64,000 nt of DNA, from positions 11,985,145 through 12,049,144 of the forward strand of contig OX465103.1 in assembly GCA_949987565.1 (NCBI GenBank), read 5' to 3'. Below are positions 1 to 64,000 of the stretch, piece after piece. Under the pieces are notes generated by a model. That model had not been told where the DNA came from. It searched no databases and saw only the letters and a list, made by a program, of their open reading frames with translations. Source of the stretch: Luidia sarsii (lineage: Eukaryota > Echinodermata > Asteroidea > Paxillosida > Luidiidae). A program made the translations under genes and the position numbers. Each line of letters opens with the position of its first letter. Within the stretch, counting starts at the first letter, position 1.

Positions 1-220
1 TAGTTGACCACTGAGTGTATTAGTTGACCACTGAGTGTATTGGTTAACCACTGAGTGTATTAGCTGACCACTGATTGTAGTAGCTGACCAATGAGTGTAT
101 TAGCTGACCACTGAGTGTATTAACTGACCACTGGATGTAGTACTACCTTGCCACTTAGTGCATTAGCTGATTACTGAGTGCATTAGCGGAGTGAATAAGC
201 TGACCACTGATTGTATGATG
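1..220. repeat. 20-bp tandem repeat
   Basis: Unit close to TAGCTGACCACTGAGTGTAT, about ten copies, degenerating after base 130. The left end is cut by the window edge. Confidence 0.9.
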
Positions 221-494
221 ACTTGATGGGTATTGAGTTTGTTACTTTGTCTATTAGAGGTTGGTGTTCTTTTTTATTGGTAGAGTGTTGAGCCATTGCA
301 ATGCATGGGAACTGATCAGTTCTCAGACCGTACATACACACAGGCACTGGCAGGAATGCCTGAGCTTACTGCACTGCCATCTCTCAGCAGGCAAGTCACA
401 AATCATGCGCCGATACCAGGAGACAGGTTCCGTATTACAGGAAGTTCAGGAGACCTTTCTAATGCTGCCATGGTAAGATGCTTGCTAAACACTC

Positions 495-1013
495 CAGTCC
501 CTTGCTTCACGCGGAACTGCAGCTCACAAGCTACCATTTCTCCCACAAATCTTTTGAGAAATGAATTCAATTGCCGCAGCATTTGTTCCTTTAGTTGGTT
601 TCCTTCCATCAATGATAGGTGGTTGTGATTCCTTGAGACAAATGGCTGTCAATGGCTAATTACACTACAGTGCCTTGCTTCACACGGAACTGAAGCTCGC
701 AAGCTAACATTTCTCCCACAAATCTTTTGAAAAATGAATTCAATTGCCGCAGCATTTGTTCCTTTAGTTGGTTTCCTTCCATCAATGATAGGTGGTTGTG
801 ATTCCTTGAGACAAATGGCTGTTAATAGCTAATTACACTACAGTCTCTTGCTTCACGCGGAACTGAAGCTCACAAGCTACCATTTCTCAAAAAAATCCTT
901 CGAAAAATTAATTCAGCTGCCACGGCATTTGTTCCTTTAGCTGGTTTCCTTCCATCAATGGTAGGTGGTTGAGATTCCTTCAGACAAACGGCCGTTAATG
1001 CTTAATTACTTCA
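495..1013. repeat. Three tandem 173-bp copies
   Basis: Copies start at 495, 668 and 841 with exact 173-bp spacing. On the minus strand copies 1 and 2 share an open stretch (EGNQLKEQMLRQLNSF and on), while copy 3 has a TAA in the same frame. No family is recognised, and the pattern does not show coding constraint. Confidence 0.85.
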
Positions 1014-1626
1014 GACTTGTGCCCCAATCCCAATGGTAAACATATAGTGCACATGTACTGTAGTTGTCTATTAGGGAGTCCTTAGGAACCAAAGGGTGTT
1101 TTAATACAGGGTTATTGAGAACTACTTTTGTTCAATACAAGGCTCAAACAATTCTGGTCCAGTGTACATTACCCTGCTCTTGAATGAACTAGCAGACCCC
1201 AGCCGAGAAAGTTGACTATTAATTTTGGGAAGTTCCCGAACCTCAAGGGCAGGATGGCTCTTGTGGGATACAGGCAAAATATCTCAGGTCTAAATCACGG
1301 ATCAGTCAAACATCTTTGCAATGTCAATCAATTGTAGAAGATTCCATGACAATGGACCCGAGTGTGGCCAATTCCTGTCTCTTGTTTGTGTCTTTTGAGC
1401 CCATGGATCAAATACTGTAATGCAGCCAGGTAGGAGAGGGGGGGAGGGGGGGGTAAGCCAGCCCAACTGAGTGATTGTCGCAGAGCATTGCGAAGAAACT
1501 TAGAAACTCAAGTTTCATGCCATGCCACTGCACAATGATGGAGCACATAGGCTTAGCATACACAGCCCTTGTGTGGCATATGTGCCATCAATCAGTGTGA
1601 TCAATGGACAAGGGCTTAGGTGATCA

Positions 1627-1660
1627 TCCCCCCCCCCCCACACACACACACACACACACC
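1627..1660. repeat. Poly-C plus (CA)n microsatellite
   Basis: A run of about 12 C continues directly into about 11 CA dinucleotides. Confidence 0.95.
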
Positions 1661-3312
1661 TCTCTCCCTCCCAATGGTCGGAGTCATTCTACTTGTCTCA
1701 CTTCCGGCAGGCATCACACATCGCTCCACGCAGACAGGAATCAATCAGCCAGTCAATCTAGCAACGGTGGAAGGAATGGATTGGGAAGCAGGGTGCAGCA
1801 TTGACAGTCTGTGCCACCCTGGGAACCCCCTTCGCCTAGGCCTGCCTCCCTAATGTAACCAACGTAAGAAATCATCTCAAACTCCCACCTTCTCCTCAAA
1901 GACCTTGACAGACTGACCCACCTGAAATCCATCAAGGCACTGACAATTATGTCCATCTCTTCTAGCCTTTGAGTTCATTCACACACATGTATGAGGGTGT
2001 GTGGAAAGGGGGAGGGGTTAGTGGTTGGAGCACAAATTAGCGGTTGTCTAATGTCTTACGGTTGTTAACATCTTGCCAATGGAAGACTTCAAATTCGGAA
2101 ACCACTACTGACTCCAAACGTTACACTCTTTTAACCTATACCTCCTCAATGGAATATCTAGCATGATAAACGCCTGTTTTGACGTCAGTTGCCACATGGA
2201 TCACCAGATTAGTAGCAACAATTGCGCTGTGGTGGGAACACTGTTTTGGATGATTGAGGGATAGTGCGTTGTCCCATGGCCCAGTGGTCGCCGGACAGAC
2301 AGTGGAAATCAACCCACTGCCTTCGCCGTAAATCCCACACTCGGTCGGGGCCGAGCAAGTCGAAAGATTTGCCTGCGTGGAGAGGAAGCTACATAGTCTG
2401 CAGTCAAAGAGCGTCCAGCGCGCACTAACCGGACACACATGCGCAGTAGTGAAGGAGAGGTGTCTCCTTTAATATTTTCAGATGAAGGATGGGATATGCT
2501 GCAGAGAGATTAAAGGGATAGTCATGCTCAAGGGATCCACGCACCAGGCGTGCACGTAAAACCCGGCAGGAAGCAGTTAACACCACCTTTAAAAAAAATA
2601 ATAAAGAAGGGGGGAAAAAATGAGTGGCATGATTCTTTAAAACGAGCCTGCCAAATGTGCTACATGAGCAGGGAATCCGGGTGGCACTTCCACCCGTCCA
2701 ATCACCTTCAGCCTTTGATCTGCAGCTAAGCAGTCAGCCCCCCAGTGACTAGTGAGTGCCCGTAATCAAACCAAACGTCCTTGCCCCTTTGGCCCGCACT
2801 ACCTCTTCATCATAGATACGGCTTGATGTTTGCGACGAGGAGAGTGTGATTCGACGAGGGTTTTTGCCCTGCTTGACCGTAATAAGCATCGAATGCCCAG
2901 TGCGTTCCAATTCGCGCTAGCCCCAGCCGACAACTCTCAACAACCTGCGGCTAATTGGGCTCTCCAAGACCTGCGCGGGCCTGACGTTCTGCTGCTAGCA
3001 GGCCCTTTCTGCAAGGCAGGACGCCCGGCCTTAATTAGATGCCACAGTCAGTTCGCCCTCTATAAACATCACGTCTCAGCAAGTACCGGTACTTGTGTTT
3101 CGTGAAGTGGCCTACGAGTGGTTTTCATGCATACTATTAACTTGCTTTGATTTGTTTTCTTTGGCACTTTTGTTTAGCAATTTTTTTCAAAACTGTTCAA
3201 AAGTTCACGGTCATTTTTTTCCTTGATTTGTTTGACATGAATGGAAAAAAAAAGATGCATCCACTTTGTCTGGTCCCCAAACTGTTGTAGCCAGGTTTAC
3301 AACAATTGGTTG

Positions 3313-3500
3313 TTCCCTGGAGATATACGGCAGTTAATGGTTGAATGTTTCTGACTAGCGCCCCATCCCCGGCAAAGACTAGTTGACTATTTGGGGCTGT
3401 CACCATCTATGGGCTGGATAGCTCAGATGGTAAGAGCGCTGATATGCAAAACCTGAGGTCTCCGGTTCAAGTCCCGGTCAGGTCAAAGTTTTTCCTTCAT
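3313..3500 (+). mobile_element. tRNA-headed SINE, copy 1
   Basis: A leader (GGAGATATACGGCAGTTAAT ... GCAAAGACTAGTTGACTAT) is followed by a tRNA-like body at 3412-3484. An A-box-like TAGCTCAGATGG and a B box GGTTCAAGTCC (3464-3474) are present, with a mostly paired acceptor stem. The same leader plus tRNA combination recurs at 5010, 9935 and 12770. The leader sitting 5' of the tRNA part is unusual for a SINE. Confidence 0.75.
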
Positions 3501-3580
3501 ACAGTATGTTGGACTTTGATTTGGACAGATTGGTCTGTGAGATGGTGGCCACAAGACCCAGCAATTCCCTTTCTCTATCT

Positions 3581-3687
3581 GACACCATGTATCACTTCAC
3601 TTTCCAGAAGGAGTGTGGCTCTGAAAAGGTTTACCAGCTCTCTTCAGAGCCACACTCCTTCTTGAAAGAGAAGTGTTACATGGTGTC
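3581..3687. repeat. Palindromic element with histone-type 3'-end signal, copy 1
   Basis: Imperfect palindrome from GACACCATGTATCACTTC to its complement. The plus arm carries AGCTCTCTTCAGAGCC (3636-3651), a near match to the histone stem-loop, then ACAC, then purine-rich GAAAGAGAAG (3664-3673) at the spacing of a histone downstream element. The left arm is the mirrored version. Confidence 0.7.
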
Positions 3688-4544
3688 ACCGCAAACCTTC
3701 CACTTAGTATTTGCACCATGCAAACCAAACCATCAAGCCTTATCTATCCCCATCCTTGTTCTCGGTTACTCTTCCACTATGTCCACACACACAGCTCCAT
3801 GCCTGACCATGCTGTGGCATGTTCCATGACGATCTCATCTGCCCTTTTTTCCCGGCATCCTGGCTCTTGTGCCTTGCCAAAGGACTGCTTTAGAAAGCCC
3901 AGATGATTGGGACACATGCCCATACCATGCGACTTCATCCATGTCTATGGATGGATTGAAAGTCCAAATTGAGGCCGGTGCACTTGTTTCAGAAAGGGAC
4001 CGTACATGTAGCTTGCTGCAGGCGGCATTGTGGAAAATTGGCACTCTTGGTGTCACATGAGGGCGCTACACACAATCCAAAGTCCTCCCAACTGAAGCTG
4101 ACAGGGTGTGCACAGTTAAGGTCAACACAACATGAAATGGCAATTGCTTTGAAATCGCACAATGAGCAGCAAGGAAGCTTATCCAATAGCATCCGGTCTT
4201 CACCAAGTCACAAGAAAAACTTCATCTTCATCTGAATGATGTACTGTACAATGTATGTGCAATGACTGGTCACAAGTGATGAGGAGATGGGTGAAATCGA
4301 CCACGAAAAGGTTATGCTCATTACAGCCTCTGCAGCCGTTTTCACGAAACAGCGTGTAGAAGTTGCGCCACCTTCCAAGTTGATGGGAAAAATCCCATCC
4401 CGAGTGAAATGATATCGCTTTCCCCTTAAAATGTGACCTTGATAAAATGTCGCGCAAGCCAATGACTTACGGCTGTTTTTGATTCGGCGCAACTTTCATG
4501 AAATGTAAATAATTATAACAATATATTTGCATTGAGGAGAATGT

Positions 4545-4636
4545 AATTCAATGAGCTTTTGCCCTTGCTCGACGTGATAAACACTGAATGCTCGGTGTTT
4601 ATCACGTCGAGCAAGGGCAAAACCTCATTGAATTTC
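4545..4636. repeat. Near-perfect long hairpin
   Basis: Arms at 4551-4584 and 4595-4628 are complementary with one mismatch (GCCCTTGCTCGACGTGATAA and its complement), with a loop of about 10 nt. A degraded relative lies at 2840-2930 (TTGCCCTGCTTGACCGTAAT). It is a young foldback/MITE-type element. Confidence 0.8.
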
Positions 4637-4831
4637 ATTGAATGGTCGTAAATTGCTTGTGCAAGCGGCACCATGAAATGTGGTGCTAGCAAAGGCGAAA
4701 GGTTTTTGTGAAATCAGCTGCTGAGGCTGCCTATGAATCACTTTTTTCTGCTGAAGCGAACTTAAAGCGGCTCAAGTGGCTCTATTAAAATGGGTCCCTG
4801 GTGTTGTTCGGCCTTAGAAGACCGGACTCAC

Positions 4832-4992
4832 TTCATCTCCATGGCCTCCTCCAGCGTCTTGCGCCGCTCCGTCTGCAGGGCGCTCAGTCTGGCCTCCTTA
4901 TCCCGCAGGGCCGCGCTGGTGCTGGCCAGCTTGCTGCTGGTCGTGGACAGCTGCTTCTTGACCTGGTCTAGTTCCCTCTTCAGAACGTCGAT
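4832..4992 (-). CDS. ERC: ERC exon 11 (53 codons plus 2 nt)
   Basis: Encodes IDVLKRELDQVKKQLSTTSS, KLASTSAALRDKEARLSALQ and TERRKTLEEAMEM plus AA of a split Lys codon. Vertebrate ERC has VEELLMAMEKVKQEL...KLSSTQQSLAEKETHLTNLRAERRKHLEEVLEMK. Length is 161 nt, entering in phase 0 and ending in phase 2 at GATGAA/GTGAGT. The acceptor is a run of 9 T followed by AAAATCAG. A SINE (plus strand) begins 17 bp beyond the acceptor. The exons that should follow (QEALLAAISEKDANIALLE and the IWA-type PDZ ligand) are not seen in 1-4831 and are presumed to lie left of the window. Confidence 0.95.
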
Positions 4993-7900
4993 CTGATTTT
5001 AAAAAAAAAGGAGATATGCAGCAGTTAATGGTTGAATTTCTTCTGACTGGTGCCCCCACCCCGGCAAAGACTTGTTGACTATTTGAGAAGGCCACCATCT
5101 AAGGGCTGGATAGTCCAGATTGTTTAGAGCGATGGTTACCAAACTCAAAGTCTTGGGTTCAAGTCACGGTCTAGTCAAAGTTTTCTTTTCAAATTTTGTC
5201 TCGGTAAAACAGAAGTTCATTGTGAATACGGCCATCGGCATTTCTCTTAAGCCGTATCACAGTCTGGTTCCATTTTGACTCTTAAGGATGGGGCGATGGC
5301 CTTAGCTATGACCATCTCCCTACCCTACCAGGTAAATATTTTCCCCATTGTCCATCTCCTCTGGGTTGCTGATAGGTCTGCGTCTCAGTGCTAGGACCAT
5401 CTCCCTATCTCAAGAGTCATGAAGGTACCCATGCTCCTCCATAACCTATCTTTGCAGATTGCTAATGGTCTGCATCTTAGCGCTAGGACCATCTCCCTGT
5501 CTCAAGAGTCAAAAGGCTGCACGGACTTTGCACACACACTGCACACACCCATGCTCCTCCATTACCTGTCTCTGCAGGTTGCTAATGGACTGTGTCCGTT
5601 GGGCAAGGACCATCTCCCTGTCTCAAGAGTCAAAAGGCTGCACGGACCTTTCACGCACACTGCACGCACCCATGCTCCTCCATTACCTGTCTCTGCAGGT
5701 TGCTAATGGACTGCGTCCGTTGAGCAAGGACCATCTCCCTGTCTCAAGAGTCAAAAGGCTGCACGGACCTTTCACGCACACTGCACACACCCATGCTCCT
5801 CCATTACCTGTCTCTGCAGGTTGCTAATGGACTGCGTCCGTTGGGCAAGGACCATCTCCCTGTCTCAAGAGTCAAAAGGCTGCACGGACCTTGCACACAC
5901 ACTGCACGCACCCATGCTCCTCCATTACCTGTCTCTGCAGGTTGCTAATGGACTGCGTCCGTTGGGCAAGGACCATCTCCCTGTCTCAAGAGTCAAAAGG
6001 CTGCACGGACCTTGCACGCACACTGCACGCACCCATGCTCCTCCATTACCTGTCTCTGCAGGTTGCTAATGGACTGTGTCCATTGAGCAAGGACCATCTC
6101 CCTGTCTCAAGAGTCAAAAGGCTGCACGGACCTTGCACACACACTGCACACACCCATGCTCCTCCATTACCTGTCTCTGCAGGTTGCTAATGGACTGCGT
6201 CCGTTGAGCAAGGACCATCTCCCTGTCTCAAGAGTCAAAAGGCTGCACGGACCTTGCACACACACTGCACGCACCCATGCTCCTCCATTACCTGTCTCTG
6301 CAGGTTGCTAATGGACTGTGTCCGTTGGGCTAGGACCATCTCCCTGTCTCAAGAGTCAAAAGGCTGCACGGACCTTGCACACACACTGCACGCACCCATG
6401 CTCCTCTATTACCTGTCTCTGCAGGTTGCTAATGGACTGCGTCCGTTGAGCAAGGACCATCTCCCTGTCTCAAGAGTCAAAAGGCTGCACGGACCTTGCA
6501 CACACACTGCATACACCCATGCTCCTCCATTACCTGTCTCTGCAGGTTGCTAATGGTCTGTGTCCGTTGGGCAAGGACCATCTCCCTGTCTCAAGAGTCA
6601 AAAGGCTGCACGGACCTTGCACACACACTGCACACACCCATGCTCCTCCATTACCTGTCTCTGCAGGTTGCTAATGGACTGTGTCCGTTGAGCAAGGACC
6701 ATCTCCCTGTCTCAAGAGTCAAAAGGCTGCACGGACCTTGCACGCACACTGCACGCACCCATGCTCCTCCATTACCTGTCTCTGCAGGTTGCTAATGGAC
6801 TGTGTCCGTTGAGCAAGGACCATCTCCCTGTCTCAAGAGTCAAAAGGCTGCATGGACCTTGCACACACACTGCACACACCCATGCTCCTCCATTACCTGT
6901 CTCTGCAGGTTGCTAATGGACTGTGTCCGTTGAGCAAGGACCATCTCCCTGTCTCAAGAGTCAAAAGGCTGCACGGACCTTGCACACACACTGCACACAC
7001 CCATGCTCCTCCATTACCTGTCTCTGCAGGTTGCTAATGGTCTGGGTCTGTTGGGCAAGGACCATCTCCCTGTCTCAAGAGTCAAAAGGCTGCATGGACC
7101 TTGCACACACACTGCACACACCCATGCTCCTCCATTACCTGTCTCTGCAGGTTGCTAATGGACTGCGTCCGTTGAGCAAGGACCATCTCCCTGTCTCAAG
7201 AGTCAAAAGGCTGCACGGACCTTGCACACACACTGCACACACCCATGCTCCTCCATTACCTGTCTCTGCAGGTTGCTAATGGACTGCGTCCGTTGAGCAA
7301 GGACCATCTCCCTGTCTCAAGAGTCAAAAGGCTGCACGGACCTTGCACACACACTGCACACACCCATGCTCCTCCATTACCTGTCTCTGCAGGTTGCTAA
7401 TGGACTGCGTCCGTTGAGCAAGGACCATCTCCCTGTCTCAAGAGTCAAAAGGCTGCACGGACTTTGCACACACACTGCACACACCCATGCTCCTCCATTA
7501 CCTGTCTCTGCAGATTGCTAATGGACTGTGTCCGTTGAGCAAGGACCATCTCCCTGTCTCAAGAGTCAAAAGGCTGCACGGACCTTGCACACACACTGCA
7601 CACACCCATGCTCCTCCATTACCTGTCTCTGCAGATTGCTAATGGACTGCGTCCGTTGAGCAAGGACCATCTCCCTGTCTCAAGAGTCAAAAGGCTGCAC
7701 GGACTTTGCACACACACTGCACACACCCATGCTCCTCCATTACCTGTCTCTGCAGGTTGCTAATGGACTGCGTCCGTTGAGCAAGGACCATCTCCCTGTC
7801 TCAAGAGTCAAAAGGCTGCACGGACCTTGCACACACACTGCACACACCCATGCTCCTCCATTACCTGTCTCTGCAGATTGCTAATGGACTGTGTCCGTTG

Positions 7901-9316
7901 AGCAAGGACCATCTCCCTGTCTCAAGAGTCAAAAGGCTGCACGGAACTTGCACACACACTGCACACACCCATGCTCCTCCATTACCTGTCTCTGCAGGTT
8001 GCTAATGGACTGTGTCCGTTGGGCAAGGACCATCTCCCTGTCTCAAGAGTCAAAAGGCTGCACGGACCTTGCACGCACACTGCACACACCCATGCTCCTC
8101 TATTACCTGTCTCTGCAGGTTGCTAATGGACTGGGTCTGTTGGGCAAGGACCATCTCCCTGTCTCAAGAGTCAAAAGGCTGCACGGACCTTGCACGCACA
8201 CTGCACACACCCATGCTCCTCCATTACCTGTCTCTGCAGGTTGCTAATGGTCTGGGTCTGTTGGGCTAGGACCATCTCCCTGTCTCAAGAGTCAAAAGGC
8301 TGCACGGACCTTGCACGCACACTGCACACACCCATGCTCCTCCATTACCTGTCTCTGCAGGTTGCTAATGGACTGTGTCCGTTGGGCAAGGACCATCTCC
8401 CTGTCTCAAGAGTCAAAAGGCTGCACGGACCTTGCACGCACACTGCACACACCCATGCTCCTCCATTACCTGTCTCTGCAGATTGCTAATGGACTGCGTC
8501 CGTTGAGCAAGGACCATCTCCCTGTCTCAAGAGTCAAAAGGCTGCACGGACTTTGCACACACACTGCACACACCCATGCTCCTCCATTACCTGTCTCTGC
8601 AGGTTGCTAATGGACTGCGTCCGTTGAGCAAGGACCATCTCCCTGTCTCAAGAGTCAAAAGGCTGCACGGACCTTGCACACACACTGCACACACCCATGC
8701 TCCTCCATTACCTGTCTCTGCAGATTGCTAATGGACTGTGTCCGTTGAGCAAGGACCATCTCCCTGTCTCAAGAGTCAAAAGGCTGCACGGACCTTGCAC
8801 ACACACTGCACACACCCATGCTCCTCCATTACCTGTCTCTGCAGGTTGCTAATGGACTGTGTCCGTTGGGCAAGGACCATCTCCCTGTCTCAAGAGTCAA
8901 AAGGCTGCACGGACCTTGCACGCACACTGCACACACCCATGCTCCTCTATTACCTGTCTCTGCAGGTTGCTAATGGACTGGGTCTGTTGGGCAAGGACCA
9001 TCTCCCTGTCTCAAGAGTCAAAAGGCTGCACGGACCTTGCACGCACACTGCACACACCCATGCTCCTCCATTACCTGTCTCTGCAGGTTGCTAATGGTCT
9101 GGGTCTGTTGGGCTAGGACCATCTCCCTGTCTCAAGAGTCAAAAGGCTGCACGGACCTTGCACGCACACTGCACACACCCATGCTCCTCCATTACCTGTC
9201 TCTGCAGGTTGCTAATGGACTGTGTCCGTTGGGCAAGGACCATCTCCCTGTCTCAAGAGTCAAAAGGCTGCACGGACCTTGCACGCACACTGCACACACC
9301 CATGCTCCTCCATTAC
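4993..9316 (-). other. ERC intron between exons 10 and 11
   Basis: Consists of a SINE (5010-5195), about 140 bp of plain sequence and the 121-bp array (5340 up to the exon 10 donor). Nearly all its length comes from expansion of the exon 10 end. Confidence 0.85.
5010..5195 (+). mobile_element. tRNA-headed SINE, copy 2
   Basis: Same leader and tRNA-like body as copy 1, with a more diverged body (D-arm changed to TAGTCCAGATTG). It begins 17 bp beyond the exon 11 acceptor, antisense to ERC, so its first bases lie next to that acceptor's T tract. Confidence 0.7.
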
Positions 9317-9374
9317 CTGTCTCTGCAGGTTGCTAATGGTCTGGGTCTGTTGGGCTAGGACCATCTCCCTGTCT
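5340..9374. repeat. 121-bp minisatellite spanning the exon 10 / intron boundary
   Basis: Copies of the boundary are spaced exactly 121 bp from 5566 to 9317 (31 intervals). One older copy at 5446 is 1 nt short, and a decayed one lies further left. On the sense strand each unit holds 58 nt of exon end, the donor CAG/GTAATG and 63 nt of intron. Each also has a possible acceptor (ACTCTTGAGACAG) 52 nt before its donor. Homology to the real exon ends at 9374. Units 7620-8466 and 8467-9313 are a recent block duplication. Confidence 0.97.
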
Positions 9375-9448
9375 GCCGTGATGGTCACGCTCTCCTTCAG
9401 CGCTTCCTCCAGCTCCTCGACCCGGTCGTCCCTCTGCCGGACGTAGCT
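9317..9448 (-). CDS. ERC: ERC exon 10 (44 codons), 5' splice site embedded in a 121-bp minisatellite
   Basis: Encodes SYVRQRDDRVEELEEALKES, VTITADREMVLAQ and QTQTISNLQRQ. Vertebrate ERC has LRKKDDRIEELEEALRES, VQITAEREMVLAQ, then a variable tail ending EKQ. Length is 132 nt, phase 0 at both ends; acceptor TCGTTGCAG, donor CAG/GTAATG. The last 58 nt of the exon plus 63 nt of intron form the unit of the tandem array at 5340-9374, so this donor is the terminal copy of 33. The tail residues (QTQTISNLQRQ) fall inside the repeated segment and are the part that departs from vertebrates. Confidence 0.96.
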
Positions 9449-9735
9449 CTGCAACGATTCCAAGGCCAGTCAAAGGGGACAATTGGTCTCGGCAAAAGTC
9501 TACATTCTGCATTCATCAATGGAGGGCGGTGGAAGCCTTAAGGGGTTAGGATTTTTTTTTTGCCATTAATATTATCATTATTCTCATCAGTTTGTATGCA
9601 AATCACAACATCACACAAGCAGGCAATCAGGCAAAGCACTGAGCATGCACTGCCATGTACATGTAGTGCTACGTATACAAGATGTAAGGCAAAAACACCT
9701 GCTGCTATATCAATTCAAATCCACCAACCTCCAAC

Positions 9736-9807
9736 AGCTTAGTGGTCCAGTGGTTAAGACATCTGTACTACAGAGCAGGAGTCGCGGGTTCGAATCCCGC
9801 CTGAGCT
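9736..9807 (+). tRNA. tRNA-like sequence, probably SINE-derived
   Basis: A 72-nt body whose ends AGCTTAG and CTGAGCT pair over 7 positions (one G-T). A perfect A box (TGGTCCAGTGG, 9743-9753) and B box (GGTTCGAATCC, 9787-9797) are present with a good T arm. The anticodon stem pairs badly and no confident anticodon can be read, so a tRNA-derived retroposon or tRNA pseudogene is likelier than a working tRNA. Confidence 0.5.
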
Positions 9808-9934
9808 GCCCGTATTTTTTGGTCAGCAGACAATCAAGGAAAGCACTGAGCATGTAGTGCTAGCTATACATCAAGCAAGGCATTGAATTACACCCATTGA
9901 CTGTTTGCATCTACAAGAAAGCCGGGAGCATGAT

Positions 9935-10130
9935 CCTGGAGATATACGGCAGTTAATGGTTGAATGCTTCTGGCTGGCGCCCCCAACCCCGGCAAAGACT
10001 AGTTGGCTATTTGGGTAGGCCACCATCTAATGGCTGGATGGCTCAGATGGTAAGAGCACTGGTACACCAAACCAGAGGTCTCAGGTTCAAAACCTGGTCC
10101 AGTTTTCTTTGCCATTTTTCAAAATTGTAT
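9935..10130 (+). mobile_element. tRNA-headed SINE, copy 3
   Basis: The tRNA-like body at about 10032-10105 has the best anticodon stem of the family (CTGGT/ACCAG, 7-nt loop ACACCAA) and a B-box-like GGTTCAAAACC. Its tail (TTTTCTTTGCCATTTTTCAA) matches the arms of the hairpin at 37428-37500. Confidence 0.75.
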
Positions 10131-10211
10131 TACATGGGCCTAGTATTACATTCTCCTCCACATTATATCTATGAAAAATGACCACAGCGTATTCCAAGCA
10201 TATCCCCCTAC

Positions 10212-10347
10212 CTGCAGCTGTTGGGTGTCGGTGCTCAGTTCTCCCTCTCGCCGCCTGGCCTCCTCCAGCAGCTGAGCATTCTTCCTCTTCTGCAGCTGCT
10301 GGTCGCGCTTGACGCCCGTCAGCCTCTTGGTGGCGTCCTTCAGTTGA
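10212..10347 (-). CDS. ERC: ERC exon 9 (45 codons plus 1 nt)
   Basis: Encodes QLKDATKRLTGVKRDQQLQK, RKNAQLLEEARRREGEL and STDTQQLQ. Vertebrate ERC has QVKDQNKKVANLKH...KKKSAQMLEEARRREDNLNDSSQQLQ. Length is 136 nt. It enters in phase 2 (T completes the AGT serine begun in exon 8) and ends in phase 0; acceptor GCTCGGATAG is weak in pyrimidines, donor CAG/GTAGGG. The LLEEARRRE block is diagnostic. An alternative acceptor seven codon bases downstream would break the phase with exon 8, so the TAG acceptor is preferred. Confidence 0.94.
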
Positions 10348-10939
10348 CTATCCGAGCCAACGAAAAGTAAAAAAAAAAAATATATATCAAAATCAAATAG
10401 CTCAGCGGTCAAGATGAGTGATCTGCAATGCAGTTCATTTCACTCCAAGTTGAGCTCTGCCTCATTGAATGCTATGGCATGCGTCCCCTCCCTCATCCTG
10501 TCCACCCACGGCTGGCCCTATCAGGAGTCGTTATTGCCTGTCAGTCAAGACTGGCGCCAAATTCCACTCGGCCACTAGAACAACGGTACACAGACTGGTC
10601 TTATGAATAATGCTTGAGGTCTTCTCACAGTGAACAGACTATAGACAAAAGTACGGGGCTTTAAAACTTCTTTATCTTCTTGCAGCCAATTTTGCAAAGC
10701 ACTGAACCCCACAATGCTAACAACACATGGGGATGGGCAAGTCCGCATTGAATTACAACCTCACAGAGAGAAAAAAAGAAGCTACATGTAGTTGGGGTTT
10801 CCCTTGTTTCATTCCAACTTTTTGGAGGTCGACAAGATTCAAAATTGCAGCTCATGCTAACCAAACAATGTACCACCGGATGCTGAAAACTGCTTGCTGA
10901 CTAGAACTAAAAATGACATGATGGATCCAATGTTTAAAC

Positions 10940-11160
10940 AGTTAAGGGGCCTTAAAATTAAGGGGGCCTGATGTTTTGATCCTAACAGGACCTTTCTCAA
11001 AGGCAGAGTGACAAGGACAACACAGATAAATGTTGTCCTTGTCACTCTGCCTTTGAGAAAGGTCCTGCTAGGATCGAAATGTCAAGCCCAATAAATTTTA
11101 AGATTTGCATTTTGGTAATCTTAGTCAGTAAGCAGTATGCAACATTTTTGTTTATCAGTT
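10940..11160. mobile_element. GATCCTAGCAGGACC palindromic MITE, copy A
   Basis: Arms GGACCTTTCTCAAAGGCAGA and TCTGCCTTTGAGAAAGGTCC, then the family flank TTTGCATTTTGGTAATC ... CAGTAAGCAGTATGCAAC. The central part (GACAAGGACAACA) is also palindromic. A degenerate piece follows at 11155-11275. Confidence 0.8.
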
Positions 11161-11654
11161 AAGGGGCCTAACGTATACATGTATTGATCCAAGCACGACA
11201 TTTCTCAAAAGGTCTTTGAGAATGTCCGACTGGGACTGAAATTTCAACCTCCCTTACTGGTCTCAAAAATTCCTCAGGAAAACAACAACAATGATCATTT
11301 TAGTCAGTGGTGGTGGCCAAAATATTTGGGAATCAGCGATGAGGTTACAGTGTGTTCAGGATTGTAATGGTACAAACATCTGTACATCAATAAATGAAAG
11401 TCAAAAGTAAACACATCTACGTGCCTGTACGTCAAAATGCCGAACAGAAATGCACTGCACAGTATTAGTGGTAGAGACAATGTCAAATCAATATCAGTTA
11501 TCATGCACGTTTGTAATATGCAACAACCACAAACACTTCATACTGTACTGATGCCAGGATTACAATAAAAAATTTCTCATGCAAATACTCGTGTCATAAT
11601 GTAAATGTTAATACAACAACAAAAAACGGTTGCAAACTGGTCACTGACTAAAAT

Positions 11655-12040
11655 TACCTGCAATACATACAATTAAATCTCAAAAGTTAGAGGGCCTAAT
11701 GTTTCGATCCTAGCAGGACCTTTCTCAAAGGCAAAGCTCACTGACTAAAATGACCTGCAACACATGAATCTCAAAAGTTAGAGGGCCTGACGTTCCGATC
11801 CTAGTAGGACCTTTCTCAAAGGCAAAGGATCATGCTGGGATCGAAACGTCAGGCCCTCTAACTTTTGAGCCTTTGAGAAAGGTCCTGCTACATGTAGGAT
11901 CGAAACGTCGGGCCCTCTAACTTTTGAGCCTTTGAGAAAGGTCCTGCTAGGATCGAAACGTCAGGCCCTCTAACTTTTGAGCCTTTGAGAAAGGTCCTGC
12001 TAGGATCGAAACGTCAGGTCCTCTAACTTTCGAGATAATT
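11655..12040. mobile_element. Multi-arm cluster of the same MITE family
   Basis: Two plus-oriented arms are followed by four reverse-oriented arms (TTTGAGAAAGGTCCTGCTAG repeated). This is a local tandem amplification of one inverted-repeat arm (about 57 bp spacing). Confidence 0.8.
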
Positions 12041-12769
12041 GCAAATGATTTACTGTGAAAATGTCTGATGGGAGACAGACCTCTCAAAGAGCCAATATTC
12101 AGTATTCCAAGACCCACGATGGCCGTCTGTATGGTCTCTAGCATGCTGCGAGCACATGCCTCTTCCGTCCAGTGACATACCATTCGCTGGATTTTTTTTC
12201 ATCGGAGGGTAATACCGGTCAGTAACCCCAGCTTCCTGTCCCAGAGGTGCACAGAGAGGACACTCTGGGTCAAAGGGCAGGAACCTCATCTGGACCCCCA
12301 GCACCATCTCTACTTACGAAGGGTCCCACCGACTGGCTGTCTACCACTCACAAAGATCTTATGCACAATTGTCAACACACTCTCTACCCTGCAGACTGAC
12401 TCCCACTCACAAAAACAGAGACTACAAACTTAAAACTCAAGGCAAAACAATGTTCGTGAAGAGATGGTGGCCATTTAAACATAGAACTAATCTTTTGGAG
12501 CTGATTCATCTGTCCTCGGATTTTCCAAACCCAGTAAGGTTATTCTTCCTATCTCTTGGCCTGACGTGAATTGCACAACAACTCAATGTAAAACTGCATT
12601 GTTGGCTCTTTTATTGATTAAAAAAAAAAATCCCGGCAAGATTCTCTTTTCCTTTGAAATGAAATTCAATGAGGCTGCATCCACTTTGTGTGATGCTCAA
12701 ACTGCTGTACTTGGCTGTGGCTGAGTTAACAATTGCATGTGGATGAAAGGAAGAAGGAGTGTGATCTTT

Positions 12770-12850
12770 GGAGATGTATACGGAGGTTAATGGCAGAATG
12801 CTTGTGACAAGCGCCCCCTACCAGGCTGGATAGCTCAGATGGAAGAGTGC
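12770..12850 (+). mobile_element. Truncated SINE, copy 4
   Basis: Leader and the start of the tRNA part (GGCTGGATAGCTCAGATGG) only; homology stops near 12850. Upstream bases 12675-12700 also resemble the region before copy 1. Confidence 0.65.
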
Positions 12851-12884
12851 CAGGAGCATGTGTGTACACTGTACAGTGTACAAT

Positions 12885-13045
12885 GCATGGATGGATTTCA
12901 CAAAGCCATACGATGCATCGTAACTCAACTTACGATGGATAACCCATTGTACATGTAAGTTGTGATAGGCAGTATAGTTTCTGCGCATTGCTAATTGTCT
13001 CACAATTGATCGCAAGTTATAATGAGTTTGGTGAAATCGACCGTA
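12885..13045. mobile_element. Palindromic element with CGTAACTCAACTTACGATGG core
   Basis: Ends GGATTTCACAAAGCC and GGTGAAATCGACC are inverted. Related copies lie at 35515-35625 and 53085-53255, sharing TGGGTTATCCAT and the AAGTTGTGAT words. Confidence 0.65.
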
Positions 13046-14171
13046 TCATGTGTTAATCCAGAGGCTGTTGTTAACATCCAAGCCATATCCAATTTTTACT
13101 GCTCTATCAAGTTGATATAACATCCCGGTGGTGTTCCATAATTTAACATGAAAACACAATAAAAGTAAGTACATGTAACTGTTTCAGGCAGTGGTTTGTC
13201 AGTATTCAATTCAAATCTCAGACTGTTGGAAATGTTGATGCTTGGACTGTAAAGAAAACAAAAAGATGAACAAGCATGCCACAAGAGATTCTCACTGACA
13301 CAGATGTACAGTGTATGTGCAAACTTGAGCACATGAATACAAGGTATGGGTATGTGTGTATGCACAAGTACAGTGTACAATATGGAACATTTGGAGTGGT
13401 CAGATACCCAAGTTCATTATCTTGAAGTCTGGTATGGTGTGCTCAATATGGTTACCAGACCCAGAGCAATGGCTCAATCCCAGGGTCGGCTTGATGAGTG
13501 GATACGAGGTTGACATCATCATCATTCGGCTGTGGAGCAGGCAAGTATAAACTTTCTCCGACTGCCACGGTCTTGGGCCAGAGAAGCAATTGGATTGCAT
13601 GGAGGACCTCATATGATGTACAGTACAGCACATGTATACGGTGCACGTACAACGTTAAATACAAATGCATGCATCACACATCTACATGTAGTATGTACTG
13701 TATGCCATCTGCAATGAGCTTGCATGGTACATGTGCTGTATGTTCTGTACAACGTGCACATGTAGGTGCGGTAACCATGTCATGACTCATAAGAATGGAT
13801 TTTGGGTTCCATTTCATGATAAAAAAAATCAGGGAAATACATGTACAAGTTAAGGCACTGGATGCAGGACAAAACAGAGAAACTCACCCCGGACAATGTT
13901 TCCTCATAACACTACATTCAGGATTAGGTGCAAAAGACGCAAGATGTTAATTTGATTAGAGGAACACGGTCAAGATCATTGGGGAAGCAGGATTAGAATT
14001 GCGCTGATCATTGGTCAATCACAGAGCCTGGTAAGACCTCCACATTTGGCCGTCATATTCTTCCCTGGATACCAACGCTGGATATCAAGTGCAGGCATTG
14101 CATGGAATTGGGGCTACCCTTGGCTATTTATTTGCATCACGTAACATCTGCTAAGCCATTTGTCACTCGTA

Positions 14172-14461
14172 AGCCCTTTTCACACTACAGGGCAAATCCC
14201 TGGGGAATTCCCGGGGATTTTTTTACCCCATTAACAACCCCGCGACCATTCACACTGGACCCATTCTGAAACTCCCGGGGACCCCATTTCCCTGTGGAAA
14301 TCGTAAAACCCCTGGGTTTTCTCCTTCTACCCTACCCCCCCCCCCCCACCCCAGCAGGGGTAAAAAATCCCCGGGGAAAAGATTTTCCCCAGGTATTTCT
14401 TTGGTCGTGTGAACAGACCAACCAAATTCCCCAGGGATTTGGTCTAGTGTGAAAGCCCCTA
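14172..14461. mobile_element. MITE with TTTTCACACTA terminal inverted repeats
   Basis: Begins AGCCCTTTTCACACTACAGG and ends CTAGTGTGAAAGCCCCT. The interior is rich in CCCGGGGA-type foldback words. A related element lies at 47719-48196, and a likely third at 60375-60612 (ends in GTGTGAAAAGGCCCAT). Confidence 0.75.
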
Positions 14462-14726
14462 TAGAGTGGGACAGAACCTATATGTGTGAGCATGATTATC
14501 ACTTTCTTCTCCTTCAAAAGTGAATATCACGGATCATATGTTGAAATGGGGGTCACTTCCTGCCATTTCGACAGCCCAACTAGGAGGTTGACATGCTTAT
14601 TCCTCGAGGTTAGTGTCATGGTGGCTTCTGACATTCTGATCCCTGTGCAGTCACCATTGGACGACAAACTGTCGAGTTTGGCTTACAGCTTTGGATCCCT
14701 TCATCCCTTACGCTCTTTCCTATCTC

Positions 14727-14840
14727 GGGCCGTGTCCGAATCTAGCTACGGCTAGATCTTTGCTTCACTGGAAACACACAGGGATGCAAAGACAATAGCC
14801 GTAGCCCTAGCTCTGGAAGCCCGTTTCGGACACGGCCTAA
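14727..14840. mobile_element. Short MITE with GGGCCGTGTCCGAA termini
   Basis: 114 bp with GGGCCGTGTCCGAA at one end and TTTCGGACACGGCC at the other. Inner words TAGCTACGGCTAG / AGCCGTAGCCCTAGCT also invert. It ends 43 bp from the exon 8 donor. Confidence 0.8.
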
Positions 14841-14882
14841 CTTGCCATTGCCCTTGTTCCCCCATAGCCTCCCTACACGCAC

Positions 14883-15061
14883 CTCTCTAGCTCGGTCAGC
14901 CTCTTGTCCTTGTCGTTCTTCTCCTCCTCCATCTCCTTCATGATCTCCAGGAGCCGGTCCACCTCGTTCTGCGTTTTGGCCATCTCCTCCTTGTGTCTGG
15001 CCATGGTCTCCACCAGGGTCTTGGCGGCTCGCCGGTCCTCCTCGTCCTTCTCCTCCCTCAA
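14883..15061 (-). CDS. ERC: ERC exon 8 (59 codons plus 2 nt)
   Basis: Encodes LREEKDEEDRRAAKTLVETM, HKEEMAKTQNEVDRLLEIMK and EEEKNDKDKRLTELE. Vertebrate ERC has KDESSKAQAEVDRLLEILKE followed by ENEKNDKDKKIAELER. Length is 179 nt, starting in phase 0 and ending in phase 2. The split codon AG/T gives Ser where vertebrates have Arg. Acceptor CTCCCACCCCAG, donor GAGAG/GTGCGT. A 40-bp minisatellite starts about 15 bp upstream of the acceptor, and a foldback element ends about 43 bp beyond the donor. The N-terminal third of the exon is diverged. Confidence 0.95.
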
Positions 15062-15075
15062 CTGGGGTGGGAGTA

Positions 15076-16460
15076 ATCAATCGGTCCGCCCATCAGTCAA
15101 TCAATCAGATCAATCGGTTAGTCCACTGGTCAATTGATCAATCCACTGGTCAATTGATCAGTTAAACTACGAATCGGTTAGTCCACTGGTCAATTGATCA
15201 GTCTACTGGTCAATTGAACAGTTAAACCATCAATCGGTTAGTCCACTGGTCAATTGATCAGCTAAACCATCAATCAGTTAGTCCACTGGTCAATTGATCA
15301 GTCTACTGGTTAATTGAACAGTTAAACCATCAATCGGTCAGTCCACTGGTCAATTGATCAGCAAAACCATCAATCGGTCAGTCCACTGGTCAATTGATCA
15401 GCAAAACCATCAATTGGTCAGTCCACTGGTCAACTGATCATTTAAACCATCAATCAGTTAGTCCACTGGTCAATTGATCAGTCTACTGGTCAATTGATCA
15501 GTTAAACCATCAATTGGTCAGTCCACTGGTCAATTGATCAGTTAAACCATCAATCGGTCAGTCCACTGGTCAATTGATCAGCAAAACCATCAATCGGTCA
15601 GTCCACTGGTCAATTGATCAGCAAAACCATCAATTGGTCAGTCCACTGGTCAACTGATCAGTTAAACCATCAATCAGTTAGTCCACTGGTCAATTGGTCA
15701 GTCCACTGGTCAATTGATCAGTTAAACCATCAATCGGTCAGTCCACTGGTCAATTGATTAGTTAAATCATCAGTCAGTCCACTGGTCAATTGATCAGTTA
15801 AACTATGAATCGGTCAGTCCACTGGTCATTGATTAATTAAATCATCAATCGGTCAGTCCACTGGTCAACTGATCAATAAATCATCAATTGGTCAGTCCAC
15901 TGGCCAATTGATTAGTTTAATCATCAATCAGTCAGTCTACTGGTCAATTGATTAGCTAAACCATCAATTGGTCAGTCCAATGGTCAATTGATCAGTTAAA
16001 CTATGAATCGTTCAATTGATCAATCAGTTCATTCATCGATAAGCCAGTCCATTGATCAACTCATCAGCTTACCGTTCAAACATTCAGCCCATCAATATAT
16101 CAATCAATCAACCAATCATTTGATCAATCTATCAATGAATCACTCCTTGATTGGTCAGTTGATTGGTCTATCAATCAGTCAATTGATCAATTAAGTTTTG
16201 TTCAAGCAATCATCAATCAATCAATCAATCAATCAATTCAACAGATGAGCTGATCAGTATATCAATTACTCATTGATGAATCAATTGACCAATCAGTCAA
16301 ACCATCAGTTAATTAGTAGACGACAAAGCTAAATGTATTCATTCATCATTGATCGATCAATCAATCAATCAATCAAATGATCAATTGACCACTGACTGAC
16401 CGATAGGCAGAATGATCTGTCAATCATTCAGTCAATTTGTCACCTATTCTTATATGAAAC
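15076..16460. repeat. 40-bp minisatellite grading into (CAAT)n
   Basis: Unit GTCCACTGGTCAATTGATCA plus GTTAAACCATCAATCGGTCA, with occasional 20-bp half units. It is regular from about 15118 to 16010, then degenerate ATCAATCA sequence. It starts about 15 bp from the exon 8 acceptor. Confidence 0.9.
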
Positions 16461-17318
16461 AAACACTTTGCCAATAGACTGGTATCAACTGTGCACACGG
16501 GTATGCAGGTTTGTGTCTCTCTACTGTAGTCTTGATCTCATTGCTGGCCAATGCGAACGGAAACAAAAGGGTGTTATTGTTAGTAGCAAGTCACCATGCA
16601 CACAGTACCAGGGTGTGGTTGGTTCAAATCATGAGGGATTTTCCACTAACTGACTAAGAGTCTGTATCTAAGGGGTGGGACAAGGGGCTGCACAAGTCAT
16701 GCAAGGGATAACATTCTACTTACGGTTAATCAACGCAATAACAGGTAATATATTAAAGCTGAGTTATAACGGGAATAAGATTGCTATACCCAAATAGGTG
16801 GAGATGGGAGCTCTCCTTTTCAACTGACTTGCTAGCTTTGGCACCCAGACGATTTCAATCACCATTAAGGCCATCCAGGTGGTACATCATGTACGTGTAC
16901 ATTATTTCTACACTACAAGTCGGGGTGTCACTGGCCTGGGATGGAGGCTGTACAGTAAGGAATGCAGTGGAGCGTGGGCCAGTGGTGTAGGGCACAGAGG
17001 ATCAATAGGAGGAACTGCAACAGGGTCGTCACATCAACTACTGTACAGTACTATGCAACTAATAGTAACTGTTACCACTGGGGAAGGCAATGTGGATATC
17101 ATTCGGCCGAAATGCGAACATTTTTCCCCCTTAAGTCTAAACATTTTATTCAAAAAGTGTCCAAAAGGTCGAAACATTTCTTTTGAAAATTTTGAAAATG
17201 GAGATAGGTTCCCTTGGATGAGAACCATCTTTTCCACAGTACTGACGATGTACATTGTACAGCATACCTTGTTGAAACAATGACTTAATCTACTGCACAT
17301 AAACTACCAGTACATAAG

Positions 17319-17654
17319 GTAAGGCAGGACAGGGCAGGGCAGGGCAGGGCAGGGCAGGGCAGGGCAGGGCAGGGCAGGGCAGGGCAGGGCAGGGCAGGGC
17401 AGCGCAGGGCAGGGCAGGGCAGGGCAGGGCAGGGCAGGGCAGGGCAGGGCAGGGCAGGGCAGGGAAGGGCAGGGCAGGGCAGGGCAGGGCAGGGCAGGGC
17501 AGGGCAGGGCAGGGCAGGGCAGGGCAGGGCAGGGCAGGGCAGGGCAGGGCAGAGCAGGGCAGGGCAGGGCAGGGCAGGGCAGGGCAGGGCAGGGCAGAGC
17601 AGGGCAGGGCAGGGCAGGGCAGGGCAGGGCAGGGCAGGGCAGGGCAGGGCAGAG
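17319..17654. repeat. (GGGCA)n pentamer tract
   Basis: About 65 copies of GGGCA with four single-base interruptions. The sense strand of ERC is (TGCCC)n. It produces artefactual Pro-Cys-Ala-Leu frames in all three minus frames. Confidence 0.97.
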
Positions 17655-18469
17655 ATTGTGACAGCTGTGCACGGGGACAACCCATTTGGGTCGCACTGAT
17701 GGACCGACACTGGCTGCCCCGAGAACTCATCGGCGGCCTTGAAACAAAATGTTAGTAAGTGACTACATACAGTACACATACGGTAGGATTAACTAAACAA
17801 GAACAATTGACTAGGTTTGAGCTACAGGGTGAAAAAGACTGTCATGCAGAATGCTCTGTGGCAGTGGAGCACATGTAATACCCTTTCCCTCAGCCCTTCC
17901 TCTGTTCATACTCATCCTTTCTCCAATCCAAAGCCCCACCCCCCATAGTAACCCACCTCTCAACCCTGCTCTTCCACAGTCAACTTACCATATAAATTTT
18001 ACGAGCTTTCTGCGCGTGCAGGAAGGAAAGGATGCAACTTAGTTATGGAAATGAGAGTACAGTCAAGGTGAATGCTGATTCCTACCACACTGCAGGCCTA
18101 AGTTAATTTCCACAGTTTCCCCTTTTATCTAAACTAGCACCACTGGCAACCAAAGTGCAAGGATGGTCAATGTACTACCAAACATACAGAATTCTGACAT
18201 GGCTGTCAACCACTGACTGATTTGAGACGGCATTTGTTGATGGCGTAAAGATTTCAGAGCCAGACTGTCTTTTTGTAATAAAAAAAAAAAAAAAAACACT
18301 GGCTGGTTCTCAGTTCTTGAAGAGATTTTCTGAATTTTCATGGATCGTTCCATCTTTACGTCTTTCAAGGGGTAAAGAAAGCTGTGTTAGTCTAAATGCC
18401 GAATGTTAACAACTTAAGGATACCACTTCAAGATAAGCCAATTGGGAGGAGTGCATAAGATTTCAAAGC

Positions 18470-18670
18470 GATATACAAAAAATGTTGCAAACTGCTTACT
18501 GACTAAAATTACCAAAAAGTCTAAAATGCAAATCCTAAACGTTAGTGGGCCTGACGTTTCGATCCTAGCAGGACCTTTCTCAAAGGCAGAGAAAGGTCCT
18601 GCTAGGATCGAAATGTCAGGCCCACTAAATTTTAAGATTTCAAAGCAACGACTACTTCATCAGATGCAAA
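18470..18670. mobile_element. GATCCTAGCAGGACC palindromic MITE, copy B
   Basis: Flank AATGTTGCAAACTGCTTACT, then ACGTTTCGATCCTAGCAGGA, then the inverted arm. The loop is almost absent. Confidence 0.85.
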
Positions 18671-18740
18671 GATGAAGTAGTTGTTCCCACGGGAGCTTAT
18701 GCACTCTATGCAACTGAGTCGTCTTGCAGTGCTATCCCTT

Positions 18741-19132
18741 AAAGCCGCCGCACACGAGAGCTACAATGTATCTGCTGAGCAAAAAATTCTCTCGAGGTCG
18801 TTAGCTCAGCACGTAGCTCTCGTGTGTGCTGAACTTTTAGTGAGATTTCTGCCTTAAGAGGTCGCGAGACCAATATTTATCCTGTTTGATTTTTTTCGCC
18901 TCTCGTGGATGAAAACTCATCGTGTGCGGCGACTTGAGCTACGTGCTGAGCAAAAAAACTGAGCAACTGGCCAATGAAAGCCCACGCTCTGTTCAAGTGG
19001 TTGCCAAAATCAAACAGGATAGATATTGGTCTCACGGCCTCTTGAGGCAGAAATCTCACTAAAAGTTCAGCGCACACAAGAGGTACGTGCTGAGCTAACG
19101 ACCTCGAGATAGCTCTCATGTGCGCCGGCTTT
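18741..19132. mobile_element. 390-bp foldback element (AAAGCCGCCGCACACGAGAG ends)
   Basis: Long inverted arms: GTTAGCTCAGCACGTAGCTC / GAGCTACGTGCTGAGC words, TTTAGTGAGATTTCTGCC and its inverse, and CCAATATTTATCCTGTTTGA and its inverse. A shorter relative is at 19358-19443. Confidence 0.85.
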
Positions 19133-19357
19133 GAGCTGCACGTGAGTCTTCCTTTGTTTCAAAATGAAAAAATCTTCAAAATGGAATAGCCAGGCCTTCT
19201 TGCACTATTGTTTTGCTTTTGACTTCACGGTCATTGTTTGCCCAGAGCATCGACATTAAGTTATTATTCAGCACTTGCAATCTCATTCTGTAAGGCAGGG
19301 TTTGTGACCACAAGAATGTGTGGATGCCTAGGCAGTTCTGTGACATTCATCCCCCCC

Positions 19358-19443
19358 ACACGGTGAGCTACATGTACGTGCTGAGCTAACGACCTCGAGA
19401 TCTTTTTTGCTCAGCAGATAGCTCTCCTGTGCGGCGGCCTTTA
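19358..19443. mobile_element. Short relative of the 18741-19132 element
   Basis: CACACGGTGAGCTAC ... GTGCTGAGCTAACGACCTCG ... GTGCGGCGGCCTTTA: the same words in compressed form. Confidence 0.75.
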
Positions 19444-20283
19444 GTTGTTATTAGGTCTTTAGAGGAAGGTCTTAGGTTAAATGACCCAATACTTTGCCAG
19501 TGGTTGAAGCAAGATCAACAGTGGTTGGGAAATCAGATCAGTTTGGATGAGACTCTATGGGGGGGGGGCTCCCTAGGAGGCTTGGTTGCAGTGTGGTAAG
19601 CCCCAGTAAAAAAAGAAAGAAAACAATTGAGTATGGAGAAAAATGAAAAGATGATGCCCGACCATCTGGCAACAACCCTCACAGGCACAGCGTCACCTTT
19701 CCTGATATCTGAACCCACCATGGCTCCATATTAATAGGGGACTTTTCACTACAGGTAGAGTCTGAACACACCGCAGTTCCGACAAATATGGACTCTAGGT
19801 TCTGAAGTCGGTGGCTCCAGTTCCATCAAAGTATCAACGACTGATTTGGAACTTTTAAAGACAGGGTTTCTTAGGTTTGTTACGGGCCAGGTACATGTAC
19901 ATGTGTATCGATCAGAGTTGACGGAAACTGCAAGGAAGCATGTGAGTATTAAGCTACATACTCCCTTAGAAGACTAGACACTCTCTCAAACCTCTCAGTT
20001 TCTTTGTGAGAAATCCACTTCTGAAAGTGGCACTTCATTGGTCACACACTCTCTTTTTTTTTTAAAGGGTCGCCTATGTGATGGAAAGTCTGCAAGACTG
20101 GATTCACATGGCAATGTGGCTAATGGGAACAGCCACCAACAGGTTAGATAGCACTACCCGGCCGACAGTTAACATGCCAGGGGGTCTCCGCAAACAAGCT
20201 TTTGGAGACCTCCTCCACTTATCCTGACAGGAATTAATCCGTATCCTTGTGTATCCGCTGTTGGAATTATGAATAAGTGGAAA

Positions 20284-20346
20284 TAAAATTGAATTGAATT
20301 GAATTGAATTGAATTGAATTGAATTGAATTGAATTGAATTGAATTG
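20284..20346. repeat. (GAATT)n pentamer tract
   Basis: About 12 perfect copies of TTGAA. Confidence 0.97.
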
Positions 20347-20376
20347 AGAGATGAATTCATCCACGCTTGTCAGCAG

Positions 20377-20625
20377 GGCCCAATTTCAAGGAGCCGCTTA
20401 AGCGTAACAAATCTGCAAAGCAGGAAAACTCCCCCCCCATGTAAAAAGGATCACAAACCACACTGAGACATGATGACAACTGTTCGTGACTTGTATTCTG
20501 CTATTCTTGGCTTAGCGTGAAACAGAGGAGAAGTTTGGGTTGGCAAGGTGATCCTATGAATCGTGACTTTTCGTGCTAAAGCAAATTCTGGGCGCTTAAG
20601 CGGCGCCATGAAATTGATCCCAGAC
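20377..20625. mobile_element. Foldback element with GGGCCCAATTTCA termini
   Basis: Left GGGCCCAATTTCAAGGAGCC GCTTAAGC pairs with right GCTTAAGCGGCGCCATGAAATTG. Likely relatives lie at 22740-22850 (right end only) and 53905-54180. Confidence 0.75.
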
Positions 20626-21684
20626 CTTTCAGCTGACCAGCGCACCCCTTGTTCTCTTCAGGCCCGGAAGGACCAGCAACCAATACATGTGCCTGGGAAG
20701 GTGTTGCTTGCCAGAGGGTCAAGAAATACAGAGATCAACAGCCAAGGAACACAGACACAACTTTGTCCGTGTCACATTTGAATACAGGGCATCTGTTGGA
20801 GAGGAAAGGAATGGACAAGCTCCATATATGCAAAGATGCACAGCGTCAGGAGGAAGTGGTTGTGTGAGTGGCGGAGAGGCTAGAGTACAGTACGTGTTGT
20901 TCTCGGGGAAGATAGATGAAGTAGACAAGCAGGGGCCATGAGCACTTCATCATCAACTTAATCTGCACTCCCGGTGATCCCGGGATACTTCAACTGGCCT
21001 ACAAGTGCAGGTTTCAACCACTGCCACCAGGATCCCAAGTCCACGTGAGAGGTGACGAGTGGATTCAGACTTCAGGGGGGTTCTCGGGAGATGATCTTAG
21101 ATTTCAGCATTCATCCCCTCCCCTATCAGTCTTCCACTTCAAGCAGTCATGCAAGCAGCAGTGAAGTTAGCTCGTAATAGAGAAAAAGCGGCGGTTAGTC
21201 TACCAGTATCGGATGAGTCAAGATTCAGAAGAGTGATTCTACACAGTAGCAGAAACTTATGCCAGGTGATCGGAGAGGAGCAACCGGGGGTCAGCTTTCT
21301 AATTTCCCTGGGAACAAGGAGGATGCTGGTTGCATGGATCGTCGGCCCCATCTGTTCCCTCCCCCTCCCAACAACGTACATTGTAAAATGGTCAATTGTA
21401 CCCAATGGGAGGATGCGTGAATGCCACATACATGTACATGCGCGCATCGGCTATGGCATTGCCCACACAAGCACCACTGCACCCAGCAGATTCCACGGAT
21501 CAGCCTGAAAGTTTCTGTGAAGTGTGTACTGCAGCTGCTGAGTATGAAATATCTGCATGCTCGTAAGTATGCAAGATGCTCTATGCATCGCCAAAAGCTC
21601 AAATAACACCGCCACCCCATCGCAGGGAACCTCAGTCGCGCCGCCCGTCTATTCATTTTCTTTGGGTCGGCAGCATGAACCCAC

Positions 21685-21825
21685 CTTCTTGAGGTCGGTC
21701 TCTTGCCTGGAGACTTCCTCCGTCTTCTGGGCCACGGCCAGCTCCAGGGTGGTGATCCTGGAGTCCTTCTTGAGGCTGGAGGAGGCCAGGGTGGAGGCAT
21801 GCTCCTTGAGGTCCAGCAAGCTTGC
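21685..21825 (-). CDS. ERC: ERC exon 7 (47 codons)
   Basis: Encodes ASLLDLKEHASTLASSSLKK, then DSRITTLELAVAQKTEEV and ETDLKK. This is nearly identical over its first 22 residues to vertebrate ERC ASLLDLKEHASSLASSGLKK. Length is 141 nt, phase 0 at both ends; acceptor CCCTCTTTCAG is strong, donor AAG/GTGGGT. It joins directly to LSEKE of exon 6, as in vertebrates. It is among the most conserved exons in the window and anchors the family assignment. Confidence 0.97.
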
Positions 21826-24613
21826 CTGAAAGAGGGCGGCATTCGTGGCCATTAATGGTGTTGTCGGGCACTGGCAGGGGACACACCTGGGTGTGTGTAA
21901 TATCAACCACAGAGCTGTGCCCTATCCAGCGTGTCCGAAAAATGGGCCATCCGGTAGACCTACCGGTACCGTCCAGTGAACCACAGTTAATTGATTGATA
22001 GTGTGTGGAGGCACTCTATTCAGAGTGTGCACACAGTGAACCACAGTGCCTGTATTCAGCTGACTGATACCAGGGACTGTGTGGATGCAATGACCCTATT
22101 CAGAGTGCACACAGTGGGCCATTGAGTGAACAACAGTGCCTGCATTCAGCTGACTGATACCAGGGACTGTGTGGATGCAATGACCCCATTCAGAGTGCAC
22201 ACAGTGGGTCATTCAGTGAACCACAGTGCCTGCATTCAGCTGACTGATACCAGGGACTGTGTGGATGCAATGACCCTATTCAGAGTGTACACAGTGGGCC
22301 ATTGAGTGAACCACAGTGCCTGCATTCAGCTGACTGATACCAGGGACTGTGTGGATGCAATGACCCTATTCAGAGTGTACACAGTGGGCCATTGAGTGAA
22401 CAACAGTGCCTGCATTCAGCTGACTAATACCAGGGACTGTGTGGATGCAATGACCCCATTCAGAGTGCACACAGTGGGTCATTTAGTGGATCACAGTGCC
22501 TGCATTCATTCAGGGACTGTGTGGATGCAATGACCATATTCAGAGTGCACACAGTGGGTCATTTAGTGAACCACAGTGCCTGCATTCAACTGACTGATAT
22601 CAGGGACTGTGTGGATGCAATGATCATATTCAGGGAGTACAAAATAGTTGCAAGTACTGCATACAGCTGACTGATACCAGAGTGTGTGTGGATACAGTGA
22701 CCGTATTTAGAGTGAATGCAGAGTGCCCGATATTAGCAAGCATCAAGCGGAATACGCTGGCAATCTCGTTTTAACCAGGGAAGGCATTCCTTGCTTAGCA
22801 GATTTTTCAGCCTTAAGCAGCTCTATGAAATTGGGCCCTGGTCGGAGACTTCAGAAGAGAAGGGCCTCAATGCACTGTGCATGCGGGTGAACCTGTAAAT
22901 CAAGCTGGGACCTGCGACCAACTTCCCCTCTCCTCACTCACCTCCTTCTCGCTCAGCTCCTTCCCCTCTCCTCACTCACCTCCTTCTCGCTCAGCTCCTT
23001 CCCCTCTCCTCACTCACCTCCTTCTCACTCAGCTCCTTCCACTCTCCTCACTCACCTCCTTCTCGCTCAGCTCCTTCCCCTCTCCTCACTCACCTCCTTC
23101 TCGCTCAGCTCCTTCCACTCTCCTCACTCACCTCCTTCTCACTCAGCTCCTTCCCCTCTCCTCACTCACCTCCTTCTCGCTCAGCTCCTTCCCCTCTCCT
23201 CACTCACCTCCTTCTCGCTCAGCTCCTTCCCCTCTCCTCACTCACCTCCTTCTCGCTCAGCTCCTTCCACTCTCCTCACTCACCTCCTTCTCGCTCAGCT
23301 CCTTCCCCTCTCCTCACTCACCTCCTTCTCGCTCAGCTCCTTCCCCTCTCCTCACTCACCTCCTTCTCGCTCAGCTCCTTCCCCTCTCCTCACTCACCTC
23401 CTTCTCGCTCAGCTCCTTCCCCTCTCCTCACTCACCTCCTTCTCGCTCAGCTCCTTCCCCTCTCCTCACTCACCTCTTTCTCGCTCAGCTCCTTCCACTC
23501 TCCTCACTCACCTCCTTCTCGCTCAGCTCCTTCCCCTCTCCTCACTCACCTCCTTCTCGCTCAGCTCCTTCCCCTCTCCTCACTCACCTCCTTCTCGCTC
23601 AGCTCCTTCCCCTCTCCTCACTCACCTCTTTCTCGCTCAGCTCCTTCCACTCTCCTCACTCACCTCCTTCTCGCTCAGCTCCTTCCACTCTCCTCACTCA
23701 CCTCCTTCTCGCTCAGCTCCTTCCCCTCTCCTCACTCACCTCCTTCTCGCTCAGCTCCTTCCCCTCTCCTCACTCACCTCCTTCTCGCTCAGCTCCTTCC
23801 ACTCTCCTCACTCACCTCCTTCTCGCTCAGCTCCTTCCACTCTCCTCACTCACCTCCTTCTCGCTCAGCTCCTTCCACTCTCCTCACTCACCTCCTTCTC
23901 GCTCAGCTCCTTCCACTCTCCTCACTCACCTCCTTCTCGCTCAGCTCCTTCCCCTCTCCTCACTCACCTCCTTCTCGCTCAGCTCCTTCCCCTCTCCTCA
24001 CTCACCTCCTTCTCGCTCAGCTCCTTCCCCTCTCCTCACTCACCTCCTTCTCGCTCAGCTCCTTCCCCTCTCCTCACTCACCTCCTTCTCGCTCAGCTCC
24101 TTCCCCTCTCCTCACTCACCTCCTTCTCGCTCAGCTCCTTCCCCTCTCCTCACTCACCTCCTTCTCGCTCAGCTCCTTCCCCTCTCCTCACTCACCTCCT
24201 TCTCGCTCAGCTCCTTCCCCTCTCCTCACTCACCTCCTTCTCGCTCAGCTCCTTCCCCTCTCCTCACTCACCTCCTTCTCGCTCTGCTCCTTCCCCTCTC
24301 CTCACTCACCTCCTTCTCGCTCAGCTCCTTCCCCTCTCCTCACTCACCTCCTTCTCGCTCAGCTCCTTCCCCTCTCCTCACTCACCTCCTTCTCGCTCAG
24401 CTCCTTCCCCTCTCCTCACTCACCTCCTTCTCGCTCAGCTCCTTCCCCTCTCCTCACTCACCTCCTTCTCGCTCAGCTCCTTCCCCTCTCCTCACTCACC
24501 TCCTTCTCGCTCAGCTCCTTCCCCTCTCCTCACTCACCTCCTTCTCGCTCAGCTCCTTCCCCTCTCCTCACTCACCTCCTTCTCGCTCAGCTCCTTCCCC
24601 TCTCCTCACTCAC
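21826..24613 (-). other. ERC intron between exons 6 and 7
   Basis: Almost entirely tandem repeats: the 38-bp donor-containing array (22921-24613 within the intron) and the 90-bp array (about 21975-22720). A tail of a GGGCCCAATTTCA-type element lies near 22740-22850. Confidence 0.8.
21975..22720. repeat. 90-bp tandem repeat
   Basis: GTGGATGCAATGACC recurs at 22081, 22171, 22261, 22351 and 22441; about eight copies including degenerate ends. Typical words are CATTCAGCTGACTGATACC and CAGAGTGCACACAGTGGGCC. Confidence 0.92.
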
Positions 24614-24635
24614 CTCCTTCTCGCTCAGCTCCTTC
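22921..24635. repeat. 38-bp minisatellite spanning the exon 6 / intron boundary
   Basis: 45 copies of the donor hexamer (ACTCAC on plus, GTGAGT on sense) at 22936 to 24608, exactly 44 x 38 bp apart with no length change. The sense unit has 22 nt of exon end (coding KELSEKE) and 16 nt of intron. Homology to the exon stops at 24635. Because 38 is not a multiple of 3, the plus strand is open in long frames, which is an artefact of the repeat. Confidence 0.98.
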
Positions 24636-24892
24636 TGGAGGCTCTCCAGGCGTGCCCGCGCCTCCTTCAGCTGTCGCTGGTGGGCCTGCAGGGCCTCCTC
24701 GTGCTCCCGCCTCGCCCGCTCCAGCTGGCCCGTGGCCACCTCCAGCGACCGGTCCTTGGCCATCAGCGCCTCCTCCAGGCTGGACATGGCGCTGTCGGCG
24801 CTGCACTGGTCGGCCTGGGCCGAGCTCAGCCGGGCCCGCAGCTGCTGGAACTGCTCCTCCTTCTCCTGCAGCTGCTCCTGCAGGTTGTCAAT
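24614..24892 (-). CDS. ERC: ERC exon 6 (93 codons), 5' splice site embedded in a 38-bp minisatellite
   Basis: Encodes IDNLQEQLQEKEEQFQQLRA, SSAQADQCSADSAMSSLEEA and ends RLESLQKELSEKE. This matches vertebrate ERC IENLQEQLRDKDKQ...TDTALATLEEALSEKE...LQAELTEKE. Length is 279 nt, phase 0 to phase 0; acceptor CCGGCCACAG. The donor GAG/GTGAGT is the exon-proximal member of 45 identical donors at exact 38-bp spacing (see the array at 22921-24635). If splicing used any distal copy, translation would run on through VSEERGRS into TGA in the next unit, so only the first donor keeps the protein open. Codons are very GC-rich. Confidence 0.96.
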
Positions 24893-25118
24893 CTGTGGCC
24901 GGGGGACGGAAGGGGGACGAAAGGGGGGACAGGGTGGAGAGGTGGGTCAAAGCGAGGCAAGGACCGCGCGTTGCCGAGTCAAAACTTTACTTTTTCATAC
25001 ATACATTCACCACAGCTGCCAGCCAATCTTCAAGGAAATTTGGAATATTTCTGCTGAAAAGATGATTCACAGAGAAAACTACATAGAACATAGGAATACA
25101 TGTGTATAGTGGAACGTC

Positions 25119-25275
25119 ACTATAACAAACATCTCAGCATCTGGTCGTTCATTATAGCAGTTGCGGCCACATATAGAACACAAAAATTGGGAGCCAAAGG
25201 GCATTTTCGTTATAGGTGAATGTTTAGTATATCAGCATTCATTATAGCGACGCTATAACGAATGCTGATATATTT
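25119..25275. repeat. Hairpin element with ATTATAGC words
   Basis: AATGCTGATATA at the right inverts TATATCAGCATTCATTATAG; GAACGTCACTATAACAAAC at the left edge has inverse words near 25225-25262. Confidence 0.6.
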
Positions 25276-25872
25276 CCAAGCCAAAAATCGGAATCTGTTG
25301 TCAAGAGCTTGTGAAAAGTGATCGATTTTAACCCCCTAAAAAGAGGAATGGTTTCTCCAAAGATGGTTGGCAGCTATGACATACACATGCACTGTCAACC
25401 CCCCCCCCACCCCCATTAAAGCTCTTTCAGAGGGGGGTTGCGGTGGGAAGTCTTTGCTCACAGCCAGAAGCAGTGTGAAGTGAATGCAAAAGGGGACCCA
25501 CTTTCGACTGGTGCATTGTCAGTTCCTGTTCGTGACTTTGAAGCAAGCTTCGGGCGGTGGGGGTTAAGAATGGATGCAAAGAAGACCTGCTTCCCATGGG
25601 TGCAGTGTCGGTGTCCCTTTTGGGGGGCTGGGGGGAGGGATGGGAGATCTTGTTTGTGGACAAAAGTAGAATGGACACAGAGCAGCCTGTGGTGAGCGCC
25701 TTAGGGAAAGCCATCCTCACAGGGATGGGCCATCTCTTATGGTATGGACTGATGCTGCATTTGATAGCAAAGGTAACGCTTGTAGTACTGTGGCCATGAC
25801 AGTTAATGGTCTTCACGACATTTGATGGCCCGTGGTCATTTAGCCTGGTCATTGACTGACGAGGTCCCACTG

Positions 25873-26215
25873 GTCGGGGTCCATTCTGGGTCCATTCTGG
25901 GTCCATTCTGGGTCCATTCTGGGTCCATTCTGGGTCCATTCTGGGTCCATTCTGAATTTGTTTCTGTGTCCATTCTGGGTTCACTCTTGGACCATTCTGG
26001 GTATGTTCTTTGTCAATTCTTTGTCAATTCTGGGTCAATTCTGGGTCAATTCTGAGTCAATTCTGAGTCAATTCTGGGTCCATTCTGGGTCCATTCTGGG
26101 TCCATTCTGGGTCCATTCTGAATTTGTTTCTGTGTCCATTCTGTGTCCATTCTGTGTCCATTCTGTGTCCACTCTGGTCCCATTCTGGGTCTATTGAGTC
26201 CATTCTGGGTCCATG
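25873..26215. repeat. 11-bp tandem repeat (GGGTCCATTCT)n
   Basis: Two blocks of GGGTCCATTCT with GGGTCAATTCT and GTGTCCATTCT variants, separated by degenerate units around 25950-26030. Confidence 0.92.
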
Positions 26216-27744
26216 GCCCTTTTTCTTTTAGCTGGTTGAGGGGGGTTGGCAATACTCAACTTTTGTACACCAATAAACCAAGCGGGTCTAACACACTAGG
26301 AACACTCAAGTGAATCAGTGGTCAAACCCTGCATTGCCAATAAACCCTGCATTGAAATACATGTAATGTAGGTCATGGGGCAAAGAGGTCAAAGTTCACC
26401 CTTTGAGTATCTCATAGGATACTCTGTGCACAAAATAATTGGAGAATACAAACACTGAAGTAGTCCAAAAATGTGAAGTACCGTACACAAATTACAACTG
26501 GGTAAAACTGTATTTGCAAAAAAACAAAAATCAAAAACAGGAAAAAAGGGAAAAATATACACCAATGCATACACTGAAAGAGAAATTTACGACGGTACAA
26601 AGAGTATTAATGCACAAATTGACCAAAAAAATAATAATCCAAGGAAAAAAGATCAGAAGATTAGGTTAACAAAATGCAAAAAGTGGAAGTATTAGCAAAC
26701 CAAAAAATCAGAAATACAGAGGTTTTGTCATTCACAACAAAACCAAAAGAAAAGAAATTAAAAACAAACAACAAAAGGAAGTCATGACTTTTCTTCTTTT
26801 TTTTCTTACAAAAAATAAGCACAAATTGCAATCTACTTCCGAAAAATCTGCCAGACAACCGCCTTCGATCCTTGGAAGGATTGTTAGGGAATAATGCTTT
26901 GAAACCACGCCAGACATTGTTGCCTTGAAAAGGGCAGACTGCCGAGAAAACAGAGCAAAAAGGATTGGGGACATTTTAGTTTTGGATTGAACAGGAAACA
27001 GAAATAAAGGATGGCTGGAGAAGTCGGAGCGCACAGCAATGTTGACAGTCAATCAAACCAGGGAAAGAGTCCATTCCTGTCACTATCTTTTTTTTGGTTT
27101 GAGGGGATATAATTTTCACAGACGGGGACGGGAACAACTTCAGGGCACAAAACTAGGGAGCAGAGAGTCCTTTTTTAAAAGCAGGCAGACCAAAGAGAGT
27201 TGGCTGACCCCAATCACGCACAGAGAGTACAGAGAGACAGATGAAAGTATAAACCAGATAACAACTAAATCAATCATATATATATATATATAATAGAGTA
27301 CATTTACACATGCTCAATGACACGTTCCAATTTGGACACACGACCGATTATGATACACATCCATCTCATTCAGATTGCTTTTCTTCTTTGGGCGACTTCA
27401 TGGTGCTACCGTACATGTACTGGTTCTATTCTGAATGCCAAACTATCCAGTCTGCGGTAATGTGGTTAATGTGGGGTTTTGTTTCACTTTTCATTTCATT
27501 TCATTTGTGCGCACCACTTTTTTTGGGGGGGGGGGGGTTAGGGGAAATTGGGGGGGGGGGGAGGGGAAATGATCACATTATTCTTTGTCATAGACATTGT
27601 ACTTCAGGTGGGGGACTTTGTGTGAGTACAGATAATTTGCTTGGGAGAGAGGAGAGCCGGGAAAGGTCCAAGTTGCATGTACACATGTATGTAGGTTGAT
27701 TATAGGGTACATGGAAAGTTGGGCAGGGGTAGGGCCAAGGGGTG

Positions 27745-28095
27745 GGGGTATGGATGACAGGGGGCGTGGATGGCAAGGGGTATAGGTGGCAGGCTTATGG
27801 GTGGGAAGGGGTATGGGTAGCAAAGGTTATGGGTGGCAGGGGTATGGGAGGCAAGGGGTATGGGTGGCAGGCATACTGGTTGGAAGGGGTATGGGTATCA
27901 AGGGTTATGGGTGGCAGGGTTATGGATGGGATGGGATATGGTTGGCAAGGGGTATGGGTAGCAATGGATATGGGTAGCAAGTGGTATGGGTAGCAAAGGT
28001 AATGGGAGGGAGGGGTATGGTGGCAGGGTTATAGGTGACAGGAGTGTAGGTAGCAGGGGTGTGGGTGGCAAGCGGTATGGGTGGCAAGGGGCAAT
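27745..28095. repeat. About 15-bp degenerate minisatellite (GGGTATGGGTGGCAA)
   Basis: Some 23 imperfect units of GGGTATGGGTGGCAG/A. The plus strand is G-rich; the sense strand of ERC is C-rich. Confidence 0.85.
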
Positions 28096-29530
28096 GGGCG
28101 ATACACCTGACAGGGAATACATGTACTGTACATACGCAGGAGAGGGCAGATAGACAAACCCAGCAGAGCCCCATCTGTCCTCCCATTCAATGCATCAAAG
28201 CCCTGCATCAAGCCACCCTGCAATAACCAAGCCCACTGCCCAAGGCCCTCCAACTGCTCCCACTAACCACCCCCCCAACCACCCCCTCCCCCCAAAAAAA
28301 ACCACCCCAAAACCCACAGTCCCCTGGCAAAACAAAAACGCAGTAGCTTTTGCAAAACCCCACACACCACAGCACAAAAGGCAACTGTTTCCACGGTTCC
28401 TTCAGGACAGGGAATACTGCGCACAGAAAAGGGGCCTCCATCCTCCCTCTCCCCACCCTCCCTGGTCTATGAAACGAGGCTGAGGGATTCCAACAGTTAC
28501 ATGTAACCCCCCCCCCCTCCCCTCCCTTCCCTTGAAGAATCCACATTTCGCCAGAACCCTGCCTTAGAAAAATGCTCTCGTTTTCTTGAGCAGTGCGTCT
28601 CTTGATGGCCCACAAGTTCCCATTATGATGGCTTCTGACTTCCTCCCCCCCCCTTGAAAAAAGGGCTACTAATAGTACTATAGGAATGCCCCGATAGTCG
28701 GTGCCCCTGATCTTTTTCTCAGTAAACAGAGTTCTGCGTGTACTGTGTATTGCCATTGATACAGGTGCTATACTGATGCAACCTTGTGAAATTCAAAAAT
28801 CCACGGTAAAATACCGCTCGAAACTCTACCAGACTGTTTTGGATGGTCATGCCCGCATGATATGCATGTGAGGAGATCATTCATTGCCAACATGAGATGA
28901 ATGCCCTTTTCTTCATTTCAGTTTGGCGCCCTCGGGTGTTATATCAATCGAAGCACTGCTGAGCCTTTTGGCCGCAAAGTACTGCGATGATCAATTGCAT
29001 CAATCACTCCAGGACACCTTCATTGTACCAGAGACAATCCATCACTCCTGAGAAAATGGAGAGTGAATAGAATTGGAACTAAATTCTTCAGAAGAAGCCC
29101 GTAGTCCGGGCTTCGCGGCCTCCACATGTATTAGTTGAGAGTAGTTTTATCATAGTTCGTAATTTGGGGGTTATTTTCAGCCAATTTGGATTTTCATTTT
29201 TTTTTTTTTCTTCGATGCTTTGATAGAAAAAGGAATACACTTTTCCCAGTGAAATGGAACAAATACAGTCACGTTTAAGGTTTGGGGAGGGGGGTGGAGG
29301 ATGGGGAGGTGAAGGTGGTAGACGGGGTGAAGGGGCAAGAAGCAAATGAAGAATAGTGGCTTCAAGTTTGGCATTTCACTCCCCCCCCGACCCCATCCCT
29401 ACCATCTTCTTCCCTCTCCCCAAGCCCCTACTCCCCTCGAGCAGGGGAGGGAGGAGGGGAGGGGGGTGACAAAGTCCGGTCTTAGTGTTAGTTCTGAAGG
29501 AGGAGGAGGGGGTGTTAGTTCAAAGGTCAC

Positions 29531-29593
29531 CTTGATCTGCAGTATGTACTGCTTCTTCTCCTTGATCTCCATGGCATTAGTTGAATCAGAAAG
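29531..29593 (-). CDS. Candidate ERC cassette exon (21 codons), resembles the end of exon 5
   Basis: On the sense strand a T-rich tract (a run of 18 T) precedes GTCAAAG, then 63 nt open in phase 0 (LSDSTNAMEIKEKKQYILQI plus K), then AAG/GTGACC, an acceptable donor. The last 13 residues resemble the last 13 of exon 5 (EIKEKKQYILQIK against DIKERKIGVLQRK, 7 of 13 identical), with the same final codon and phase. Twenty-one residues equal three heptads, so inclusion would keep coiled-coil register. Vertebrate ERC as I remember it has no insert here. It could be an alternative exon made by partial duplication, a dead duplicate, or chance. No transcript evidence is available. Confidence 0.4.
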
Positions 29594-30179
29594 CTTTGAC
29601 GGGCGGCAAAGCAAAAAAAAAAAAAAAAAGTAAAAAAAAAATCAATAACGTAACCACAAACAAACAAAAAGAATACAGATTAGAAAGCCAGCAGGGTCAG
29701 AGGTCGGCAAACTGGTCTTGGCTCTACGCCAGTGACTCAAGGGAATGCCCCCAGTGCAGACTTCTCTCACTCCCTCTCTCCGGATAAGATTTTAGGATCT
29801 CTTGGCGTCCCAGGCTCTGACGAGTTTGTTTCCGAGAGGATATCAAATTGAATGCACACAGCAGATTAGTCGGCCACTGACGTTAAGATTATCATTTCGT
29901 GCGTGAACCACAACGTCATAAAACATGCATCAAAACTGGCAGCTGGTGAGATAAGTCACCCGGTTTGGGATGATCAAGTTCAGTTCAGTTGCCGTACGGT
30001 ACTGTACGTCCAGGCACATCAAAGATTTACCAATGTGCTCTCTGCTACATGTATGCAGTGTATTCACACTGCTGTGGATTCTGACTGACTGGCAGCCAAA
30101 TTCCATCCAATAGGGCTGTGTGCAAGATTCACCCCCTTCCAAAACTCCTGACGAGAATCCAGACCAAAGCCCAAAACCT

Positions 30180-31200
30180 GTGTTAGCCTACGGGGTTACT
30201 ACATGTAGCCTACAGTGTCTGTGCACACATGTACACTGTACATGTATATGTGCAGTATGGATTTCTGCTACATTGTACATAAATTATAACTTGTACACCA
30301 GGCTGTGATATGCTCTAAGATTGGCTCATGCATGTGTACACAGGTTCTGGTGATCAATTGAACAGACCAGTTGTGGCCATGAGATTCACATACTGTACAG
30401 TACATGTAGTGTACATGTACGCACATGTAGATGTGCATATGTACATGTATACAGTATGGTACATGTACATGTACACGTATATGTACATGTACACAGTAGG
30501 TACTAAAGTGTAGTGTAGCACACCTCACGGATGACTGGATGCATCGGATATCGAATGAGAGACACCCATCCACTCACTCTCCACCCAACCCTCCCCTCAG
30601 ATGGCCTGAGATGAGACTGGCTGAAGCCAGACAGAGACGATGTTGCCGGCTACCAACCAGACCAGATGGTGCCTGACAAGGCAGGCAACGTGCTCCGAGA
30701 GATGTCCCTAATTAACAGCTCGGATTGAGTGCTGGCTTCCTCCTCTATTTTGCCCTTGATGGATTGGTGACTTACATGTAGAAAGGCAATGACAGCAATT
30801 TTAAACCAGCCATGCAATTCAGAAATGATTTCACATTAGGAACATTGTGTACATGCAGGTATGCTCTACATGTACATGTACATGTACAAATGTACACTGT
30901 ATATGCTTGCTGAATAACATTTGTACACTCATACCAACGTGTGCACGTACATGTATGTGGATGTATGTAAATTTTCAAGCCCATAATGAACTTTTGTTTT
31001 CATCCATTCCCTTGTTAGGGGTACAAGTATTGTACATGTACGGTACAGTAAGTAAAAATAAAAGCATGGTGCAAAAATTACTGTTTAAGAGAGATGCACG
31101 TACACATTCTACAGTATGCCAAATGACATACACTGTAAATGTGCATTGTAAATTGTAAACTGTAAACAAAGTACATACACTGCACTTCTACATGTAACAT
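30180..31200. repeat. GTACAT-word cluster
   Basis: Short palindromic runs such as TACATGTACATGTACA separated by CAGTA, GCATG or CCGGTA words. Densest at 30220-30500 and 30850-30960. Confidence 0.8.
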
Positions 31201-31805
31201 GCAAACCAATTATCGGTATTGGTTGGAATGCAAAGTCTCTGACTTGTACTCAGTCCCCCCAAAAGCTACCGGTACATCATTCTGCCTTTGACAGGGGTTC
31301 TGCTGAAAGTTCACGCCCTCTAGTCTGATTTCTTAGAATTATCGCATTAAATTTCGGGTCATTTTCCGGAATTCCTTCTTCATCTGAACTGCAGATGACT
31401 AGAACAAACAATCTGCTCCGAGAGTCCACGGTTGTATTTCTAGAATGAAGCAGAGTGGAGAGCAGGGGGGAAGGGAGTTGTTTGTTGACACACGGAGGCT
31501 GATCTCCCAGCAGCTAGGAAGTTGGCTTCAAATCGTCTGGCCACTACTTCTTCTTTTTTCTCTTCTTCTCCTCTTTCTCCCTCCTCCTCCACCTCCTCTT
31601 CCTCCTCCTCCTCAGCCGAGCGCCGATGATTTCCCTAGGTGGGGTCCGTTAATCCGTTGTAATAAGGGGGTAACTTCGTTAGGGCCAAGGCGGCCTGGCC
31701 GCGCATGGCTGGCTACCAGTCCGCATCCACGCTGCCCGCCTACCGGGGATAATCAGTTTACCAGGGTTGGTTAGCGCACTGATTTCAATGCGACGAGGCA
31801 GTGAC

Positions 31806-32268
31806 GAGTCAGAGAGGGAGGGAGAGGAGGGAGGGAGGGAGAGGAGGGAGGGAGGGTGGGAGAGGAGGGTGGGAGGGAGGGAGGGAGGGAGGGAGGGAGG
31901 GAGGGAGGGAGGGCGGGAGGGAGGGAGGGAGGGAGGGAGGGAGGGAGGGAGGGAGGGAGGGAGGGAGGGAGGGAGGGAGAGGAGAAAGGGAGAGGAAGGA
32001 GGGAGGAAGGGAGGGAGAGGAGGGAGGGAGGGAGAGGAGGGAGGGAGGGAGAGGAGAAAGGGGGAGGAGGGAGGGAGGAAGGGAGGGAGAGGAGGGAGGG
32101 AGGGAGAGGAGGGAGGGAGGGAGAGGAGGGAGAGGAGGGAGGAAGGGAGAGAAGGGAGGGAGGGAGGGAGAGGAGGGAGGGAGGGAGAGGAGGGAGGGAG
32201 GGAGGGAGGGAGAGGAGGGAGGAAGGGAGAGGAGGGAGGGAGGGAGGAAGAGGAGGGAGGGAGGGTAG
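31806..32268. repeat. (GGGA)n-type polypurine tract
   Basis: About 460 bp of GGGA and GAGGA words, nearly free of pyrimidines; polypyrimidine on the ERC sense strand. Confidence 0.95.
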
Positions 32269-32397
32269 CTTGGAGGCTTGGTGGTCGGTTCAATTAGCCG
32301 ATATGCTGGTCTGGATAGCTTCTTCCGACCGTGTAAAAAAAAAAAAATGGGTCAAATCTAAGACCCACAGCAAGCGTGACTATACCAATCAACCGAT

Positions 32398-32611
32398 TGC
32401 GTGACCAATGTTTACATGCCATCAAGGGAGTTATACAGTGGGTATTTTTTTCATCTCATTTGGTGTAGAACAGGAGTAGAAATGAGCAAAGAAGACAATC
32501 ATATTGTCCACATTCTTCTTTGTACATTTCCATCGCCGCTCTGTGCCAAATGAGATGAAAAAAAAACCCACTATAAGTCACGTGATGGCATGTAAACAGT
32601 GGTTGCGCAAT
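32398..32611. mobile_element. 214-bp foldback element
   Basis: Left GCGTGACCAATGTTTACATG ... TTTTTTCATCTCATTTGG inverts right CCAAATGAGATGAAAAAA ... CATGTAAACAGTGGTTGCGC, with a 90-bp loop. Confidence 0.85.
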
Positions 32612-34919
32612 CCGTCTATTGGGTATCACTGAACGGGGCTGGTGAGGTGGAGGGACCAAACTCTACGAGAATTTTGTTTTCTTTTTTTTTAAAGTCCTGA
32701 AGAAAAACTGACAGCCTTTCAACGGAACAGGTCTACAAATCGGAGGAGAGGAGGAATTGACTTGATAGCACCGCGAGGGACGAGGAAAGTAGGCCAATCA
32801 TGCCCATGATTTGTTGACGATTCCCGGTCGACAGCTGCTTGCCATCTCAGCGAGCTCTGCCAGGGCACCCTAGGAACGGAGTGCTAGGAAGGGGACCGCG
32901 CGCAATGCACTGAAAGAACCTTCATTGATCTGGACTCGGCCAACCGTCTGCTCGTGTGTCAACGAGGATCTGACCTTTCGGACATGAAGCTAGCGCTGTC
33001 AGCGCCCTGATCGGATTACATTCTCACTGACGCAAATCATAACACCCGTGTAAACTGAACCTGCGCATGAGCGACCGCGGCATCCATCCCTGCACAAATC
33101 CAATCCACTGCACGTTCTTGACCCTCACGGTATATATTGTCAAAGTGATGAGGGATTCGTAAAGGGCCCATAACTCCACTTCCAACGGATTACCCAATGG
33201 TAGAGCTGCAACTTGAATGGCGCAATTGTGCAATATCCATCGTCCTTTGATTGACTGGAAGTGAAAGTTTCATGTACACTGTAACCTAAGCCAAAATTTA
33301 AGCGCCTTACACAAAACTTTGGCAATTTGAAACTGTCAACCATTATCACGCTCTTCTGGCAAACCTTTTGGGTTGCAAGAATTTGTACAAGAAAAAATCA
33401 TAATATTCATCAATCATATTGTCCCTTAAATTTGGTGCCTGTGCTTTGTACTGGTAGGACTGCTATGTCCATAAGATAAATTCTCATCTTGAGAAAGCTT
33501 ATCACCTAGGGGAATTGAACAATATCCTTTTAATCTAAACAAAAAGGGAAATGATAAAACCCACAGTTTATTTAGTCTGCATTGGATAGGACTTTGATTA
33601 TGCTGAAAAGCAAAAGGGAAAAGCTATTAACTGCAACAATTGTATCTACACTGTAACTGTACGCACATGTACAGATGTAAGTCTTCAGTGCAGGAAGATG
33701 CTGGTACCTTGATGGAAGCCCTAGCTTCAGTCAATGCTATGCCTTACGGGTACCAGACATTCAATGGCCTGTGTACACACTGTCGGGGACAAAAGTCTCC
33801 GGTTCAAATTATATCCTCCTCGTAAACTACGGACCATCCGTTCATATCCCCGAGGCAAAGGTTTGGAAAAACGATCCTTCAGCCCTATCTAAGAGAAAAT
33901 GTCATTAAAAGATGTCCTAACTGGCCATCAGTCTATCAATCTAAATGTACATTTTGTACATACATAAACATGTACAGTACTGGTACAGTATATGACACAA
34001 GTGATGGTCATGGGACCTATATTATACATGGAATTTTAAATAAACCACAAGACACCAACATGTACCGTACAACAGTACTGTACATGTACATGTACATGGG
34101 TTAGACCTGTGGTCAAGTTGGCAAAGGTGGTTGAACTTCCCTACTAGATGGGCAGGATATCAAAACTCAAATCCAATTTTGAAATCAAATCCCATCCAAT
34201 CCACATTTGATTTGTGGGGGTTTCATTTTTCAATGTGGATTTGCCCTTCCTCGAAATGAACGTGTACAGATACATGCACATGTTGCACTGCATGCTGTAG
34301 CACTGTATGCCTGGTGCTTAGTTTCAATTACTTGCCCCCCCCAAAAAAAATGCAGGCCAACCAAGCTGCATGAAATAATTTCACGCTGACAATTAGCAGG
34401 CCGTGCACTGAGCACAGACAGGAACTAACATCAAATCAGCATGGGACAGGCCCTGATTGAGTTATATCTGCTTGTCTGTATCTTGGGATGTGCATCTGTT
34501 TGGAGGTTGATGCAGGTAACCAATCACTGGCTTGCTTGTTAGCGTCTTTGGCTGTCTCTAGCCAGTGCCGAGATGTAAGATTCCTCGATTGCATTAAAGG
34601 TACGGTGCACCATTTGCAAAGGTCAAGGAACCGCTTCCATACTTTGTCAAACTCAACGCATCCATCAGATAACAAGCTGCCTAAGTTTTGGCTCCATCCG
34701 TCGACCATGTCATGAGAAAAATTGTGGAAACAAAATTAAATGCTATTGCTAATGTTTTTCAGACATAGAGGCCAGTATTCGTAAAATCGGGAATCTGCAA
34801 AGAGTGAATCTGCTGAAGACAAAATGGCCTCTGACTTACATTCACAGTTGAGATTTGAAGATTTTCGTGGTGAGAATAGCGGAAGAAGTAACAGGTTTGC
34901 GTTAACACAATGCACAATT

Positions 34920-35035
34920 CTCTTTTGTTGAGTATAGGTATGTGTGATTCTTAGTATATGTAGTTCCTCCGGTTCTTTTCAGAACCACACATACTCACAA
35001 AAGAGAACTTTGCATGGTGTTATCGCAAACTCATG
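34920..35035. repeat. Palindromic element with histone-type 3'-end signal, copy 3
   Basis: GGTTCTTTTCAGAACC at 34971-34986 has a perfect 6-bp stem and a TTTC loop, fitting the animal histone 3' stem-loop consensus exactly. It is followed by ACACA and CAAAAGAGAA (34998-35007). The left arm is a diverged inverted copy. Right-flank sequence (GCATGGTGTTATCGCAAAC) matches copies 1 and 2. Confidence 0.75.
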
Positions 35036-35120
35036 ACTCCTTCTAACAGTCACAGACCGGGCAGAACTCTGCTAAAAACCCAAACCCCAAAAGTCTTGAC
35101 TCCCTCCTGTGCTTAGTTAC

Positions 35121-35288
35121 CTTTCTCTGCAGGACCCCAATCTTCCTCTCCTTAATGTCCAGCATCTCCTTGAGTTCGGCCACCTCGGAGTAGCGCTTGG
35201 TCTTGTCCGTGCTGAGCGTGCTCAGGAGCTGCTCCTTGCGCACCAGGTTCATCTCCTTCTCCTCTAGACGTGACCGGAGTGCTTCGAC
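35121..35288 (-). CDS. ERC: ERC exon 5 (56 codons)
   Basis: Encodes VEALRSRLEEKEMNLVRKEQ and ends ELKEMLDIKERKIGVLQRK. Vertebrate ERC has VEALRLRLEEKE...DLKDMLDVKERKVNVLQKK at this place. Length is 168 nt, phase 0 to phase 0; acceptor GGTCCACCACTCAG is modest in pyrimidines, donor AAG/GTAACT. It is continuous coiled coil of exactly eight heptads. It joins in phase to exon 6 (IDNLQEQL), matching the uninterrupted vertebrate KKIENLQEQL. A possible 21-codon cassette exon lies between them at 29531-29593. Confidence 0.95.
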
Positions 35289-35627
35289 CTGAGTGGTGGA
35301 CACAAGCAGGCCACAATCGGCAAAGGGCTTTCCGTGAGTGAGAGGTTTGGTCGAGGCTCAAACAACGCTGGGCTTTGCCTCGGGGCCTACACATGGTGCA
35401 CACGTGGACATGAACGTGGGCACATTCCAGTCCTTCCTCACAGACTCTGTGCGAGAACCTGTCTGGCATCCCATTCCCATGCATGCAATTCCCTGTGGAT
35501 TTCTGTGGACTTCGAAAAGCCTTGTAACAATCGACGATGGGTTATCCATAGGCTGTACGGTTTCTGTGCATTGTCTACCATATTGTGATCAGTGGTACAA
35601 TGAGTTTGATGAAATCATTGATGAAAC

Positions 35628-35957
35628 AGCTGATCTGATCTGTCCTGACCTGAACTGACCTCACCCGACCTGGCCCGACCCGACCTGATCAGACCACACC
35701 TGATCTAATCGGATCTGGTCTGACCTGACCCGACCAGACCCGACCTTATCTGATCAGACCAGATCTGGTCTGACCTGACCTGACTCCACTCGACCCGACC
35801 TGACCTGACCAGACCAGATTTAACCCGATCTGATCTGGTCTGACCTGACCCAACCCGACATGACCCGACCCGACCTGACCTGACCCGACATGGCCTCACC
35901 AGACCAGCCCTGACTTGATCTAATCGAATCTGATCTGACCTGATCTGGTCTGGTCTG
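35628..35957. repeat. (TGACC)n / (TGATC)n pentamer-derived array
   Basis: Irregular CTGACCTGACCCGACC and TGATCTGGTCTGACC words over 330 bp; period 5 with higher-order variation. Confidence 0.9.
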
Positions 35958-36237
35958 TGCTTTAACACCAGAAATCCTGCAGACTGCTTCCTGGCCTAAA
36001 CGACCCCAAAAAAATGTAAAATCACAAGAATTTCAACGGCTTGACGTTTCGATCCTAGTCAGACCATCCTCGAAGGCTCCGAGGCTATCGCATAGATACT
36101 GAGAATGTAAGGCTTACAATGTGTCAGGTGAGGAGGCAATACTAGAATTTGCCAGGTTTAAGCCAGGTTAGTTTGCTTCGGCAATCTGCCACCAACCCCT
36201 TTAATACTGTGGGCCCTATTCACTCGGGAAAACCCTC

Positions 36238-36258
36238 GGGGGGGGGGGGGGGGGGGGC
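36238..36258. repeat. Poly-G run
   Basis: About 20 consecutive G. Such runs are prone to sequencing error and their length is unreliable. Confidence 0.9.
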
Positions 36259-37427
36259 TTGTTGCTGTATCCCATGTGGAGAAGGAGACAGAAAATGTCC
36301 CCAGCAATCACCAACCACGGTATCATGCATGAAGAAGCCAAAATAATTAACAAGTACGCTCCCTCCCCGAGAAAAAGAAATCGCCATTGTCATTAGTAGA
36401 CCAAATTTGATCAACGTGGGTAATTTCTGCAAAACTTGGCCCTGTGGCAACACGTGAAGTACACAGTACCCAAGGGGGGCTGAATTCTCGCCTGCTTATC
36501 CCCAGACGGTCATCGACATTGGGTCCCTACTTATCATAACCATCCAACCCCCGCATTCCCCCCCCCCCCCCCTTTGGCAGAAGACTACTACTGTACGAAT
36601 CAAATTGATGGCAGGAATCGGTAGAGAGGACTGAGGAAGGGTGTTGGGTGAGAGAGAAACGGAGGTGCATGAATAAAAAATGCATCTCAGAGTCACAGGC
36701 TGGAGCCCCTGCATAAAGCTACTGTAAACGTAGACCTAATGTACATGTACATGTACATGCACTGCACATCTTCCATGTTACCGCTTTCCTATTTGGGGGA
36801 GTACATGATGCCGTGGTTTTCAAAATCCTGTCTCATTTACAGATGTTGTTGTCGTTTATACTTTTCATGTAAAACAAACCAAAATATACACATGTGTAAA
36901 TATGTTGCAAACAGCTTACTGACTTGGACAATCAAAATTATACAAAGTCTCAAATGTTAAGGGTGCTTTACCCGATTGCTTGTATTTTTTCCAGCAGGCA
37001 ATCAGGCAATGCAATGAGCATACAGTTGAGTAGGGAAAACCCTCAATGAACTACATGTACATTCTCCTCAACGCACACACCATAATTAGTGCAGTATTGC
37101 ACATATACATGTACAATGTTTGGCAATTTGGCATTAGTTTTTTGCTCTGCTACATGTAGGATGAAATAACGCTCATTATGCTAAAAGTAATTCAAAGTTG
37201 TTCTACCTCCCAGAGAAGTCCGGCTAGGACCCACCAATCAGGTCAAAGGTTACATGTACACAATTTGTAACAGCTCTGTATCAATTTGTCAGCAGTACAC
37301 AAAGGTTTGCGATTATATTGTGTGAACATCATCAGTGTTTTCACAAAACGGTGAATTCATCCGCACAGCTAGAGGTGAGTTAGCATCATCTTTTGAAAAC
37401 TGTTATCACCCGTCTTTGAATGAGTAA

Positions 37428-37500
37428 ATTGAAAAATTGGCAAAGAAAACTCAGACAGGACAAGTCCAGTCAGAGTTTTCTTTGCCAATTTTTCAATTTG
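37428..37500. repeat. Near-perfect hairpin of SINE-tail sequence
   Basis: AAATTGAAAAATTGGCAAAG AAAACTC and its complement flank an 18-nt loop. The arm matches the tail of SINE copy 3, so this looks like two SINE ends joined head to head. Confidence 0.8.
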
Positions 37501-37690
37501 TCCAAAAGTTCCCAGTCAGTTTTTCCTCTCTTTGTTTAATTTGTATGCGTAGTGTTAAAAAAAAAATGGTGTTGTGATACGGTGGTGTATAAGATTAGCA
37601 ACATGAAGTCGTACTGATTTCCTTTTGGAAGTGGAAATGCCGCCACTATGAAGTCCTTGCTGGTGTGCTTTGCTTGACTGCAACCTATGA

Positions 37691-37991
37691 GGCCTGGGCA
37701 GACGAAGCGGGTATTTGAAACCCGACCAAGAATTATGGGTACCCGATTTGATAACCCAAGTAAAAAAAGAAAGAATAATTACCATGTGAAACAATGACTC
37801 TTTTTATATCGATATCTACTTCAGACCATCAGTGTCTATTGGGCGGTCAATGACCTGCAATTTTCTTTAGCATGCCGGCAACTGCGCCCCAATAGCGACC
37901 ATCTAATTGTGGCCATCCACTATCCAGGTACCCCTTGATTTAAACATTCGGGTACCCGGTTCCCGAAAAACCCAACTTTGCCCAGGCCTAC
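37691..37991. mobile_element. MITE with GGCCTGGGCA termini
   Basis: AGGCCTGGGCAGAC ... CGGGTATTTGAAACCCG on the left, CGGGTACCCGGTTCCCG ... TTTGCCCAGGCCT on the right; about 300 bp. Confidence 0.75.
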
Positions 37992-37997
37992 TGGTAT

Positions 37998-38214
37998 AAC
38001 CAATAGAGGTGTTTCAGATGACGTCATTTGACCGCCAAAGGCTACCGTAATTACCATGTCCACAGGAGCGTCCAAATCCGCGGAAGCGCATGCAAATATC
38101 GAATCTGAATCCATTGGACTTTTTGATGACTAGAAGGTGCGCGCATTCCGGGTACATCCGCGTGAGTTGAATGCTGACCGACAAAAAGCACGTGACTGAA
38201 AAACCTCTATACAC
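37998..38214. mobile_element. MITE with ATAGAGGTGTTTCAG termini
   Basis: Left ATAGAGGTGTTTCAGATGACG; right CACGTGACTGAAAAACCTCTAT. It lies seven bases from the preceding element, so one probably landed beside the other. Confidence 0.7.
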
Positions 38215-38558
38215 GTGGTAGGGCAGGGCTCGACCTTAGCACTAGCCCGACGGTCATAGTCTAGTAAAAACAGCTGCGGGCTAGTAAAATGACCCATTTT
38301 GCTAGCCTGGCGGACTAGTAAAAAGTAGACAGCGGTGTGGAGGCAAAAAAGATGCGGGTGGGGATGAGAAAGCACAAACTAATTATACAGGGCTAGTAAA
38401 ACTTGCTGCCGGCTAGTTAAAAAACTTAATTTACTAGCCCAGTGGGCTTCCGTAGTTAAAAAAAATAATTAAGCGCGAGGCTTGTAGGTCAATGCTCTTG
38501 TGCACAGTATCTTCAGGCCACGTTCTAACTTCTAACCAGCCTCCTCCCCACTACTTAC

Positions 38559-38726
38559 ATCTGTCTGCAGGATGCTGGAGTGTTGCTCCTTGGCCGCCAG
38601 GGACTCCTTGAGCAGGCTGACATGGGCCTGGTAGTCCTGCTGCTGGTGGGTCAACGTCTCTATCTTGGTCTGTAGGCCCTGCGCCTCTGCAGACTTCTTG
38701 TTCAGCTCCAGCTTCAGCTGATCCAC
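38559..38726 (-). CDS. ERC: ERC exon 4 (56 codons)
   Basis: Begins VDQLKLELNKKSAEAQ and continues LQTKIETLTHQQQDYQ, VSLLKESLAAKEQ and SSILQTD. This corresponds to vertebrate ERC LQTKLETLTNQ...HIEVLKESLTAKEQRAAILQTEV. Length is 168 nt, phase 0 to phase 0; acceptor GCCATGTAG, donor GAT/GTAAGT. The sense-strand sequence upstream of the acceptor is about 930 nt of almost pure C and T. Its first residues resemble both the VEQLKEEL and VKQEL segments of vertebrates, so it is either an exon with about 30 codons deleted or the second of two exons. Confidence 0.95.
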
Positions 38727-38739
38727 CTACATGGCCCCA

Positions 38740-39183
38740 ACAGAGAGAGAGAGAGAGAGGGAGGGGGAGGGGAGAGAGAGGGAGAGGGGGAGAGGGAGGG
38801 GGGGGGGAGAGGGGGAGGGAGGGGAGAGAGGGGGGAAGAGGGAGAGGGAGAGAGGGGGAGGGAGAGAGGGGGAGAGAGGGGGAGGGGAGGGAGAGGGAGA
38901 GAATGAGAGAGGGGGAGAGAGAGGGGGAGAGAGAGAGGGGGAGGGAGAGGGAGAGAGGGGAGAGAGAGACAGAGAGGAGAGAGAGAGGGAGAGAGAGAGG
39001 GAGAGGGAGAGAGAGGGAGGGAGGGAGAGGCAGAGAGGGGAAGAGAGAGTGAGAGAGAGGGGGAGAGAGAGAGGGAAGAGGAGGGAGAGGGAGAGAGGGG
39101 AGAGAGAGAGGGGAGAGGGGAGAGAGAGGGAGAGAGGGGAGAGAGAGGGAGAGAGGGGAGAGAGAGGGAGAGAGGGAGAGAGG

Positions 39184-39216
<33 letters not shown>

Positions 39217-39672
39217 AGGGAGAGGGAGAGAGGGGGGGGGAGTGAGAGGGAGAGAGGGGAAAGAGAGAGGGGAGAGGTAGGGAGGGGAGGGAGAGAGGGG
39301 AGAGAGAGGGAGAGAGGGGAGAGAGAGGGAGAGAGAGAGAGAGAGAGAGAGGGAGGGAGAGGGAGAGGGAGAGAGAGGGAGGGAGGGAGACGGAGAGAGG
39401 GGGAGAGAGAGTGAGAGAGAGGGGGGAGAGAGAGGGAAGGGGAGGGAGAGGGAGAGAGGGGAGAGAGAGAGGGGAGAGAGAGGGAGGGGAGGGAGAGGGA
39501 GAGAGGGGGAGAGAGAGGGAGAGAGGGGGAGAGAGAGGGAGAGAGAGAAAGAGAGAGAGAGGGAGATGGAGAGAGGGAGGGAGAGAGAGAGACAGAGTTA
39601 GAGAGGGGGGGGGTGAGAGAGACAGAGATAGAGAGAGGGGAGAAAAGGAGAGGGGGGAGAGGGAGAAGGTCT
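38740..39672. repeat. 930-bp (GA)n / (GGGAGA)n polypurine tract
   Basis: Almost pure purine on plus, so almost pure pyrimidine on the ERC sense strand, ending 14 bp before the exon 4 acceptor. It gives artefactual Glu/Arg/Gly and Ser/Pro/Leu frames. Confidence 0.96.
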
Positions 39673-42600
39673 GACAGTCAGGCTCCACTTACAAAGTGTT
39701 TTTAACGCAGGATTTCAATGATGAAGCATGGTAAAGTTTGCTTGCGGGATGGTCTACATTTACATGTTCGTATACCTTTTCAAGCTAAGTAGAAACTCCA
39801 AATTCCTGGGAAATTAGGCCTGGTTTATTGTGGTATCATCTTAATAACTAAATTTTGGGGTGGAATAATTTGGGTTTTCGGAGAGGTGAGTGGTGCTTGG
39901 GTTATACTTACCGGTATACATATGTACAAAACTGTGCCTTTAATCTAATCAATACATCTTCATGTACATGTATATGTACACATACATGTACATGTATGTA
40001 CATATATGTACACTTGTACAGTAGGCCTACATGTGTACCATACATGTACGGTACATGTACATGTACACATACATATACTGTACATGTACATTACTGATCC
40101 AGTGACAAAGTAAAGTACATGTGTACATTGCAAACTGGTAAACTGCTAAATGTATGGTGTAAGTGTATGCATACATTTTATGTATACATACACAGTATAT
40201 TTAGCACTTAAACAGTTTGCCATTTTTTTGTTTTGGGGGCTCAAGTTGTGGACCTTGGTAAGGCACTGATCTGTCAGGCAAACAACAACAACCAGAGACA
40301 GCAGCAATGTTCAGTAGTATAGTCTCAACTGCAAGAAGGAGACCATTTTTGCCTCCCGGAAAAGTTATTTAAAAAATCTGCAGGCCTTAATGGGCCACTA
40401 GAAAATATACAGTAGTTAGTGTTGATCCTCATATACATGTACATGTACATATGTACTATTGTGTACTTGATTTCTATATTGTGCATGCAGTAAAGCACTT
40501 TCCAATATGTCCCATATTTCAATGTCTCAGTACATGCACATAAATGCACATTTTGAAGTTGGGTGAATGAACTATGAATACATATCATATACATGTATGT
40601 AAAGTGATACATGTACTGTATCCTGCATACATTCATGTACAGTACATGTTTGTTGTCAGCTGTCCACGTGCCCTGAAAGCATGCCATCTTAGACATACAT
40701 GTAGTTACTCTAACGATTGAAATGTCAAAGGCATCAGTCCATGTACTGTATGTACATGTAGGCCACCGCCTCAGACTTCATTTCTCACTCGATTGTGCGC
40801 TTGTTACTTGTTTGCGCGCTTTGTTGTGCTGCAGTTACATACTGTACTGTAGCAAGCACAGGTCAATCAACTCAGTCCACTGGGTCATTTACTTGAGGTG
40901 GGATATTGTTGGTGGTGGAGAGGGGGTTCTTTCCTGGTAATCTGTAGGCTAATTCCCAGTCAGGATGGCCAACACTCGCACAGTCTGACCTTTTCATAGG
41001 CCTTCTCCTATTGCCCTTCTTCCTTTTCAGTGTGTGGTGTGGGGCACTGGAGCCCCCCAGGCTTAATTGTTGTGAAGGTGAGGCCCCAAGTGCACCACAC
41101 AAGGACCTGAAACATATCCCTCCAGTCCTTCACTGTCAGGGTCTCACCATGGTCTCACCAACCTCCTGACCAACTGCCTCTCCCCCCCCTTCCCCAACAG
41201 AATTTCTGGGAGATAGGGAACTCAGCTGTGATTTACATACATGTGCATGTGTATCATGCATGCATGAAAATGAAAGGCTGGCTGGCATGGTACAGTGTGT
41301 GTACATGTACAGTACTTGTACAGTACAGTACATACATGTACATGTACATGCAAGGAGGCATGTACAGTATATGCACATACATGTACTGTACATTTACATG
41401 TACATGCATACTGGGTAGGCCTAGGCTATACTAAGACAGCCATCAAATGCACATGCACATGTAGATGTACTTGCATATGCACATGATGCACATGTACACA
41501 ATGCACATGTACACGATGCACATACATGTGTTGTACATGTGGATGTACATTGTGTACATGTACCGGTACATGCATATGTGCAAATACATGCACATGTACG
41601 GTGTACATGTACATGTACGGTACATGAACCGTACATGTACATCCACATGTACAGTACCACATGTACATGTACACCTGTACACCTGTACACGTACATGCAC
41701 ATGATGTATGTAAAGATGCATACATGTGCATGCACCATCTCGTTGGTTTGGTTTTCATTCCGCGAGTAGTTTTGGATTCAAGTACAGATGTTCATTGGTG
41801 AAGGCCTGACCATGGCCTGACATTTTGAACCTAGCAAGTACACATGTACTACAGGACCTTTCTCAAAGATCCTCTGCATTTGCCTCAGGGAGGGGCTCTG
41901 CTGGACTGTGCTTTTAAAAGGAACCATACCGAGTAAAAAATAAATCTCTTCCTACACTACATCAAATCTCGAAAATTTAGAGGGCCTGACAGTTTGATCC
42001 AGGCAGGACGCTTTGATCCTAGCATGACCTTTCCCAAGGCCCTTCTACCTTCATGAAATACTGGGTCAGAACAATTAGACACTGTAATCTTGTATCAAAA
42101 TGAAAATGGCGAAGAATTGCAACAATTTGTGTACAATTTCTTAGTCAGTTTTCATTTTATATGTACTACAATAACTATATAATATTTCATTACTTGTCAG
42201 AATCTTGAAATAGAAATACATGAACAAATAATCTTGCTATCGTGTCTTTGAATTTGATAGGTACTATTGTACATGTTTGATAATATTATTTTACCATATC
42301 CCTCATACACTACTGTACATTATGTGTGCCTGGGTACATGTGTACAAAATCAATTGAGTGTGTGTGCCTTCACTATTCTATCTTTTTTAATGAATCCTAT
42401 GGAGACAGTTTGATTCCCCCGTGATTCACTCTGATCGGTTTGCTCTCCAAACTTGATGAGGCGTGTCCACATTGCCGATCCCAGGGATTTGTGTCCCCAA
42501 TTAGCAGAGATTCCCCCCACACGTGATGCTAAGGGTTGCAAGATGCCCCCTCACGTACATGTACACTGATGTCATAGCCCTAGTTCCTTCCCCTTGCCCA

Positions 42601-43014
42601 AGGGGGGGGGGGGTCTTTGATCTCAGGGTACGAGCACGCCAGAAACCACGTGAGACTCCAAAGGTACCGCGATTGCCGCACCAGGCATGCATTGTACATC
42701 GGTGCACAATGTTCATCACTGAGCACGACATTTCACCCGCGTGCATGTTCGCTCGGGAAAAAAATGTAACGCCCATCAATACGTGCACTAATTAGATTAC
42801 GGTAAAATGGGCGTGCAGGGAACACTGCCCGATAATCAAATTAACCCAGTATGGAAAATTCCACGAAAGTAGGGGAACGGTACCATGTTTTGAATCAATG
42901 TCACTCCTTAATTCAAACACCATATCTAATACAATGCAGACACACCAAAACACCAACGATTCAGGAAACTGAGCTATCCATTCTCCAAAGAAAACATATT
43001 ATAGAATGCTGGTG

Positions 43015-43200
43015 AATGCATTATAACTTGATATGAAAATCATATAATTTAGTGGGCCTGACGTTTCGATCCTAGCAGGACCTTTCTCAAAGGCAGAAAA
43101 AGATCCTGCTAGGATCGAAACGTCAGGCCCACTAAATTTTATGATTTGCATTTTGGTAATTTTGGTCAGTAAGCAGTTTGCAACATTTTTGTATATCACT
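43015..43200. mobile_element. GATCCTAGCAGGACC palindromic MITE, copy C
   Basis: Left arm from about 43050 and right arm to about 43135, nearly perfect, followed by the flank TTGCATTTTGGTAATTTTGG and CAGTAAGCAGTTTGCAAC. Confidence 0.85.
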
Positions 43201-44533
43201 TTGATATGAAAATGTGAGACAGTGGTCGCAGTCGCACACAATTGATTCAAATGACCTAGAAAAGATTTTAAATGACCTAGACATACATGTACTGTATAGA
43301 AATCTTATCTAGTCTGCCATGAGGAAGAAAGCCTACAGTACATACTACATGTACCTGTATGTACATTGTACATGTACACTGTACTTCTGTTCATAAAATG
43401 CTGAATATTGAACCTACATAAACTGTACACGTACATGTACAGTACATGTACATGTACATGTACATGTACATCACTGTCTGTGAGAGGAAATACATGTACC
43501 GCACTGAAAAGTACATGTACACAGTGACTCCAATATGTACATGTACAATACATGTACAGAACAGTACCTCCATTCTTAGTCAAATCCTGGAGGCCTTCCT
43601 CCATGGTCAAATATATAATATACCTTCATTGAACAACTCATGTCCTATGATACATGTACATGTAGATGTACACTGTACAGTACCGGTATGGTACATGTAT
43701 ATACATGTACAGTACATGTATGCTGTTAACAAATTGGTGTGAGAAACTTCCCAAAAATAAACAATGATAACACAAATGCTATTGCTTATCTGTGCTGCCC
43801 TGTTCCATGTACATGTACTGTGCATTTAGGAAAGTATGTACATACATTGTGTACACCCTATCATGAGAATTACATGTACATACCGGGTACATACTGTACA
43901 TGTATGTATGTATACGTGTACCGTACATCTATACAACTGAACCGGTATACATGTATGTACTGTACAGTGTACCGGTACATGTACATGTACATGTACATGT
44001 ACATGGGAATTTAACAAACTGACAACGCTTCAAAGGAACTTGCATGTACATGTACTGTACACTGTACATGTACATGTACATGTACCGGGTAATTGGGGTG
44101 CACGTGTTCATTGAAAAGTACATGTAGAGTACAGTACATGTAGGTGTCAAAATTAGTGTCTTCATATACAGTACATGTACAGTTGATGTCAAATTTACAA
44201 TGATATACAGTTCTGTACAGGTCTACATGTACAATGTACGTACATGTACCGGTACGTACATACCGGGGTACAGTATGTAGTTGTCTTTACCACCCATGTT
44301 TCAAATGAGAAATTAATGACATACAAATTACAATGTACATGTACAGTACATCATGGAAATCTCTCCTTATTCCTCATGAGTACATGTACACGTGTACCAT
44401 GCATGTACATGTACTAACTACTATACTCTCTGAGTACATACAGTAGTGTACATTTACGTGTACACACATACATGTACATTACATTCTTGTGCAGCAATGT
44501 CATTACTGGTATGCGGTTTATCTACCGGTAGTT

Positions 44534-45012
44534 ATATGTGACCCGGCACAGCATAATGAGGAGTAACCCCCACTTTTGAGATTTTGAGATTTTCTAATGA
44601 TGTGAAAGAGTATACCATTAGCTTTCAAATGATATAAAAATTATTTCCGTGTGAACTTTGTTGTAAATAGTACAAGGGGACTTCGCTCGTTCATTTGGTA
44701 CCAGACACAATATAGCAGCACCATTCTACAAATGTAACTCCTCAAAAGCGGCCATTCAAAAAGGCAGGAACTTTACATTTTCATGAAAACAGTACACAAA
44801 CACTCCCCCGAAATCCTCGTTTTTTCAACATTTAGAGACGGAATTCGGAAAAATCCTTTGGACATAATATCCTCCAATACATTAACTTTCCGAAAATCCA
44901 AAAAAATATATATATTTTTTTTTAAATTGAGAAGATACTTTGACTTCAGGCGTTGTTTACTCGAAAAGTGTTTTGGTGGGATATTTCTCATGTCGCTGTG
45001 CCGGGTCACATA
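44534..45012. mobile_element. 480-bp element with ATATGTGACCCGGCACAGC inverted termini
   Basis: Left ATATGTGACCCGGCACAGC and right GCTGTGCCGGGTCACATAT are perfect 18-19-bp inverted repeats. The interior is AT-rich with no transposase frame, so this is a non-autonomous DNA transposon. Confidence 0.85.
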
Positions 45013-45654
45013 TGTGGGCGCGTTCATGTACATGTGCCTTTACATGTACATCACACACGCATTTGCACGGTCTAGGTGAGTGATGTGTACATTCCATGTA
45101 AATGTGTGCACACATGTACATGTACATGCCTGCCTCCAAGGTCACATGTTGACAGCATGCGCTGTTGCTATGGTTAAGCCTATTGATCAATGTAGACATC
45201 GATATTGTGTCGTTCATTACCGATGTTAACAAGAACACGGATATGAGTTTATTCTCCATGGGCAATAAAAACAAAAAAACGTGAAAAAGCTCATAGAAGT
45301 ATGATGTGAATGTACAAGTGCTGTAAACCTGTACTCATAAAAGCTAATGGAACAACAGCGCACCTTAGTTAAATGTGACTTTAATTTGCAGTGGTTACTG
45401 CACAACTGAATTAGTTAACAAGTCTATGAATATGTGAACATTAATGAGAATTTTTCTTCTGACAAAATGATCACACTGTGATAACTGTTTCTTCCACTTT
45501 GGGGAAACCAGAAAATGTTTCCACATTTTAACTGGATATTCAATGTCTGGGTGTGCACGAGCCAGATGCTTTGTCTGGTCATGGGATACTCTAAGATACT
45601 GTACTGATGACAGTAGAAATCAAATGTCTGTACATGTATACTATACTTCCTTCC

Positions 45655-46612
45655 ACCCATCCCCCATCTGCCCATCCACATATCAATCCATCTATCCATG
45701 TACATGTACATCCCTCCATCCATACATCTATCCACCATTCCACTTTGTACCTATACATGTACATGTACATGTATCATCCATCCACTCAAGCTAACAATCA
45801 ACCCATCTAATCACATTATCCACTCATTCAACTACATTACATGTACATTGTACATGTGCACATGTCCATGTACATGTACATACCTACATGTATACATGTA
45901 CATCCTCCAACCCATCCACTAATCAACCCATAAATCCATCCATCCACCTATCCACCTACAATGTACAGGAACATGTACATGTACAATGTATTACGTACAT
46001 GTAGTACCAGTACTTACAGTCATGATGACACTATCATCCATCCACTCAACCTAACAATCAACCCATCCAATCACATCATCCACCCATTCAACTACCGTAC
46101 ATTACATTGTACATGTACACTGTCCATGTACAACTGTACATGTACATACCTACATGTACATACATCATCCAACCCATCCACTAATCAACCCATCAATCCA
46201 TCCATCCACCTATCCACCTACAATGTACAGGAACATGTACAATGTCCACGTAGTACCGGTACTTACAGTCATGACACTATCATCCATCCACCTATCGATC
46301 AACCCACCCACTCATCAATCCACCCATACATCCATCAGCCTACACTGTACCCACCCATCCACCATCCAATCCCTGCACCACCCACCCACCCATCCAGTCT
46401 ACCCATTCACACCCAATCAACCACCTACCCACAAAGTCCACCCACTCAACCAGTCCACCCACTCACCCAGTCCACCCACTCACCCAGTCCACCCACTCAC
46501 CCAGTCCACCCACTCACCCACCCACCCAGTCCACCCACTCACCCACCCACCCACTCACCCACCCACCCACCCACCCACCCACCCAGTCTACCCAGTCACC
46601 CAGCCACCCAGC
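45655..46612. repeat. (CATC)n and (ACCC)n repeat with GTACAT interludes
   Basis: A 45773-46030 block recurs at 46033-46275 (CAATCAACCCATC, ATCCACCTATCCACCTACAA words). It then becomes (CCCA)n/(CACCCAGTC)n from about 46370, ending 5 bp from the exon 3 donor. Confidence 0.9.
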
Positions 46613-46617
46613 CATAC

Positions 46618-46773
46618 CTGGTTCTTGAGTTGTTGGGAGTGGCTCTTGTAGTCATTAATCTCACGCTGCTGGCTGCTCCGTTCCTCCGGACTGAGCGATC
46701 CCAGTGAGCGGACTCGTCTCAGCTCATGCTCGTACTCGCGTACCTGGTTTTCCAAGGACGCTATCCTGTCCTC
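46618..46773 (-). CDS. ERC: ERC exon 3 (52 codons)
   Basis: Encodes EDRIASLENQVREYEHELRR, then VRSLGSLSPEERSSQQ and INDYKSHSQQLKNQ. This follows vertebrate ERC DSKISSMERGLRDLEEE...NGALSTEEREEE...YRSHSKFMKNK closely. The helix-interrupting GSLSPEE turn is conserved. Length is 156 nt, phase 0 at both ends; acceptor ATGACTCACAG, donor CAG/GTATGG. On the intron side of the donor, a roughly 270-bp (ACCC)n tract, G-rich on the sense strand, starts within a few nucleotides. The next exon begins about 30 residues further along the vertebrate protein, so an exon may be missed or lost in the following intron. Confidence 0.93.
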
Positions 46774-47718
46774 CTGTGAGTCATAAGCAATGGGAGATTC
46801 AAGATTGTGTGGCCACTGGTCAGTAATTGTGTATGACTTTCCTTCACCTTAGATAGTACACTCCCTTCATATTGAACAATGGCACAAACAAGACCTGATG
46901 CACTGATACCATGATGATGATGGCAAGAACATTGGAAACGCAAGCTGCATTGCCAAATGTACATTGTACAAATTAACCAAATTTAATACACTGTACACAT
47001 GTGTACATGTACATGTATCTTTGGGATTCTATTGTACATGTACATGTACATGTTAAACCCTACTGGGCCCACCACGATGCAATAGCACATGTACATGTAC
47101 ATGCACATGCACTGTATAGAATGGTGTTGTATTTTCACTTACCGGTACTGGTTGGCAGAGGTAACGACGTACATGTACATGTACATGACAGTACATGTAC
47201 GAATGCACACATGCATATTGTACAGTACATGTATATGTACATGTACATGTGCATAGCCTTGGGCATGTTGAGCAGAGCCAAAAAAAATCAATCCACATGT
47301 AATGTACATGTACAGTACTATACCTCCCAGCTCTATATTTGGCCTCAATTTCAAGGTTGATTCATTGTACTGTACATGTACATACATAGAATGGTGTTGT
47401 ATTTTCACTTACCGGTACTGGTTGGCAGTACTGTACATGTACTGTACAGTGCAGAGTACATGTACATGTACCAGTATGTCTATGCACAGTATTGCACACG
47501 TAAAACAACTTACATGTACATGTACACTGTACATTTGTACAATGGCTGAACAAAACTACATTTCTGTACATGTACATGTACACATACTGCTCACAACATT
47601 GAATCGTGTGGCATCAATGGGGAATTATTACATGTGCAATATCGTGCAATATCATGATGTCAAGGGACTGATGGTACATGTAGGCACAATGATCAATCTG
47701 TTCCCAGCGTAAGATCAT

Positions 47719-48196
47719 TGAAGGCCTTTTCACACTACACAGCCCTTTCCCAGGAAATTGTTTTCCCTCGGGAGTTGCATGCACACAACTCCACTGGCAA
47801 TTCACACGGCATTGATTCTTCTCGAAACCTACAGTACATGTATTTTCCGAGATCACCTGATTCGCACTAGGAATATTTGTCCCGGGTCAATGAGTGGCTT
47901 GGCAGGTTTGTGTCTGGTCTTGTTCATAGTGCCTGGATTGCCTGCCCCTGTCCTAATTTCCAAGTTCACACCACGCTTTTTCGTGAACCGGCTTATACGT
48001 GAAACATATGATGTTCAACACACCACATTGCAGTTTTGAACACTGGTTGAGATTTTCAACCCTGGTCCCTACACCAGGGACTTGATTTTGATCCTCGGTT
48101 AATTAGGTCGTCCCACCTGGGTTGACTCGGGGTTGAAACTTCCCAAGAGATCCTGAGAATTTTCTGGGAAATTGTTGCCATGTGAAAAGGGCCTTA
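47719..48196. mobile_element. MITE with TTTTCACACTA terminal inverted repeats, second copy
   Basis: Begins GAAGGCCTTTTCACACTAC and ends CATGTGAAAAGGGCCTTA, about 480 bp. The inner arms (GGAAATTGTT near both ends) also invert. Confidence 0.7.
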
Positions 48197-48499
48197 CCAT
48201 CACTGCTCCACGTGCAACCCTATTAGCCTATATTGTACTGTATATCACTGTACCGGTACATGTATGTAGAAACAGGCATTCTGTATCCAATAGACTGGAT
48301 TCTGTTCTGGCTCTCAGGGGCTAGAACCCCACACCCCTGTAAAAACAATAAAAGGTACAAACTGCCCCATGGATGTGGAGAGAGTCATGCAGAATGGAAA
48401 TCAAATAGATTTTTAAGAAAACAATTTGTTTTATTTTGCATTGGTCACTGTTGGTGGGAGGGGGAGAGCAAGGAGACAGCAGGTTTTGAATCTTTTAAG

Positions 48500-48672
48500 A
48501 TTTCTCAAAATTTAGTGGGCCTGACGTTTCGATCCTAGCAGGACCTTCCTCAAAGGCAGACTCTGCCTTTGAGAGAAGTCCTGCTAGGATCGAAACGTCA
48601 GGCCCACTAAATTTTGAGATTTGCATTTTGGTAATTTTAGTCTTGTTTGCAACATTTTTGTATATCACTTTT
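48500..48672. mobile_element. GATCCTAGCAGGACC palindromic MITE, copy D
   Basis: Same structure as copy C (AGTGGGCCTGACGTTTCGAT and inverse), with the shared flank ending in ATTTTTGTATATCACTTT. Partial copies elsewhere: 36025-36075, 41795-41880, 41960-42040, 51935-52130, 55180-55215. Confidence 0.85.
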
Positions 48673-49837
48673 AAGATTTCCACAGCCACGTGCATGTACA
48701 ATGCAGTACAGTAACAGCAGCTAACAGTATGGCGTTCACCGGAACCCTACAATTGGATCCTGGAGAGGGTTGTAATGAGCATGGGAGTGTATCATGTTGC
48801 TGCAACAAGAGCCTGTGCTGACAATGTTGCATGCAGTGGCTTCTGGTTACACACAGCGGTACACTCTATCCGTCAGGCGGGGCCCTAGCGAAACGAATAT
48901 CCCTCCTTGAACCCATCCCTCCTCTCCTTGGCCACGGCAGCCGCAGACTGAAACAATGTGAATAGCTTTACCACATGGTGCACATATACATGGAGACAAA
49001 AAAAATTACATACAGCCTACAGTAAAGAGTACAAAAAAAACCCAACAACCTTGACATTAAATGGAATGCATGCTCTTATCACAACACATCCTGTGCTATA
49101 GCTATATACCAGTTCTTAATCAGACAACACCGATAAAATGAAGGAAAGAAGATCAGAATGAATCTGGCAAGAGTGAGGTACACAGTGCATCAGATGGGAG
49201 ACTCTGCCCGGGGGCATGCTGAAGTGAAGCCATTAGTGGACAATCTTACTCCAATCACTCAGAGGGAAGAGGCTTTTTGTGTGCCCATTACCTGTGTCAC
49301 ATTGCACAAAAGTAGATGCACGCATTGTCAATATTTGATTGGGGGAGGGGGGGGGCGGGAGGACCTGACCAATCACCACAAGAAAGACAGACAGATGAAG
49401 TTAAACGAAAACAAACAAACAAATGCAAGCAAGACATTAATTATTTCAGCAAACACTGTGTGAGTCAAAGAAATCACGGGAAGGAGGCAGAGCAGTTACA
49501 TTGTATGTGTACATGTACATGTACAGTAGGTATACAACGTGCATGTGTAGTGACAACGAAGAGTACATGGTGCTTTGTAGCACAAAATTGAGATGGACAT
49601 TAGCAATGCACATGTGGTCATATACATGTACAGCTGAACAGTGTACAGTGCATTGTCTTTTTTTTACTATTATGCAAAACCTACGCCACATTTTTGTTTC
49701 ATATTAGACCCCTGTGTGTATAGTACACTCAATAATGTCATTATTAACGTGTGTACTATATATGTACATGCCACTTCAGGCTAGTCATGGTAAAGCTACA
49801 GTCAGTGGAGAATAGGTTGCCATAGAACTATTTTAGA

Positions 49838-49890
49838 AATAATCTCTTTTGTGAGTGTCCGTGCCTCTGAAAGGAACCAAGGGATACTAT
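49838..49890. repeat. Half copy of the histone-signal palindrome
   Basis: AATCTCTTTTGTGAGTG followed by CCTCTGAAAGGAACC resembles one arm of the element seen at 34920-35035. The stem is imperfect. Confidence 0.45.
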
Positions 49891-50403
49891 AATCCTGCTC
49901 AAGGAAAATGACGAGGTACAGAAAAATGAACTGCAAATTAGTACAGAATAATTTAATTCAATTTGTGTACATCTGTGACGTAATTCTTAAATGTACATGT
50001 ACATTGTACAGTACTGCACAGATTTTTTTTGGTAATTGTTGAGATGTTGTTGTACATGTACATGTACAGTGGGCGTATGTACTTTTGATATGTGGTTGGC
50101 GATCCTGTTCCTGAACAGGGAAGAGTTTTCATTCTCAGCGGGTGTTGCATGCAGAAGCGGCTCTATCTGTCTACGAAACTGGGCCCGGCTGACTTCCTGG
50201 GCCCACGAAGCGTCCGCCATCCCTAGCCCTTTGCCACCAAGCAGTGGGCCTGATGATGTCAGAAAGGGTAGGCACAGATGAAAGACGACCATGCCATGCA
50301 AGCAGCCAAACACCACCACCACGTGTACACAGCTCATCTGATGAGGAGAGCACAGCTAGCCGCTGTAATGTTTGCAGTTTGCACACCATGCAATGTGGAG
50401 CAG

Positions 50404-50812
50404 TGGAGGCAAGATTTTGGTTTAATACCCTCACTGTAAAAGTCTTGGGAAAAATCTAAATCCAAATTCAATCCCCAATTGTAATGTACCGGTAGACAAC
50501 ATCCATGGTCTGGCACAACCACTTGCCAAAAAAAAAATGGACTTACATGTACAGTTTTCCCAAAAGTCATGATTTTGTGGCGCATGTAGCTGTACACAGT
50601 GCCTGCTGTCACTGTTGACCGTCATCCGGTTGACAAATACGAGTCACAAAATCATGATTTTGGGAAATACTGGAAGTCTGAATTTTTCGGCAAGTGGTTG
50701 TGCCAGACGATGTCGTTATATGCTTAATAAAAAATAATTGGTCGATTGTGGATTTAGGGGTTTTCCCACCCTTTTACGGTGAGGGTATTAAGGCAAAAAT
50801 CTGTCCACAGTG
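50404..50812. mobile_element. About 400-bp foldback element next to the exon 2 donor
   Basis: Left arm words ATACCCTCACTGTAAAAGTC, GTCTGGCACAACCACTTGCC and AAAGTCATGATTTTGTG recur inverted at 50770-50790, 50688-50707 and 50646-50664. It ends 19 bp from the donor at 50831. Confidence 0.8.
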
Positions 50813-50831
50813 GAATGTAAGGTACCGATAC

Positions 50832-50957
50832 CTTGGACTTGGCTGTTTGGCACAGCGATCTCACAAGGTCTGCCTGCACGGCGTCGCCTGATTGCAGCAC
50901 CCTGTGGGTCAGCTGCTGCTCGTACCAGCCAGCCTGGGCAGCCGACTCCCGCAGCTC
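50832..50957 (-). CDS. ERC: ERC exon 2 (42 codons)
   Basis: Reads ELRESAAQAGWYEQQL at the start and VRSLCQTAKSK at the end. It fits between LDQRDRERSRLAD of exon 1 and EDRIASLENQ of exon 3, at the place where vertebrate ERC reads LREEM...SAKTK. Length is 126 nt, phase 0 to phase 0, acceptor CTCGCAG, donor AAG/GTATCG. Homology is weaker than for the other exons, so phase and position carry much of the case. The acceptor is odd: the 25 nt before it on the sense strand are runs of G rather than pyrimidines. About ten residues found in vertebrates here (the ALQTVIEM region) have no counterpart in this exon or the next. Confidence 0.75.
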
Positions 50958-52929
50958 CTGCGAGACACCCCCGCCCCCACCCCCGGCCGCGGTTAGGTAC
51001 AGCAGCGAGGAGTGCCAGCATGGCGTGTACGGCACCACGGCACACCACACCAGACGAGCGGTCGGATATGATGTTAGTGAACGGCACGGCAGTGTTAGCG
51101 GGGAAGCAGTATACAGTGTAGATACACACACGTACCGGTACACGCAGGGAACAAACACGGGGAGAAAAAAGCAAACCAGATCGTTAGCTAACTATTAGGA
51201 GAGGAGAAGGGGGGATGGTTTACGGGTTAATTCAAAAAACTCTTCAGGGTTAGATTTTGTTTTTGTGAAATTCAACATCTGGGGTCACAGTGACAAAATA
51301 CAATGTACACCCACATGTGCAACTGTGCAGGCTACACTAAATGCACTACAGTGTAGATGAGACATGAAGAGTTAGTTACATGTACTGTACATCGAAATTG
51401 ACTTTGCTTCCTTTTTACAAAATTTTAACTCGCATCTAAGTGACCAGAGCTGGGAACAAATCAGAGACACATCTTACATGGGGCTTAAAAGGGAAACTAC
51501 ATACACCTGTACATACATGTACATGTACACTATAAGAGAAACCACTTTCTACCTACATGTACATGTACATGTACCATACATGTACATATTTGTGTAAAGT
51601 GATTTAAGCCAATTTTTCAACTTCCTTGCCAGACACTGACTAGCAGTACATGTACATGTACATGCACCACACGCTGCACACATTGTATCAAAGGTTTGAC
51701 AATTCTTGTGCCCCCTTTTAGTAAGTTTTACTACCAGCCTTATAATTTATTTACAATTGACATGGCATTTCCATGTACAGTGTAGCCTGAAGTACTATGC
51801 ATGCACATATGTAATGGTGTATGTAGGACAAGGACAGAGACACACAGGGAAGGAGAGTAATATGATATGGATGGCATCTCCAATTGCCCTAACCTTGTCA
51901 TTCTGTCATTTAGATGCCTGTGTGCTGTACATATAATGTAGGACTGAAATGTCACGCTCGCTAACCTTTCATGCATGTAATTTGCACAAAAAGGTTGCAA
52001 ACTGCCCACTGACTAGACTGACAACAAGGCACAGATCTCCGGGACAAAGGGCCGGCCGGCCGGGTGTGTCAAACACAAACAGGAGGGAAGGTCCTACAGG
52101 AATTGAAATGCCCCAGCCCTCTTACCTTTAACAATGTGTGCATTTCAAGTCATCCTTGTCAGCAAGACTCTTACAACAGTTTTGTATTGCTCTGTACCGC
52201 GCGCACGCACATGTACGTGTATGGGTGATCCCTGAACTGCTGTACATGTAGCTGGGTTTACATGTATTTTACTAATCAAACGTATTGATGTTCACCTAAG
52301 AATGAAAGACTTGGGGGGGCACCTGAATCCTTGTACAATTTGCTGATGGTTGGTGATCTTGTGTTGACCGAGGAGGAAATTCCGTGCTGCGACAAAGAGG
52401 GTATCTCATTCCCTGTTAGCCTTATTTCTAGTTATTGAACCAAAGAGAGTCTCCCCACCATTCAAATTCAAATGTACAACGTACATGAACTCCCTCCCGT
52501 GTGCTTAGACTACTAAGGTAAGCACACTCACCCAAGGTACCGGTACATGTACAGTGCAGCTGTGGGGTGTTGGTCACATTTTTGGTGCATCACCAACGAT
52601 ACTTCCTCATTTTGTACTTATTTTTTGTTGACCTAAAGTTGCCCTGCCTCTGCACCAATTTCCATCTTGTAAGTTAACTGTATTCCCTCTGTTCGTGTAT
52701 TTTGGCTTTCTTTGTGTGTGTATGTAATTCAGAATGAGTAATTCTGGGAAGGGCTTCCAAAAGTCTGTCAGATGTGCCTCATTAATTTGCTGGTTTCCTT
52801 ATTTTTGCCTAATGGTCGGGGGTTTGTTTTTTGGTTACCGGCTTCATCCACAGCGGTGTGTTTGAGCCGAACCCACTTCAAGGTTGCGGTCTGTTACAGA
52901 GCTTCGCAGGTTGTCGTGCTTCACTGGCT

Positions 52930-53060
52930 CTATGGAAAACATCTCTTTGGAGACGTAGTGTGGCTCTGAAAAGAGTTACCGGCTCTTTCCAGAGCCACGT
53001 ACACACCGTCTCAAAAGAGATCATTTACACAGTGTCACCACAAACCTTCCACTTTGCACG
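52930..53060. repeat. Palindromic element with histone-type 3'-end signal, copy 2
   Basis: GGCTCTTTCCAGAGCC at 52981-52996 has a perfect 6-bp stem and 4-nt loop, then TCAAAAGAGA at 53011-53020. The opposite strand at about 52961-52976 carries AACTCTTTTCAGAGCC and the mirrored purine block. The two signals are thus arranged tail to tail. The flank CACAAACCTTCCACTT is shared with copy 1. Confidence 0.75.
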
Positions 53061-53084
53061 TCTAACATGCAAACCTTCAAATCT

Positions 53085-53255
53085 TATCAGCTCTATCGAA
53101 TCAGCCCCTGCTGTCAATTTCACCAAAGCCATCGTATCTTACGATCAATCGCAAGACGAGGAGCGATGCACATGGCATATCACAACTTACCGTGGGTTAT
53201 CCATCGTAAGTTGAGTTACCATGCATCGCGAGGCTTTATGAAATCCACCCCAGGT
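53085..53255. mobile_element. Palindromic element related to 12885-13045
   Basis: Starts near TTTCACCAAAGCCATCGTAT and ends near GAGGCTTTATGAAATCCACC (inverted), with GGTTATCCATCGTAAGTTGA inside. It abuts the histone-signal palindrome at 52930. Confidence 0.65.
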
Positions 53256-53386
53256 CCGGCCTTTGCATAGTCCATGTGTGTACGTATTCACAATTTCACA
53301 TACAGATGTAATGTGTACATGTTTGCACATGTACAGTTTTGTGTACGTGTACATGTGCGACCCCAGTGTGCCTGTTGTACACTCAC

Positions 53387-53839
53387 GTCAGCCAGGCGAC
53401 TCCTCTCTCGGTCCCGCTGGTCCAGTATGGTCTCCAGCTGCAGGATGCGGGACTCGGACTCCACCACCTTGGAGCGGAGCCGGTCGGCCTCCTCCCTCTC
53501 CAGCTCCAGGTGCTTGGTGGCCAGCCCTTTGCCCTGCAGCATCTCCAGCAGCTTCTTGACCGACTCGTCCCGGGCGGCCAGCGTCTGCTTCTGGGTCTCG
53601 CTCCGGATCTCCATCTCCTCCAGGGTCTTGCGCAGGAGGAAGGCCTCCTTGGCCAGCCGGTCCCGCTCCGAGCGCAGGGCGTCCGCCTCGTGGGAGGAGG
53701 GGCGCCGGCTACCGGTCGAGGCCGCTGCAGTGGCTGCCGCCGCCACGGCGTGCGTGGACAGCGAGGCCTGCAGCTGGGCGTTGAACTCCCGCTGCTGCTG
53801 CAAGTCTTCCTGCAGTTGCTTCAGGTCCTGGCAGTAGAT
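53387..53839 (-). CDS. ERC: ERC/ELKS/CAST active-zone scaffold, window exon 1 (151 codons)
   Basis: Coiled-coil exon of the presynaptic scaffold that in animals binds RIM, liprin-alpha, Bassoon/Piccolo and Rab6 at the cytomatrix of the active zone. Seen: frame open throughout, starting IYCQDLKQLQED and containing FLLRKTLEEMEIR, ETQKQTLAARDES and KKLLEMLQGKGL, which match the signature block of ERC1/ERC2 as I recall it. An Ala-rich linker (about residues 33-45) followed by SRRPSSHEADALRSERDRL replaces the acidic segment before FLLRK in vertebrates. Acceptor TTGCTCGCAG lies just above 53839; the donor is GAC/GTGAGT at 53386. Length is 453 nt, phase 0 at both ends. Earlier exons (the N-terminal part and initiator Met) are not in the window. 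CTG, GAG and CAG codons dominate. Confidence 0.95.
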
Positions 53840-54839
53840 CTGCGAGCAAGAAGTGAAAAAAAAAGAGACAAAAAAATTGGGTCAAGCCAATCATAACCTT
53901 ATTGGGGTCTAGCTGGGCCCAATGTCATCCAGCCGTTTACAGTAAGCATGAAATACTAAGCACAAAGAATTTTTCCATGAGTAAACAGGATTACAAACCA
54001 CATTGCGATGTGATGTCAATGGCTTTTGACCACTATTCTGAAACATATTACAACATGTACGATGAAAGAAAGGTGACGTTTGGGTTAGCAAGGTTATCCA
54101 ACATGTATGAATTAATCATGACAATTTGTTCTTCGGCAAAATCAAATTTTATTCTTAAGCAGCTCTGTGAAATCAGCTCCTGTACATGTACGTGTACTGT
54201 ACATGTACACGTACATGTACATATGTACAGTAACTTTGCGGGCACCAATTCCATAATTGATTTACATACATTAAGCACCAAAACAAGACATGAAAAGCTG
54301 TGCCTCATAGACTGTTTTTTTGTACACTCACGCTGCAAGCCAAACCTCTTTTCTTTTTTTTCTAATCACCCAAACTTGAAGGCAAGTCAAACTGTAGGCA
54401 TAATATGAAATACACGCATGGTTGGCAATCTTGCTTTAACCATGGAGGAATTTTTAAGCTGGTAGAAGGCCGGTACTATTTTATCTGCTGGCCTGGGTTA
54501 GTGGGTTTACTACATCCCAGCCCAGTCAAACTTTCTTTGCTACCTACGGGAATAAAAAAAAGACAAAGAATGGAAGCAGCCAGACTCGAGAAAGTGAACA
54601 AATTTGATTAGAATTGCGGTTGAACTCACAGATGGAAGTCGGGACTTTTCAACCAGATTTCTGCCACTAAACCGAGTGTGTGGCTCCAGAGGCAATGCCA
54701 GATTCAGGGCACATGTGCTAGAATTGCAGGAAAGGAGAGGGCCGCCAGAATCCAAAGGAATTGCGAGATTAATCAAGTTAAATAAAGGAAGACTCCCTCG
54801 ACAACAGTTTTTATCCCCAGGTGGAAAGGCTGTACTGAG

Positions 54840-57800
54840 CACTGTTCATTTACACAATGTACTGTACACATGCAAAGTACATGCACATGTGTATTGTAGA
54901 GTACCTATTGGCAATTCAGAGTTAAAAAAAAAATAATACTAGGGCCTACACACTGTATATGTGCTGTACATGTACATGTACATGTACATGTACATGTACA
55001 TGTACAGCACACTGTCAGTATCGTATTAATTTTATCCAAACCAAATGAACCTCACACAATCTCTTTAATCCAAACTTCATTCAGCAATTTACCATTTTCC
55101 CCGTATTTAAAATGACTGTACATGTATAAACGTGTGTATTTCTGAAACAAGAATTACACATGTAATGTACAGGTGTATGTCGATTTTGATCCAAGCAGGA
55201 CCTTTCTCAGTGGCATAATGAGGATGGCAGTGACAAATGAGAAGGGGGTGAAGTAATAAGATACGGATGACTGGTGCTTCACCAAGGAGGAAAGCTGGTT
55301 GACAGACTGGGGAGATTGTTGAGAATGTCATAAAGAAGGGTAGGGATACATACATGTACACGTTGTATACAGTGTGTGAGTGAGTACCGGGTATGTACAG
55401 TACATACCGGTATACATACATGTACATATAAAGAGTACTACATGAATATGTGTACAGTAAAAGGGGTGAACATACATGTATGTACCGGTACATGTACATG
55501 TATGTACATGTACATGTACATGCATCTACATGTGTACAGTACTTGTACAGTACAGTATATTCAGGCAAACCTCTTTATCTTTCATTGGAACAACTGTACT
55601 GTAACTCAATGCACTTTAATGTGCACATGGAAGTCAAGTGTGTGCTCTTCCCAATCCCATCATCAGCAATCTTCTTTTCAGAGCCATACTCCTCGAAAGA
55701 GACATCACTTGCCTTAATACCGGTACATGTACACTGTACATGTACATTGTACCATGGAGGAAGGACTTCCTTCATGCATGTACTGTACATGTACAAGTGT
55801 GTACATACACATGTACATGTACAGTACATGTACATTACACATACCCGGTAAGCCTTCAAATGTACATGTACAAAGTAGACATGTACATGAATCGCAAACT
55901 TTCCACATTGTAGTGCTTCCATGTACAAAAATGCACTATATAGCAAGTTCATCATGTACATGAACAGTATACAGTAAACTGTACCCTATAAAAGACTGAC
56001 TGGCCATTTCCACCTAATGAGATTACCAAACACTGTGGGGATGACCCTCTATGGGATGACTAGTAATCTACCCACACCCATGTACATGTACAGTACATGT
56101 ACTGTAGTTGTAGGTGGGCGTAGGCAATGCGTGTGTACATCCTCCCATGCTTGACTTGACCTTGCACAAGTTCACTCGGTAGCCCGCTGAGAGCTGCCTA
56201 AATGGATGGAAATGGCACAGGGCCATGACACTGTACTTAGGAATCTTGGGCAACCCACCGTACACATTCCAACTCACTGCCCCACGGCACATGTAGGCTA
56301 TAGCCTACAGTACACATGTACATGTGCATGCACTTGAACATGTACTGAGTGACTGCCCCATGGCACATGTAATGTAAATGTACAGTAGTAAGCCTACATG
56401 TGCATGCACTTAAACATGTACAAATGTATACGCACATGTATTATGATGTACATATGTACATGTGCAAACATTGTACATACATGTACACCATGTACATGTT
56501 CACATACATGTATTACAGTATGTACAATGTACTGTACTACTGTACATGTACATGTACTGTTTTCACATGCACATGTATACATGTACCCGTTGTACATGTA
56601 CATGTTGTACATGTACATGTACATTGTACATGTACATTGTGTACATGTACCTGTACACTGTACATGTACATGTACAATGTACATTGATGTGTACATTGTT
56701 ACATTGTACAATGTAACATGTACTTTACATGTACATGTACACGTCTGTGTGACATGTACATGTACATTAGCCAGTATGGATTCTGCGTGAAGAGTCATCA
56801 CAGTTCATGCAGTATTCATGTGCATGCACTGTAGGCCATCTCATGCATGAGGACTAGTATAAAGTATAGCAGAGAACCACTGCATCATGGCAGGAATGCA
56901 CACAGAGGCTATGAAGGAAAAATATGTGCACCTTGGTGTCCAGTGTCATTGCCTCAGGGATGAAGCGCTCCCCATGTTCTGGCCCTGTACATGTGCTTGT
57001 ACATTTACCATGAATTTACATACTGTACTGTACACTGAGTACATGTGCATGTACATATACATGTACATGTACACCTGTGTATAATGTACAGTCATGTTCA
57101 AAATGTGCTCATGGAGTCATGCATGATTCAATTTATTCTCTCCTTGAATAACCAGCCTGAAACTTTGTGGTTTCTTAAAACATCAATTTACATGTACATG
57201 TACAATACATACACATACAGTACAGTACCGGTACTTTAAGACTAAAAGCCACGTTTCCACTGGACTGAACTTTAACCGAGATGATGGTTACATGTAAATG
57301 GCAAATGGTTGAAACCTTCCTGTCGTTCCCGACTTCTTCAGGACTTCGGTGAATTTAACCACAAAGAAACTTGTGGCTTGCTACAGATTTGGGGTGATAA
57401 GAAACACTGCAGACCGGATTCGAAGGTACATATGTATACATTAGGTACGATTCTCGAGTCTCGGTTTTTATCACGGGGGAGTACAAAATTGTATGTACAT
57501 GTATGCTCTGAATACAGATCGATCTGCAGCCACCTCCAAGCAGTTTGACGCCTGTTTTCTTGCACCGCACAAACCCATTCCTGTGAATAAAGTGCAAGAC
57601 TAATTAATCAGGGTGGCTCCCATACAGCAAGCACATGTACATGTAACATACAGGATCCTACCATGCCTGCATCAGTATTCAGTATGCAAGGCACCGTTGC
57701 TGTGATGATCGAAGCACATGGCATGGGTTTGCATGCATGCATGCAGCGAGAAGATGACGTGTGCAAATGGGATGTGTACTGTATAACCAAGGAGGTAATA

Positions 57801-59870
57801 CAATGTACCTCCATGGTATAAAGTAATAAACTGACCCTTGTGAGCTACTGTACATCCCATCCCATGCCATCCACTCTCTCAAGCATGGCATACGGTACAT
57901 GTACATGTACTGTATGTACTGTTAGTGTAGCATGGGGGTCTTTCCTTCTTCCACGGAACTAGTACTAGTAAAAAGTACATGTACATGTAGTATGTTGTAC
58001 AACATGTACATGTACATGTACATGTAGTATGTTGTACAACATGTACATGTACATGTACATGTACATGTACGTACATGTACATGTACATGTACATGTACTG
58101 TACATAATGTAGGCTATACATGTGTACATGGATGCATTGTACACTGTAGGCTGCATAGTGATACTGTATGGCCAGAGGTGCCTGGTGCATGACATGCTAC
58201 ATGTACATGCAGTTTGCTGGTTGTACAGTACATGTACATGTACATGTACAGTACATGCGTAGGCCTATGGATACACATGTACATGTACATGTACATGTAC
58301 ATGTGTACCACAAACCCACAGACCAAACAGTGGTGTGATTGTCTGGATTAGGATCCAGCCTTGGTGTTATTTGACAACAGCCCTACACAAATCCCACAGG
58401 AAGTCCTCAATTGTGCACATTAGAGCAAGTTAATGGACTTACACATGTACATGTACAATGTACATTATTCACTGGGTCAGTAGGTGTACACAGTTCAAGT
58501 CAATTGTCAAGCGATGCATCAATCGGCAAGCAATTCAAGAAATTATGAATAGCCTTCCATCGTCAATAGTCAGTGTACATAATTAGGGCTAATTTCAGAA
58601 TGTACATGTACACTGTACTATGAAGTGTGTCAGGGCATCAGGGAGACTGTGTGGAGTGTACATGCGTAACTCAATGAGACTCGAGAGTAGGCACTTCCTC
58701 CATGATGGCAAAGTGTAGTCTAGCCACAACACCTCAGGGAGGGCAAACCCTTACTGAAGTAAGAAGTACATGTACAGTGTACACTGTACACATACTGTAC
58801 ATGTGTACATGTAGAACACAGTATCAAGTGGGCCTTTTGACTTCTTCTACACCTGTATATATACATGTACATGTACATGTACATGTACATGTATTGTACT
58901 GTACTACATTATGTACATATGTACATGTACATGTACATGTATGAACATTGCACATGTACATGTGTACATTACATGTAACGTACCTTTGTGTCACGCTAAC
59001 ACTGTACATGTACTGTCTACATGTACAATGTACATGTATACATGTACACATGTACATGTACATGTACATGTACATGTACAAATGTACATTTATATACATG
59101 TACATGTACATGTACATGTCGTGTACATTGTGTACTGCATGTACACTGTTGTACCAAGGAGGTATAGCTCGCCTAATATCTCCTTGGTTGTACAATGTAC
59201 ATTGTGTACATGTACATGTACATGTACATGTACCGGTATACTACATGTATACTGTACTGCATAGTGCATACACATTTTTACCACAGCTTATTTAGGGTGA
59301 AACTACATGTACATGTACACGTGTACTGTATGTGTACAATGTACATGTACATGTACATGTACACATACATGTACACACTACACAGTAACTGGAAATTTTG
59401 GAATCCTGATACTGTACAGGTACATGTACATTTACATGTACATGAACATGAACAGTGTATCTGGGCATTTGGAATCCTGATACATCTTAGTCTTACGCTT
59501 ACTAGTCTTAGGCAGAATTCATGTTGTAAAAAGCATACATGTACATGTACAGTGTACCGTAGATATTACAAAATCTATTAGTAGCACCATGATCGCTCAT
59601 TAGACATTGCATATTAATGAGCCATGCATGAATAACTCATCTGCCAGGGTACACCACTGCCTGACAGCTGTGCAGGCAGGCCCATGTCTGGAGGTCGTGG
59701 ATGAGGGGGGAGGGGAGACAGTTAAGTCAATGCAGGAAATTCAACGCCCTCAACAAGGCCTCCAAAAATGTCAGCACAGTAATCTAGGGGCAGATGGGGG
59801 CTGGGACTACATGTACATGTACATGTACATGTACATGTATGTAGTTGTAATTACAGATGCATGCTCAACA
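54840..59870. repeat. GTACAT-word dense region
   Basis: Same composition as 39960-48720. Longest runs at 54965-55010, 57995-58105, 58860-58890 and 59050-59125. A small hairpin (CCAAGGAGGTATAGC / ATATCTCCTTGG) interrupts at 59153-59188. Confidence 0.85.
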
Positions 59871-62029
59871 TCAAAACTACGCACCCACATTAGGCATAAT
59901 TAATGTACACCTAGACCCTGTACCACCATTTTTTTAGTTTCTTTGGCAGGCAGGCAGTCAGTCAATCTCATTTTCAGGCAGGTTAATCTGAAGGGGCGGA
60001 CTTGACTTTTGAATCTTTGCCCCGCAGGGCGCGCCACTTTCCCCGGGGCTTAACCGGTGTAGTGGACCGGAACAAGGGGCAGGGGTGAGTTCGGCCCGGA
60101 GCGAGCAATGGCCCAAAGGTCACCCCCCCCCCAAAAAAAAAAGTGTCCGCTTCTCCCTGGAGTGATTTGCAGTGTCGAGATTGAATCATTCTTCTGCAGT
60201 CGTTTTCTTGCCGTCTTGGGCTTCTTACTGTTAAGAGATACACTGTACGTGTAAAACAGTGTGCCGCATGTCACACCGCTTTCACCACCGACCGCCATGT
60301 TGTCTACAATCCTAGATGCATTATGGGAAAATCTTCACGCGTGGCTTCGAAAGAAAGAAAAAACGCACACACACCACGCAATAAGCGTTCATCCCAGGGA
60401 TTGGCTTATGTAGTGAGAAAAGAGCTTGCTGAACCCCAGGGCATATTTGGCCCCGCGTGGGGCGACATTATGATATGTATACATGTACTATGAATCTTCC
60501 TAGTGGGAATCGACGTGGGGTTGAACTCTGGGGGTGAAGAATTCCATGTCGCCCCAGAGCAGCCCCAGGGTGAGTTCACCCCAAGGCTGGATGTCAAGTG
60601 TGAAAAGGCCCATAGATACTATTTTGGAAAGTTCCAGTCTTGTACAGGCTGGATACATTTACCGGTACATATTTATGGTACAGTACATGTCACATCTTAC
60701 ACACTGTACATGTGTATGTACATGCACATGTAACTCAGATGATACATAATGTACAGTAGTTATGTACATGTGTGACAGGTACTATAGTATAGTACACATG
60801 TACAGATTTTTGTATCCTTGTGAAGACATTGCTTTGGTCTCGTGCACTATACTACCGAGTGAGAAATAGTGTTTAAAAATACTCCCATTTCAACCACATT
60901 CACTTTCCTGCGTAGAAATTTGGACCGTACATGTATGTCCCTTATACATTGCATGTAAGCATACGTAACACTTCAATTTGCAACAGATTCTCACCCATCA
61001 CCAAATTTCCCGGTTTTTTTTTAGTTATTTCCAAATATCTGTTTCATGAAAACCTTGTGCAGACCTATACATGTAGGCTATACACCTTTACAATTTTCCT
61101 GTGGAGACCTACGGTATTCAACATACCGGTACTGTCTTTTAGGTCTCCACAAGGCACTAGATTCGCGCCCACTGACAAACTGACACACAGACTCACAGAG
61201 TGTCAGGTACACTGTGCGCTGTAATCAGAGGCCTGGGTTCCAAATGTTCTCGCTTGAACAATTTCCAAGTCAGTGTTCCTTTCCTTGGTTTGTCTGAATT
61301 TTTTTTATTTTTTTCCCTCAAGCTTAATAATAACTGAACATCCCCTTCCTGCTTCGTGTTTCCCACCTGCGTACGCTCTTGCCCTTTTCAAGAGGAATGT
61401 CAATGACTCAATTCCTATCTCCAGCCTTCCTGAGTTCCCTCCCTATCTCAGGACCTCTTTCCTTAGCCCTTAACCTTGAGTGGCTTTACAGCTTTGTTTT
61501 GGGGTGAATATGCATTCAGACAAGAAAACAAAACAGAATTCCCTAGGTGGGCAATTTGCACAGTGCATGCACAGGTGCAAAGGAGTGAAAGGACCCGACC
61601 TACGACGACCGTACATGAGCAGCGAGCGTGTTAAGGCAGGCCCTCTGAGGCTCCAATTAACTCTTGCCGCGGCCAAAGCACTTCAGGATGCCCGTAACCC
61701 AATCCCCTTCCCTCCCTCTTCTCCCATTGAGAAGTCAAGAAATCTGAGGCATCTTCCATCTATTGAAGCGAAGGCACATATGCACGAAACAGCGATGAAT
61801 ATTGTGCATGGGTAATTGACCATAAGACATGTACAGTACACGAGTGTGCTGTACGGTAAACAGAAAACAGATTTCTTCATTCACCCGATGGCTTGGAGTG
61901 CAACAATATAGGGCCTACATGTACATGTACGTGAAATTGCACTTTCTGACAGCCCTTTTGGTACTTTCTGACAGTACAATCTACATTGTAAAGTAAGTAC
62001 CAATTTGTTGTACATGTAGGATATAACCT

Positions 62030-62555
62030 GAATCCTGCAAAATCCTGCTATCCTACATTGTACCTTGTTCAAAGCTCCATGTGACCTGAATCCTGCCAAA
62101 TCCTACAGTACTGGCTACTGTGGAGTGGACCATTGCCTGAATCCTGCCAAATCCTGCACTGAGTTTATGGAGTTTTAGTCAACATTATAAACAAAGACTT
62201 TTTTCAGCACTTTTTTTTTAGAACAATGAACCCTTTTTTCAAACGGATAATCTCTTGACAAAAGCCACAACAACGTCCGAATTGTTACCAGCATCCTGCA
62301 TTTTCTTAAGTCTGACAAAATTGCCTTATGCCCTCAATCCTGCACATTCCTACAGTGTGTCAACTCTCATGTGCCCTCAATCCTGCAAAATCCTTCTCCA
62401 GCACTTTGAAAGTAGTAGCCTGTATCCTGCACAATCCTGCAATGTGTCAACTTTCATGTGCCCTGAATCCTGCAGAATCCTGCAATGTGTCAACTCTCAT
62501 GTGCCCTGAATCCTGCAGAATCCTGGAGAAGGCAAATAGGATTCTGCAGGATTTG
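62030..62555. repeat. Degenerate 43-bp repeat (CCTGAATCCTGCAGAATCCTG)
   Basis: CCTGAATCCTGCNNAATCCTGC recurs from 62030. It is regular at 43-bp spacing near 62430-62525 (AATGTGTCAACTCTCATGTG spacer). Confidence 0.8.
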
Positions 62556-63449
62556 GGAAGGTTAGGGTTATATAATTATATAATTATTAAGCATGTACAG
62601 AGCTGTTGAAAGGTGGAGCCCTAGGAAAAGTGATGTGGCTCAGATGAAGGAAGCAGGAGAAGTAAGTAACAATTCAAAGAAATGGTGCACATGTGATAAG
62701 GTGTACACAAATTTTAAGATCATAAAAATGTTAGGGTAGGGCAATTCTGCAGATATGGCCATTGTCAATTGTGCACACGTGTACGTACACGTGTAAGTCT
62801 AAATTGTCAATGCATGTTTTTTTTTCTGGCACCACTGCTTGAGACAAGTCGACTGTTTGTCGCTAAATAGAGTAATCGACCAATCGTGTTCTCCAATCAG
62901 AGAACAATAACTACATGTAGTCTTACGGCACAGAGTGTGTCCCTTTCTTAAAACTCAATAAACATGTGGACACATGCTCTTCGGGAGCCATATACATGTA
63001 CACATGTACGTGTACGTGTACACGTACATGTATGTACTGTACACAGTACACATTGTGTAAAGTACATACATGTACATGTACACGTACATGTGTACATACA
63101 TGTACAGTGTACATCTACACTGTACATGTACACGTACATGTGTACATACATGTACAGTGTACATGTACATGTACATGTACATGTACATGCACACATGTAC
63201 AGGACGTACACACCATGTACGTGTACAAAATGTACATATGCAGACGGACAGTGCAATCTATTATTAGTCCTTCATTGCACGGCATATATTGATCCCTCTG
63301 CCATGGTGCAGATAGCAGATGGGATAAGGCTGATTTCCTGTATATAACACCTTGCTCTTTGGGAAGGCTATAGTATCAATTAATGCAATTCATAACCCTG
63401 CAGGCAGAGAAATCCACCATTTGAAGGGGGAGATGACAACCATATATAC

Positions 63450-63590
63450 GACTGTACGACATGTACGACAATGTGTACAATGTGTACATGACAATGTGTA
63501 CATGACAATGTGTACATGACAATGTACATGTACATGACAATGTACATGTGTATACGTACATGTACATGACAATGTACATTACAATTTACA
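63450..63590. repeat. 16-bp repeat (ACAATGTGTACATGAC)
   Basis: Six or seven units of ATGACAATGTGTACAT, derived from the GTACAT vocabulary. Confidence 0.85.
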
Positions 63591-64000
63591 TTTATACACT
63601 ATACACAATTGTCTACTGAACAGTGAAGTGGGCCATCTCAGGGTTTCGTAAGCTTGTCAGCTCAGGGGTCACCAATAATGTTTTCTTTTTTTAAAGTACA
63701 TGTACTGTTCATAATTACATGTATATTTATTCATATGTTGTAACATTCATTCAATGAACAAAGCAATGCATTGAGGGTATTTTTTTTTTTGCAAAAGTTG
63801 TGCATTAATTAGGGCCCATGCACATGTACATGTATAATTATTTCCATGTTTGCTGATGCAATGTTCAGTACATGTACATGTACTACAAATGTAAGAGTTA
63901 ATATAGTGACGAGAGCATCTCAGATAACTTGTCGCGAATCTCGCCTCAAAAAGGGCATATACACTGTCTGTAATGCCTAATGGACATATACCGTATACAC

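Follow-up and report, generated by a model that had tools for sequence, protein, structure and literature searches.

How is a coding exon joined to the next one when its 5' splice site is only the first of 45 equal copies, and what does it mean that a second exon end in the same gene is repeated in the same way? The locus that raises these questions lies in the window, the whole stretch of 64,000 nucleotides of Luidia sarsii DNA that was analysed, where two minisatellites with units of 38 bp and 121 bp each run from the end of a coding exon into the adjoining intron. Coordinates below are positions in the window.

The gene carrying both arrays is, by its predicted protein sequence, ELKS/ERC/CAST, which encodes a synaptic scaffold protein: Pfam Cast (PF10174) is matched with E=1.2e-58 over the 342 residues scanned, and ten exons anchored at splice sites join into one open frame. 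As modelled, the gene occupies 4832..53839 on the minus strand, with both ends beyond the model, and comprises ten main exons and two probable alternative exons (50832-50957 and 29531-29593, minus strand) that match alternative exons of relatives. A protein search scored 7990 candidates, of which 4920 fell below the cut-off and 120 are listed as matches; at the top of these 120 are the sea stars Acanthaster planci (80% and 76%), Patiria miniata (78%) and Asterias amurensis (74% and 69%), and the listed sea urchins and Branchiostoma show 51-57% and 44-45% identity, respectively. The Acanthaster protein P0002 covers 100% of the 657-residue query at 80% identity. A frame reading RKHCPG near 13904, followed by GGTGAGT at 13888, matches IIRKHCPG of relatives and may be a further micro-exon.

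Exon E (24614..24892, minus strand, 279 nt) is supported by the splice-anchored model, Pfam and homologues; it ends in phase 0, its final 22 nt supply the exon portion of the first 38-bp unit, and the next coding exon in the splice-anchored model, exon F (21685..21825, minus strand, 141 nt), follows in frame. The junction of the two reads KELSEKE|ASL in Patiria and Acanthaster and KELAEKE|ASL in Asterias P0004, and no insert was found at either array junction in the sea-star homologues inspected, save for P0005, which is without exon F. The acceptor at 24892, the frame that stays open over ten exons and the sea-star junctions that read through all agree with the original prediction that this exon ends at 24614; its label as exon 6 was not confirmed, since it is the seventh coding exon recognised in the window and the 5' end of the gene lies beyond the model. 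In P0005, a predicted isoform of Asterias amurensis, exon E is spliced straight to exon G and exon F is skipped. The exon F motif was missed in 4 of the 120 listed homologues, three of which carry variant residues there, and by motif scan and reading P0005 is the only one of the 120 without the exon; this suggests that the E/F junction may be alternatively spliced in a relative and has no bearing on the array.

The 38-bp minisatellite across the exon E donor occupies 22922..24635 (minus strand), where Tandem Repeats Finder reports a period of 38, 45.1 copies, 98% matches and 0% indels, and direct count gives 45 units. The unit is GAAGGAGCTGAGCGAGAAGGAG|GTGAGTGAGGAGAGGG, and counting confirmed that it consists of 22 nt of exon end plus 16 nt of intron, as had been predicted. 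The donor motif GGTGAGT is intact in 45/45 units on the minus strand, the first intron base running from 24613 (first donor) to 22941 (last donor), and all 44 donor-to-donor spacings are exactly 38; the donor range of 22936 to 24608 given originally refers to the lower coordinate of those same GTGAGT hexamers, and its spacing of 44 x 38 bp is exact. The description of 45 identical donors holds for GGTGAGT and fails for the whole unit, which matches the unit sequence exactly in 31 of 45 cases and carries at least one substitution in 14. These 14 units hold 15 substitutions at 4 unit positions (ten at position 37, two each at positions 19 and 13, and one at position 9), with 0 inside GGTGAGT. 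Likewise, the statement that every unit rebuilds GAAGGAG/GTGAGT is right for GGTGAGT and too broad for the longer string, AAGGAG|GTGAGT being complete in 43/45 units. On the sense strand, 33 of the 38 bases of the unit are purines. The exon-proximal donor, GAG|GTGAGT (24608..24616, minus strand), outscores the other nine main donors, with 11.45 bits vs 7.1-9.8 by a simple matrix. A separate 90-bp array (22035-22633) lies in the same intron, closer to the acceptor.

Variant units are scattered across units 10-43 and the array is clean at both edges. One variant falls among units 1-18 and 13 among units 19-45 (position permutation test, P=0.06); the longest run of invariant units gave P=0.46, and the RNA structure over the first units gave z=-1.54, with 12 of 200 shuffles folding equally well or better. 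Selection could also explain the 45/45 intact GGTGAGT motifs, but variation is limited to 4 unit positions, which leaves the array without power to detect selection on the decoy donors.

The second array is real, as the original prediction of two such arrays in one gene had it. It extends over 5427..9374 (minus strand; Tandem Repeats Finder and gene model) across the donor of exon I (9317..9448, minus strand, 132 nt by the gene model), whose final 57 nt form the exon portion of the first 121-bp unit (57 nt of exon plus 64 nt of intron). All 32 near-identical units keep the donor GT (GTAATG in 29, GTAATA in 3). The acceptor-like CTTTTGACTCTTGAGACAG is found 32 times, and in 31 cases a donor follows 52 nt later, so that the array contains 31 pseudo-exons of 52 nt, each running from CTTTTGACTCTTGAGACAG to the next donor. 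Units 3 and 10 equal the coding unit exactly and the remaining 29 copies differ from it by 2-8 bases; within units 2-31, identity is found for 5 of the 23 pairs separated by seven units, compared with 0 or 1 pairs at any other separation between 1 and 15, a pattern consistent with block duplication.

Measured against the coding unit, the copies of this array differ at 7/57 exonic and 8/64 intronic sites, and 28 of the 31 encode changed residues. The coding copy, by contrast, has QQTQTISNLQRQ, the same reading as Patiria and Acanthaster. The exon thus appears to be ancestral and under constraint, and the copies appear free of it. Degraded units lie at the distal end (5345..5450, minus strand), a feature of this array only, no degraded edge unit being present in the 38-bp array. 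The first of them has GATAG|GTTATG at 5450-5439: in this 33rd unit GTTATG replaces GTAATG at 5445-5440, the GT being retained, and the donor scores 1.68 bits vs 7.34 for GTAATG by the same simple matrix. The similar exonic and intronic divergence, the changed residues and the degraded 33rd donor argue against upkeep of the decoys, and the 121-bp decoy copies look unconstrained.

Arrays so regular could owe their length to assembly, the true 38-bp array being shorter or longer. Near-perfect 38-bp units are hard to size, and one amphioxus mirage (an exon/intron-straddling minisatellite) is noted as apparently misassembled in the draft genome (PMC3087553). The scatter of variants over units 10-43, the clean edges and the 121-bp array's own similarity in blocks of seven units speak against such an artefact, and the straddling itself requires few copies; we regard this explanation as very improbable.

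The choice of donor decides the reading frame. With exon F attached, donor 1 of the 38-bp array gives an open frame and donors 2-45 all reach the same in-frame TGA after 8 added codons, VSEERGRS (44/44), as predicted originally when only the exon-proximal donor was said to keep the frame. The first residues read from the intron, VSEE, occur in 2 of the 120 listed homologues, elsewhere in the protein (P0082 and P0114; one frog). In the 121-bp array, donor 1 is likewise open and one early stop is common to the other 31/31 donors. Since donors 2-45 and 2-32, respectively, bring in a stop, products of leaky splicing are expected to be removed by nonsense-mediated decay.

One reading of so uniform an outcome (44/44, and alike in the second array, 31/31) is that competition between donor 1 and 44 decoys governs how much productive ELKS/ERC mRNA is made, with repeat number and splicing-factor balance doing the tuning. 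The strength of the exon E donor among the ten main donors (by the same matrix) and the predicted Asterias isoform P0005, which skips the exon directly after the array position, can be counted in favour of such an unproductive-splicing switch, but the copies in the 121-bp array look unconstrained, and we consider the switch unlikely. A bolder version, which we hold to be just as doubtful, makes the two arrays a tunable unproductive-splicing device in which hypervariable repeat number would give heritable, perhaps somatically variable, dosage of ELKS/ERC, a presynaptic scaffold protein, the 121-bp copies serving as a nursery of new exons or introns.

The window is rich in tandem repeats, and arrays make up 22.8% of it, so it is no surprise when a donor falls within one: among the 10 main donors 2 do, with 2.2 expected (P=0.70). 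No acceptor is straddled by an array (0/10). When only the terminal unit of arrays with units of at least 20 bp is considered, 2 donors are seen and 0.33 expected, with P=0.036 (circular shift) and P=0.038 (independent placement) for the ten main donors, and, again for independent placement, 0.048 with 11 donors and 0.063 with 13; these overlap tests are post hoc and concern a single window. The straddling structure is unmistakable; two such donors, however, are no more than mildly unusual in sequence so repeat-rich. That the overlap comes merely from a window full of tandem repeats therefore has the share of sequence in arrays and the chance-level count of donors inside them on its side, but both donors sit in a terminal unit and the coding end is itself the repeated sequence (P 0.036-0.063). 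Repeat density explains frequency and not structure, and as a full account it is extremely unlikely; it agrees with the absence of function that is part of the explanation we prefer.

Several further features of the window were noted. A third array (46378..46614, minus strand), of GGGTGAGTGGGTGGACT type, starts after the first 3 nt of the intron that follows exon B (46618) and holds 6 GGTGAGT without including the exon end; the real donor of exon B, CAG|GTATGG, scores 8.43 bits, about the same as the decoys, TGG|GTGAGT, at 8.76 bits (same matrix). A repeat of about 900 bp that is CT-rich on the sense strand (38742-39637) stops 15 nt short of exon C (38726), on its upstream side, and resembles an expanded polypyrimidine tract. 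Three Rfam tRNA matches on the plus strand (9736-9808, 10032-10105 and 3412-3485; by ARAGORN one unassigned, one Gly and one Cys), of which two lie within the H-I intron and one downstream of exon J, are genes or tRNA-derived repeats, and a match to the histone 3' UTR stem-loop (RF00032, 38.6 bits, 34966-35011, plus strand) just past exon D is perhaps a fragment or retrocopy of a histone gene.

The sense strand of the window carries 53 GGTGAGT and the other strand 5, and 45 of the 53 lie in the 38-bp array. Dozens of intronic sites for U1 might guard a long pre-mRNA from premature cleavage and polyadenylation (telescripting), or delay splicing, and this strand bias fits such a U1 sink. Yet 51 of the 53 are confined to two arrays, 45 in the 38-bp array and 6 after exon B, and the captured donor of the 121-bp array is weak (7.34 bits by the matrix), so that this role too is highly improbable. 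The original suggestions of a U1 sink, a splicing-fidelity test or a switch gained no positive support from the window, in which the 121-bp decoys look unconstrained.

We think it likely that both arrays are mirages that expanded passively, and that splicing runs mostly from the exon-proximal donor, with a leak that gives stop-containing transcripts. The usual account of how minisatellites are born is that short repeats on either side seed the array, which slippage or unequal exchange then enlarges. At each array, a stretch including the exon end and its donor would have been duplicated first, in the 38-bp case perhaps between two GAAG repeats, one exonic and one intronic: GAAG stands at the distal array edge (22922..22925, minus strand) and again, within the exon, at the start of unit 1 (24632-24635). 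The pair is a possible seed repeat, and chance can also produce a four-letter match. Amplification would then have proceeded by slippage or by unequal exchange and conversion, the copies 3' of the first donor turning into intron. From then on the exon-proximal copy would stay coding under purifying selection and the downstream copies would drift freely, probably without function. The splicing machinery would mostly pick the exon-proximal donor; where it leaks to the donors that follow, the products would carry a stop and enter nonsense-mediated decay.

An argument against exon-proximal choice comes from duplicated donors. Where two identical 5' splice sites compete, reporters often favour the intron-proximal one. 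Enhancers placed between competing donors can strengthen this preference: in earlier work described in PMC1877881, 5 of 10 exonic enhancers raised use of the intron-proximal donor. The purine-rich 38-bp unit may itself act as an enhancer, which would work against exon-proximal choice. Because identical-site preference and enhancer effects may both oppose the exon-proximal donor, the array poses a real question on how donors are chosen. Nature has in effect set up an experiment on how 5' splice sites are selected, with 45 equal GGTGAGT at regular spacing, few variants and a stop unless the first is used. Moreover, as the coding end of the exon has whole units in common with an array, conversion could threaten or renew it. 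What lifts the locus above the routine is how many equal donors it has, that two donors were captured in a single synaptic gene, and that a coding end shares its units with an array. A mirage in an echinoderm suggests that such structures may be a general outcome where dense minisatellites meet exon ends.

Among the closest known systems are those of amphioxus, as the original prediction had suggested: straddling arrays are in print as mirages in Adh3, the globins BflGb6 and BflGb9, TnC and PGBD5, where normal splicing is reportedly left intact (PMC3087553, PMC3902484). In those accounts, as in the sea star, repeats span the exon-intron boundary and splice signals are copied. Units made of part exon and part adjoining intron are found here as 22+16 nt and 57+64 nt, and copies that carry the splice signal as GGTGAGT in 45/45 and GT in 32/32. 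BflGb6 is described as a homogenised cluster from which edge units are excluded; signs of concerted evolution with divergent edges are seen here in the degraded distal units and the lag-7 identity of the 121-bp array, and the 38-bp array has no degraded edge and a polarity of P=0.06. The 31 pseudo-exons are the kind of substrate invoked in the globin mirage model of intron gain by AG/GT tandem duplication (PMC3087553), and no extra residues were found at the exon I junction in the sea-star relatives inspected. The sea-star arrays differ in having 45 and 32 units, compared with the 3 and 6 given for the two BflGb6 haplotypes, in occurring in an echinoderm and not a lancelet (the nearest listed proteins being those of sea stars, the case falls outside lancelets), and in having captured two donors in one gene.

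Human IFI6 (6-16) has a minisatellite with a 12-bp unit in about 26 copies. Like the sea-star arrays, it is a repeat bearing a donor at an exon end. It reportedly provides multiple splice donor sites (Turri 1995). Two of its downstream repeat units are described as donors, with three mRNA species, in PMC4526556, and the minisatellite paper is cited in PMC2572611 and PMC2915984. Whereas the extra IFI6 donors are said to yield isoforms, the extra sea-star donors each give a stop, and coding isoforms of the IFI6 type are, by frame alone, not expected from the repeat donors, donors 2-45 adding 8 residues and then TGA. Minisatellites at human exon-intron boundaries can alter splicing and form new introns; those internal tandem repeats average 30-bp units x 4 and lie in recently duplicated paralogues of segmental duplications (PMC2812944). 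In the available part of a study of earthworm genes, intronic minisatellites are reported and no straddling array is described (PMC12783039), and tandem repeats in a sea-urchin immune gene family are the subject of another paper (PMC5103432). No echinoderm straddling array was recognised among the literature matches listed, a weak negative as most subscription papers lay outside its scope. Within the literature searched, exon/intron-straddling minisatellites are thus already known, in lancelets and in one human gene, and what is new here is that the case comes from an echinoderm, that one gene has had two of its donors captured, and that units of an array are identical to the end of a coding exon.
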